From: an uncultured Verrucomicrobiota bacterium
GTDB taxonomy: Bacteria; Verrucomicrobiota; Verrucomicrobiia; Limisphaerales; UBA9464
Reading direction: 5' to 3'
Length of the DNA: 46,839 nt
Assembly: GCA_903939515.1 (NCBI GenBank)
Contig: CAJAHH010000154.1
Span: forward strand, 1 to 46,839
In this document: piece after piece, positions 1 to 46,839 of the stretch
How positions within the stretch are numbered: the stretch's first letter is position 1
Layout of the letters: every line of letters starts with the position of its first letter
The notes under the pieces: model-generated
Seen by the model: the letters and a program-made list of their open reading frames with translations, nothing else
Databases searched by the model: none
What the model was told of the DNA's origin: nothing
Program-made: the position numbers and the translations under genes

Positions 1-20
1 GCTGCACCGCCCAACGGGAT

Positions 21-290
21 GTCAGTGACGGTGTGAAAATCGATGAAACCTGCCGGTTTGAAAACCACTGAGCCCAGAAACTCAACGGATTATCGATCCG
101 GCCTGAGTTTGTCGGCTGCCCCAAACGAATGCTAATCAAGTCTGGAGGGCCCGGGACGCATTCGGTCTCATTTGAGAGAAGGGAAAAACGCTGGGGCTCA
201 TTCTTGAAAGAAAACGAATTGGAGCATCCGACAAAACTGCAGATTTTAAACCGGCAACTTTCCGTGGATTCCGGAACGTTGCTGAGATCG
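21..290 (+). repeat. Dispersed repeat, copy A (about 270 bp)
   Basis: This stretch aligns end to end with 1438-1710. Both copies start with GTCAGTGACGG, continue into GATGAAA.C.GCCGGTTTGAAAACC, and end with AAACCGGCAACT.TCCGTGG.TTCC. The middle is more diverged. The GCCGGTTTGAAAACC near the left end and AAACCGGCAAC near the right end form an imperfect inverted pair, so the unit has MITE-like architecture. No convincing protein is encoded. I see no gene between position 1 and the end of the pilin gene at 328. Confidence 0.6.
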
Positions 291-327
291 AAAACAGGTG
301 CAGAGGCCCGTGCTGTCCGGTGGAGGT

Positions 328-1161
328 TTAAGGATTGATTTTGGAGGGATATCGGCGAGCCAACCAACGCACATCGTTGGGAGCTCTAGTATCATTCGGA
401 GCACTACCGAACTTATTTGGATCCATGCTAGCGGAATAGGCTTTCATCACTGGATCAACCCATTTTTTAGTATCCGCATGACCATCTGCGTAATTGAAGG
501 TGCTGGCATCGCCGTGAAAAATAGCGGTGGAATCAACGAGTTGTGCTCCTTTAAAATCTTGGGCAGGACTGCCTTGAGCCATGATCCAAGAGCCCACGTT
601 TTCCCCACGTGGATCATTTTCTTCGGCCCAGATAAACCGTTCACTCACACTGCTGAGCATCGAGATTTTGAGAATTTCGGAGACCTCGCCATTGAGGGTT
701 CCGATGCCAGAAAGGCTGACGTAGGTGTAGCCTTTGCCGGCCTTGAGTTTAATGCGGGTGTCACCGGGGCAATGAATAATGCCAGGACTCGGTGCATAGG
801 TATTGAGAGCTCCTTGGCGGTAGCCATTTTCGATCCAGAGTTGAATGCGCCTCTCGTTACTGGTTCCGGGAGGAATGACCACAGCGATGGGGCCGGACTC
901 GTAACGCCAGGGCACGTCACCGGTTGCATTTTTATTTTGTAGGAAATTGACCACTCGATCTTGGTTGTCGGTGCTGTACATATTCCATGCCAAAGCGAGT
1001 TGGCGTTGGTTACTAAGACAATTGGCGCCCGTGGCTTTGAGCTTAGCCCTGGCCAAAGCCGGAAGGAGCATCCCAGCCAAGATGGCAATGATGGCAATCA
1101 CCACCAAAAGTTCTATTAGAGTGAAGGCGTGTGGCTTTGAGGGTGACGTCTGGAGTTTCAT
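328..1161 (-). CDS. Type II secretion/pseudopilin-like protein with N-methylation motif and H-x9-DG motif
   Basis: A 277-residue prepilin-like protein. Residues 12-17 read A-FTLIE, the prepilin peptidase cleavage and N-methylation signal with the conserved Glu at mature position 5. A hydrophobic helix follows at about 18-38 ([13 protein letters not shown]). Near the C terminus, at about residue 216, [12 protein letters not shown] fits the H-x9-DG motif common in the large pseudopilin families of Verrucomicrobiota and Planctomycetes. The start at 1161 ([17 protein letters not shown]) gives the short charged leader normal for prepilins; an in-frame ATG at 1227 would add 22 residues of atypical leader. 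Such proteins are exported, processed by PilD-type peptidase and either assembled or displayed at the envelope. The exact role is unknown. The gene stands alone, bracketed by repeat copies A and B. Confidence 0.88.
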
Positions 1162-1901
1162 GAGGGGAAAGAGGGGAAAAGGCTTAGTCTCAAAGTGAAG
1201 GTTTGAGTCTCCAAACTCCAGTCGCATTTTGATAGTCTGCCTCTAACTCCTGTTTTTGGAACCGCGCTCGGAGCAACAGCGCTGAGTTGGCGAACTACTT
1301 CCCATTAAATGAAGGCCAGACGACACCTAACAATGGTCCGAGAGGCAGTTCAATAATCCGCTGAGGTCTCACGCCGTCGGGATCGATCAGTATCAATCCT
1401 GCGGTCGTCGAAATTGTCCCAGGCGCTTTGATGGCGTCTGTCAGTGACGGTTGCGAAAACCGATGAAATCCGCCGGTTTGAAAACCACCGGCTCCAAAAG
1501 TTCAACGCCTCATCAATCCGCCCTCTTCTTGTTTGGTTACCCAAGCGGATCCTGATTCGGTCTATTGGACTTTGAACGCCTTCGGGTGCCATTCGAAGAA
1601 GGAAGAAACGCGGCCGCTCAATCCGGAATAAGCTCCTCCCAGAACATGGCAAAACTGTGGTTTTCAAACCGGCAACTATCCGTGGGTTCCAGAATGTCGC
1701 TGGCGACCATCTTCTGGAGCGCTCCTTCTAGCGTCTTGGTGGCGACGTAGATGCCCCCAATTGAAAGCCCCACCTTGAAGGGAATTGAATTTCCCTTTTG
1801 TTTCCCCCCGCTGGTCGCTGCTTTCGGTTTGTTGCCGGTCAGCAGCCGCGTAGGAAATTTGTAGGAAGAGTCAAAGAATCTTCATTTTACCGAGGAAAAC
1901 A
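1162..1901. other. Intergenic region without a supported gene
   Basis: The 740 bases between the pilin start and the tRNA contain repeat copy B (1438-1710). They also hold a small AAGGGAA/TTCCCTT hairpin at 1778-1797 followed by a short T-rich stretch. No reading frame here has recognisable protein features. Confidence 0.6.
1438..1710 (+). repeat. Dispersed repeat, copy B, with 14-bp inverted ends
   Basis: Second copy of the repeat at 21-290. Its subterminal CCGGTTTGAAAACC is the exact reverse complement of GGTTTTCAAACCGG near its right end, about 180 bp apart. The two copies flank the pilin gene in direct orientation. The left 30 bases also resemble 22236-22268 and, more weakly, 34962-35000, so the family may be larger. 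No transposase is encoded. Confidence 0.6.
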
Positions 1902-1987
1902 TGGTGCCGCGGGCGGGACTCGAACCCGCACGGCCTTTCGGCCTGGGGATTTTAAGTCCCCTGTGTCTGCCATTTCACCACCGCGGC
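1902..1987 (-). tRNA. tRNA-Leu(UAA)
   Basis: On the minus strand the sequence folds as a complete class II tRNA: acceptor GCCGCGG pairing with CCGCGGC, anticodon arm GGGGA-CTTAAAA-TCCCC with anticodon TAA, a long variable arm (GGCCGAAAGGCC), a T arm with GGTTCGAGTCC, discriminator A and an encoded CCA at 1902-1904. The 5' end is at 1987. The gene is the attachment site of the adjacent island: the part from the anticodon loop to the 5' end is duplicated at 22151-22190. Its 5' half and upstream flank may therefore be element-derived. Confidence 0.97.
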
Positions 1988-2012
1988 AATTGCGTTTTTG
2001 CTGGGGTTTTGA
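1950..2012. other. attL: left attachment site inside tRNA-Leu
   Basis: The first 40 bases (1950-1989) are identical to 22151-22190. The next 23 bases (CGTTTTTGCTGGGGTTTTGA and the three before it) differ at two positions. The identity begins at the edge of the anticodon loop (1950-1956), passes through the D arm and 5' acceptor strand, and extends about 25 bp upstream of the tRNA gene. Confidence 0.85.
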
Positions 2013-2038
2013 AGGTCACCCCAAAATTTCAGTGGTTG

Positions 2039-2062
2039 TGGATACACTTTTGGATACACTTT
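2039..2062 (+). repeat. Two tandem 12-bp repeats (TGGATACACTTT), candidate integrase arm sites
   Basis: Two identical, directly adjacent copies of TGGATACACTTT lie between the attL core and the integrase start. Three further copies, also at exact 12-bp spacing, lie at 21996-22031 just inside the other end. Tyrosine integrases of the lambda type bind such arm sites through their N-terminal domain. The assignment is inferred from position and repetition. Confidence 0.65.
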
Positions 2063-2069
2063 CAACGTC

Positions 2070-3200
2070 GTGAAACCCACTGAAACCAAACGATCAGATG
2101 AGCGAAAGTACAAGACTGTCTTAGATGTTCGCAACCAGCCGATTCGATATTTGTACCGGCGGGACGGCGCTTTCTACACGCGGTTCACGACAACCGATCA
2201 GGCTGGACGGAAACGAAAGGTGTGGAGATCCCTAAGTACGGCTTCAACAGTTCCATCCGCCAGGGCGGCCATGCTGAAGCTGATATCTGAAGCGGCCCAG
2301 GCCACCATCCCAGTCCAGGGGCGCTGCCCCACATTCCTCGCCTACTCCGAACGCTTTCTGGAAGAGGCTTCAGCAAACAAACGCCCAGCCACGCAGCGGA
2401 AAGAGAAAACCCACATTGCGTGGTGGGTCGAGCGAATCGGCGCGCAGCCGGTGAGCCGGATTCATCGGACCCACATCAACAATGCCATCGCAGACCTCAG
2501 AAAAAACGGGCTCAGTCCGCGTACCTGTAACCTGTACGTCATCACGCTCCGCTGCGTGCTGAAGCGCGCCCTGGAGGAAGGATTGATCACCTCGTTGCCG
2601 ACGCAAGGGCTCCGCCCACTCAAGGTGACCCAGATAAAACGGCAGCTGGTAAGCACTGAGACCTTTGAACGGATCCTCGAAGTAGGAGCCCCTTCGGGCA
2701 CGAAGAATCACCAGCAGTTTCAGGATTACTACCGCTTCCTACTGCTGACGGGCGCCCGCGAAAAGGAAGCTCTGCGAGTCCGTTGGGCGGACATCGATTT
2801 CGATAATCGCCAGGTGACAATCGGAGCGGATGGCTTGGCTAAAAACCATGAATACCGGGTCGTCGACTTCGACTCTGCCCTGGAGGATTTGCTTCGGGAA
2901 CTGGCCGACCGTCGAGACCCAAACTCGCAGTGGCTGTTTCCCTCGCCCCAGCGTGGCGAGAAGGATATTCCGGCCAAAACCTTCCGGGAAAGTCTCAGGC
3001 TCGCCTGCGACCACGCTGGTGTTGCCTGGATTGGTTTCCACGATGCGCGCCACCACTTCGTTTCTAAGTGCGTCATGGCGGGAATCGATTTCATGACCAT
3101 TGCAGCCTGGGTTGGCCACAAGGACGGCGGAGTGCTGATCGGCAAGGTCTACGGCCATCTTGCCAGCGAGCACCGGAAGGCGATGGCGGCCAAACGATAA
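2070..3200 (+). CDS. int: Tyrosine-type site-specific integrase of the island
   Basis: A 376-residue phage-type tyrosine recombinase that would integrate and excise the element at tRNA-Leu. All catalytic positions can be read: Arg230 in TGAREKEAL, Lys258 in the beta-hairpin (LAKNHEYR), His324 and Arg327 in GFHDARHHF, His350 in WVGHKDGG, and the nucleophile Tyr361 in KVYGHLASEHR. Residues about 85-190 form the SAM-like core-binding domain, and the basic N terminus (about 1-70) is the expected arm-binding region. The start is GTG at 2070, 80 bp from the attachment core and directly after the 12-bp repeats. The gene reads away from the attachment site into the island. A short stretch resembling its first codons occurs just outside attR at 22257. 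Confidence 0.93.
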   Translation: MKPTETKRSDERKYKTVLDVRNQPIRYLYRRDGAFYTRFTTTDQAGRKRKVWRSLSTASTVPSARAAMLKLISEAAQATIPVQGRCPTFLAYSERFLEEASANKRPATQRKEKTHIAWWVERIGAQPVSRIHRTHINNAIADLRKNGLSPRTCNLYVITLRCVLKRALEEGLITSLPTQGLRPLKVTQIKRQLVSTETFERILEVGAPSGTKNHQQFQDYYRFLLLTGAREKEALRVRWADIDFDNRQVTIGADGLAKNHEYRVVDFDSALEDLLRELADRRDPNSQWLFPSPQRGEKDIPAKTFRESLRLACDHAGVAWIGFHDARHHFVSKCVMAGIDFMTIAAWVGHKDGGVLIGKVYGHLASEHRKAMAAKR

Positions 3201-3214
3201 CAATTCACGACTCT

Positions 3215-4132
3215 ATGAAAGCCAAGAGCAAGCCAGCAAAGCCGTTACTGGCGCACGCAAAGAACAAACCCATAATTCCAGGGATCCAAAGCACCGGCGC
3301 TGGGTTGGCAGCTACAGAGTTCAGAGGACTCGCACCCGAGGAATACGAGGCGGCCTGCATTTTTGAGATGATCGCGGATCTGAGTCGGGAGGAGCGCCGG
3401 AAGGTTACCGCGGACCTCCAATCGGTCGTTAGGATTGTTCAATCTGCCGAGAATCAGCTAGGGCGAGAGGGCTCTAACCGTCCAAGCTGGAGTCGACTTG
3501 ATCGCAACGGCAAGGTTTTGGTGGCTAAACGAACTCGCGGGACCATGGTCAATCAATCGCCAGAGTTCGAGACGGCGGTCAGCTTCATCACCGGCGACCA
3601 AGCCGCTTTTATCAACGATCAGGTCAGCCATCCGTCTCAGGTGAACGGAAAGACACACAATACCAGCTGGCCTTTGACTTCCGCCACCGGGACCACAGAT
3701 CGGCAAACCATCGCTCTCACGATCTGCTGGGAGACTGGTCTCCACCGCATCAAATCGGATATTAACGAATGGCTGGAGAAAAACGCTCCACGCGGGACAC
3801 CGAAATTGAGACCAAGCAAATCGAGCGCTCACGCAACTGGGTCCCACAAAGCGGACGGGATCAGCTCTTCGAATCCTTGCGAAGCAATTGTGGACTCAGA
3901 TGAAATTGATTGGGCAGCACCCGCCAAGGGGAAGTCACCCAACAAAAAGCCGGCAGCAATCCTTCTGCGAATTGCAATTCGCCGCCTGCTGAGGTCTGGC
4001 ACGAAACCCGCCGATATCCCGAACCGGGTAGCGACCAAGAGGGTTGTTGATGGATCCAAGAGAGCTTTGGTCGACGCGTATCAGCAGATACTCAAAGTTA
4101 GTTCACCGGACTTATCGAAACCTACGCGGTAA
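3215..4132 (+). CDS. Hypothetical island protein
   Basis: A 305-residue protein I do not recognise. It starts at ATG 3215, 14 bases after the integrase stop; an open frame extends upstream into the integrase but the intergenic ATG is preferred. It opens with a basic segment (MKAKSKPAKPLL). A helical, charged stretch follows at about 45-75 (EEYEAACIFEMIADLSREERRKV), then a polar middle and a Lys/Arg/Pro-rich C-terminal part with a helical end. No membrane segment, signal peptide or cysteine cluster is seen. The position right behind int suggests co-transcription with it. Functions such as directionality, copy control or host interaction are possible but unsupported. Confidence 0.65.
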   Translation: MKAKSKPAKPLLAHAKNKPIIPGIQSTGAGLAATEFRGLAPEEYEAACIFEMIADLSREERRKVTADLQSVVRIVQSAENQLGREGSNRPSWSRLDRNGKVLVAKRTRGTMVNQSPEFETAVSFITGDQAAFINDQVSHPSQVNGKTHNTSWPLTSATGTTDRQTIALTICWETGLHRIKSDINEWLEKNAPRGTPKLRPSKSSAHATGSHKADGISSSNPCEAIVDSDEIDWAAPAKGKSPNKKPAAILLRIAIRRLLRSGTKPADIPNRVATKRVVDGSKRALVDAYQQILKVSSPDLSKPTR

Positions 4133-4553
4133 ACCGCCGAAAAAACGCTCTACTGCAGACCCAACATCAGAAGGATTAATTCCGGCGCCGCCAGAGACCG
4201 GATTGATCACTCAGTCACCAGCACTGAAGACGATCTAGGCATCATTCCATCTGGAGCTTGATGCACCAGCCGGATACTAGGACTGCCTTGCGCAAGCGCC
4301 GCACAGTATTCTGAGAGTAACACCCGAGCCGCCATGAATGGGCCACAGGGGGAGCAGGCCTCGGATCGACGGACGATGCTGCAGGAACCTGGCCGGTACC
4401 GTTCTGAGTCTAGGATCTACAACGATGGGTAAGTTTCTCTATCGGTGTTTTTCATCTGAAAGCCCTGCTCCTCAGCAGTTTTAGGCACTGCACGGAAATC
4501 CCAGATTATCATGCAGTATCCCGAATTGTTTCACCGGGTAGCTTGTGGTCTGC
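4133..4553. other. Intergenic region between the early genes and the replication cassette
   Basis: No protein-coding signal is convincing in these 420 bases. A weak hairpin (CTGCT-CCTC-AGCAG followed by TTTT) at 4465-4482 could terminate transcription from the int region. A promoter for the downstream cassette probably lies here, but I cannot place it. Confidence 0.45.
4465..4482 (+). terminator. Weak candidate terminator
   Basis: A 5-bp stem CTGCT/AGCAG with a CCTC loop is followed by TTTT. It lies downstream of the integrase and hypothetical genes and upstream of the HTH gene. The stem is short, so the call is tentative. Confidence 0.3.
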
Positions 4554-4829
4554 ATGAAGGCATATTCCACGAAAATAAACCCACCTGTGGCCCTGAAAAG
4601 TTTCCAGGACATGATGGGAATCTCACGATGCACAGTCTATCGATACCGGCGCCGAGGCTGGCTCACCGTGATCAACATCGCGGGTCGCCCCTACATCACC
4701 TCCGAAGCTGCATCCGAATTCAACCGCCGCGCCGCAGCCGGGGACTTCAAGAAGGCGCCACATGGAGCAGCACGACGTTCGTTGATGCGGTGCCTTCCGA
4801 TAACCAACGAAGGCGAGGTGCAACCATGA
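4554..4829 (+). CDS. Small helix-turn-helix protein (AlpA/excisionase-like)
   Basis: A 91-residue basic protein. Residues about 17-40 (SFQDMMGISRCTVYRYRRRGWL) form a helix-turn-helix with an Arg-rich recognition helix. A short beta-type stretch (INIAGRPYIT) and another helix (SEAASEFNRRAAAG) follow, which is the layout of MerR/AlpA/excisionase-type winged HTH proteins. In satellites and prophages such proteins regulate integrase or replication genes or act as directionality factors. The start is uncertain: ATG 4554 is chosen because the fold begins soon after it, and ATG 4545 would add three residues. The stop codon overlaps the primase start in an ATGA arrangement (4826-4829), so the two are translationally coupled. 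Confidence 0.7.
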   Translation: MKAYSTKINPPVALKSFQDMMGISRCTVYRYRRRGWLTVINIAGRPYITSEAASEFNRRAAAGDFKKAPHGAARRSLMRCLPITNEGEVQP

Positions 4830-5767
4830 ACCTTGAACAGATCATTGCAGAATCAGTGCTCGGAACAATTCAATGGAGGACCGACACCGAGGGGTTTTGC
4901 CAGTGTCCGGGGGCTCACCTTCACACCACTACCAACCAAAAAAAAGACTGTATAGTAAGAATATCCCGTCCATCCACGGTGTTCTGCTTCCACAGTTCAT
5001 GTGAACACGAAATAGCAAGATCGAAGACAAACCTCTACCGTGCTCTTGCAGCGCCAAGCGGCCTAACCCGATCTACTAAGAAACTGAAACTTACATCAGA
5101 AGAGACCAACCGACGCCAAGAAGCAGCCAAGAAAAGAAGCATGGCCTTGAGGGCCAAAAGCACGTTAGCTGTCATCATCAAAGAATACCGAATATCAGAG
5201 GAACAACTGCTCGCGGAATCACCCATTTCGATTCCGATTCAAATTCCAACTCATTCGAAGCTCCTCATTCAACATCTCTTCAATCCGTCCGATGTAATAT
5301 GGATAGGCGACACCCATGATTCCGGAAAACCCAGACATGCCAGGCACTTTAAAACGGCACAGCATTGGGCGAAATGGGGATTCTTGAAAGGGCCTTTTAT
5401 TGTACCTTCCACGTTCAATCCGGGTTCAGTGTCTCGATGCAAATCGAATGTACTATTACGTCGATATCTGGTTATTGAAAGCGACACCTTGCCTGCTGAA
5501 GATTTTCTCTCCGTAGTGAATTGGTGCCGACTGTTCATGCCCCTACACGCGGTCGTTCACACCGGAGGGAAGAGTCGACACGGTTGGTTTGATACCACAT
5601 TTCTGAATCCTGAAGCTTGGGTCGAGCTTCGTTCGATTCTTCCAGCTCTCGAAGCGGATTCCGCTTTGTTCAGAGAATCACAACCCGTCCGGTTGCCTGG
5701 AGTTCGACGAGGGACCGACCAATGGCAGCGGTTGTTGTTCTTGGCTCCGAGAAAGGAGGGATTATGA
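4826..5767 (+). CDS. AEP-like primase with N-terminal zinc-finger
   Basis: A 313-residue protein. The N terminus holds a likely zinc-binding module: Cys25, Cys27, His31/His33, then Cys42 and Cys54-F-His56-SS-Cys59. A charged helical segment follows (about 85-125). The C-terminal third matches the motif order of archaeo-eukaryotic primase folds: a strand with Glu218-Ser-Asp220 (LVIESD), then Ser250-Arg-His252 in GGKSRHGWF, then an RLPG turn near residue 291 followed by a hydrophobic strand. By analogy it would prime island DNA replication together with the helicase encoded next. The start at 4826 is preferred over ATG 4511 because it is coupled to the HTH gene and preceded by GCGAGG. It ends in an ATGA overlap with the helicase gene. 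The assignment rests on motifs; metal-binding motif III is not clear. Confidence 0.68.
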   Translation: MNLEQIIAESVLGTIQWRTDTEGFCQCPGAHLHTTTNQKKDCIVRISRPSTVFCFHSSCEHEIARSKTNLYRALAAPSGLTRSTKKLKLTSEETNRRQEAAKKRSMALRAKSTLAVIIKEYRISEEQLLAESPISIPIQIPTHSKLLIQHLFNPSDVIWIGDTHDSGKPRHARHFKTAQHWAKWGFLKGPFIVPSTFNPGSVSRCKSNVLLRRYLVIESDTLPAEDFLSVVNWCRLFMPLHAVVHTGGKSRHGWFDTTFLNPEAWVELRSILPALEADSALFRESQPVRLPGVRRGTDQWQRLLFLAPRKEGL

Positions 5768-7038
5768 GCGGATCTCAACCAAGCGATTACCTCCCGAAAT
5801 CGGCTATTGTGTATGACTCCCAAAAGCGCACTTGGTATACTACAGATTCATCGGGCAAGTGGATCAACATCAATGAAGACTCAGTTAAACGACGCCTAGT
5901 TGCATCCGGATTCGCAAGGGATAGAATGCTAGATGGTAGCTCTATGGAAAAAGAAATGACTCGGATTCAGGACGAACAGAATGTCTCCTATGTGGGACCA
6001 CTAGCTGGTTGGCCTATAGGAATTCATAAACATAGCGACGACAAATTCTTAGTGACTAAGGCTGCCATGCCACTGACTACAAAAGACATACAATGTGACA
6101 TGTTAATTAAAATTGGCGAAGCCGCACTTGGAGAAGAACAGTTTGAATGGTTTAAAGGCTTTATAAGGACTCGACGCGATGCTATACGAAATCGTATTTT
6201 CACCCCTAGCCCAGTAGCAATATTTGCAGGACCCGCTCACAGCTACAAATCTTTCATGCAACGACTAATAACCGAATTACTCGGTGGCCGGATGGCTAGA
6301 CCTTGGCGTTACATGAGCGGGCAAACATCATTTAATGGCGATTTATATGGAGCTGAACATTTATGCATTGAAGACGATGCTCCACCGACTGATAGTGCTA
6401 CCCAGACTAAAATAGGTTCACACATCAAATCACTCCTGTTTTCAAATGATCTCAGCGCCCATTTCAAAGGTCGTGATGCCGTTTATCTCAAGCCGATTTG
6501 GACTATGAGTATGTCCACCAATGACGAACCCTCAAACCTTTTATGTATACCACCAATTGACGAATCATTGGATGACAAAATTGCACTTCTGAAGACTAGC
6601 TGTATTATTTTTCCTTGGGACGACGACAAACACAAGCAGACTTGGATGCGCGAGCATTTTTTAGAAGAGGTCCAAGGGCTTGCCCATATCATAGATCAAC
6701 ACGTTATCCGGCCTGAATGGCACAACGATAGAACAATAATTAAGGCATACAAGAACAGCGATTTGTTAAATATGATTAACAACATTTCCCCAGAAGAGCA
6801 ACTTCTTAACATGATCGATGTAATCGCCAAAGGCGCAACGATCATAGGGAAAGCCATCGAAATTGATCTTCAAATTAGAGCCAGGTTTTCAAGACAAACA
6901 GAGAAGATCGCTGACACTCATTGGAAAATCGGCGTTTTATTGGGAAAGCTGGCAAAAAAACATCCAAGGCGTGTCACAAGAAAGACTATCCGGGGATCAG
7001 CTGAGTGGACGATACTGCCTCCCCTCAATAAGGCATAA
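5764..7038 (+). CDS. SF3/D5-like replicative helicase ATPase
   Basis: A 424-residue P-loop ATPase. Walker A is GPAHSYKS (residues 156-163, Lys162). Walker B is LCIEDDAP (Glu203, Asp204, Asp205). A polar sensor Asn253 ends the strand WTMSMSTNDEP, and FPWDDDKHK follows near 285. This spacing fits superfamily 3 helicases of small viruses and satellites, often paired with AEP primases. The N-terminal 110 residues are unassigned and the C terminus is basic (KKHPRRVTRKT), compatible with DNA binding. The start at ATG 5764 overlaps the primase stop (ATGA) and has a strong AAAGGAGG ribosome binding site at 5752-5759. The gene is clearly richer in A+T than its neighbours, which suggests transfer. Confidence 0.75.
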   Translation: MSGSQPSDYLPKSAIVYDSQKRTWYTTDSSGKWININEDSVKRRLVASGFARDRMLDGSSMEKEMTRIQDEQNVSYVGPLAGWPIGIHKHSDDKFLVTKAAMPLTTKDIQCDMLIKIGEAALGEEQFEWFKGFIRTRRDAIRNRIFTPSPVAIFAGPAHSYKSFMQRLITELLGGRMARPWRYMSGQTSFNGDLYGAEHLCIEDDAPPTDSATQTKIGSHIKSLLFSNDLSAHFKGRDAVYLKPIWTMSMSTNDEPSNLLCIPPIDESLDDKIALLKTSCIIFPWDDDKHKQTWMREHFLEEVQGLAHIIDQHVIRPEWHNDRTIIKAYKNSDLLNMINNISPEEQLLNMIDVIAKGATIIGKAIEIDLQIRARFSRQTEKIADTHWKIGVLLGKLAKKHPRRVTRKTIRGSAEWTILPPLNKA

Positions 7039-7568
7039 CCTCGTCTGAGCCTATCGCTAGCCAAATGCAGCGTGAAACACGAATACGGCAAATGACAAAA
7101 CGACCGCAGGGGCTCGACCAGTCCTCAGCACTCCTTGTTTTGGGGCTTCGCCCGCTCTGCGGAACGCTGATGGCAACCGGGGCGGGCCAACCAGATCGTC
7201 CAGCGCAGAGCAAAAATCCGCGCGAAAGATTCCGGCTACCAACCGACGCCGTAGTGCGCACGTAAGATCAAGACGCATGCAAACAAGGTAGGAAGCGGAT
7301 TGCGGTGGATGCTCCCGCGTCTGCTCCTGCAAGGCATCCAGTGAACCATCGATGAAAGCATTTACCAAGGGTGCCGAGAGCGGCCGCCAGCAACCATCTG
7401 GGGGTTCAGCGCCTCCGTGAATCTTGCGCGGGACTTTGAAGCCAGGGTGGACTGGTGGACCTCTCTCAGCACTCTTTATTCCTTCTATACTAGTCCCCTA
7501 GAATACCAGTAAGTAGTCCACCACTCCACCCTGCCCGTTGCAACCCCCTGTTTTGCCCGAAAAAAGAC
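7039..7568. other. Intergenic region after the helicase gene, candidate origin region
   Basis: These 530 bases show no convincing gene. Their main feature is the inverted repeat at 7444-7532. Short frames on both strands have no recognisable domains and no ribosome binding sites that I would trust. Confidence 0.5.
7444..7532. repeat. 17-bp inverted repeat flanking an A+T-rich 55-bp spacer
   Basis: AGGGTGGACTGGTGGAC (7444-7460) and GTCCACCACTCCACCCT (7516-7532) are inverted copies with one mismatch. Each arm contains a repeated GGTGGA/GGTGGAC element. The spacer is A+T-rich and contains CTAG-TCCC-CTAG. Placed just downstream of the helicase gene, it could be a replication origin, a regulatory site or a cruciform. 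The function is inferred. Confidence 0.5.
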
Positions 7569-7889
7569 TCACACACCCACCGGCGCCACCACCGGCAGCT
7601 CATAGGTAGCCCCACCCATCCTACCCTTGGGCAACGGATCCCCAGCAAGGATCCGCAGGGCCTCGGCAGCCTCTGCAATGGCCTTGGTGGCCTGCACAAG
7701 CTCCATGGTGGGGATATCCGCCTGCGAGACCCTCTCAGTGAGCAAGGACACCGCCTGCCAAAGGCCTCGGGCCGAATGTGCCCGATAGGACTGGCGAACC
7801 TTGAGCATCACCCCAATGGCCCTCTTGGGATTGGCATGAAGGCGTTTACGAACAGGAAAATCCCGGCTTTGAGTGAATGATGGTTCCAT
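7569..7889 (-). CDS. Small hypothetical protein
   Basis: A 106-residue protein I cannot assign. The N-terminal third is strongly basic (RDFPVRKRLHANPKRAIG, then KVRQSYRAH). The middle is alpha-helical and Ala-rich (VQATKAIAEAAEALRILAG), and the C terminus is short and hydrophobic (ATYELPVVAPVGV). There is no signal peptide or membrane helix. It could be a small nucleic-acid-binding protein. It is transcribed towards the helicase gene and has a near-perfect -10 hexamer immediately upstream. Confidence 0.5.
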   Translation of the reverse strand: MEPSFTQSRDFPVRKRLHANPKRAIGVMLKVRQSYRAHSARGLWQAVSLLTERVSQADIPTMELVQATKAIAEAAEALRILAGDPLPKGRMGGATYELPVVAPVGV

Positions 7890-7899
7890 AACTGCACTG

Positions 7900-7905
7900 A
7901 TTATA
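7900..7905 (-). promoter_or_regulatory. Candidate -10 element TATAAT
   Basis: On the minus strand TATAAT lies 10 bases upstream of the ATG at 7889, in a strongly A+T-rich stretch (7898-7930). It implies a very short or absent leader. No good -35 hexamer is visible at normal spacing. Confidence 0.4.
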
Positions 7906-8133
7906 TAATAATATCAACCATACAATACAACCTGATTCATCAATAAGCGCTTTACCATCTTGGCGATCACGAGTGTTTGATGGATACAGCTGCGCAGCTC
8001 ACCTGAGGACTGATTGACGCCCTCCCTGCTAAGGGGCTGGCGATCGGGACCAGGCGGGAACGGCCCAAGCCGACGCCACTGCCACCGACTGGATTTAAAT
8101 TGTTTCGAGCCGGTGTTGGCTTAGTTTACATAC

Positions 8134-8640
8134 ATGCCCCGCTCTAAAACTGCCTCTCTCCTCGTTGCATGCCTCGTCATGACCACCACCGCGACGGCGC
8201 AATCCAAAACCGAGAGAACCACCCTGACTGACGGCAAAGGACGCAGCGCGGGTTCTGCGACCACGCAAATCACCGGCACCTCTGAGCGGACCACGATCCG
8301 TGATGCCTCAGGCCGAACCGTCGGAACAGCGACAACACGTCCTTCGGGCTCGGGAGCCGAGCGAACCACCTTCACCGATGGCCAAGGGCGCAGCACAGGC
8401 TCAGCGACAACCCACACCAGCGGCACGTCGGAGCGGACGACCTTCCGTGACGCGACGGGTCGCACCACTGGGACCGCGACAACCCGCCCTACGGGTTCGG
8501 GGAGCGAACGGACTACGCTCACCGACGGCAAGGGGCGCAGCGCAGGTTCAGCAACTACTCAGACCAGCGGAGGCACGGAGCGCACGACCACTCGAGACGC
8601 GTCAGGTCGAACCACGGGGACCGCCACTAAACGGCCTTGA
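8134..8640 (+). CDS. Secreted tandem-repeat protein
   Basis: A 168-residue protein with a signal peptide (SLLVACLVMTTTATAQ, cleavage near residue 22) and then nothing but repeats. Six units of 24-25 residues follow the pattern ERTTxxDxxGRxxGxATT. Two unit types alternate (TDGKGRSAGSATT and RDASGRTxGTATT), so the true period is 49 residues, or 147 bp (8212-8358, 8359-8505, 8506-8637). The repeats are rich in Thr, Gly, Ser and Arg and probably form short beta-hairpins. The near-identical DNA of the units suggests recent amplification and possible copy-number variation. A terminator-like hairpin follows at 8654. Function unknown; an envelope or extracellular role is implied only by the signal peptide. 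Confidence 0.78.
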   Translation: MPRSKTASLLVACLVMTTTATAQSKTERTTLTDGKGRSAGSATTQITGTSERTTIRDASGRTVGTATTRPSGSGAERTTFTDGQGRSTGSATTHTSGTSERTTFRDATGRTTGTATTRPTGSGSERTTLTDGKGRSAGSATTQTSGGTERTTTRDASGRTTGTATKRP

Positions 8641-8653
8641 TAGGCCGGTGGCT

Positions 8654-8698
8654 GATAGGGTTGGACACCCAACCGGAGCGCCTATCGCATGATTTTTT
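8654..8698 (+). terminator. Rho-independent terminator candidate
   Basis: An outer stem GATAGG (8654-8659)/CCTATC (8681-8686) encloses an inner stem GTTGG/CCAAC with an ACAC loop. Six T residues follow at 8693-8698. It lies 13 bases after the stop of the repeat-protein gene. Confidence 0.55.
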
Positions 8699-8776
8699 GG
8701 CCGGGTGAAACCATCCTAGGTAGGCTTGTCGAACATCCTTGCACGTAACGGGGTAGACGCCCAAGGGTGATGCCTG

Positions 8777-10315
8777 ATGAATCTTCGTTTTCTGCCGCTT
8801 ATCTGGGTGGCGACCGCCTTGATTGCCATACCAACTTGGGGCCAGACCATCATCCCCAACCCACGGCCAGGTGCGGTGCTGTGGACCAAGACCGTGACAA
8901 ACATGCAGAGCGGAGCCGCTCTCTACCTGAGTTCGGATGAGCGATCGGTGGTCACGGCTACGGCTACGTTTAGCGGTCCGACGCCTCTGAGCATCGACCT
9001 CTTAAGTCAGACCTTCGGAACCTTGGGCGATTCGGAGAGACTCGCAGGGAAGCTGGTAACTCTTTCGGATGGTGGGGTGGTTCAACAGCCCTTTCGGGTA
9101 GACGATGGCATGGAGATGTTGCGCCGCGGAACCGGTGGCTGGACTTTTAGGGCGAATGGAAGATCCATTCCGACTCCCAGCCGCGTCCTCGCCACAAAAC
9201 GAAACACACTTCTCGCTCATGCTGACACTGGTAGCACCACCGGGAGCGGAACTGAATACCTGCTCGAGATTGACGGGACTACTGGAGCGAGCAGGTCCAA
9301 CAAGGTTGGCAACTTCCCACCATTCAAGCTGTGGGATCCAGCCGGCTTTGTTGCCAGTGGTGCTGCGATCGTTTTCTCCGCACCTCGGGTGATCAACGAT
9401 ACCTATCGCCGAAACGCCCTCTACCTCGCGAATACCGAGGCATTGAGCGTTGGTCCGATAATTTCTTGGGACCCATCCTGGGAACAATTCATCATCCTGC
9501 CAAATTCCGGGAAAACTACCGTTGTGACGACCGCTGACGGTTTGATCGTCATTTCGGCTGTCAGGGCCGATGCGCCCGAAACATCCGTTGGTCTGATCGT
9601 GATCGATCCCGACCGGGTGAGGCCCCAGCGGATCATTGAACTACCGTTCGGACCGATGCGGGTCACCGGTATGGCTGTGGGACGTGATGGGATCGTCTAC
9701 TGCTCGTTGAGCGACCGGGCCCAGCGCGGTGGCGTCGCCCGGGTAAACTTGACGACCGGGGAAGCTGCCCTAATCGGCAACGTTGTAGACCCTGTTGAGG
9801 CGCCACCGATTATTACCAAGGCGGGAGTTCTTTTGGTGGCCAGTAAACGGTATGGTGGCAATGGAACAATCCATGCCATCGCCACAGGCTCCTTGGGCGG
9901 CCTTGCACTGAGCCCTTGGCCTCGGAGCACCGGTGACAACTTCGACTCGTACCGAGAGCAATCCTTGGAGGATACCGATGGGGATGGTCTGACCGATTCC
10001 GAGGAACGTCTGAACTACGGCACCGATCCTCTCAAAGTAGACACTGATGGCGATGGATATTCGGACCTGGTGGAGGTTCAGAACGGCAGCAATCCAAAGT
10101 CGGCCTCCGATCTTCCGGAGATCATGGAGGTTAGGCCGGCCGTGCAGATTTACTTCGGCACTTCACTAGGTCGTCGCTACCAGCTCCAGTATTCCACCGA
10201 CCTGATCCAGTGGACTGACTTCGGTGCCGCTTTCACCGGAACCGGAGCCAAGCAATCGCAGTTGGTCGAGGCCGACCAGGCCAACCGGTTCTGGAAGTTG
10301 CGGAGGTTGGAGTGA
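8777..10315 (+). CDS. Secreted beta-propeller-like protein with calcium-binding TSP3-type repeats
   Basis: A 512-residue protein with a signal peptide (about 1-22, ending IPTWGQ). Residues about 30-390 are beta-rich, with propeller-like blade phrases (GTEYLLEIDGTTG, GLIVIDPDRVRPQR, VARVNLTTGEA). At 399-440, two DTDGDGLTDSEE/DTDGDGYSDLVE repeats match thrombospondin type 3 or dockerin-like calcium loops. The last about 55 residues (YQLQYSTDLIQW ... RFWKLRRLE) form a C-terminal module common on secreted verrucomicrobial proteins. The island's giant protein at 14777 ends in a related module. It is likely extracellular; ligand and role are unknown. Confidence 0.75.
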   Translation: MNLRFLPLIWVATALIAIPTWGQTIIPNPRPGAVLWTKTVTNMQSGAALYLSSDERSVVTATATFSGPTPLSIDLLSQTFGTLGDSERLAGKLVTLSDGGVVQQPFRVDDGMEMLRRGTGGWTFRANGRSIPTPSRVLATKRNTLLAHADTGSTTGSGTEYLLEIDGTTGASRSNKVGNFPPFKLWDPAGFVASGAAIVFSAPRVINDTYRRNALYLANTEALSVGPIISWDPSWEQFIILPNSGKTTVVTTADGLIVISAVRADAPETSVGLIVIDPDRVRPQRIIELPFGPMRVTGMAVGRDGIVYCSLSDRAQRGGVARVNLTTGEAALIGNVVDPVEAPPIITKAGVLLVASKRYGGNGTIHAIATGSLGGLALSPWPRSTGDNFDSYREQSLEDTDGDGLTDSEERLNYGTDPLKVDTDGDGYSDLVEVQNGSNPKSASDLPEIMEVRPAVQIYFGTSLGRRYQLQYSTDLIQWTDFGAAFTGTGAKQSQLVEADQANRFWKLRRLE

Positions 10316-10365
10316 TTGGCCGCTGAAAGGAGGGCAATTCGCAGCTACCATATAGACTTCAAACT

Positions 10366-13300
10366 ATGAACGAGCACGAAGCACGCGAACTCATTGAGTT
10401 GATCGCAGCGGAGAGACGGCGCGAAGACAGCCCCAATCTGCGGAACGCGCTTCGTTTGTTGGCAGACGAACTCAATTCCAAGGACTCCCATTTTATCCTG
10501 GAGCTGATCCAAAATGCCGAAGACAACCGGTACCGAGTTCCCAACCCAGAGCTACACATCGCGATTGTGGCTGACAACCCATGCGGAACGCCCGATGTCG
10601 AGTCCACTTTAATAACGCACAATAACGAGCAGGGATTCCTTCCCGAAAACGTCCGAAGCCTTGCCGCCGTCGGCGACAGCACCAAAAAAAAGAGCGAGGC
10701 GTCAGGCTACATTGGAGAAAAGGGCATCGGCTTTAAATCCGTGTTCCGGGTCACCGATGAGCCTCACATTTTTTCGGGTCCCTTTCGCTTCAAGTTCAAG
10801 AAGCCCACTCTCGAAGAGCCCACCGGCTACATCCATCCGCACTGGATCTCGACCCTACCCAATGGCCTGAGACCAGGCTTCACCAGCATTTTCCTACCCC
10901 TTCTGCCAGGTAAGGCTGAAGCAGTTGCCGCACAATTGGAATTGGTTGCACCGGAGACGCTCCTTTTTCTCAAGCGCATCCGCACGTTGCATCTTGGTCC
11001 AAATCGAAAGATTTCAATCGAAGGAACCATGCCGCGGTTTCGCCTGACTGGCCCTAATGGCACTGGCGATTACTTCGTTCACTCAGACACCTATCCTGTG
11101 CCGGAATCCGCGCGTGATGAGCGCCGATCAGGAGTCACACTCCGAGAGATCTTTATCGCCTTCCCCGTCGAGAACCAACCGCAGACCTCTGCAACGATTT
11201 TTGCGTTTCTCCCGACCGAGATCCGATCCGGCTTACCATTTCTTATCAATGCTGACTTTGTCGTTAGTTCGAACCGCGAAAGTATTCTCGAAGACCGACC
11301 TTGGAATCGTTGGATGCGAGATCAGATCGGTGTGGCGATAGCCCAGGCCTTCCTCGCGCTTCTCGAGATCCCCGATCTCCGAGCCTCGGCCTGGCGACAA
11401 CTACCAGACTTCGATAAGCCAAACCAAAGACATCCATTCTTTGAACCGAGCGTTATAGCTGCGCTTCGACTCCTGGCACACTCTCCGTGCATCCCAACCG
11501 ATCAAGGAACCCTCGCCCCGCCAAACGCAGTCCACGCGCCTTCGGCTTCGATGCGAGAAGTCCTCGCCAATTCAACGGACCGGCTGGTAGGCACCCATCT
11601 TCTACACCCAACTTGGGCAAGGGCGCCCCGTTCCATCCTGAGGCGGTTGGGGGTCATGGATCTTCCTTTCTCTCGACTACTCGAAATCCTCGATGAACCG
11701 GCGTGGTTGGAGCAGCGGGACATTGCATGGTGGATAAGATTCCTAACCACCTGCAAAGACCACGACCAAACGCGGGCGTCCCTCGGTGAATTCGCCGTCC
11801 TAAGATGCCAAGATGGTCACTGCCGAAATGCGCAGGAGACGGTGTACGTGCGTCAATCCGGCGATTCTGCCTCAGTGAAACTTCAGCCCAACTGGCCACC
11901 CACTTTCACCTTGGACCCGAATCTATTGGCTGGCATCAACGCCCGCCCCGAGCTAGCCGGGTGGTTCAAGCGGACCTTCGCTCTCCCCGGGTTCAACATC
12001 GGCCAATACATCGCTCACAGTCTGATTCCTTGGATTTCAATGCAGATTAGTGAAGGCAATTTACAGTCAGCTATCTCTGCAACTGTCTTCATTGCGCAGG
12101 AATATTCCAGAGACAGATCCTTGTCGCGAATTATTCAATCACTGGTCCCTTGGATCTGCTCGAAAACAAGCGCGGCGAGGACGGAACAATCTCAAATGGT
12201 CACCCCAGAGGGCTTCGAACATGGGCTCCCGTGGTATCGCGTGCTTCAGTCCTCTGCTGATAGGGCCCATTTGATAATATTAGATCAATCGTATCTCACT
12301 CATGCAACTTTAGCAGAGCAGAGGGAGCTATTACAGCTCATGCAAATGTGCGAAATCACAGATTGCCCCAAACCAAAATTCAGCAGCGACGGTGCATACT
12401 ATCCACCTGAGTGGCTCGAACAGTTAACCGAGAGCAGTGAAGACCAAAAACAGTTAACTAAGTTCACAACTCTCGAAGATTGGTTAGCACGACTCTATCA
12501 GACCGACTCCGATATCTTCACCGCTACACCATGGGGCGCATCTAATAGACTTCTAGACACTCTTCATTCACGTCCATGGTTGCCTAGCACCCACGGCCGC
12601 AGCGCACCATCTCGAGCTTTTTTCGATATCCCTGACCTTCAGGGCTTCCTAGGAGCTGAGGTCCCCTACTCCCGATCCAGCCTCCCGGAGGGTTTGCTGG
12701 CCCTACTAGGAGTGCAGCGCAGCCTACCTTCAGGAACGCTCATTCAAATCCTCCAAGACTTTCGCACTAATCCAATCCCACCTCAGCGCCTGATTCTTAA
12801 CATCTACAAACGACTCGATTCGCAAAACTTTGAATCGCATCGTTTCCACGAAGAATCATTGATCTGGTTGGCTTGCCCGACCCCGAAATGGATGCGTGTC
12901 AGCGAGGTCACATGGAAGGACTACGGGGCGGACATGGACGGCTACACATGGTCCGTTGAACGCACCTACGGCGATCATGAATTGCATGGCTTCTTCGTAA
13001 ACAAGATCGGGGTCACTGAAAAGCCCCCGTCCCAACAGCTCCTTACGATCTGGGCTACCCTTTGCCAGCAAGACCCAGAGTCCAAGTCCGAGACACAGAA
13101 GCGTATGACGCATCTCCTGCGCGATTTGGATGATCTGGATTTTATCAAAGAACCGTGGTGGCCGGAACGTAGGGCCACATTGGGCGTCTGGACCGAATCC
13201 GGGGATTTTGCACAGCCAACCGATGTCTACGTGCCGGACTCCGGACACGCGGAGGAATTGTTTCGGGACATGGTCCCTATCGCTTGGGTGCCAAAGAGTG

Positions 13301-14703
13301 GATCTAAAGCAATTATTAGGCTTTTGCTTGAAATTGGATGCGAATCGCTGGCGCGATCACTCCGCAGCTATCTCCATCGGCGCCCGGACGCTATCGATTT
13401 TGCCGTTAGTCCGCAGTTACTGACGTCCGCAACCAAGGAACTGATCCTACTGGCAACCCTGGAAAAGCCCGTGGGCCCACGGGAAGAACCGCTCTTAACG
13501 GCGCTACTAAAGACTGGTGAGTGCAATCATGTCGACCTTCAGATCCGCTACGAACTAGCGGCGTCACCTTGGTGGAAAGACAGCAACTCTTCAGCACATT
13601 GGGACGCAGAGTCTGCGTGCCTGCTTCTCGACCCGCGCTCAGACCTCGAAGAGCAACGATCCGATACAGCGAAGTCCATCGCCCGAGCGCTATACCCGGG
13701 AGATACGGCGCAGCACGACCTCATCAACGCCTTGCTCAGCAAGACGGTGAAGCACGCGACAAAGATCGCCGGGGATAAAAAATGGGCCGGTTCAACCTCT
13801 CATTTTGCGCGACTTTCCGAGCTGGGAATGGGCTCATTTTTAGGTGGACCTGAAACCACCGAGACAGAAAGCGCGAGTGAAATCCGGCCTCAACGCCACG
13901 AATTCTTAGATTCGGCCCTGCAGAGCCAAGCAACAACTACCAAGGAGAACTCGTCCAGCCAAGCGGGCGCTTCATCGCTACCCTCAGCAGCAATCATCAG
14001 CGCGTCAACACGCGGAGTAACAGAACTACAACCAAGTATTAGTGTCGCGGGAGAGCCCTGTGAAAGGGGCAGCCAAGGCAAATCCAGCAGTGAGCGATTC
14101 TACTCGGATAACACGCAAACTCCTGGAACAGAATCTGAGCCAAACGAGGAACTGAAAGAGGTTAAGTATCCACACATGGAAAAAGCTGCCATGAGTCAGC
14201 CGACACACAGCGGACAGAGGCAGGATTCGTCACGGAAAAATCAACACCGAAGTAAGGATCAGGACACAGAAAACAACATCGATAGCCAGCAACGTCCGCG
14301 TAGTCACAAATCTCAGAATCAGGAAATCGGGCAGGCCGCGATGGACCATGTCCGAAAATGGCTTACGGAGAATATCCCTGGCTGCGAAATTTTTGACGTC
14401 AGCCGAAAACTTACCTACGGACACGATTACCTAGTCAAATGGCGCGCTAGGGGTTTACGGATCGAAGTCAAGGGCCACTCCGGAGATGAAAATTCAATTG
14501 TCCTAACCCCGAATGAGCTCGTTGAGTCACGCCGAACCAATTCTCAGTATCCATGGCAACTGTGGAACGTGACTAACCTTGCTTCCAGAAAGCAGGTAAC
14601 AATCACTCGCTACTCGAACGTTCCCGACGGGGCCATCATTAAGGAAACAGGCGTGAGAGTAGACCTTTCCCGATGCGTACCGGCTCAAAGACATCAAAAG
14701 TAG
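10366..14703 (+). CDS. Sacsin-like GHKL ATPase fused to a DUF3883 (NO VEIN C-terminal) nuclease-like domain; candidate defence protein
   Basis: A 1445-residue protein. The N terminus carries a GHKL/Hsp90-type ATPase of the sacsin kind: the N box ELIQNAEDN (46-54), and the G1 region GEKGIGFKSVFRVTD (117-131) that closes over ATP. A long unassigned helical middle (about 330-1150) is followed by a low-complexity Ser/Gln/Glu-rich linker (about 1165-1325). The last 115 residues (from VRKWLTENIPG) match DUF3883, with Asp1354 and E1367-V-K1369-G giving a D...ExK pattern like PD-(D/E)xK nucleases. Family members of this shape recur in defence islands. Here the gene sits alone as island cargo, 50 bases after the propeller gene. 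I infer ATP-dependent sensing plus nucleic-acid cleavage; neither substrate nor trigger can be read. The size and domain order look complete. Confidence 0.82.
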   Translation: MNEHEARELIELIAAERRREDSPNLRNALRLLADELNSKDSHFILELIQNAEDNRYRVPNPELHIAIVADNPCGTPDVESTLITHNNEQGFLPENVRSLAAVGDSTKKKSEASGYIGEKGIGFKSVFRVTDEPHIFSGPFRFKFKKPTLEEPTGYIHPHWISTLPNGLRPGFTSIFLPLLPGKAEAVAAQLELVAPETLLFLKRIRTLHLGPNRKISIEGTMPRFRLTGPNGTGDYFVHSDTYPVPESARDERRSGVTLREIFIAFPVENQPQTSATIFAFLPTEIRSGLPFLINADFVVSSNRESILEDRPWNRWMRDQIGVAIAQAFLALLEIPDLRASAWRQLPDFDKPNQRHPFFEPSVIAALRLLAHSPCIPTDQGTLAPPNAVHAPSASMREVLANSTDRLVGTHLLHPTWARAPRSILRRLGVMDLPFSRLLEILDEPAWLEQRDIAWWIRFLTTCKDHDQTRASLGEFAVLRCQDGHCRNAQETVYVRQSGDSASVKLQPNWPPTFTLDPNLLAGINARPELAGWFKRTFALPGFNIGQYIAHSLIPWISMQISEGNLQSAISATVFIAQEYSRDRSLSRIIQSLVPWICSKTSAARTEQSQMVTPEGFEHGLPWYRVLQSSADRAHLIILDQSYLTHATLAEQRELLQLMQMCEITDCPKPKFSSDGAYYPPEWLEQLTESSEDQKQLTKFTTLEDWLARLYQTDSDIFTATPWGASNRLLDTLHSRPWLPSTHGRSAPSRAFFDIPDLQGFLGAEVPYSRSSLPEGLLALLGVQRSLPSGTLIQILQDFRTNPIPPQRLILNIYKRLDSQNFESHRFHEESLIWLACPTPKWMRVSEVTWKDYGADMDGYTWSVERTYGDHELHGFFVNKIGVTEKPPSQQLLTIWATLCQQDPESKSETQKRMTHLLRDLDDLDFIKEPWWPERRATLGVWTESGDFAQPTDVYVPDSGHAEELFRDMVPIAWVPKSGSKAIIRLLLEIGCESLARSLRSYLHRRPDAIDFAVSPQLLTSATKELILLATLEKPVGPREEPLLTALLKTGECNHVDLQIRYELAASPWWKDSNSSAHWDAESACLLLDPRSDLEEQRSDTAKSIARALYPGDTAQHDLINALLSKTVKHATKIAGDKKWAGSTSHFARLSELGMGSFLGGPETTETESASEIRPQRHEFLDSALQSQATTTKENSSSQAGASSLPSAAIISASTRGVTELQPSISVAGEPCERGSQGKSSSERFYSDNTQTPGTESEPNEELKEVKYPHMEKAAMSQPTHSGQRQDSSRKNQHRSKDQDTENNIDSQQRPRSHKSQNQEIGQAAMDHVRKWLTENIPGCEIFDVSRKLTYGHDYLVKWRARGLRIEVKGHSGDENSIVLTPNELVESRRTNSQYPWQLWNVTNLASRKQVTITRYSNVPDGAIIKETGVRVDLSRCVPAQRHQK

Positions 14704-14776
14704 GTCATCGCCGGCACAATCGTTGGGTATCGAGAGCAATTTCTATTTGATAATCTGCACAGCCTAAGTGGTAGCT

Positions 14777-17700
14777 CTACCTCACCCTCACCCGCCAGAA
14801 CTTGGCTTGTACATTGGGATCGGTTTGCAGGGTGATTTTCAACGGGTTGCCTGAGCCTTGGCCGGTGATGCGCTGAGTCTCGGTCCAAGCATTGAGGTCG
14901 GAAGTCGTCTCCAGAGCGAGGTTGACCCCTACTGGGGCTCGAATCTCCAAACTAAAGGTCCCATCGGGTTTGGGACGCTCGATCACCACCTGAGGCTGAG
15001 TTCCCACAGGTAGCACCTTGAACGTTTGATCCGCCGAGGCCGACAGCCACAGCGGACTGCCCGGATTGATAGCCCGCACTGTGACCGCGCCCTCCCCCAG
15101 CAAGGTCAACTGCTGATCATTGACTGCGGCCTGACCATTAATTACCGAGAAGGTTACTGGCAAACCGGAACTGGCATGAGCCGCCAGCTTCACAGATCCC
15201 GCCCCCAAGGTTTGATCTCCGACCGGTTCAAAGGTCACCACTTGAACCCCACGACCGACGGTGAATCGATTGGTAATCGCCGTGGCGGCTAGCCAGTTTC
15301 CGTCGCCGTTTTGCGCCGCCGCGATGACCAGTGCTCCGACTCCGGTCAGATTCAATTGTCCAGAAACCACGGCACCCGGTCCCGAGATTATGCGATAATT
15401 CACCGGTAACCCGCTGCTGGCTTTGGCCTCCAAGGCAAGCAGGTTGGTTCGGTAGGCCAGAGTGGTTTCAGCCGACCATGTAAGAACCTGCGAGGCCTTC
15501 GCCACGGTCACCGTCTGAGACACAGCCACAGATTGGTAGAGTTCACTACCGGCTTGAGACGCTTCGATTACCACCTCCCCTGCTCCGGTCAGCGACAACT
15601 GGTTGCCTACCACCGATCCTGGACCACTGCGCACCCGGTAGGTCACTGGCATTCCGTATTCGCTGACGGCCAGCAATGCCAAGGGACCTTCTCCAAAGGT
15701 CCTTGGTCCGATGGGTTCAAACACCAGCATGTATGGGATCTTGCTGATCACCCACGTGACCTCTTGGGAGCCAGGCTCATAATTAGAATTCCCTGAATGG
15801 CTGGCTCGAATCACCACGGTCCCAACGCCGGTCAACGTCAACCGATCCTTGGCCAAAACCGCGGGACCAGAAATGACCGCGTAGCTGAGTTCAAGCCCCG
15901 AGCTGACCGTTGCCGTCAGTAGAATCGGCTCGGGACTGAACGTTCGATCCGGGCTCCCACTCCAAACGATCGATTGGAAAGCCTTGGCCACCGGCACCGT
16001 CCAATCGGCCGAGGCAGCCTCGAAATCCGCGTTTCCAGACTGACGCGCCCGAATCACCACCGCGCCCGCGGCAGTCACCTGCAACCGATCACCGGAGATG
16101 AAACCTGAGCCTGACAAAACGGTGTACTCCATGGGCAACCCGCTGGTTGCGGTCGCCTTCAATGCTACAGGCGCGGAGCTATAAACCACCGGATCCAATG
16201 GCTGCCACACAACCGTCTGGCCCGACCGGGCAACAATCCGCTCGAATTCAGCCTGGGCCGGGGACCAGTTCTCATCACCCGCTTGGATCAATCGGAGACG
16301 AACCACACCGCCCCCGGTCGCAATCAATTTTCCAGCCACCAAGGTCGCCGGTCCACTGACGACCGAAATGCTCACCGGCAAGCTGCTGTCGGATCTGGCG
16401 GTCACTCCAACACCTGGCCCCTGGTGAATCAGCCCGAACCCGCCCTCAAGCACGAGGCTCTGATCCTTTTGGACGGATACCCTCACCGGAATGCCTACCA
16501 CGCTATCCGAAAAATCAGGGCTGAAGGCGATCGGCCAAACCGTGGCCGTAGCAGGGAGCACGAATGGATCCTGATAAAACTTGGAAGGCAGATCGTAGGT
16601 TGGTGACTGCCCGTTCAGCGAGTAGTAGACCAGCCAATCGGGCCTGCCGCACCGGAAGCTGATCCTAGCATTTAACGATGCATTCACTGCTTCCATCACT
16701 TCGAAACCGTTCACCGACATCACCAACTCGAAGACCTCGATGCGAACTGAATTGGTCACACTCACAGTCCCGTCGGAGACAGCTACGGAGATCAGATTCG
16801 TGGAGGGGGACTGATTCCGAGCCGGCGTCCATACCATTCGTCCGTCTTCCGCCAGCACCAAATTGGTCGGACCGCCAACGATCCGGTAGGTTAACCGATT
16901 GGCCGGGAGATCGGCATCGGTCACGTCCATCTTCAAACTCACAACTTGTCCGAAAACTATCCGTTGATCAGCCCAAGCGGCTACCTGAGGCGGCTGATTA
17001 AGTTCTGTCACGGTCACCGTGAATGAGCGCTCAGCCGTTGCGCCAATTGAATCGGCGACACTGACAGTCACCGGATAGGTTCCGGGACCTTGACCCTCTG
17101 AGGGAGTCCAGCGGAGTTCACCGGTGCTGGCATCCAAGGTCATTCCCGGCGGGTTCACCTTCAGCACATAGGACAACGCTTGAGCGGGCAGATCGGAATC
17201 AATTGCCCGTACAGTGATCGACCAGGCCGCCCCTTCCGGCACCGTCACATCAGCCAGAGCTTCAAGCGTTGGAGGATTGTTCACCTCGGTCACCGTCAGT
17301 TGCACCGTCGTCTGAGAAGCCAACGGCGGTTGCCCGTCATCGGCCACCTCGATGACAAAGTCCACAGTGCTCCCGCCATCCGATTCAGAAGGAGTCCAAG
17401 TCAAGAAGCCGCTCTTGGAATCCACCGAGGCAGCGCTGGGGCCACTGACCAACCGGAAGGTGAGGCCATTGGCCGGCAAGTCAGGATCGGGAGCGGTGAG
17501 CACCTGAGACCATGCCGTGCCTTCCGCGACCGATGCGGCGGCAACCGGGTTGATCACCGGTGGGCGGTTCACTTCAGTGACTGTCACGTCGAATTGCCCC
17601 GTCGTGCTGAGGAAACCATCCGAGACCTCCACTATCACAGGGTAGGTGCTACCTCCCTGAGTTTCGGTCGGAGCCCAAGATACGAATCCCTCAAGGCCTA

Positions 17701-18793
17701 CAAACAAGCCGGGAGGCCCAGAAACCAACCGCACGGTGAGCTTCTGTGCGGGAAGGTCTACATCTGCGAGTTTCAACTGAATGGTCAAGTCACCCTGCTC
17801 TGCGACAGACAATGGTTGCAGATCAACGAATGTCGGCGGCTTATTGATGGACAGGAGAGCTACGATACTTGTTTCGGAGCCAGCTGAGTTGCTGACTTCA
17901 ACAGTGTAATAGCCAGCGTCGGAATTTTGTGCCTGATTTATTTTGAGTGTGGAGTTCGTTGCACCAACAAGCAGGATCCCATTTTTCCGCCACTGATAGA
18001 ACAGTGGAGGACGCCCGACAGCTGATGTTGAGAAGACCATATCCTCACCCGGATTGACGGTTTGGCCGAAAAGTTTTTTTATTATATGCGGAGTGTTTTC
18101 AATAACACTAACTTTAAATCGATTCGTGAAGAAGTTGTAGATTGGCGGGATAACACTTCCATGCTGCCCACGAGCAAATCCCCACTCAAGAGAATAAACA
18201 CTAGAATCCTGAGGAGTTACTTTTGTGATTGTTAAACTGTTGCCAGAGGGCGTAAACACAACCCCATTTTTCCTCCAAACTGGAGGCGTTCGCCAGACAA
18301 ACGGGAAATATCCACCGCAAAATTGCAAATTAATAATCAGACTATCCCCTTCATACACCACCTGATCACTAGGAGGGTTCATGAGATTGACTGCCCAGTC
18401 ATTATGAACACTAGCAAACACCTTATTACTCTCAACACTGCCAAGTTCATTGATTACAACCACATGGTACGGCCCCGGATCAAAGCCAGCACTAATCTGC
18501 AAAATTGAATTAGTAGCCTCAGCTATCTTTTTCCCTTTCAAATACCACTGATAATTGATCGGCTGTCGACCGGTCGCCCATGCAGAAAAACTGCCATTTG
18601 TGACAGCGATCCAAACTGGGGGACCATTGGGAGTACCAACCTGAACTCTTGGGATAATACAGCAATTTTCCGGACTCTGAGCCAAGATCGGCTTCCCTTC
18701 ATTAACCTCTTGCGCCAACAGGTTTATGAATAAAGACAATAAGCCTGTTAAATTAATTAATAATGAAGCCCAATCAAAAGGTTTTTTATTCAT
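14777..18793 (-). CDS. Giant secreted protein: Ig-like, cadherin-like, chitobiase-C-like and MBG-like repeats
   Basis: A 1338-residue secreted protein. A signal peptide or anchor is at about 8-30 (WASLLINLTGLLSLFINLLA). Ig-like domains occupy about 60-315 (one clear: YQWRKNG ... DAGYYTVEVSN). Four cadherin-like/putative-Ig repeats of about 95 residues cover about 315-690, each ending VTEVNxPP or VTELNQPP. A chitobiase C-terminal-like segment lies near 700-768. About six MBG-like repeats of about 81 residues cover 770-1268 (SSGLPVxYxxxSGPA ... LTGxGxVVIxAxQ). A C-terminal module ends FWRVRVR. The start at 18793 (MNKKPF) is preferred over ATG 18877 because it places the hydrophobic segment at a normal distance. 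Long arrays of this kind suggest an adhesive or surface role; no enzyme domain is seen. Confidence 0.78.
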   Translation of the reverse strand: MNKKPFDWASLLINLTGLLSLFINLLAQEVNEGKPILAQSPENCCIIPRVQVGTPNGPPVWIAVTNGSFSAWATGRQPINYQWYLKGKKIAEATNSILQISAGFDPGPYHVVVINELGSVESNKVFASVHNDWAVNLMNPPSDQVVYEGDSLIINLQFCGGYFPFVWRTPPVWRKNGVVFTPSGNSLTITKVTPQDSSVYSLEWGFARGQHGSVIPPIYNFFTNRFKVSVIENTPHIIKKLFGQTVNPGEDMVFSTSAVGRPPLFYQWRKNGILLVGATNSTLKINQAQNSDAGYYTVEVSNSAGSETSIVALLSINKPPTFVDLQPLSVAEQGDLTIQLKLADVDLPAQKLTVRLVSGPPGLFVGLEGFVSWAPTETQGGSTYPVIVEVSDGFLSTTGQFDVTVTEVNRPPVINPVAAASVAEGTAWSQVLTAPDPDLPANGLTFRLVSGPSAASVDSKSGFLTWTPSESDGGSTVDFVIEVADDGQPPLASQTTVQLTVTEVNNPPTLEALADVTVPEGAAWSITVRAIDSDLPAQALSYVLKVNPPGMTLDASTGELRWTPSEGQGPGTYPVTVSVADSIGATAERSFTVTVTELNQPPQVAAWADQRIVFGQVVSLKMDVTDADLPANRLTYRIVGGPTNLVLAEDGRMVWTPARNQSPSTNLISVAVSDGTVSVTNSVRIEVFELVMSVNGFEVMEAVNASLNARISFRCGRPDWLVYYSLNGQSPTYDLPSKFYQDPFVLPATATVWPIAFSPDFSDSVVGIPVRVSVQKDQSLVLEGGFGLIHQGPGVGVTARSDSSLPVSISVVSGPATLVAGKLIATGGGVVRLRLIQAGDENWSPAQAEFERIVARSGQTVVWQPLDPVVYSSAPVALKATATSGLPMEYTVLSGSGFISGDRLQVTAAGAVVIRARQSGNADFEAASADWTVPVAKAFQSIVWSGSPDRTFSPEPILLTATVSSGLELSYAVISGPAVLAKDRLTLTGVGTVVIRASHSGNSNYEPGSQEVTWVISKIPYMLVFEPIGPRTFGEGPLALLAVSEYGMPVTYRVRSGPGSVVGNQLSLTGAGEVVIEASQAGSELYQSVAVSQTVTVAKASQVLTWSAETTLAYRTNLLALEAKASSGLPVNYRIISGPGAVVSGQLNLTGVGALVIAAAQNGDGNWLAATAITNRFTVGRGVQVVTFEPVGDQTLGAGSVKLAAHASSGLPVTFSVINGQAAVNDQQLTLLGEGAVTVRAINPGSPLWLSASADQTFKVLPVGTQPQVVIERPKPDGTFSLEIRAPVGVNLALETTSDLNAWTETQRITGQGSGNPLKITLQTDPNVQAKFWRVRVR

Positions 18794-19143
18794 AAACAGT
18801 AAACACCCGAAGTGGACTCTACCGTTCATGAAAAAGGCGCGAGCCCGAGAATCCCATTCCGAGGTACGACCAAGCACCCTGTCACGAGAAAGCCCAGGTC
18901 GCGCCCAGGTGGACGCGCCCTAGCAATCGATCTCGTGACGGAATTTGGTCGTTTTCGGAATGAGATCGTAGCTAACAGCTACGCGAAAATGTTGAGGAAA
19001 GTTAGATTCTGATCGGTTGAAGATCCTTTCGCTGATTTGGACCATGATCCTCAGCCATGGCGTTGCAAGTCTCTAGTTTCCTTGGACTGAATCGCGAAGA
19101 GATCTCGGGGGCTGAGCGGTCTGGCACGGGGCTAGAACCGGAT
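18794..19143. other. Intergenic region between two minus-strand genes
   Basis: No gene is supported in these 350 bases. They contain a perfect 7-bp hairpin CGTAGCT-AAC-AGCTACG at 18970-18986 without a T run. The promoter of the giant protein gene probably lies near 18800-18900 but cannot be placed. Confidence 0.5.
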
Positions 19144-21135
19144 TCACCGAACTGAGCTGAGGGCGGGGCGGAAGCCCAGAAAGTTGTACCGGAGACCCGG
19201 GGCGACCCTGAGCCGGTTGGCCGAGCGCGCGCCCCCGGCGACGTCGAACCAACCGCCCCCGCGGCTCACGCGGTAGGAGCCCGAACTCGGACCTGTCGGG
19301 TCCGTCACACTCCCAGTCGAATAATCCCCACTCCAGTCGGCACACCACTCCCACACATTCCCCATCATGTCGTACAACCCCCATGCGTTCGCTGTCTTCT
19401 GCTTCACAGGATGCGTCTCGCTACCAGAGTTCCCACTATACCATGCTATCGTGCCTAACTCCCCATAGCGCGGACCCGTCGTCCCAGCTCGCGCCGCATA
19501 CTCCCACTCGGCCTCCGTCGGTAACCGCCACTCCCATCCATCACCCAATATCCCCTCAGCCCGTTGCTTGGCTGTCAGCTTCCGACAGTACTCCTCCGCT
19601 TCACCCCAACTCACCTGCTCCACCGGTCGCTCAGTCCCCTTGAAATTCGACGGATTCCCCCCCATCACAGACTCCCACTGCCCTTGCGTGCATTCCGTCT
19701 CCGCCAGGAAGAACCCACGGGTCAATACTGCCTCGTGCTGCACCTCATCAGAATACCGATCCGGTTCGCTCGATGGACTGCCCATCGTAAATCGGCCACT
19801 CGGAATCCATCGGACTGCCAAATCACCAGCTTGACCTCGGACGCCAGCCACAAAAGGCTTGCTCAGTCCTAGCTTCGACGCAAACGCCGTTTCAGCCGCT
19901 TCCACTTTCGCTTTTGCCTCAGCCACCACACGCTGCTGTTCCCGCTCCTGCCAGGCTCGTACTTGCTGAAATGTCACACCGCCAGCGACCACCACCACCA
20001 ACCAAAACACGGTCGTTCCCAGAATCCATCGCCGCACCCGGCTCATCCAAAGGGTTTGCAACGAATCCAGGTCGGTCTTCAACCCTGTGGTCCATGCAGA
20101 CACCATTCTGTCAACCTCACTACTCCCGCCAACTTTTCCAATCTGGGCGGTCTCAGCTACCACTTTTTCGGCCGTACCTAGAGCAACTCTTCCTCGGCGC
20201 ATTAATCCTATCGGAGGAAACGCGAAGAATCGTCCTGCCTCTCGCCCGAGCTCCTGCAGCCCTTTCTTTGTTTCGGCTACCTTTTCGCTCTGTGACTTCA
20301 ACTGCTTCTCAAGTTGAGCCAACCGCTGCTCTCTAGCTGAATAATCCAAATCACCGAAGGCGGCCTGCAAAGTGCCAATCAAACGTCGCGCCGTCTCCAC
20401 CTGCCCTACATCGGTCAATCGCCCCACATCGTCCAGGGTCGCTGTGTGTTGGCTGTGTCGCTCGATCAACTCCACAACATGTGCAAGCCGGTCTTTGAGA
20501 CTCCTCTGCCGTCGTTCCACCATCGGACTGCTACCTTCGACGGCCAATCGACTCGCAACCAGATGTCGGTCCCTAAGTCCGATTCCATGCGCCCAGGGTC
20601 CGGGTGATTCCGCTAGTTCAAGCTTCTCGGTCCACTCCATCGCGTCCGCGACTTCCGCCAACTCGCCGTAAGGTCTACCGCTGGACCAGTCCCCCAGCTG
20701 TAGTTCTCTGCAACCCTGCTCGATGGCGTCTACCAAGATCTTTGGGGCACCTTCGAGCGCCATCTTGAGTTGCTGAAGGTCGGAAAGCGAAGGCTGCCAC
20801 CCTTCCTCCGTTTTCTTCCTTTTCTTACCAGATTCCTTGTCCGGTTTCGGACCTAATGTGTCGAGTTCGTTCCCCAAGTTGTCAGCTGCCTTCAACGCCA
20901 ACTGGATCCGATTGCTCCATGAGACAAGGCGCAACCAGTCAGATCGGACATCCGCCCCCGGGTCTGACGCTACAAGACCTCGTTTCTGGGCCTCCTCAAG
21001 GTCATCTCGGTAGGATTCTTCAAGTCCGCGAAAAGCCTGAATGTCGGAGAGTTCTGAGAGCGTATCGCGCTGGGTCTTGAGCACGTGCAGCAACGACTGG
21101 ATTCGCGCCAGTTCGCGGATGGCAATCGAGTTCAT
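19144..21135 (-). CDS. Membrane-anchored coiled-coil protein with C-terminal FGE/sulfatase-modifying-factor-like domain
   Basis: A 663-residue protein. Residues 1-365 are mostly charged helix with coiled-coil stretches (about 250-300, AQLEKQLKSQSEKVAETKKGL). One membrane helix lies at about 368-390 (TTVFWLVVVVAGGVTF), followed by a helical linker. The formylglycine-generating-enzyme fold covers about 430-663: FTMGSPSSEPDR, ECTQGQWE, RPVEQVSWGEAEEYC, RLPTEAEWEYAARAG, GNVWEWCADW, RVSRGGGW and LGFRPA. The active-site Cys pair of true FGE is absent (GGARSANR where Cys is expected), so it is probably a binding or structural version. This C-type-lectin-like fold is also used by variable proteins of diversity-generating retroelements. 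It starts 4 bases after the upstream coiled-coil gene, so the two form an operon. Confidence 0.82.
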   Translation of the reverse strand: MNSIAIRELARIQSLLHVLKTQRDTLSELSDIQAFRGLEESYRDDLEEAQKRGLVASDPGADVRSDWLRLVSWSNRIQLALKAADNLGNELDTLGPKPDKESGKKRKKTEEGWQPSLSDLQQLKMALEGAPKILVDAIEQGCRELQLGDWSSGRPYGELAEVADAMEWTEKLELAESPGPWAHGIGLRDRHLVASRLAVEGSSPMVERRQRSLKDRLAHVVELIERHSQHTATLDDVGRLTDVGQVETARRLIGTLQAAFGDLDYSAREQRLAQLEKQLKSQSEKVAETKKGLQELGREAGRFFAFPPIGLMRRGRVALGTAEKVVAETAQIGKVGGSSEVDRMVSAWTTGLKTDLDSLQTLWMSRVRRWILGTTVFWLVVVVAGGVTFQQVRAWQEREQQRVVAEAKAKVEAAETAFASKLGLSKPFVAGVRGQAGDLAVRWIPSGRFTMGSPSSEPDRYSDEVQHEAVLTRGFFLAETECTQGQWESVMGGNPSNFKGTERPVEQVSWGEAEEYCRKLTAKQRAEGILGDGWEWRLPTEAEWEYAARAGTTGPRYGELGTIAWYSGNSGSETHPVKQKTANAWGLYDMMGNVWEWCADWSGDYSTGSVTDPTGPSSGSYRVSRGGGWFDVAGGARSANRLRVAPGLRYNFLGFRPALSSVR

Positions 21136-21139
21136 GTGG

Positions 21140-21481
21140 TCAGGCGAGATGACGTTTACGGAAGCGACCGAGGCTCACCGTGGCATCAGCAATCAGGTTC
21201 CTGAGTTCCTTCACCTGCTCAGCCTGCTGCCGACGCGTTTCCCGGTCAGCATCCTCAGCGGCAAATCGCTGCCGCTCAATGTCCAGTCGCTGCTGCTCGA
21301 TACGGGACCTGTCCTGCTCAATTCGACTTTGCTTCTCCAAGACAGCCGTCTGGGCACGCAGGGCCGCCGCCTGCTCCTTTTGCTGCTCTATCTGCTTGGT
21401 CCTTTGGTTGATGGCCGCCAAATGCCCCAGGGTATTCATCTGCCCCTGGTGCTCCTCCATCCACTCGTTGATGTTGCTCAT
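21140..21481 (-). CDS. Small coiled-coil protein, partner of the FGE-domain protein
   Basis: A 113-residue protein that is almost entirely heptad-type coiled coil from about 20 to 100 (TKQIEQQKEQAAAL, EKQSRIEQDRSRIEQQRLDIERQR), with a basic end RFRKRHLA. The start MSNINEWMEEHQ at 21481 is preferred; ATG 21559 would add 26 low-complexity residues. The stop lies 4 bases before the start of the membrane FGE-fold gene, so the proteins are probably co-produced and may interact through their coiled coils. No function is recognised. Confidence 0.65.
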   Translation of the reverse strand: MSNINEWMEEHQGQMNTLGHLAAINQRTKQIEQQKEQAAALRAQTAVLEKQSRIEQDRSRIEQQRLDIERQRFAAEDADRETRRQQAEQVKELRNLIADATVSLGRFRKRHLA

Positions 21482-22150
21482 ATGGGGGGTTCTTTCGGCA
21501 GTGTGCCTGCCCTGCGATTGCTGTCGAGGTGTGGTTGGTAGCGCCCAAGGATCCTCCATCCTGAAACTGCGGGATCACTGGATGCCTCTCCAACGGGGAC
21601 ACCCAAACCCTAGATCCATAAACCCAACACCTTGGCCGGAAGTCCATAAAGCGCTGTTCGACGCCATCGCTCCAAGTGGTCCTGGGGAACCCGGCCTACC
21701 CCACCTCGTAAAGCGTATCCCGCTTGCCCCACGCAGCTCGAATTCAAGACGTGGGTCCCTCGCGGTCATGCCGCCGGGATTCGGACCCTACCTACCCCTA
21801 CCCCGTGGGGACGGTCTGGCCGCAAAAAAAGGGATCCCTTGTGAGGGCAGATCGTCCTGGGCCCGGAAAGGAACACTCAACCAACCATGCTGACACTCAA
21901 AGCCACCATCGTTCCGAACACCGAGCCCATCCGAGGCATTCCAACGGAAAGCGGTTTAAGTGACCGAGCAAATGGGTCTTTCTTGCTCTCTGTTGTGGAT
22001 ACACCTGCGGATACACTTGTGGATACACTTTCGCCTATTCATCACTTAGCGCCACAGGTCACATGATTGGAGTCGTTCCTCCTGTAATACCCTGATTTTA
22101 CTGATGTTTTTGAGACCTAACGCAACGCGGTGAAATTGCGAATTTTAGAT
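21482..22150. other. Right end of the island, no supported gene
   Basis: About 670 bases hold no gene I can support. Near the right edge the tandem 12-bp repeats at 21996-22031 occur, followed by 120 bases of A+T-richer DNA up to the attR core. Confidence 0.5.
21996..22031 (+). repeat. Three tandem 12-bp repeats, candidate right-hand integrase arm sites
   Basis: Three adjacent 12-bp units read TGGATACACCTG, CGGATACACTTG and TGGATACACTTT. The last is identical to both units at 2039-2062. They lie 120 bp inside the attR core. Matching arrays just inside both island ends fit the two arms of a phage-type attP split by integration. Confidence 0.65.
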
Positions 22151-22213
22151 TTTTAAGTCCCCTGTGTCTGCCATTTCACCACCGCGGCAACTACGTTTTT
22201 GCTGGGGTTTTGA
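22151..22213. other. attR: duplicated 5' half of tRNA-Leu(UAA)
   Basis: The first 40 bases repeat 1950-1989 without mismatch; the following 23 match 1990-2012 with two mismatches. Only the part from the anticodon loop to the tRNA 5' end is present. Left of it (22141-22150) the sequence no longer matches a tRNA, so this is a fragment and not a second gene. Confidence 0.85.
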
Positions 22214-22256
22214 GACCCTCGACTGCTGTAACTCAAACTCGTCACGGTAGCGAAAA

Positions 22257-22331
22257 ATGAAATCCGCTGAAAACAAACGGATAAACAAAATTGCGCTCGA
22301 TACCAAGCCCAAGCGAACCGTGGAGGGTTAG
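22257..22331 (+). pseudogene. Remnant of a second, related integrase start
   Basis: An ATG 67 bases after the attR core opens a 24-codon frame beginning MKSAENKR and containing ALDTKP. The resident integrase begins MKPTETKR, contains VLDVRNQP and starts 80 bases after its own core. The first 24 bases match at 20 positions. Further on, in another frame, GRKQRVRGMW weakly recalls GRKRKVWRSL. This fits the decayed 5' end of an integrase from an earlier element at the same tRNA. The bases just upstream also resemble repeat copy B, so a chance or repeat-derived match remains possible. Confidence 0.4.
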
Positions 22332-22518
22332 CGTACGAGAGGCCCTTCGATGGCCGCAAGCAGCGTGTCAGGGGAATGTGGAAGCGCGGACCCGTTTGCT
22401 AGGGATGCTTGTGTACCACCGACTTATCCAGTCGAACGCGGAACACGTTTCGAGCGTTTGAGAACGTCACAGGTCCGATCCAAGAGCGATCCAAGACCGA
22501 TCCTCAACGTCGGTCCCA

Positions 22519-22690
22519 CCAAAAGATGTCCCTAGTGTCCCTAGAGCCTGTCCCCCCAGGAGCACAGTGCGACCTCAAGAGCCTGTCCCCCCAGGAGCAT
22601 CCCTCCTCCGAAGCACCTCCTCCCAAGACTACCTCGCGTCCTTGGCCAAATCGCGGATACCCAATAGCCTGTCCCCAAAAGATGTCCCTA
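22519..22690 (+). repeat. Cluster of REP-like repeats (AGCCTGTCCCC and AAAAGATGTCCCTA units)
   Basis: Two perfect 22-base copies starting AGAGCCTGTCCCC lie at 22543-22564 and 22578-22599. A third AGCCTGTCCCC is at 22666-22676. CCAAAAGATGTCCCTA occurs at 22519-22534 and 22675-22690. The reverse complement of AAGAGCCTGTCCC is the GGGACAGGCTCTT found twice before the partial transposase at the right edge of the window. This is the expected relation between REP elements and a REP-associated transposase. Confidence 0.6.
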
Positions 22691-23749
22691 CCTCTGCCAC
22701 GAACCTCTCGACGTTCCTTTCTCCGGTCCGGACTGAGCACGGCCACCGGCGCCTCGCTCGCTTCGGTCGCTTCGATCGGATTTCCTAGCATCCTGGCCGC
22801 AGACTCTTCCGTCCTTGGGCAGGGACGTTTCCGCTACCGGGTGGTTCCCGGATGGGGGGACCTCGGTTCTTCGACACCGGTCAATGACTGCCATGGCCTC
22901 GTCGTCGACCGCGAGGGCCACATCCTCCTTTTCACCAACGAGACGAAGAACAACGTCATTGTGTACGACCGGAAGGGGCGGTTGGTCCACAAGTGGGGCA
23001 CTCAATTCCCCGGGGCTCACGGTCTCTCTTTGGTGACTGAAGCTGGCCGTGAGGTTCTCTACCTGACCGACCTCCAGCGGCATCAGGTCATCAAGGCCAC
23101 TCCAGACGGCAAAATCCTTCAGGAATGGTCACTGCCGAAAAACACGGGCAAGTACCCCAAGCCCGACGAGTACCGTCCTTCGTGGACGTTGAATCTGCCC
23201 AATGGGGAGTTCTTCGTCCTCGATGGCTATGGACGCGATTACATTCTGCACTATGGAGCGGATGGGGAATTCAAGAAGGTCTTCGGCGGCGCGGAGGGAG
23301 GCATCGTCCACTGGGGGCCTCATGGCGGGATGATTGAGGCCCCGCGTTCGGGCGAGCCGACCTTGATCATCGCCATGAGCGATCAACAACACCTGCTGCG
23401 CATGAGCACCGACGGTCGCACTTTGGGAACCATTCCCTTGCCCGGTGGCAATCCTCGGCAAATCCGTCGTGTGGGCGACCATTACTTTGTCGCACACTTG
23501 GGCGACAATTGGCCGAAGGATCGCAATTGCCGGGGCTTCGTCTCCGTTCTGGATTCCTCACTACGGGTGGTGTCCAACGTCGGTGGCACGGCCCCAGAAT
23601 ACGGTTCCGATGGGCAACTCCGACCCATGGCCCACCGTGAGGAACTCTTCCAACATCCGCACGACCTGGCCGTCGACGCCGAAGGCAGCCTGTACGTGGC
23701 CCAATTCGCCTCCGGCCGAACTTACCCGATCAAGCTAGAACGGGTGTAA
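22682..23749 (+). CDS. Tat-exported NHL-type beta-propeller protein
   Basis: A 355-residue protein. The N terminus carries a twin-arginine signal (TSRRSFLRSG, then a hydrophobic Ala-rich segment to about residue 40), so it would be exported folded. The rest is a run of propeller blades with phrases such as HGLVVDREGHILLFTNETKN, PHDLAVDAEGSLYVAQF and GPHGGMIEAPRSG, as in NHL or six-bladed propellers. The ATG at 22682 lies inside a REP-like repeat (AAAAGATGTCCCTA), and no clear ribosome binding site precedes it, so the start could have been remodelled. The open frame reaches back to 22409 through the repeats, but that part looks non-coding. Possible roles are substrate binding or peptidyl-glycine-lyase-like activity. 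Confidence 0.75.
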   Translation: MSLPLPRTSRRSFLRSGLSTATGASLASVASIGFPSILAADSSVLGQGRFRYRVVPGWGDLGSSTPVNDCHGLVVDREGHILLFTNETKNNVIVYDRKGRLVHKWGTQFPGAHGLSLVTEAGREVLYLTDLQRHQVIKATPDGKILQEWSLPKNTGKYPKPDEYRPSWTLNLPNGEFFVLDGYGRDYILHYGADGEFKKVFGGAEGGIVHWGPHGGMIEAPRSGEPTLIIAMSDQQHLLRMSTDGRTLGTIPLPGGNPRQIRRVGDHYFVAHLGDNWPKDRNCRGFVSVLDSSLRVVSNVGGTAPEYGSDGQLRPMAHREELFQHPHDLAVDAEGSLYVAQFASGRTYPIKLERV

Positions 23750-23840
23750 CCTCTGGGGCTCGCAAGTGTAGCGGAAGACGACCTCGGTCTGGCTCGGGCA
23801 ACCCCCGACTGATGAGCAACTCAATACACACCTCCAGACC

Positions 23841-24332
23841 TCAATGAACCACCATTCCAGGGTCTTCCACCAGCGTTGGCCGCGTCACGGGGCCTCCGCC
23901 CATCGTCAGGTACAGATTTTGGAAGCGCTGGGCGCGGTCGCGATAAATAAGGGACACTCGTTCGAGGCGGTATCCCACTCCCTCGAAATGTCCTGGCTTA
24001 TTCCACAGCAAATACACCTCGATGGGTTCTGGTGGGCGTCCTGTGGCTTTCTCAAAACTGCCCACCCGATCGGCCAAGATACGCCGAGTGACGGTCCAAG
24101 CGACCTCGGGGTTCGTATGGTTTCTGGACTTCGTGTAGGCCTTCCAGACTCCAGGCATAATCTGGAATCGGCTCACCTCACCCGAGCCTCCAATCACGTG
24201 GTCAGGATCACCCGCGACCGAAGAGGAAGCCCCCGTCTCGATCATAGCCAAGGCGTCCCGAAGCGGTGAAGCCTCCAAAGACGCCATCGCGACAATAGCG
24301 ACACCGAGCATGGCTAATAGTTGGAGGTTCAT
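23841..24332 (-). CDS. Secreted lysozyme/lytic-transglycosylase-like protein
   Basis: A 163-residue protein with a signal peptide (about 1-21, LGVAIVAMASLEA). The mature part begins with a lysozyme-fold pattern: a helix ending AMIETG (candidate catalytic Glu near 32), a glycine-rich loop (VIGGSGEVSRFQIMPGVWKAY) resembling the SxYQIMP segment of Slt-type enzymes, and later EVYLLWNKPGHF and RAQRFQNLY. It probably acts on, or derives from enzymes acting on, peptidoglycan. It is convergent with the Tat propeller gene and shares no operon. The length is short for a full transglycosylase but fits single-domain versions. Confidence 0.6.
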   Translation of the reverse strand: MNLQLLAMLGVAIVAMASLEASPLRDALAMIETGASSSVAGDPDHVIGGSGEVSRFQIMPGVWKAYTKSRNHTNPEVAWTVTRRILADRVGSFEKATGRPPEPIEVYLLWNKPGHFEGVGYRLERVSLIYRDRAQRFQNLYLTMGGGPVTRPTLVEDPGMVVH

Positions 24333-24583
24333 TCGATGAATACTTTGGGTAAATTAGCAACGTAGATCCCGATTCCGCCACGACTGGCTCCCAAAACTTA
24401 TTCACCGGTTATTCACCGATGAGCCCCTACCGAGGAGTCCTCTCGGGGTACTGGAAGTCTCGGTACCGAAATCGACCGACCGAGAGGCAAACTCGACCCT
24501 GAGAGTGCGTTGCAGGATCCTTCGACAATTAACCCAGACCTTTTCACAGTACTCCCCTGCACCTGCGTCCTCGGTCCTTCAAC

Positions 24584-27500
24584 ATGAAATCATCCTTCAT
24601 CCATTGGCTTTGCCTCTCTCTGGCCGTGATCCTCATGACCGAGGCGGCCCTGGCCGTCGAACCCGCTTCCAAGGCGGCGGCGACAGAGGGTTTGAAGCTG
24701 ACCCTTTGGGCTCGAGAGCCCCAGGTGATGGATCCGGTCGCTCTGAGCGTCGATGACCAGGGAGTGGTGTACGTCGCTGAAACGGCGCGGCGCGGCACGG
24801 TGGACATCGATATCCGCAGCCACCGAGATTGGTTGGTGGAAGACTTGGCCAACCAGTCGGTGGAGGACCTCCGTAAGGCATTTCGCCGCTGGATGGCCCC
24901 GGACCGGAGTCAGGAAAACGCGGCGTGGCTTCGCGATCTTAACGGAGACGGGGTGCATGATTGGCACGATCTGGAGCCAGTGAAGGAACGCATCCGCCGA
25001 CTGGAGGACACTCAGAACACCGGGCACGCCGATCGCTCGCAAATTTTCACCGAGGGCTTCAATGAGGAAATCTCCGGAGTCATCGCCGGAGTTCTGCCAT
25101 GGGACGACTCCGTGTGGGTCACGGGCTACCCCGAACTAAAGCGGTTCCGCGATACCAATCACGATGGGATCGCGGACACCCAACAAACCGAGTTCCGCGG
25201 GTTCGGAGTCCACGCCGCCTTCGACGGTCACGACTTGCACGGCCTCATCATCGGTCCGGATGGAAAACTCTACTTTTCCTGCGGTGACAACGGGTTCTCA
25301 GTCACCAATCGCGAGGGCCGAATCCTTCGGCATCCAAACACCGGAGGTGTCCTGCGAATGAACACCGACGGATCAAATCTTGAGGTCTATGCCACGGGCC
25401 TGCGCAACCCTCAGGAAATCGCCTTTGATGACGATGGCAACTTCTTCGCCGTGGACAACGATGGCGACTTGCGGGAGGAGCGGGAGCGCTTCGTCCACAT
25501 TGCCGAGGGCAGCGATTCGGGCTGGCGGTTGAACTGGCAATTTCGGGACCCGGGTTGGAATGCCATTACCCGGCAACCTAACTACAATCCTTGGATGGAC
25601 GAGCACCTGTGGGTGCCGACTCATCCGGACCAACCCGCCTTCATCACACCGCCGCTGACGAATTATTCGGTCGGCCCAGGAAGCTTGGTCCACAATCCCG
25701 GCACAGCCCTGAGCGAGGCCTACCGGGATCATTTCTTCTTGATTCAATTCCCGGTGAAAAAGGTGACCACATTTAAAGCGCGCCCGCGCGGGGCCGGTTT
25801 CGAAATGGTGGATGAGCGATCGGTTCTGACGGGAATGATGGCCAGTTGTCTGGCCTTCAGCCCCGATGGATCGCTGCTCGTCGGTGATTGGGATGGCATG
25901 TGGAACCCGGACGGCAAAGGAGCCATCTGGGTGTTGGATGATCCGAAGGCCAGCGGATCGCCGATCCGACGTGAGGTTCAAGGACTGCTTCGAGATGGAT
26001 TGAAAACACACACGGCGGAGTCGTTGACCCGATTGCTCGGCCATGCCGACCAGCGCATCCGCCTGCGAGCCCAGTTCGAATGGGTGCGCCGAGGCAATCC
26101 AGCCCCCCTGCTAACAACCGCCAACGACCCACACACCCCAACCCTGGCCCGCATTCATGCACTTTGGGGACTGGGCCAGTTGCGAACACCTCTTAAGGCT
26201 CGGCAATTGCCCCTGGCCGATCCAGAGGCCCGGGTGCGGGCTCAGGCGGCCAAGGTGGCGGGTGATTTGCGCATTAAGGGTGCAGAAACCGCCCTCATCC
26301 GACGCCTTCGCGACGAGAATGCCCGGGTGCGGTTCCATGCGGCGTTGGCGCTGGGTAAGGTTGGAAATGCCTCTGCGTTGGGGGCCCTCGTTTCGCTGTT
26401 GGAAGACAACGCGGATCAAGACGCCTTCCTGCGGCATGCCGCGACCTTGGGTTTATCAGGACTTCAACGTCCTCAACTCTTGGCACCACTGCGGCAGCAC
26501 CAATCCGTGGCGGTCCGGATCGGAGCGGTCGTGGCCCTGAGACGCCTGGCTTCACCGCTTTTGGCAGGCTTCTTGAATGACCCACATCCCCGAGTGCGTC
26601 GCGAGGCAGCCATTGCCATCCATGATGACGAGTCCGTTCCGGCGGCTCTACCGGCTCTCGCTGAATGCCTGGACTCCGTCGGAGACAGCCCGGATGAAGC
26701 CCTTGTGCGACGCTCCCTCAGCGCCAATCTCCGTCTGGGCACCACCGCCTCTGGCCGTCGCCTCAGCGCCTACGCGCAACGGTCCACGGCGCCCGAACCT
26801 CTCCGGATCGAGGCCCTGGAAGCGCTGGCCTCTTGGAATGCCTTTCCCTTTTTGGACCGGGTCGAAGGCCGAGTCCGATCGCTGCCTACACGCACGCCGG
26901 ATGCGGGACGCCAGCTCCTCGCAGAACTCATCGAACCCCTTTGGTCCAAGGCCAGTCCCGCCTTGGGATTGGTTCTGGCCGGTCTGGTTTTCGAACAGCG
27001 ACTGGCCGTGCCCTCCGCCCTGCTGGCCGACTGCGTTCGTTCCCCAAGTCAGCCGGTCGCTCTTCGGGTTCAGGCGCTTCAGGCGTTGGCGCGCGCCCAG
27101 GGACCCGAACTCCCGGAGTTGGTGCAACGCCTGACAGAATCTAAACCCGAGGAATTGCGGCAAGCGGCCCTGGAAATTCAGGCAGAGCGAGCGCCCGCGA
27201 AGTTCTTCGAGTACGCCCGCAAACAATGGGACACAGCGACCGTGGGCGAACAACAATGGCTCTTGCGGCTGCTGACCCAACGCCCTGAACCCGACGCCAC
27301 GACCCTGCTGACTCAACAATTCGACCGCCTCACTTCAGGCACACTACCTCAAGCCTTGATCCTCGACGTGCAGGAAGCCCTCCGCCAGCACGGCCACGCC
27401 CACCTCGCCGCCCGCGCCAAAGATTGGGAACAGGCACATCCCGAGCAGAAATCCCGGGCACTCCTGGCCGGTGGGAACCCCGAGGCCGGACGCCGACTCT

Positions 27501-27889
27501 TCCAAGGTTCGGTGCAGGGCCAATGTGCCCGATGCCACAACGCCGGGGGCGAAGGGCAACAAGCAGGACCAGTGCTCCAAGGCATCGGCCAGCGCGCCAC
27601 GCCCGAAACCCTACTGGAATCCCTCCTCGATCCCAGCGCCCGCATCGCCGAGGGCTACGCCACCGTGAGCCTGACCTTGAAAGGAGGGGAAACCCTCGAC
27701 GGCCTCCTGCTCCAGGAGCGCGAGGGCCGCCTCCGCCTCCGCCTGATCTCCGGCGAAGTACGGACTGTTCCGACTTCTGACATCGCATCCCGCTCGGCCA
27801 ATCCCCAGTCGGTGATGCCGCCGATGGGCGAGGTGTTGAGCCCCCGTGAACTGCGGGACCTAGTGGCCTTCCTGTCGTCGTGGAAGTAG
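24584..27889 (+). CDS. PVC-type membrane-bound dehydrogenase: propeller, HEAT repeats, cytochrome c domain
   Basis: An 1101-residue exported protein. Signal peptide at about 1-25. Residues 35-470 are a sugar-dehydrogenase-like beta-propeller (GVVYVAETARRG, FDGHDLHGLIIGPDGKLYFS, TGLRNPQEIAFDDDGNFFAVDNDGD). Residues about 490-950 are HEAT-type helical repeats (RVRFHAALALGKVGNASALGAL, HPRVRREAAIAIHDD). The end is a c-type cytochrome with heme motif CARCH (981-985) and a likely distal Met in PQSVMPPMGE. This domain order is characteristic of Planctomycetes and Verrucomicrobia and is thought to oxidise extracytoplasmic sugars or alcohols with electron transfer to heme. It is followed after about 50 bases by a TlpA-like gene. 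The length is normal for the family. Confidence 0.87.
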   Translation: MKSSFIHWLCLSLAVILMTEAALAVEPASKAAATEGLKLTLWAREPQVMDPVALSVDDQGVVYVAETARRGTVDIDIRSHRDWLVEDLANQSVEDLRKAFRRWMAPDRSQENAAWLRDLNGDGVHDWHDLEPVKERIRRLEDTQNTGHADRSQIFTEGFNEEISGVIAGVLPWDDSVWVTGYPELKRFRDTNHDGIADTQQTEFRGFGVHAAFDGHDLHGLIIGPDGKLYFSCGDNGFSVTNREGRILRHPNTGGVLRMNTDGSNLEVYATGLRNPQEIAFDDDGNFFAVDNDGDLREERERFVHIAEGSDSGWRLNWQFRDPGWNAITRQPNYNPWMDEHLWVPTHPDQPAFITPPLTNYSVGPGSLVHNPGTALSEAYRDHFFLIQFPVKKVTTFKARPRGAGFEMVDERSVLTGMMASCLAFSPDGSLLVGDWDGMWNPDGKGAIWVLDDPKASGSPIRREVQGLLRDGLKTHTAESLTRLLGHADQRIRLRAQFEWVRRGNPAPLLTTANDPHTPTLARIHALWGLGQLRTPLKARQLPLADPEARVRAQAAKVAGDLRIKGAETALIRRLRDENARVRFHAALALGKVGNASALGALVSLLEDNADQDAFLRHAATLGLSGLQRPQLLAPLRQHQSVAVRIGAVVALRRLASPLLAGFLNDPHPRVRREAAIAIHDDESVPAALPALAECLDSVGDSPDEALVRRSLSANLRLGTTASGRRLSAYAQRSTAPEPLRIEALEALASWNAFPFLDRVEGRVRSLPTRTPDAGRQLLAELIEPLWSKASPALGLVLAGLVFEQRLAVPSALLADCVRSPSQPVALRVQALQALARAQGPELPELVQRLTESKPEELRQAALEIQAERAPAKFFEYARKQWDTATVGEQQWLLRLLTQRPEPDATTLLTQQFDRLTSGTLPQALILDVQEALRQHGHAHLAARAKDWEQAHPEQKSRALLAGGNPEAGRRLFQGSVQGQCARCHNAGGEGQQAGPVLQGIGQRATPETLLESLLDPSARIAEGYATVSLTLKGGETLDGLLLQEREGRLRLRLISGEVRTVPTSDIASRSANPQSVMPPMGEVLSPRELRDLVAFLSSWK

Positions 27890-27941
27890 AGTCATCGACT
27901 CAACTTGCAACGTTACCAGATCCGGATTACCTCAATTGATA

Positions 27942-29132
27942 ATGATCCCTCGGCCGCACAGAGGCTCCCCGGATGCCCACCGCAAAACCGAAGGATCGGG
28001 TAATGGCGACCCGGTGTTGCGGCGTCATTTGCGCTGGATGGCCCTCGCCGGGGCGACGCTCGCCACCGGCGAACTCGGGGCCTCGACGGAGCGGCCGGTT
28101 CCTGCCCGCACACTCCGACCCAAGGACCTGTCCCCCGGCTTGGTTCGCGTGCCCCAAACACTGCTGGCCATGGTCCACTCGGAGGAGGGTCAGAAAGAAC
28201 TAGGAATCCCCTCGGACATCGAACCGGCATTCGACCAGTTCCTTCGCAAGGTCAGCGCACCCTGGATGCGATGGCGTAACCAGCCATCGACCGAGCAGCG
28301 CGAATCTATCGCCAAGGCCGAGACCGCCGTCGTATCCGAGCTGCGCCGCCGCATGGGTGGAGTCGCGGTGGCCCGCCTACGACAACTAGAACTACAGGCC
28401 CAGGGGGCTCGGGCCTTCCTGCGTCCGGATGTGGCCGAATTTCTCGACCTCAACCCCGAACAGACCACGAAGCTTCAGGCCCTCTTCGAGAACTCCGATC
28501 GGGCCTTGAACCAAGTAGGATCCCTCGGTTCGGCCGGGCGGACCCGTTACGCCGCGGCACTGTCCCGTTTCCGCCAAGCCGAGCAGACGGCTTCCGATCG
28601 CTGGCTCACCACCGAACAGCGGTCGCTCTGGCGCGGGGCCTTGGGCGAACTCCGTGAAACGACCGCCTTCCAACGGGTGTATCCCATGGCCCCAGAACTG
28701 GTGGATTCGGGCGTGTGGCTCGATGAGCGCGCCATCCGTCTGTCCGAACTGCGGGGCTCTGTGGTACTGCTCCACTTCTATGCATTCCAGTGCCACAACT
28801 GCCATGCAAACTTCGCTATCTACAACCGATGGCACCGGACGTTGCGCGACAAGGGCATCGTGGTGGTCGGCATCCAAACACCGGAGACTGAAAGTGAGCG
28901 GGACACCTGCAAGGTGCTGGCCGCCGCCCGCAAGGCGGGCTTCGAATTCCCGGTGCTGGTGGATACCAAAAGCGCCAATTGGGAGGCTTGGGGAACGACA
29001 ATGTGGCCCACGGTCTACGTCATCGACCGCCGGGGCTACGTGCGCAATTGGTGGATGGGTGAACTAAACTGGAAGGGAGCCACCAACGACCGGTCCGTGG
29101 AGCAACTGGCCGAACGCTTGCTGCTTGCCTAA
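27942..29132 (+). CDS. TlpA-like thioredoxin-fold protein
   Basis: A 396-residue protein. The N terminus has a basic stretch and a hydrophobic segment (WMALAGATLATGELGA, about residues 28-44) suggesting export. Residues about 60-235 are helical without a recognised domain. The C-terminal 160 residues are a TlpA/AhpC-type thioredoxin fold: GSVVLLHFYAFQCHNCHANF with redox pair Cys284/Cys287, then GIVVVGIQTPE, FPVLVDTKSANWEAWG and the cis-Pro strand TMWPTVYVIDRRG. It probably reduces disulfides or matures cytochrome partners such as the preceding heme protein. The start at ATG 27942 is chosen over the upstream TTG. A terminator follows at 29150. Confidence 0.8.
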   Translation: MIPRPHRGSPDAHRKTEGSGNGDPVLRRHLRWMALAGATLATGELGASTERPVPARTLRPKDLSPGLVRVPQTLLAMVHSEEGQKELGIPSDIEPAFDQFLRKVSAPWMRWRNQPSTEQRESIAKAETAVVSELRRRMGGVAVARLRQLELQAQGARAFLRPDVAEFLDLNPEQTTKLQALFENSDRALNQVGSLGSAGRTRYAAALSRFRQAEQTASDRWLTTEQRSLWRGALGELRETTAFQRVYPMAPELVDSGVWLDERAIRLSELRGSVVLLHFYAFQCHNCHANFAIYNRWHRTLRDKGIVVVGIQTPETESERDTCKVLAAARKAGFEFPVLVDTKSANWEAWGTTMWPTVYVIDRRGYVRNWWMGELNWKGATNDRSVEQLAERLLLA

Positions 29133-29149
29133 GGCCTGTTTGCGCCAAA

Positions 29150-29170
29150 TCAGGACCCTCCTGAGTTTTT
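29150..29170 (+). terminator. Rho-independent terminator
   Basis: A perfect 6-bp stem TCAGGA-CCC-TCCTGA is followed by GTTTTT, 18 bases after the TlpA-like stop. It separates this transcript from the dehydrogenase/sugar-transport operon. Confidence 0.6.
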
Positions 29171-29341
29171 AAACCGACTGCGAGTGATGGATGGATGCGG
29201 GCGACGGGCAGAGCCACCTCCCCTTCGTCGGATCGAATTTCCCCGACTCCACTTCGCCGCGTTGACGTCGGACGCAATCCGGCCAATCTCGTCGGGTTCA
29301 CACTGACCTAGCCAACGCACAGCCATCCCTCCTGCATTCCC

Positions 29342-30115
29342 ATGCCTGAATCACTTCCCGCTTCCTTCTCACTCGCCGGCCGCGTCGCCCTCGTGACGGG
29401 CAGCACCACCGGTCTCGGCCGCTGCATGGCCAAGGCCCTGGGACAGGCCGGAGCCAAAGTCGCACTCAATTATGCGAACAACGCGCAGCGAGCCCAGGAG
29501 GCCTTCGCGGAGTTCCAGGCGGAGGGCCTTCAGGGAGCGCTCTTTCAGGCGGATGTGACCGACGAGGTGCAGGTGCAACGGATGGTCACCGAGATTCAGG
29601 CCACCTTGGGCCCCGTCGACATCATGGTGCTGAACGCCACCTGCGAACAACCGCAGAAGCCCATCGAGGAGTACGACTGGGCTTTCTACCAGCGGATGGT
29701 CGATTTCTTCATTAAGAGCCCGGTGCTGCTCACCAAGGCCTGTGTTGGTCACATGAAGGCTCAGCGCTGGGGTCGCATCATCAACATCGGATCCGAAGTG
29801 GTGACGCGGGGTGTCCCCAATTTTACGGCCTACGTTGCGGCCAAGGGTGGACAAAATGGTTTCCACCGCAGTCTGGCCGGAGAACTGGCTCCGCACGGCA
29901 TCACCGTCAACATGATCGCCCCGGGATGGATCCCCGTGGAGCGCCACGAGAACGACCCCCAAGAACTGAAAGACGGCTACCGGTCACTCATCCCCGTCAA
30001 CCGATGGGGCGTTCCGTCCGACCTCGACGGCACGGTGGTGTACTTGGCGAGCAACGCCTCGTCGTTCGTCACCGGCCAGACCCTGCACGTCAACGGAGGG
30101 ATGACCGTCTGCTGA
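29342..30115 (+). CDS. Short-chain dehydrogenase/reductase (FabG-like)
   Basis: A 257-residue classical SDR. The NAD(P)-binding motif TGSTTGLG is at 19-26. An Asn/Ala turn follows (NATCEQ near 98), the catalytic Ser in INIGSEV, and the YxxxK pair Tyr164/Lys168 (AYVAAKGG). The C-terminal GQTLHVNGGMTVC is the usual FabG-type ending. It would oxidise or reduce an alcohol/ketone; the substrate cannot be read. It lies 46 bases upstream of a sugar-binding lipoprotein and a complete sugar importer, which suggests a sugar or polyol as substrate. Confidence 0.88.
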   Translation: MPESLPASFSLAGRVALVTGSTTGLGRCMAKALGQAGAKVALNYANNAQRAQEAFAEFQAEGLQGALFQADVTDEVQVQRMVTEIQATLGPVDIMVLNATCEQPQKPIEEYDWAFYQRMVDFFIKSPVLLTKACVGHMKAQRWGRIINIGSEVVTRGVPNFTAYVAAKGGQNGFHRSLAGELAPHGITVNMIAPGWIPVERHENDPQELKDGYRSLIPVNRWGVPSDLDGTVVYLASNASSFVTGQTLHVNGGMTVC

Positions 30116-30160
30116 CCTTGTTTTTCCTACCCACTCCCCCTATTTCCTAAACACTTTCCC

Positions 30161-31216
30161 ATGAATCGAATCCTCTCCCTCTCGGTGTGGACCGCGCTGC
30201 TGCTCGGGCTCACCGCCTGCAACAAACCGGCCGATTCGGCAGCCTCGAGCGCTTCCGACGGTGCCAACGGAACCTCTTCGAGCGGCGGCAAGAAGCGCAA
30301 GATCGCCTTCGTTTCCAACGGCGTGGCCTCGTTCTGGACCATCGCCTCAGCGGGCGTGAAGGCCGCCGGCGAGAAGTTCGGCGTAGATGCCCAGACCCTC
30401 ATGCCCGTAGAAGGCATCAGCGACCAGAAACGCATGATCGAGGACCTGCTCACCAAGGGCGTGGACGGCATTGCGGTCAGCCCCATCGATCCCGCCAACC
30501 AAACCGACTTGCTCAACACCGCCGCCCGCCGGGCCAAGGTATTAACCCACGATTCGGATGCGCCGAACAGCGACCGCTTGGTGTACATCGGTATGGACAA
30601 CTACAAGGCCGGCCGTATGTGCGGCGACCTCGTGCGCGAGGCCATGCCCAAGGGCGGCACCGTGATGATCTTCATTGGTCGACTCGAGCAGGACAATTCC
30701 AAGCGCCGCCGTCAGGGCACCATCGACGCCATCCTGGGTCGCCCAGAAAACCCCGCCAACTACGACGCCCCCGGCACCGTGCTCGAGGGCAATGGCTTCA
30801 AGATCCTCGGCACGCTCACCGACCAATTCGACCGCGCCAAGGGCAAGGCCAACGCCGAGGACGCGCTCGCCAAGTATCCCGACCTCAATTGCATGGTGGG
30901 ACTCTTCGCCTACAACCCTCCCCTGCTGCTGGAGGCTCTGTCCCAGGCCGGCAAGCTCAATAAGGTGAAGGTCGTCGCCTTCGACGAAGACGACGCCACC
31001 CTCGATGGCATCCAGAAGGGCACCGTGCACGGCACCGTTGTCCAGAACCCCTATATGTACGGCTACAAGTCGGTGGAGGTGCTCAACGACGTGCTCGCCG
31101 GCAAGCCTGAAGCCATCCCCGCCAGCAAGTTTATCGATATCCCGGCCCGGCAAATCCGCAAGGACACGGTCGATGCCTTCTGGACCGATCTAAAGTCAAA
31201 GGTCGGCGGCAAGTAA
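30161..31216 (+). CDS. Sugar ABC transporter substrate-binding lipoprotein (RbsB-like)
   Basis: A 351-residue periplasmic binding protein of the ribose/galactose type 1 fold. The lipobox LTAC puts the lipidated Cys at residue 20, followed by a Ser-rich linker. Fold markers are KIAFVSNGVASFWTI, KRMIEDLLTKGVDGIAVSPIDP, TLMPV, VYIGMDNYKAGRMCGDLVREA and VVAFDEDDATLDGI with VVQNPYMYGY. It binds a monosaccharide-like ligand and delivers it to the importer encoded next. First transport gene of a tight operon: ligand-binding protein, ATPase, permease. Confidence 0.92.
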   Translation: MNRILSLSVWTALLLGLTACNKPADSAASSASDGANGTSSSGGKKRKIAFVSNGVASFWTIASAGVKAAGEKFGVDAQTLMPVEGISDQKRMIEDLLTKGVDGIAVSPIDPANQTDLLNTAARRAKVLTHDSDAPNSDRLVYIGMDNYKAGRMCGDLVREAMPKGGTVMIFIGRLEQDNSKRRRQGTIDAILGRPENPANYDAPGTVLEGNGFKILGTLTDQFDRAKGKANAEDALAKYPDLNCMVGLFAYNPPLLLEALSQAGKLNKVKVVAFDEDDATLDGIQKGTVHGTVVQNPYMYGYKSVEVLNDVLAGKPEAIPASKFIDIPARQIRKDTVDAFWTDLKSKVGGK

Positions 31217-31252
31217 TACGCTCACTGACCCTTCGCGCAGCCCGAATTGCTC

Positions 31253-32761
31253 ATGCCCCCTGTCCTGCTGGAAGCCCGTTCGCTGACCAAGTCGTTCCCC
31301 GGCGTGCGGGCGCTCAAGGGCGTGAGCCTGACCGTGAGCCGCGGCGAAGTTGTCGCCGTCATCGGCGAGAACGGTGCGGGCAAGAGCACCCTGATGAAGA
31401 TCCTCGCCGGGGTGCAGACCTGCGACAGCGGTGAGATTCGGATAGACGGGGTTCCAGCGCCCTTGCAGTCCGTAGAAGAGGCTCTCGGGTTGGGTATCGC
31501 CCTCATTCACCAAGAGCTCAATCTGGCTCAGAACCTCGACGTCGCCGCTAACCTGTTCTTGGGTCGAGAACCGCGCCGCTGGGGGCTGATCGATTCGGGC
31601 CGCCTTCGACGGGAAGCCGGCCAGTTCCTCCAGGCGGTCGGGCTCGATGTTTCCCCAGATACCCGCGTTGGCTCCCTAGCTATCGGTCAACAGCAGCTCG
31701 TGGAAATCGCCAAGGCCCTGTCCACCCAGGCCCGGGTGCTCATCATGGACGAGCCAACCTCGAGCTTGTCCGCCGGCGAGGCCGAGAACCTATTCCGCGT
31801 CATCGACGACCTCCGGGCCCGCGGCGTGAGCATCGTGTACATCTCCCACCGACTAGGTGAGGTGACCCGCCTGGCCGACCGAGTGGTAGTACTCCGGGAT
31901 GGCGAGAACAGCGGCGAGTTGGCCCGCCACGAAATTAGCCACGCCGCGATGGTACGGCTGATGGTCGGCCGCGATTTATCGCAGTTCTACCCGCATCAAC
32001 CTCATGCACGGACCGAGACCGTTTTAGAAGTCGATGGGCTCCGAACTCCGGCTCATCCCACCCATCCGCTCACCTTCCAGATACGGGTCGGCGAGATGGT
32101 CGGATTGGCCGGTCTGGTCGGCGCAGGCCGCACCGAGGTTCTGTTGGCACTCTTCGGCGTCCAACCGGCCGTTGGAGGAACCTTGAAGATCGGAGGCCAA
32201 CCCCTCTGTGCTCAGACTCCGGCCCAGGCCATCGCCGCCGGGTTGGCGTTGGTGCCCGAAGACCGAAAGCGCGAGGGCTTGGTTCTGGGAATGCCTGTGC
32301 GCGAAAACCTTAGCCTAGCCAGCCTGCGCCAAGACCAGCGCCGCGGATTCCGCGATACCGCCCGTGAAGAGACTCTCAGTGCCGAGATGATTCAGTCACT
32401 GCGCATCAAGACTCCGAACGACCGGCAGGTGGTGCAGTTCCTCTCCGGCGGCAATCAGCAGAAGGTGGTCATCGGCAAATGGCTGGCGCTAAAACCCAAG
32501 GTGCTGCTCCTCGACGAACCCACCCGGGGCATCGATATCGGGGCTAAGCAGGAGATTTACCGTCTGATGGAAGAGCTCGCCGATCAGGGCGTAGCCATCG
32601 TGTTTGCTTCCAGCGAGATGGAGGAAATCCTAGGTATGAGCGACCGCGTGCTGGTGATGCACGAAGGCCGAATCACCGGCGAACTCTCCCGCCATCAACT
32701 CAGCGAGGAGGCCATCCTGCACCTGGCCACCGGAACTGCTTCTCCCGAATCCCACCCATGA
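31253..32761 (+). CDS. Sugar ABC transporter ATP-binding protein (RbsA/MglA-like)
   Basis: A 502-residue double ABC ATPase. The first half has Walker A GENGAGKS (38-45), Q-loop LIHQELNL, signature-type [13 protein letters not shown] and Walker [12 protein letters not shown]. The second half has a degenerate P-loop (GLVGAGRTE), then [15 protein letters not shown] and [11 protein letters not shown], as normal for RbsA. It powers import together with the permease. ATG 31253 is preferred over an upstream TTG. Its stop overlaps the permease start (ATGA), so they are translationally coupled. Confidence 0.94.
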
Positions 32762-33741
32762 AAAAGCTGCTCGGCATTTTTGGTCTTCTGCTCGCGGTCT
32801 GTCTCTTCGCCACCTGGGCTAGCGAGAGTTTCCGCTCAGGCTACAACATCGAGAACCTCATCCGCCGCACCGCGCTCTTCGGGGTCCTCGGTATCGGCGT
32901 GACCTTCGTCATTGTCACCGGAGGCATCGACCTCTCCATTGGTTCGGTCATCTGCCTCGTAGGCTGTGGTCTGCCATGGCTGCTCACGGTCCAGCATTGG
33001 TCGCTACCGGCGTCGCTCGCGGCGGTGATGGCCGTCTCGGTGGGTATCGGACTGGCTCACGGCCTTCTCATCACCCGACTGCGCCTGCAACCCTTCATCG
33101 TCACCCTTTGCGGCCTCATGCTGTACCGCGGCGTCACCCGCGGGTTCACGGCCGACCAAACTGTAGGATTCGCCGACGGCTACAAGGGCTTGCGCGTGCT
33201 GGCCACTGGCAAAATCCCAGTGCCCGGCATCCAGGGCTTCGAAATCCCCGCGCCGTGGGCGGTACTCGTAGTGGTGGCCATCGCGGCAGCGATTTTCCTC
33301 AACCGAACGATTTACGGCCGCTACCTGCTGGCCTTAGGCAACAACGAGAACGCGGCGCGTTACAGCGGCATCAATACCTCGCGCATGATCGTCCTGGCAT
33401 ACGTGCTCTGCTCCACGCTGGCGGGACTCGGGGGCGTGCTCTTCGTGCTGGATGTCAATTCAGCCCAGCCGGTCGATTTCGGCAATTTCTACGAACTCTA
33501 CGCCATCGCCGCGGCCGTCCTCGGCGGGTGCAGTTTGCGCGGTGGTGAAGGTTCAATCTTGGGAGTGATTATCGGCACAGCCCTCATCCTGGTGCTGCGC
33601 AACGTGGTCACGCTGGTGACCAACCACAGCAACATCGAGTTCGCCATCATCGGCGCGGTGATCCTAGCGGGCGTCGTCACCGACGAACTGGTCAAGCGCT
33701 ACGCCATCCGCCGCCGCGCCGCCCGAGAGTTAGCGCAGTAA
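32758..33741 (+). CDS. Sugar ABC transporter permease (RbsC-like)
   Basis: A 327-residue inner-membrane permease of the BPD_transp_2 family. It has about eight to ten hydrophobic segments, the family phrases [12 protein letters not shown] and [14 protein letters not shown], and a conserved [22 protein letters not shown] cytoplasmic loop that contacts the ATPase. It starts inside the stop of the ATPase gene (ATGA) and ends the operon. The length is normal for the family. Confidence 0.93.
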
Positions 33742-33828
33742 GGGACTTGCAAAGGGTACCCGCTGCTCAAACAAATCGAGACCAGAAATCAGCCACGCCC
33801 TCCCCCATTTCGGATGGATGGAGAGAGG

Positions 33829-34284
33829 TCAGATCAACCGGGAATCGAAGGAGAACGGCATAGGCTTGCCGATGCGGATCCTCTTGAAATCGGAATGCCC
33901 TGGGTTGAGCAGGTAGTTGAGTTCTGCTGAGATAATGACGCTGGGCAGTTTCAGCACTGCCGAGCGCGATTCCCTCACCCATCGATCGCCAATTTCGGCT
34001 GTGGAAGGCGGGGGCGGCTCCTCGTTCCAGTCAGCAGGCAGGTCCATCGCAGCAACCGTCTCCACGAGCGCCTCGTCGAACTCAATCGGGATGGCCACAT
34101 ACTTGAAAGCCACGGGTGGATTCAAGTGAACCAGTGTTTCAAGGGCCGCCAGAGAAAGAGTGATGCTCGTGTAAACAATCCGCGTCCCACGCGAGTTCCA
34201 CCGCCCACCAAAGAGCCAGGCTCCCTCGCCATCAAACGCAGCGGAGCGATGGTCTTCTCTCACGATACGCCAAGCCCGCGTCAT
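33829..34284 (-). CDS. RES-family toxin
   Basis: A 151-residue RES-domain protein. It has AWRIVR at the start, GGRWNSRGTRIVYTS (Arg28, Tyr38), SLAALE with Glu49, and the C-terminal block SAVLKLPSVI followed by ELNYLLNPGHSDF. The conserved Arg/Glu/Ser positions that name the family are visible. Characterised members (MbcT, ParT and relatives) degrade NAD+ or modify targets with it and stop growth. The antitoxin gene overlaps its start (TGATG at 34282-34286), so this is a complete two-gene module. Confidence 0.88.
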   Translation of the reverse strand: MTRAWRIVREDHRSAAFDGEGAWLFGGRWNSRGTRIVYTSITLSLAALETLVHLNPPVAFKYVAIPIEFDEALVETVAAMDLPADWNEEPPPPSTAEIGDRWVRESRSAVLKLPSVIISAELNYLLNPGHSDFKRIRIGKPMPFSFDSRLI

Positions 34285-34817
34285 CAGGAATAGACCCCGT
34301 ATTCAATGCGCCCGAGGAGATTTTCAACCTCGCGGGCTCCGATCTCTGTTTTCGCATACTCCAAAGGCACGGCGCCACCGAGGCCGAACTGCGGAGCATT
34401 GAGCCATTGTTTGGCATCCCCGAGATTGCCGAAGACCTTCAGAGCAAATCCCAAGAGCCTCGCATAGCGAACCACACGATCGGAAACGGCGGGCGATAGT
34501 TTTCTAGAATCACCCTTCCGACGGTGGAAGGTCGCTTTGGAAATACCCAACATCGGAGCCAGCCTCTCGGACACCACGGCGAGACAGGTTTGCAAATCCT
34601 GAAGCTCCCGGAACGGCAGGCCGACCTGAAGGACCTCAACCAGCTTCGATGGCGTGAATTTCATCGCAGTGGATGAAGCCGCGTGTCCTTGAACAAAGAA
34701 TTGGACCACACCTACTCCTGACAACCTCGGGTCGGCAGCAGCGGGTCGAGGTTTACGGCGGACGATCTCACGCGGAGCGGCAGCCTTTGATTTCGGTTGG
34801 GTGTCAGACGTTCCCAT
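34284..34817 (-). CDS. Xre/MbcA/ParS-type antitoxin
   Basis: A 177-residue antitoxin. After a basic, Pro/Ala-rich N terminus (about 1-50), it has an Xre-like helix-turn-helix (LAPMLGISKATFHRRKGD, about 105-122). The MbcA/ParS toxin-binding domain follows, with RVVRYARLLGFALKVFG, AKQWLNAPQFGLGGAVPLEYAKTEIGAREVENLLGRIEYGVYS. It neutralises the RES toxin encoded immediately downstream. A perfect 6-bp inverted repeat upstream of the start suggests autoregulation. Confidence 0.88.
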   Translation of the reverse strand: MGTSDTQPKSKAAAPREIVRRKPRPAAADPRLSGVGVVQFFVQGHAASSTAMKFTPSKLVEVLQVGLPFRELQDLQTCLAVVSERLAPMLGISKATFHRRKGDSRKLSPAVSDRVVRYARLLGFALKVFGNLGDAKQWLNAPQFGLGGAVPLEYAKTEIGAREVENLLGRIEYGVYS

Positions 34818-34832
34818 CTGATTTTATGAATA

Positions 34833-34846
34833 GTCTCAACTGAGAC
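34833..34846. promoter_or_regulatory. Candidate operator (GTCTCA-AC-TGAGAC) for the Xre/RES module
   Basis: A perfect 6-bp inverted repeat with a 2-bp centre lies 16 bases upstream of the antitoxin start. On the minus strand it is followed by TATTCATAAAAT, a plausible -10 region. Xre-type antitoxins commonly bind such sites to repress their own operon. The assignment is inferred. Confidence 0.5.
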
Positions 34847-34924
34847 GATCGTCAATCGCCAGCTTGTGGGATCCATCACGCACCCATTAAGGACCCGCTC
34901 TGCAAACCAACCGAATACCACTCC

Positions 34925-35010
34925 GCTGGACTGTAGCCTTTTGGCTTGGAGACCGCTAAACCCGCCGGTTCGAAACCCAACGGGCTCCACTCAAGCAGAG
35001 GTTTTTGACC
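34925..35010 (+). repeat. Partial, diverged copy of the repeat seen at 21 and 1438
   Basis: The stretch with CCGCCGGTTCGAAACCCAACGGGCTCCA matches the left-end block of copies A and B at most positions, and the following CCAAATACGAATCAGT resembles the next block of copy A. It lies between the two toxin-antitoxin modules. The similarity is moderate and the right end of the repeat is missing. Confidence 0.35.
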
Positions 35011-35019
35011 AAATACGAA

Positions 35020-35214
35020 TCAGTTCCCCGGCGGGACCGGAACCGAGAGATTCCGGCAAATGGACTGTGCGAGAAACTTTTTGATTTCGGTGTGGCGGGG
35101 AATGGCTTCTTTCCGGCCGGTCTGCGGATTGATCCAGATCGAATGGCTACCGCCTTCACGGTGAGACAAGCATCCGTGCTGACTGAGATAGCCGAGCAAT
35201 GCCCGACGTTTCAT
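35020..35214 (-). CDS. hicA: HicA-like mRNA interferase toxin
   Basis: A 64-residue protein with the dsRBD-like HicA fold: MKRRALLGYLSQHGC, then EGGSHSIWINPQTGRKEAIPRH with the catalytic His in GSH, and a C-terminal helix (EIKKFLAQSICRNL). HicA cleaves mRNA. The order is antitoxin first, the less common HicBA arrangement, and the start overlaps the end of the upstream hicB gene (ATGA). Confidence 0.82.
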   Translation of the reverse strand: MKRRALLGYLSQHGCLSHREGGSHSIWINPQTGRKEAIPRHTEIKKFLAQSICRNLSVPVPPGN

Positions 35215-35429
35215 GCCACCAGCAGTTCGGCGGTTTCCGCATGGGGATCCAAACGAAAAACCTCCTCGCGTTCAGTCTCCAGCAGGAGACGCACAGCATC
35301 CCTGAGGTCGGCCAGACATTCCTCCTTGGTCTCGCCCTGCCCATTGGCTCCAGGAACCTCGAGGCAGGTGGCCCAATAACCTCCCTCGTCGGGTTCTCCC
35401 TGATGCAAAATCGCCGTCAACTTCTTCAT
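35211..35429 (-). CDS. hicB: HicB-like antitoxin
   Basis: A 72-residue protein with the partially degraded RNase H fold of HicB: LTAILHQGEPDEGGYWATCLEVPGANGQGETKEECLADLRDAVRLLLE. It binds and inhibits HicA. There is no separate C-terminal DNA-binding domain, so autoregulation would need another route. It overlaps hicA by 4 bases. Confidence 0.85.
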   Translation of the reverse strand: MKKLTAILHQGEPDEGGYWATCLEVPGANGQGETKEECLADLRDAVRLLLETEREEVFRLDPHAETAELLVA

Positions 35430-35502
35430 GATTGTACCCTACATGTTCAATGCCCTGCGGCCAAAGATTGTTTGCCCCACGAAATCCAACACCGCACGAG
35501 CC

Positions 35503-36984
35503 CTACAAGATGGCCCGGATGGGCTGAACCTCCTCGACGCCGACGAGCTTCTGGTCGAGGCCACCGTGGAAGAAACTCAGGTGGTTGGGATCCAGGCCCA
35601 TAAGGTGCAGCACCGTCGCGTGGAGGTCTTTCACGTGCAGCGGATGCTCGACCGCGTTGGCTCCGATGTCGTCGGTCTGGCCATGACTCACCCCGCCCTT
35701 CACCCCGCCGCCGGCCATCCACATGGTGAATCCGTAGGCGTTGTGGTCTCGGCCGGTGCCCTTCTCGTATTCCGCCGTGGGCTGCCGACCAAATTCACCG
35801 CCCCACACGATCAGGGTCTCCTCGAGCATGCCTCGTTGTTTGAGATCTTGGATCAGGCCTGCAATGGGCTTGTCCGTGCGACCGGCATGGAAGTTGTGGT
35901 TCTTCTCGATGTCGGTGTGGGCGTCCCAGTTGTCATCGTTGTGGGCCCCGCCGGCATAAAGTTGAATGAAACGAACCCCCCGCTCGACCAAGCGACGCGC
36001 CAAGAGACAGCGACGCCCGAACTCCTCGGTGCGCGGGTCGTCGAGGCCATAAAGACGCCGGGTCGCCGCACTCTCGCGGGTCAAATCCACCGCCTCAGGC
36101 GCATGCCGCTGCATGTTGAAGGCCAGTTCGTAGCTGGCGATGCGGGCAGCAAGGTTGGAGTTCTCGGGGTGGAGGGCAGCGTGGTCGGCGTTGAACTCAT
36201 GGAGCGCATCCAGCACGCGACGCTGGGTACCGCCACTCATGCCAGACGGACGTTGAAGGTCGAGAATCGGATCTCCCGCAGACCGAAGGACGGTGCCCTG
36301 GTAGGTCGCCGGCATGTAGCCGCTGGCCCAGTTCTTGGACCCAGAAATGGGGCCTCCAATGGGATCGAGCATCACCGCGAAGCCCGGCAGGTTCTCACTG
36401 GCTGTGCCCAGGCCGTAATTGACCCACGAGCCCAGGCACGGGCTACCCGAAAGGATCTTGCCCGTGTTCATTTGCAGCATGGCCGAACCGTGGATGGGCG
36501 AATCGGCCGTCAGTGAGTGCAAGAAGGCGATGTCGTCGACACAGCCACCGATGTGCGGAAAAAGATCGCTGACCCATTTGCCACTCTGCCCATAACGCTT
36601 GAAGTCCCACTTGGTTCCGACGACGCGACCCTCGTTGCGCTTGCCGCCACGGCCGAAGGTCTTCACTGCGATCGTCTTGCCGTCCAAGGCATTGAGCTTG
36701 GGCTTGTGGTCGAAGGTGTCGATGTGGCTCGGCCCCCCGTACATGAAGAGGAAAATCACGCTCTTGGCCTTGGCGGGATAATGCGGTCGCTGGGGCTTCT
36801 GGGCATTCGCATCTTTTCCCATTGAAGCACCGGAACTGGCCTGAACTTTGGCACCCTCCAACGCCATCAAGCCAGCCAGGGCTGTGCCTGTAAAACCAGC
36901 CCCTGCTTGCCAGAGAAATTCACGCCGGGTGCGCCGACAGAAAGGCCCGGATTTTCCAGAGGGAATCGATGCGTGGGGCGTCAT
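35503..36984 (-). CDS. DUF1501 family Tat-exported protein
   Basis: A 493-residue DUF1501 protein (alkaline-phosphatase/sulfatase-like fold). A twin-arginine signal (RRTRREFLWQAG, then a hydrophobic stretch) precedes the mature part. Family phrases are FLFMYGGPSHIDTFDHKP, SPIHGSAMLQMNTG, GVRFIQLYAGGAHNDDNWDAH, WGGEFGRQPTAE, DHNAYGFTMWMAGGGVKGG and HATVLHLMGLD. Metal-binding Asp/His residues are in these blocks. It starts in an ATGA overlap with the stop of the DUF1549/1553 gene, the usual pairing in Planctomycetes and Verrucomicrobia. The molecular function is not established; degradation of sulfated or complex polysaccharides is often proposed. Confidence 0.92.
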   Translation of the reverse strand: MTPHASIPSGKSGPFCRRTRREFLWQAGAGFTGTALAGLMALEGAKVQASSGASMGKDANAQKPQRPHYPAKAKSVIFLFMYGGPSHIDTFDHKPKLNALDGKTIAVKTFGRGGKRNEGRVVGTKWDFKRYGQSGKWVSDLFPHIGGCVDDIAFLHSLTADSPIHGSAMLQMNTGKILSGSPCLGSWVNYGLGTASENLPGFAVMLDPIGGPISGSKNWASGYMPATYQGTVLRSAGDPILDLQRPSGMSGGTQRRVLDALHEFNADHAALHPENSNLAARIASYELAFNMQRHAPEAVDLTRESAATRRLYGLDDPRTEEFGRRCLLARRLVERGVRFIQLYAGGAHNDDNWDAHTDIEKNHNFHAGRTDKPIAGLIQDLKQRGMLEETLIVWGGEFGRQPTAEYEKGTGRDHNAYGFTMWMAGGGVKGGVSHGQTDDIGANAVEHPLHVKDLHATVLHLMGLDPNHLSFFHGGLDQKLVGVEEVQPIRAIL

Positions 36985-38945
36985 TCGAGGTAAAGGAATT
37001 CGTTGAGGTTGAAGGCCAGAAGGCAAAACGCATCCAGGGCCGCGGTCGCGCCTAAGCCTTCTTCGGAGGTCAGTAATTCAAGCAAAGCTACTCCGCGCGA
37101 AATCTCGAGGTCCGAAGGCGGACGCGTGGTGACCCGATGCAGCGCCCGCCGCACCTGCGCTTGGGGTTGGCTCCCAACCTCGGCGCGGATGCGGTCGGCC
37201 AGCACACGGGCTTGTTCGTTGAAGAAGGATCCATTGAGCATCCCCAGCGCTTGAGTCGGCTGAGTCGTCGCGAAACGCACCGGAGTGGAGCGGTCGGTTT
37301 CTGCCAAATCGAAGGAGAGCAACACCGGCGAAAGCAGCGAGCGTTTCACATGGATGTAAATGCTCCGGCGTGCCTGTTCCACTTTGGGCGAACTGCCCCA
37401 TCCCTTCCCGGGCACGGATTGGCTGGCAAGCACCTCCTTGGGCAAGGCCACATACATTCCGGGACCGTACATCCTCGGATTGCCCGAGCCACCCACCCAC
37501 AAGACCGAGTCGCGAATTTCTTCAGCGGTCAATCGACGCATGTCGAATCGGGAGAACAAGTCGTTTGCGGGATCCGCCTTCAGGGCTTCGGCCGTCGGCG
37601 TGGCCGAGGCTTGATAAGACTGCGAGGTCAGAATCAACCGGTGCAACCGCTTGAGACTCCAACCCTCTTGAATGAAGTGCCCAGCCAACCAATCCAGCAG
37701 TTCTGGATGCGTGGGAAGGCTTCCTTGGACTCCGAAGTCACTGGTGGTTCGCACCAAACCTCGGCCAAAATGATGCTGAAAAACCCGGTTGACGATGACC
37801 CGTGCGGTCAGCGGGTTGTCGGGCGAAGCAATCCAATCGGCCAAGGCCCGACGACGTCCGGAGGAACGCCCCGAAACCGGCGGGATAACCGTAGGAACGA
37901 ACGCACCGAGTACTCCAGGAAACCCCGGTTGCACCTCTTCGCCAAGGCTGCCCGGATTACCCCGGCGCAACAAATGAGTCACTGGAGCGACGGGGCCTGG
38001 CTCGGTCACGGCCAAGGCTTTGGCTTGTTTGTCGCCGGGCAACGGCACCTCGTCCGTGCCGCCTCCATTGCGGTAAGGGTGGATGTTCCGGAAAAACGCC
38101 AAGAGCGAGTAATAATCTCGCTGGGAAATCGGATCAATCTTGTGGTCGTGACAACGGGCACAATCGACCGTCAGCCCCAGAAACACCTGACCCGTAGTCG
38201 CAACGAGATCATCAAGTTGATCGTACAATGCGAGTTCCTTGTCGGCCGGGTCGTTGTCCCAAATGCCCAGGCGATAGAACCCCGTGGCGATCAAGCCATC
38301 CGCACCACTGTCCGGAAGTTCATCTCCGGCCAATTGTTCCCGGATGAAGCGGTCATAGGGCTTATCGCTGTTGAAGGCTCGAATGACGTAGTCGCGGTAC
38401 CGCCAGGCGTTTGGTTTAGCCTCGTCGGTCTCGTAGCTGTTGGTCTCAGCAAAGCGCACCAAATCGAGCCAATGACGCCCCCACTTTTCTCCGTAATGCG
38501 GGGACTCCAGCAAACGATCGACCAGGTTTTCCCACGCCTGTGCGGAAGGGTCGTTGACGAAGGCTTCGACGGCCTCGGGCGTGGGCGGCAAGCCGGTGAG
38601 ATCGTAGGTGACCCTTCGAATCAACGTCGTCCGGGTCGCTGCCTTCGGAACCGGTAGGCCCTTTTGCCGCAGGCGCTCGGCGATGAAGGTATCGATGACA
38701 TGACCGGGCACCTCACCCCGCCTCTGCGCCGCCCAGGCCGGCGGCACCGTCTGCCGCACGGGTTGGAAGGACCAGTGTGAACGCCTCGGATCCCGCGACG
38801 GAACGGAGTTTGAAGCGGTCGACGAAGTTAAAGATCCGCCTTCAGCGCCTGCGCCCGCGACGGACCGCATCGCCGCTAATCCCAGTATTAGCGCAGCAAC
38901 GCAGTCCGTCAGCCGACTCCGAATAGAGGCCAAACACGGTGCCAT
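36981..38945 (-). CDS. DUF1549/DUF1553 domain protein with cytochrome-like CxxCH motif
   Basis: A 654-residue exported protein. Signal peptide at about 1-32. The DUF1549 domain covers about 75-300 (RRVTYDLTGLPPTPEAVEAFVND, YGEKWGRHWLDLVRFAETNSYE). A heme-type motif CARCHDHKIDPI is near 250. DUF1553 covers about 375-620 (RRRALADWIASPDNPLTARVIVNRVFQHHFGRG and RLTAEEIRDSVLW). The N-terminal cytochrome domain (PSCyt1) found in long versions is missing; only the inner CxxCH is kept. It is co-transcribed with the DUF1501 gene. Confidence 0.92.
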   Translation of the reverse strand: MAPCLASIRSRLTDCVAALILGLAAMRSVAGAGAEGGSLTSSTASNSVPSRDPRRSHWSFQPVRQTVPPAWAAQRRGEVPGHVIDTFIAERLRQKGLPVPKAATRTTLIRRVTYDLTGLPPTPEAVEAFVNDPSAQAWENLVDRLLESPHYGEKWGRHWLDLVRFAETNSYETDEAKPNAWRYRDYVIRAFNSDKPYDRFIREQLAGDELPDSGADGLIATGFYRLGIWDNDPADKELALYDQLDDLVATTGQVFLGLTVDCARCHDHKIDPISQRDYYSLLAFFRNIHPYRNGGGTDEVPLPGDKQAKALAVTEPGPVAPVTHLLRRGNPGSLGEEVQPGFPGVLGAFVPTVIPPVSGRSSGRRRALADWIASPDNPLTARVIVNRVFQHHFGRGLVRTTSDFGVQGSLPTHPELLDWLAGHFIQEGWSLKRLHRLILTSQSYQASATPTAEALKADPANDLFSRFDMRRLTAEEIRDSVLWVGGSGNPRMYGPGMYVALPKEVLASQSVPGKGWGSSPKVEQARRSIYIHVKRSLLSPVLLSFDLAETDRSTPVRFATTQPTQALGMLNGSFFNEQARVLADRIRAEVGSQPQAQVRRALHRVTTRPPSDLEISRGVALLELLTSEEGLGATAALDAFCLLAFNLNEFLYLE

Positions 38946-38956
38946 GGAAACTCAGT

Positions 38957-39919
38957 TCACTTGCGCGGCGGCAAGACGGCGACCACCGGGGTCGAATTGC
39001 CAAAGCGGGTGAAATCCTTCCAGGCCCAAACCACCTTCTTCTCGTGGGTCACTTCGATGAACTGGGGATTCTCCGGACCAGCATGGCAGTTGCCGATGAG
39101 CGTATTGCCATTAGGCAGGCGATCCACACAGGTAACCCAAGCCAGCGTGATGCCGTGGAGATCGTTCTGGCTTACCTGCCATACGATCTTTCCCGCGCGA
39201 TCTACCTCGAGAACGCTGTGGCTATTGCCGCCGCCGATGAGGGTGTTTCCATTGGCCAGTCGGATGGCGCTATAGGCCTGATTGCCCCAGGCTTCTGGAC
39301 CATGACCACCCTTGCGCTCCTTGCCAAAGAGGGGGATGTCGTACTGCCAGACGATCTTGCCCGTGGCATCGTATTCACGGATCCGACCGTCGGCCTCATG
39401 GGTCACCAGGTAATTGCCATTAGCGATCTTGCGGACGCGGCGGGTATCGGAATGCGCGTTCGGATGATCGACTTGCAACTTCACCTCGCGCTGCACCTTG
39501 CCGTCATGATCCACCTCGATGATCCGGGCCGGGCCGGACTCGGCGATCATCGTTAGGCCATTTTCTACCCGCTGAAAGGCATGCACCTCGACCGGTTTGC
39601 CGGGGTTGGCCTTTGCCGCGTCGTATTCCCAAACCACTTTCTTGTCGCGGTTGACCTCTTGAACCTTTGTCCATCCCTGCTGAAGGAGCACGTTGCCATT
39701 GGGCAACACGTGCGCATCGTGGATGGCACCGACAGGGATCTCCCACTCGAAGGAACCATCCGGCGCGAGGATAGCCAGACGGTGGGTCGAATCATCAGCA
39801 GCGAGGATCCGGCGGCCCGGAATCGACAGGTCAGCAGCGTGGATCGCGAGGGTGGCGGTGACGGCAAAGATTCTGGCCAACACGGCCAGACGAGAGCCAG
39901 AGCGAGAAGTGGGGTTCAT
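38957..39919 (-). CDS. Exported PQQ-like beta-propeller protein
   Basis: A 320-residue protein with a signal peptide (about 1-28, LARIFAVTATLAIHA) and repeated propeller blades: NGNVLLQQGWTKVQEVNRDKKVVWEY, NGNYLVTHEADGRIREYDATGKIVWQY, NGNTLIGGGNSHSVLEVDRAGKIVWQ and NGNTLIGNCHAGP. The 'NGNTLIGGG..' plus 'GKIVWQ' pattern is typical of PQQ-like propellers without catalytic residues. It ends 11 bases from the DUF1549/1553 start on the same strand, so the three genes probably form one operon, with this one first. Confidence 0.85.
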   Translation of the reverse strand: MNPTSRSGSRLAVLARIFAVTATLAIHAADLSIPGRRILAADDSTHRLAILAPDGSFEWEIPVGAIHDAHVLPNGNVLLQQGWTKVQEVNRDKKVVWEYDAAKANPGKPVEVHAFQRVENGLTMIAESGPARIIEVDHDGKVQREVKLQVDHPNAHSDTRRVRKIANGNYLVTHEADGRIREYDATGKIVWQYDIPLFGKERKGGHGPEAWGNQAYSAIRLANGNTLIGGGNSHSVLEVDRAGKIVWQVSQNDLHGITLAWVTCVDRLPNGNTLIGNCHAGPENPQFIEVTHEKKVVWAWKDFTRFGNSTPVVAVLPPRK

Positions 39920-40033
39920 GGCGGGGGAATTAACTGCGGAAAGTTACGCTTACGAAACACCCGCTGTCGAGGCAACCCCGCCAGACCTTGCCAGGTTCTC
40001 GCGATCCCTCGTTTTGTGATTTACCGTTTTGGC

Positions 40034-41929
40034 TCAACCGAGGGCAGCCAACCGTTCCAAAACTCCCTCAAGCTCCACCACACGAAGGGGCTTGGTTAGG
40101 AATACATCGAAGCCGGATTGCAGAGCCTGGCGACGATCCTCTTCTAGGGCGCTGGCAGTGAGGGCGATAAGGTGGGTTCGGGTCCCCGCGCGAACCGTTC
40201 CCGATCGAGCAGAAGCGGCTGTGACCACAGACGCGGCCTCCAGTTCGCGAAGCCGGACCGCCAACTCCAGACCACTCATCCGCGGCAAGTGAAGATCGAG
40301 TAGAACGGCATCAAAGCGCGTCCCAAAAATCCAATCCGAGAGCATGGCCTCAGCCGTGTCGAGGGTCTGAACCTGATGGCCTGCTCGGGCCAGCAAAATG
40401 CGGATAAACTTCTGACTGGTGGGATCGTCATCGACCACCAGCAAGCGCAGTGCGCGGAAGGGTTTTGGGGGCGCGGGCACTGGACCACCCGGTGAGCCCG
40501 ACTGGGGATCGACCACCGGAAACACCAAGTCCACGGCGATTTGAGTCCCCTCCCCGGGTCGACTGCGCACGCTAATTTGCCCCCCCATCAACTGGACCAG
40601 CTGCCGGGAAATCACCAACCCCAACCCGGTTCCGCCCGAGAATCGTCGTTGTGCGGGACTGTCGACTTGGAAATAGGCCTGAAACAATCGGGCTTGGGTT
40701 TCCGAATCCATGCCGATGCCGGTGTCTTCTACCTCGAACCGGATGCCGACCAGGGACAAATCCCGACTCGTCAGGAGCACAACCACCCGAACCATGCCGC
40801 TCTGAGTGAACTGGATGGCATTGGAAACTAAATTAGAAACCACCTGAGCCAGTCGATCGGCATCCCCCTTCACTCGTTCGGGAAGGTGAGAATCAAATTG
40901 AACCTCCAGCGCCAATTTCTTATCGGCGGCCCGGGGTGTGAAGAGTTTGACCACTCGCTGGAACACTAGCCGAAGGTCGAATTCGTCGACCGCCATCCGC
41001 ATCTTACCGGCCTCAATCTTCGAGTAGTCGAGGCTGTCATTGAGAACATTGAGCAAGGTACTAGAGCTGGAACGGAGAGTTTGCGCCCAATCGCGTTGTT
41101 CAGCATTCAAGGAACTTTGCTCCAACAAATGGATCATCCCCAGCACGCCATTGAGCGGAGTGCGGATCTCATGACTCAACTGGGCCAGAAACAACCCTTT
41201 GGAGCGTTCCGACTTCTCGGCGCGACGCAGTTTCTCGGTCAATTCCTGGGTTCGCTCTAACACCTGATTCTCGACGGATTGGCGGACACGAATGAGATCT
41301 GACAAGCTCTGGTCTGTTTGCTGTCGGGTCGCAGAAATCTCCGAGAGGTTCCGCTGGACTCGTTGTCGCAGGCCGAGGATGGCTTCTTGAATTTCCTGCA
41401 ACTCGTCGGGAGCCCAACGGATCGAAGACAGCCTGATTTCCGGACCTTCTTGAGAATCGACGTTTTTTAAATGTCGGGGCAAAGCATCGAGAGGCCCGAC
41501 CCATTGGGCGGACAACCACGAGGCGAAGGTCAAGGCGATGGCTAGGAGGACTAATGCGGCGATGACCACCCAGACACGACTCTGCCCGCTATCCATGGCG
41601 ACCGAGTGGCTCAGGGCTGCAGCACCCTCACTGGCCTGCGATTGGAGTGAAAGATCCTTGGTATGCTTCTGGAGTGCCTGGTCCAACCATGGACCGAAGA
41701 CCAACATCGGAAGGAGCGTGAATCCCAAAAACACCACCACGAGGCTGGATCGAAACGACAACGGATTGCGCAACCGAGGCCAAAGACCCAGGCGGAAGAA
41801 CACCTTTTGAAACCGAGTGCGGGGAACCCATTGGGAAGTGGGTCGGGGTTCCGGAGTCCGGTTCCGAGCTAAGTGGCTCGGACTCGGACTGGGTTGAGCG
41901 GCGAAGAGCGGATCGCGAGGTTCAGTCAT
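40034..41929 (-). CDS. Hybrid sensor histidine kinase/response regulator
   Basis: A 631-residue membrane protein. Two membrane helices (about 62-85 and 120-142) bracket a short periplasmic loop. Coiled coil follows at about 175-245. The HisKA domain has the phospho-accepting His near 253 (LSHEIRTPLNG). HATPase motifs are the N box VVSNLVSNAIQF, DTGIGM and GGTGLGL. A C-terminal receiver domain (about 495-631) has DDDPTS, the phospho-acceptor Asp near 545 (LLDLHLP), TAS and Lys in LTKPLR. No DNA-binding output is present, so signals must pass on by phosphorelay. The periplasmic sensor part is short; the signal is unknown. Confidence 0.92.
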   Translation of the reverse strand: MTEPRDPLFAAQPSPSPSHLARNRTPEPRPTSQWVPRTRFQKVFFRLGLWPRLRNPLSFRSSLVVVFLGFTLLPMLVFGPWLDQALQKHTKDLSLQSQASEGAAALSHSVAMDSGQSRVWVVIAALVLLAIALTFASWLSAQWVGPLDALPRHLKNVDSQEGPEIRLSSIRWAPDELQEIQEAILGLRQRVQRNLSEISATRQQTDQSLSDLIRVRQSVENQVLERTQELTEKLRRAEKSERSKGLFLAQLSHEIRTPLNGVLGMIHLLEQSSLNAEQRDWAQTLRSSSSTLLNVLNDSLDYSKIEAGKMRMAVDEFDLRLVFQRVVKLFTPRAADKKLALEVQFDSHLPERVKGDADRLAQVVSNLVSNAIQFTQSGMVRVVVLLTSRDLSLVGIRFEVEDTGIGMDSETQARLFQAYFQVDSPAQRRFSGGTGLGLVISRQLVQLMGGQISVRSRPGEGTQIAVDLVFPVVDPQSGSPGGPVPAPPKPFRALRLLVVDDDPTSQKFIRILLARAGHQVQTLDTAEAMLSDWIFGTRFDAVLLDLHLPRMSGLELAVRLRELEAASVVTAASARSGTVRAGTRTHLIALTASALEEDRRQALQSGFDVFLTKPLRVVELEGVLERLAALG

Positions 41930-42036
41930 GGGGCATCAGCCACACGGGCGATGGGAATGCATCGGCATCCCCGCCCGGAAGCTTGAGCCCCACTTGGGAC
42001 GCTCAGATCACTGAGAGTGGTGAACCCCAAACTAAC

Positions 42037-43059
42037 TCAACCTGCCACGCTGCAACTGGTCTCCTGCGCAGGATGGGTTCGGCCGTGTTTGAAGGGCTCC
42101 CGCATTCGGAGGCCCAGCGCCTTGAGCAGCTCGGCATCCCGATCATAACTCGGCGACGGTACGGCCTTGGTCAGCATGAATTCGGTCTCACTGCTGAAGA
42201 TGGAATTAGCTCCGGCCATGAAGCACAGGGCTTGGGCCGTGTCGTCGAGTTTGACCCGACCTGCGGTCAGGCGAACATCTGAGCGCGGCAGGACGATGCG
42301 GGCCGTGGCGATCATGCGAATCACATCCCAGACCGGCACATCTGGGTTATCGGCCATGGGCGTGCCGGCGACCTTGCTCAGAATATTAATGGGCACGGAC
42401 TCCGGATGCGGCTCAATTTGAGAGAGCGTCTGCAGCATCTTCAATCGATCGTCCACCGTCTCGCCCAGGCCGATGATACCGCCCGAACACAAGGTCACGT
42501 TGGTCTTGCGAACTTCCTCCAAGGTCTTCAACCGATCCGCATAGGTGCGGGTGGTGATGATGGTCTCGTAGAACTCGGCCGACGAATCGACGTTGTGGTT
42601 GTAGGCGTAAAGTCCGGCCTCTTCGAGACGCTTGGCCTGATGCTCGTTGAGCATGCCCAGAGTGCAGCAAACCTCCATGCCAAGGTCGGTCACTCCGCGA
42701 ACCATATCTAGGACGCGGTCGAATTGGGCGTTGTCTTTCACCTCGCGCCACGCCGCCCCAAGACACACGCGGGAGACACCGGCCTGCTTGGCACGGTTGG
42801 CGATCTCCACCACCTTCTCCTTTTCCATGAGGCGCTCCGGGCTGACCCCGGTGGAATACCGGGAAGACTGAGCGCAGTAGGAGCAATCTTCCGGGCAGGC
42901 TCCGGTCTTAATGGAAATGAGTTTGCTGACCTGCATCTCCGCCGGGTCGTGAAACTGCCGGTGCACGCTCGCGGCTCGAAAAACGAGCTCCATCAACGGC
43001 GTGTCATACAGTTCGCGAAGGGACTCAAGGGACCAGTCGTGTCGAATATCGGCTGTCAT
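42037..43059 (-). CDS. bioB: Biotin synthase
   Basis: A 340-residue radical SAM enzyme inserting sulfur into dethiobiotin to make biotin. The [4Fe-4S] motif CPEDCSYC is at 55-62. Family blocks are [38 protein letters not shown] with the later Cys ligands for the auxiliary [2Fe-2S] cluster, and RLTAGRV with its Arg ligand. The start at 43059 ([10 protein letters not shown]) matches the usual N terminus; the frame upstream to 43329 lies in the neighbouring permease gene and is not coding. No other bio genes are in the window. Confidence 0.95.
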
Positions 43060-43157
43060 GCGGGGCCGGTCGGCGGGTGTGCCTTCCAGAGGCCTTAGTG
43101 TGGTCGGGAGGAGGCCGGCTTGTAAACCCAAGGATATTAGGAGATTGACGGCGGGCC

Positions 43158-45710
43158 TCAAGACACCGACTCGCTGCGCAGGACCTTCAAGGGGGACTGG
43201 CGAGTAATGCCCCGACTGGAGAGCAGCCCCACCACCACGGTCAGTGTGGTGACGATGAGCACCGCACCCATGAGAACGAGAGGCGACGCCGTGAACGGGG
43301 ATCGGAAAGCAAAACGGGCCAAGGCCCAAGCAGCGGCGCAGGCCAGCAACGTCCCGGTCAGAGCTCCTAGAACACCGAGGGCTGCGTACTCCGCCAGCAA
43401 AGCTTGCTGCAACTGGCGTCGGCTAGCACCCAGGGTGCGCAGCAGAACCATCTCGCGCACGCGCTGCCAGCGTCCTGTAAGGATCGCCCCGGCCATCACC
43501 ACCAATCCGGTCAAGACGGTGAAGAGCGCCATGAACCGGATGCCGTACCCCGCCTGAGTGACCACCCGGTCTAGAGTCTCCAAGACCAACGTCAGATCGA
43601 TGGCTGAAACATTGGGAAACCGCGCCACGATCGTTCTCTGGAGGCGGGCCGATGACGCTGCATCGGGAACCCGCGTGGCCAGAACAGTCATCGCCGGAGC
43701 CGATTCCAGAACTCCTTCGGGAAAAACCACAAAGAAATTGGGCCGCACCTGTTTCCAATCGACCTCACGAAGCCCGGCCACACGGGTTTCCATGGGCACG
43801 CCCTGGATGTCGAAGGTCACCGCATCACCAACGCTCAGGCCGAGATCCCGGGCGATGCCAGACTCTACAGTGATTGGCACGGGCCCCTCGGTCTCGGTCG
43901 CCCGAGGAACAAATCGACCTGCGATCAAGCGTTCCGAGGCCACCAGTCTACCGCGAAAGGTGGAACGGTATTCCCGCCGAAGGGTCCATCCTGGAATGGG
44001 GCTGTTGGTCTCGGCCAGCAGACGGTCGGTACTCCGCCCCTTGAGGGACGTCATACGCATGGTCACGATCGGAGCCATGTCGAGCACCGGAAAGCCCTCG
44101 GCTTGAACCGAAGCAACCACGGCCTCGCGCTGGTCCGGCTGGATGTCAAAGAGGATGGCGTTGGGTTGTTGGAGTCGGTCGGCCGGAAATAACTGGGTCA
44201 GCAGGACATCCCGGCTCAACTGGAGCGTCACCAGCAAGAAGGTGCCCAGGCCCACCGACGTCAGCACCAAGAGAGTGCGATTTCCCGGACGATGGAGACT
44301 CGCCAAGCCATGACGCACCGCGAACGGCCAACCGCTCGGCGTCCATTTCTTTACCATCCAGACCAACCCCCGAGCGACGCCGGCCAGGACTCCGAAGGCC
44401 GACAACAAGCCAGCTACCGTGGCTAATCCCTCCCAAGGCCTGCGGGCTTGGATAGTGGCAAAAAGACTCAATCCAAAGACGATCGCCAGACTGATCCGGA
44501 TGCGCCACGGACGGTCTGAGGCATCACCCCGGGAATAGTCGCCCCGGATCACACTGAGGGGTGAGACCGAACGAAGGACCCCCAGCGGCAACAGGGTAAA
44601 GGCGAGACTAACCGAAAACCCGGCCAAAGCAGCCACCAGAGCTGGCAACAGTTGAAACTGCGCCTCGAAGGTGACCGGCAGCCAACCCTGGAGGAGTTGA
44701 GGAATTAAGGGTTGAACCAGTCCTCCGATAGCCAGACCAACGGTGGTTCCCACCGCCGTGAGCGCCAGAGCTTGTGCTAGGTAAATGGCTGAAGTCGCAT
44801 TAATCCCAGCCCCTAAACATCGAAGAATCGCTGCATTCGGCAATTTGGACCCCACATGCACTTGAAGAGCGCTGGCAACGCCAATCGAGCCAAGGATCAA
44901 GGCCACGGCCGCCACCAGATTCAGGAATCGGTTGAGGTTCTGAAGGGTTCGACCCAGGTCCTGCTTTCGCTTCTCCACCGTGTCCATCTCAAGACGCAGC
45001 TCGGACAACTCTGAGCCATGGGTGAGCGACCACTCCTCCACTGCAGCGGCCTCGGGCCAGCGAAACATCACCCGATAGCGAGCGAGGCTGGCCGCCCCGA
45101 GCAACCCCGTATCGGGCAACCGGGAGGCCGCCAGGTAAGCGCGCGGAGCCAGCGCGGAGAAAGCAACCGTGTCTCCGGGCACACGCACGAGCGATCCTAG
45201 AATGCGGGTTTTCCAGCGGCCTATATGGACGGGATCACCGACCTTCAAACCGAATTGAAACAGCACGCTCGAATCCAAAATCACCCCGTCACCACGGCGC
45301 AGCGCATCGAGTGCCGAAAGAGGCTCGCATTCGAGTTGGCCATAGAACGGAAACCCTCCCTCCAGCGCCCTTGCATTGACCAAGCGAGTCGCATTGGTCA
45401 GCGCCGGAAACACAGCCATGGTCGAAAAACTGGTCTCACGAGCATTTTCGAGGGCGGGGACAGATCGCGCCAGTGCCTCCGCCGCCGGCGAGAATGGTTG
45501 CCGCGACGACAGAACCAAATCTGCGCCAAGCAACGTCTTGGCCTGCGCATCAACGGCCGCCCGCAAGGTCGCCGACAACGAACCCACCGCAGCCAAGGCC
45601 GCCACCCCCAACGAGATGGACAACGAAAACCAGATCAACCGCACCCGGGAGGCGCGAGACTCCCGCCACGCCATACGCCAAGTCCACCGATTCAACAGCT
45701 CCCGAATCAC
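43158..45710 (-). CDS. FtsX-like ABC transporter permease (YbbP type)
   Basis: An 850-residue inner-membrane protein with two FtsX/MacB-core-type halves. The N-terminal helix ([21 protein letters not shown]) is followed by a large periplasmic domain, then membrane helices at about 255-420 and a second periplasmic domain at about 520-700. Three C-terminal helices follow at about 715-840. [22 protein letters not shown] is the conserved ATPase-contact loop. YbbP proteins pair with an ATPase of the LolD/YbbA type; none is next to it here. The start codon is GTG at 45710. Confidence 0.85.
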
Positions 45711-45913
45711 CCCGACAACCTAGTCTCATGTTCCATAAATGCGAGACACGACACCTACCCTGACTGGACCGGAAGCCGATTCCCCCAGCGTCGGGACACA
45801 AGAAATAGTTTTACCGAAAGCGTCACTGAAACGCTCTGCTGGGAATCTGCATCCAAGGATTTTAATGAATCAAAAAAACCGATACAGTCGGAAAGTTCGA
45901 CTGAGGATCCTGC

Positions 45914-46564
45914 ATGCAAATTCGCTCCGCTCAATTCGTGATCAGCGCCACCAACCTGGATGGATGCCCGGACCCTGACGTCCCGGAATTCGCCTTCATC
46001 GGGCGCTCCAACGTGGGCAAGTCCTCGCTCATCAACCGCCTCACCGGACAAGCTGGCCTCGCCAAAGTCTCAGCCACCCCGGGCCACACCAAGACGCTCA
46101 ACTTCTTTCTCATCAACCGAGACTGGCACCTAGTAGATCTTCCTGGATACGGCTTCGCGCAGAAGAACTTAGCTGCTCGGGAGCGCTTCGAGGAGATGAT
46201 CATTGATTACCTTGAACAGCGAGAATCCCTCATCCGCGTGTTCGTGCTGATCGACTCACGCCTGCCGATGCAGAAACTCGACCGAGATTTCGTCCAATGG
46301 CTTATCGGAGCCGACATCGATTTTGCCCTAGTATTCACCAAGGTGGACAAGACCAAACCGGCCATCTTGCGAGAGACGCGCAAACAATTTGAGGCGCTCT
46401 TCCAGCAACTTGGCCTCTCAGCATCGCCCATGTTTGAAACCTCCTCTGAAACCGGCGCAGGGAAACTTGAAATCCTGCGATTCATCGGAGCCGAAGTGGC
46501 CAGCGTAGAATCCGACGAAGACGAATCCGAAGAGGGTGGCACCGAAGTCACAGCCACACCATAG
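45914..46564 (+). CDS. engB: Ribosome biogenesis GTPase EngB/YsxC
   Basis: A 216-residue TRAFAC GTPase required for large-subunit ribosome assembly. G motifs: G1 GRSNVGKS, G2 in SATPGHTKT, G3 DLPGYG, G4 TKVDK, G5-like SSETG. The conserved N-terminal phrase ATNLDGCPDPDVPEFAFIGRSN is present. The C-terminal tail after residue 195 is acidic (ESDEDESEEGG), an extension beyond the core. It is divergent from the permease gene. Confidence 0.95.
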   Translation: MQIRSAQFVISATNLDGCPDPDVPEFAFIGRSNVGKSSLINRLTGQAGLAKVSATPGHTKTLNFFLINRDWHLVDLPGYGFAQKNLAARERFEEMIIDYLEQRESLIRVFVLIDSRLPMQKLDRDFVQWLIGADIDFALVFTKVDKTKPAILRETRKQFEALFQQLGLSASPMFETSSETGAGKLEILRFIGAEVASVESDEDESEEGGTEVTATP

Positions 46565-46618
46565 CCCCTCAGGCATCACATACCGCTGCAACCAAGGCAG
46601 AACAGAGCAGAACAGAGA

Positions 46619-46656
46619 GGGACAGGCTCTTTTATTTAAGGGACAGGCTCTTTTTT
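46619..46656 (+). repeat. Two direct REP-like repeats (GGGACAGGCTCTTTT)
   Basis: GGGACAGGCTCTTTT occurs at 46619-46633 and again at 46640-46654, 46 bases before the partial REP-associated transposase. The reverse complement AAGAGCCTGTCCC is present at 22577-22589 and, with one change, at 22542-22554. Confidence 0.65.
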
Positions 46657-46701
46657 CGAAAGAACCGGCCCAGAGGCAACGAATCATGAGGTAGACGCTT
46701 C

Positions 46702-46839
46702 ATGAGAACACGACGCCTCAAAGCCCATCCAGATGCCTCCAGCGGCTTCTACCACTGCATGTCCCGCGTGGTGGACCGACAACTCGTCTTCGGCGATGTC
46801 GAAAAGGAGCACTTCGCATCTCTGATGCGCCAATACGCC
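46702..46839 (+). CDS. REP-associated tyrosine transposase (Y1/IS200-like), 5' part only
   Basis: The first 46 codons of a gene cut by the window edge. The protein begins MRTRRLKAHPDASSGFYHCM and continues SRVVDRQLVFGDVEKEHFA. This matches the N terminus of RAYT/Y1 transposases (basic start, YHCMSRVV strand, then F.D...K..F). The catalytic HUH and Tyr motifs lie beyond the edge. Upstream direct repeats GGGACAGGCTCTT support the assignment. Confidence 0.75.
   Translation, partial: MRTRRLKAHPDASSGFYHCMSRVVDRQLVFGDVEKEHFASLMRQYA

Follow-up and report, generated by a model that had tools for sequence, protein, structure and literature searches.

The window analysed here, the entire 46,839-nt contig CAJAHH010000154.1 (assembly GCA_903939515.1) of an uncultured Verrucomicrobiota bacterium (Limisphaerales, UBA9464), contains a gene that, judged from its sequence, belongs to the Tiamat (TmtA) family, an already known kind of defence gene, and that is the cargo of a tRNA-Leu integrative island. 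The family match, predicted folds, conserved motifs, island location and stand-alone layout make it probable that this is an anti-phage gene, whose product would be triggered by phage and would cut DNA as an ATP-gated nuclease equipped with a clamp and a sensing scaffold. The gene and its parts are as follows.

10366..14703 (+): tmtA-like (Tiamat) gene for a 1445-aa protein that combines a GHKL ATPase scaffold of the sacsin/Hsp90 type with a C-terminal NOV_C (DUF3883) nuclease-fold domain (profiles, motifs)
10366..11400 (+): residues 1-345, GHKL ATPase followed by a part like the Hsp90 middle domain (profiles, model); N box 10501-10527, G2 loop 10714-10746
11458..13845 (+): repeat scaffold, residues 365-1160, with related modules near 365-470, 470-560, 725-830 and 925-1035
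13846..14295 (+): Ser/Gln/Thr-rich linker, predicted to be disordered, about residues 1160-1310 (composition, model)
14308..14700 (+): about residues 1315-1445, NOV_C/DUF3883 domain predicted to have the PD-(D/E)XK nuclease fold, with D1354, E1367 and K1369 (profile, alignment, model)

The preliminary description of this DNA had reported a single intact ORF with GHKL motifs and a C-terminal D...EVKG, and the sequence confirms this: the ORF starts with ATG, contains no internal stops, and encodes ELIQNAEDN from residue 46 (E46/N50/D53), GEKGIGFKSVF from residue 117 (G117-F123) and EVKG from residue 1367 (D1354...E1367-x-K1369), the residue numbers given for E46, N50, G122, E1367 and K1369 being right. 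The protein matches the Pfam SACS domain above the cut-off (E 2.8e-10), the NCBIfam sacsin N-terminal domain NF047352 (63.9 bits, cut-off 50) and nine listed PADLOC TmtA models, eight of these at E ≤ 3e-11 and the best at E 3.9e-101; with such scores, the domain assignment is not due to chance. The NOV_C domain scored under the Pfam cut-off of 22.1 bits in the single-protein scan (18.9 bits) and above it in the genome search (24.6 bits). A PHROGs search with the protein returned nothing. Tiamat is defined by an N-terminal GHKL/sacsin-type ATPase and a C-terminal DUF3883 domain encoded in one gene with no obligate partner. The window gene shares all these features: in addition to the TmtA match, its N-terminal GHKL ATPase is recognized by SACS, NF047352 and fold, its C-terminal DUF3883/NOV_C domain by Pfam score, conserved D/E/K residues and fold, and there is no DrmD-like helicase within 4.2 kb upstream and no strong PADLOC match among the other main island ORFs, although a partner encoded elsewhere may be needed. 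It differs in that the stretch matched best by the best-fitting TmtA model covers residues 7-566 only and that the nearest full-length relative found (aligned over residues 14-1438) is 33% identical. The previously suggested link to defence is supported by the TmtA match, but the supposedly unnamed candidate system is one that already has a name.

The island spans 20.2 kb and is bounded by 63-nt repeats; the tRNA-Leu gene, the 97% identity of the repeats and the integrase bear out the earlier view of the gene as mobile-island cargo. Its features are listed below.

1902..1987 (-): tRNA-Leu(TAA), integration site
1950..2012: left att-like direct repeat, 63 nt, comprising the 5' half of the tRNA-Leu and upstream sequence
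2070..3200 (+): island tyrosine integrase, open over 376 aa (profiles); the integrase at the same tRNA in the congener G016 is 92% identical
5617..7038 (+): DUF5906/primase-like protein, backbone gene (weak family matches)
8134..10315 (+): two other cargo genes, for a repeat protein and a TSP3-repeat protein, present a second time in this genome, on contig C126, where they stand without tmtA
14777..18877 (-): Ig-like repeat protein, cargo
19144..21135 (-): FGE/SUMF1-domain protein, cargo
21140..21559 (-): small ORF, cargo
22151..22213: right att-like direct repeat, 97% identical to the left copy

The island backbone recurs in G016 at about 80% nucleotide identity, and no TmtA match was found in that genome. 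The genes to the left of tmtA were considered as its partners and rejected: positions 8081-10306 are 85.7% identical to the stretch on C126, the likeness stopping 60 bases before tmtA, and since these genes recur there without tmtA and the genome has a single TmtA match, they are not partners. For the cargo at 14777..21559 and the rest of the nine other main island ORFs, the best PADLOC E value was 0.027. A match to the right flank in G008 was rejected as an empty site given the presence of another integrase; window positions 22328-22477 resemble the start of that integrase, so that what is left of another element lies next to the island. No true empty site was found in one search over 59 genomes, in which the places were read in part. 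Among loci with the same primase family, L144 carries BrxA-BrxB-BrxC; for seven further ORFs chosen by eye in such loci, PADLOC gave no match in six and a weak one in the seventh, which indicates that islands of this family do not specialize in defence.

Residues 1-1160 are predicted to be folded and to comprise an Hsp90/sacsin-type module and repeats (model of residues 1-1180: mean pLDDT 82.9, pTM 0.52). The preliminary description had envisaged about 1,200 residues without domains, with a long Ser/Gln-rich linker; Pfam indeed assigns no domain to residues 139-1323, but the model places folded modules in most of this region, and only about residues 1160-1310 are Ser/Gln-rich (S+Q+T+P+N+G rise and hydrophobic residues drop only in windows 1141-1320). 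Residues E46, N50, D53, G117, G120 and G122 are invariant in the alignments of 36 scaffold rows and 50 whole proteins. The G1 box reads NNExGF, the family's own consensus, instead of DxGxG, which leaves ATP hydrolysis uncertain. Structures similar to the N-terminal model include TRAP1/Hsp90 (best E 4.1e-9), MORC2/3, SMCHD1 and sacsin SR1; given the TM-scores of at most 0.21 by query length for these PDB matches and the pTM of 0.52, a known fold is tied to the N-terminal module only, the overall arrangement being unsure. The closest solved folds of this part are chaperones, and neither NO VEIN nor sacsin of eukaryotes is known as a nuclease, which would fit a chaperone-like or housekeeping relative of Hsp90 and sacsin with a NOV_C end that merely binds nucleic acid. 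We consider this very improbable in view of the sparse occurrence of the family (at the search sensitivity used, and counting the genome of the window itself, 3 of 59 near genomes and 10 of 387 genomes of the phylum gave a match), the cargo status of the gene, the retained catalytic triad and the other kinds of nuclease that relatives carry in this position.

The C terminus is predicted to adopt the PD-(D/E)XK nuclease fold with its D...(D/E)xK residues, as indicated by alignment, model and fold matches, in line with the nuclease domain proposed earlier; Table 1 of PMC3710099 calls DUF3883 a novel REase domain. Across 26 aligned NOV_C ends, D1354 and K1369 never vary and E1367 hardly does, and the positions with full or almost full conservation in these ends (D54, E67, V68, K69 and V102 in domain numbering) are mainly the catalytic ones. 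The domain model (pLDDT 88.5) resembles Hjc resolvases (Z 10.7, rmsd 3.0, 112 aligned), SPARDA complexes (Z 10.4), and DpnI and NhoI (Z 9.8 each); Foldseek alone found nothing for it in the PDB at E ≤ 0.001. SPARDA is an abortive system that degrades DNA indiscriminately, whereas DpnI and NhoI need DNA modification. The SPARDA matches, together with the Pfam and PADLOC scan of the ten main island ORFs (shorter ORFs lay outside it), which detected no methylase or self-marking gene, leave room for abortive infection, in which the activated nuclease would cut host and phage DNA alike and the cell would die without selective restriction. We treat this as a tenable, if tentative, alternative: DpnI and NhoI match about equally well and Hjc slightly better, and specificity is not readable from fold similarity. 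By the same matches, to DpnI, NhoI and Holliday-junction resolvases, and by the same lack of a methylase among these ORFs, the protein could be a type IV-like, modification- or structure-dependent restriction enzyme, in which NOV_C or the scaffold would read modified or branched phage DNA and cut it, sparing the host; a Mrr_cat co-match in one relative (L060), although below the cut-off, points the same way. Pfam found no added DNA-reading domain, and the conservation of mainly catalytic residues in NOV_C ends also argues against this possibility, which we regard as rather unlikely.

Under the preferred reading of an ATP-gated defence nuclease, the sacsin/Hsp90-type N-terminal module would bind ATP, dimerize and close like the Hsp90/MORC clamp, and the repeat scaffold (365-1160) would sense a phage structure or keep the clamp on DNA. 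Clamp closure would then free or position the PD-(D/E)XK nuclease, borne on the 150-residue flexible linker, and DNA would be cut. The preliminary description was right that no methylase is encoded among the main island ORFs and that no partner gene is seen beside tmtA; with no methylase found on the island, self would have to be told from non-self by the structure that is sensed or by DNA modification, or else the cutting would be indiscriminate and kill the cell.

Of 302 relatives, the best 80 were kept, and 10 phylum loci were added; four of these 10 (L023, L025, L026 and L027) had no ORF match at E 1e-5 and are outside every count, although L025 was aligned once. The relatives are spread across many phyla plus archaea. 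A pattern search of genome contigs with the window protein alone gave no relative, whereas one with the alignment of this protein and a relative from genome G019 found them; the same search in viral contigs gave none, and the phage collection yielded one short match. Relatives are present in 13 plasmid records, mobile by the choice of collection, with each match covering at most 26% of the protein. One relative (L051) lies between an integrase and the TrwC/TrwB conjugation genes, another (L088) near an SF1 helicase-REase gene, and Qat lies beside a relative on a Sulfuricurvum plasmid. In Poribacteria, five to six of the loci are flanked by genes that they have in common, suggestive of a stable place in the chromosome, and in a published survey Tiamat was almost always chromosomal in Actinobacteria. 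L051, L088 and the plasmid relatives speak for the mobile context expected of homologues, and the Poribacteria and Actinobacteria observations speak against it. In another survey, as far as the available text goes, all Tiamat matches in plant-associated samples fell on plant sequence (PMC12409356). In the weighing of the defence-nuclease reading, the other nuclease-like ends of relatives and the Brx genes in L144 were counted for it, and the Poribacteria setting and the low PADLOC yield of same-primase loci against it. The conjugative locus of L051, the 13 plasmid records and the contest for the tRNA-Leu site, evident from the integrase-like remnant right of the island and the other integrase in G008, would also suit a gene that serves the island rather than phage defence, for instance by shutting out competing integrative elements or plasmids at the same tRNA-Leu. 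This is improbable, considering that relatives occur across so many phyla and archaea, that PADLOC files them as defence and that one adjoins Qat.

The scaffolds of the relatives end, at the same place, in NOV_C, HNH-like or NucS-like domains, the latter two types being assigned by short patterns. NucS_C exceeded the Pfam cut-off in both relatives tested (L075, L112); HNH was detected below the cut-off in five of the seven HNH-like ends tested (L052, L053, L066, L068, L019), with no Pfam HNH support in L055 and L117. No end was called in 24 of the 86 relatives, for some because the contig stops. Among the 80 best relatives plus phylum loci, a DrmD-like helicase is found upstream of 23 of the 26 HNH-like forms whose loci extend 2.5 kb or more on that side vs none of 27 NOV_C forms. 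This association is strong in raw counts but amounts to few independent events: there are five independent pairs, about 2.9 in the expected direction and none against (sign test p 0.25), on a quick tree, without a mixture model, that has long branches and uneven letter composition and leaves out 19 of 86 rows. DISARM combines the SNF2 helicase DrmD with drmABC neighbours; the window gene has no DrmD-like gene in the 4.2 kb upstream, and PADLOC gave no Drm match among the ten island ORFs tested. The two-gene relatives, with a DrmD-like SNF2 helicase and an HNH-ended scaffold, share the scaffold of the window gene, which has neither the HNH-like end nor the upstream helicase.

Among other known systems, prokaryotic MORC/paraMORC proteins couple a GHKL ATPase to a nuclease, which is either part of one chain with it or lies next to it, some of their operons include SF2 helicases and HNH, a MORC-specific motif is described in the S5 domain, and GHKL proteins occur with nucleases in restriction systems, according to the available part of PMC2292703; these are a different GHKL family, the window protein matching the sacsin models of Pfam and NCBIfam. 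Sacsin has the N-terminal domain in common with the window protein, and its units, which contain sub-repeats and span 1,100 residues or more (PMC3629688, available part), are about the size of the window scaffold; unlike the window protein, it combines three Hsp90-like modules with DnaJ and HEPN (PMC3710099, available part). The Pfam domain NOV_C is named after plant NO VEIN, and the sacsin likeness rests on the SR1 structure match and the N-terminal domain profiles. The available text of PMC12839542 makes no mention of GHKL, Hsp90, MORC or DrmD.

What appears to be new here, on the sequence comparisons, is the variety of end types on one scaffold and the helicase pairing of HNH-like forms, the latter drawn from few independent events. 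It is an even question whether the GHKL scaffold of the sacsin/NOV type serves as a general platform of immunity on which nuclease ends (NOV_C, HNH and NucS-type PD-(D/E)XK) can be exchanged, where end and operon layout go together (HNH with the DrmD-like SNF2 helicase, NOV_C alone), the 'Tiamat' annotation lumps both, and the island gene, in a clade near the HNH forms, is the stand-alone version working without a helicase. For surveys, it is a warning that the PADLOC TmtA models also catch the helicase-paired HNH form (L053, 2e-148). The mechanism of Tiamat is given as unknown in the available part of a 2026 review (PMC12926258); one scaffold that nature has fitted with different nuclease ends, and in some cases paired with a helicase, would make it testable through the catalytic residues of the nuclease end and the ATP-clamp module.

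The open reading frame at 10366-14703 is genuine: it runs without interruption and encodes 1445 amino acids, and the motifs and residue numbering assigned to it in the preliminary description proved correct on re-check. The protein matches the Pfam SACS domain (residues 40-138, E 2.8e-10) and the NCBIfam sacsin N-terminal ATP-binding domain, both above the respective cut-offs; Pfam NOV_C, at residues 1324-1411, scored 18.9 bits against a cut-off of 22.1 with the protein, and 24.6 bits, over the cut-off, in a six-frame genome search. Nine PADLOC models of TmtA, the protein of the Tiamat system, match the window protein (eight with E ≤ 3e-11, one with 0.0067), the best of them over residues 7-566 (E 3.9e-101). 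The window gene is a further member of an already known family, Tiamat.

The positions invariant in a scaffold alignment of 36 relatives include E46, N50, D53, N86, E88, G90, K107, G117, E118, G120, G122, F123, K124, R304 and N314, and the G1 box NNExGF is the family consensus. The AlphaFold2 model of residues 1-1180 (mean pLDDT 82.9, pTM 0.52) falls below pLDDT 50 only at 114-119 and 1160-1180. In a Foldseek search, its start resembled TRAP1/Hsp90 (E 4.1e-9), followed by MORC2/3, SMCHD1, sacsin SR1 and MutL, and no match covered the rest of this model. Profile-profile comparison of slices detected related modules at 365-470, 470-560, 725-830 and 925-1035 (77-97% probability in 4 of 21 slice pairs). 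Given the model and these modules, most of the supposed linker of about 1200 residues is a repeat scaffold; the linker notion survives, by composition, only for 1141-1320, where all the S/Q/T/P/N/G-rich, hydrophobic-poor windows lie. The layout of this scaffold resembles that of sacsin, whose units are described as containing sub-repeats and spanning 1,100 residues or more (PMC3629688).

The last 145 residues of the window protein were aligned with 25 further NOV_C ends. Positions D54 and K69 are invariant and E67 nearly so; these correspond to D1354, K1369 and E1367. The top PDB matches of the model derived from this alignment (pLDDT 88.5, pTM 0.81) were, in Foldseek, SPARDA complexes and Hjc resolvases (best E 1.2e-3, with no PDB match at or under E 0.001). 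A second structure comparison ranked Hjc 2wcw first (Z 10.7, rmsd 3.0, 112 residues), then SPARDA 9qcc (Z 10.4), DpnI 4kyw and NhoI 8q5n (both Z 9.8), all PD-(D/E)XK nucleases. DUF3883 is named a novel REase domain in a passage of PMC3710099. The same genome encodes one more NOV_C-like domain elsewhere (G000:C130:36483-36701; L028 9920-10270), within a frame of 116 aa that contains EVKG; the sole match to the TmtA query in that genome is the window gene.

A search of genome_contigs with a two-member alignment yielded 502 stretches and 302 relatives, and the best 80 of the 302, which were kept, come from many bacterial phyla and from archaea. The C-terminal ends of 86 ORFs, taken from all 80 loci and from 6 of the 10 phylum loci, were called with a NOV_C HMM (built from 12 ends) and short patterns: 30 are NOV_C, 28 carry an HNH-like zinc motif, 4 are NucS-like and 24 were uncalled. 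In Pfam, NucS_C exceeded the cut-off in L075 and L112, as did NOV_C in L060; HNH_2 matched, below its cut-off, five of the seven HNH-like ends tested.

Upstream of 23 of the 28 HNH-like forms lies a DrmD-like SNF2 helicase (PADLOC DrmD PDLC02623 best in all four tested, E 1e-99 to 1e-121; an N-terminal HEPN_Swt1 domain in two of the four). When the count is restricted to loci whose upstream sequence extends 2.5 kb or more, the helicase accompanies 23 of 26 HNH-like forms, none of the 27 NOV_C forms (the window gene among them), none of the 3 NucS-like forms and 6 of the 20 others. The spacing is tight at several loci, where the scaffold frame opens directly after the helicase stop codon (distance -4, measured between open frames, not start codons). 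In a quickly built tree of 68 scaffolds, the window protein groups with its full-length neighbours L051 and L088 (support 100) within a 30-row set (support 99) that includes 18 HNH-like forms, and the three end types require at least seven changes; independent events linking end type and helicase comprise five pairs, none against (p 0.25), too few for a test.

Genes of one family lie 61 to 145 bases downstream of the scaffold frame in L059, L117 and L087 and 264 bases upstream of it in L092; the L117 member is a UvrD helicase by Pfam, and this family is a possible second partner. L027 (5971-19816, genome G055) holds a 2509-aa frame with a sacsin-type start in line with two more large frames (911 and 985 aa), possibly another operon type built on this platform.

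The window protein was matched in 3 of 59 near genomes and in 10 of 387 genomes drawn from the phylum, its own included in both counts. The setting of its relatives was assessed at selected loci. L051 has an integrase on one side and, on the other, genes for the relaxase TrwC and the coupling protein TrwB; downstream of the scaffold gene of L088, from a MAG named Akkermansia, is an SF1 helicase with an REase domain. Relatives occur in 13 plasmid records, 5 of them conjugative, none with query coverage above 80%. In the four plasmid neighbourhoods examined, one relative adjoins QatABCD, another is in line with genes for a helicase, DUF1156 and DUF499, a third is followed by Tn3/IS genes, and the fourth is surrounded by hypothetical genes, next to an SMC-type ATPase and an exonuclease of DNA repair, and has an IS701 at the edge. 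A Pseudomonas island hotspot enriched in Tiamat, described in PMC12629846, also favors mobility. However, neighboring genes common to five to six loci in Poribacteria, and the almost always chromosomal location of Tiamat in Actinobacteria stated in a passage of PMC10482375, count against mobility as a rule.

The window gene itself is carried by an island with these boundary features:
1902-1987, minus strand, tRNA-Leu(TAA)
2037-2063, GGATACACTT-type repeats inside one island end
from 2070, tyrosine integrase
21994-22044, GGATACACTT-type repeats inside the other island end
22151-22213, second copy (97% identity) of a 63-nt stretch that starts near the tRNA-Leu anticodon

GC is 0.547 in the island, against 0.604 to its right and 0.519 in the short flank to its left, so that composition alone marks the border on one side only. 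In the congener G016, an integrase of 92% protein identity accompanies the same tRNA. G016 also aligns with 1902-7951 in three blocks (75-81% nucleotide identity) and with 21736-22191 (78%); its contigs break at the cargo, and the TmtA search returned no match in it. By this comparison, the island is a recurring one with variable cargo, to which tmtA belongs. On contig C126 of the same genome, which carries a related primase, both genes left of tmtA recur at 85.7% and the FGE gene partly at 72%, separated by 1.25 kb versus 8.8 kb, including tmtA, in the window. The recurring module (85.7% nucleotide identity) consists of a small protein with near-identical repeats (TLTDGKGRSAGSATT..., 8134-8640) and a TSP3 gene. 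Ten of 59 near genomes, its own counted, have the primase family of the island; one such locus (L144, genome G041) encodes BrxA, BrxB and BrxC (E 1.6e-100, 6.3e-73 and 0) at 8255-13025, near the contig end, and of seven further ORFs chosen by eye from primase-family loci, six had no match and one a weak match.

Right of the island, within 22151-22477, is an integrase-like remnant, and in G008 (L039 9927-10693) the same tRNA-Leu is followed by an integrase related to it (55.8% identity over residues 14-203). Different elements thus seem to compete for this tRNA-Leu as an integration site. Farther along the window, in a minus-strand pair at 33829-34817, an Xre/MbcA/ParS-type antitoxin (34284-34817) adjoins a 151-aa ORF that may encode its toxin.

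Among the papers listed by a literature search, with most subscription journals and the original Tiamat paper outside it, none dealt with different nuclease ends of Tiamat or with a helicase-paired form. For MORC relatives, PMC2292703 proposes a pairing of GHKL proteins, within restriction systems, with nucleases, HNH and SF2 helicases. The window gene is best read as a Tiamat defence gene whose ATP clamp, of Hsp90/MORC-like type, would control a C-terminal nuclease. The occurrence of different nuclease types at the same end suggests that this end serves to cut nucleic acid.
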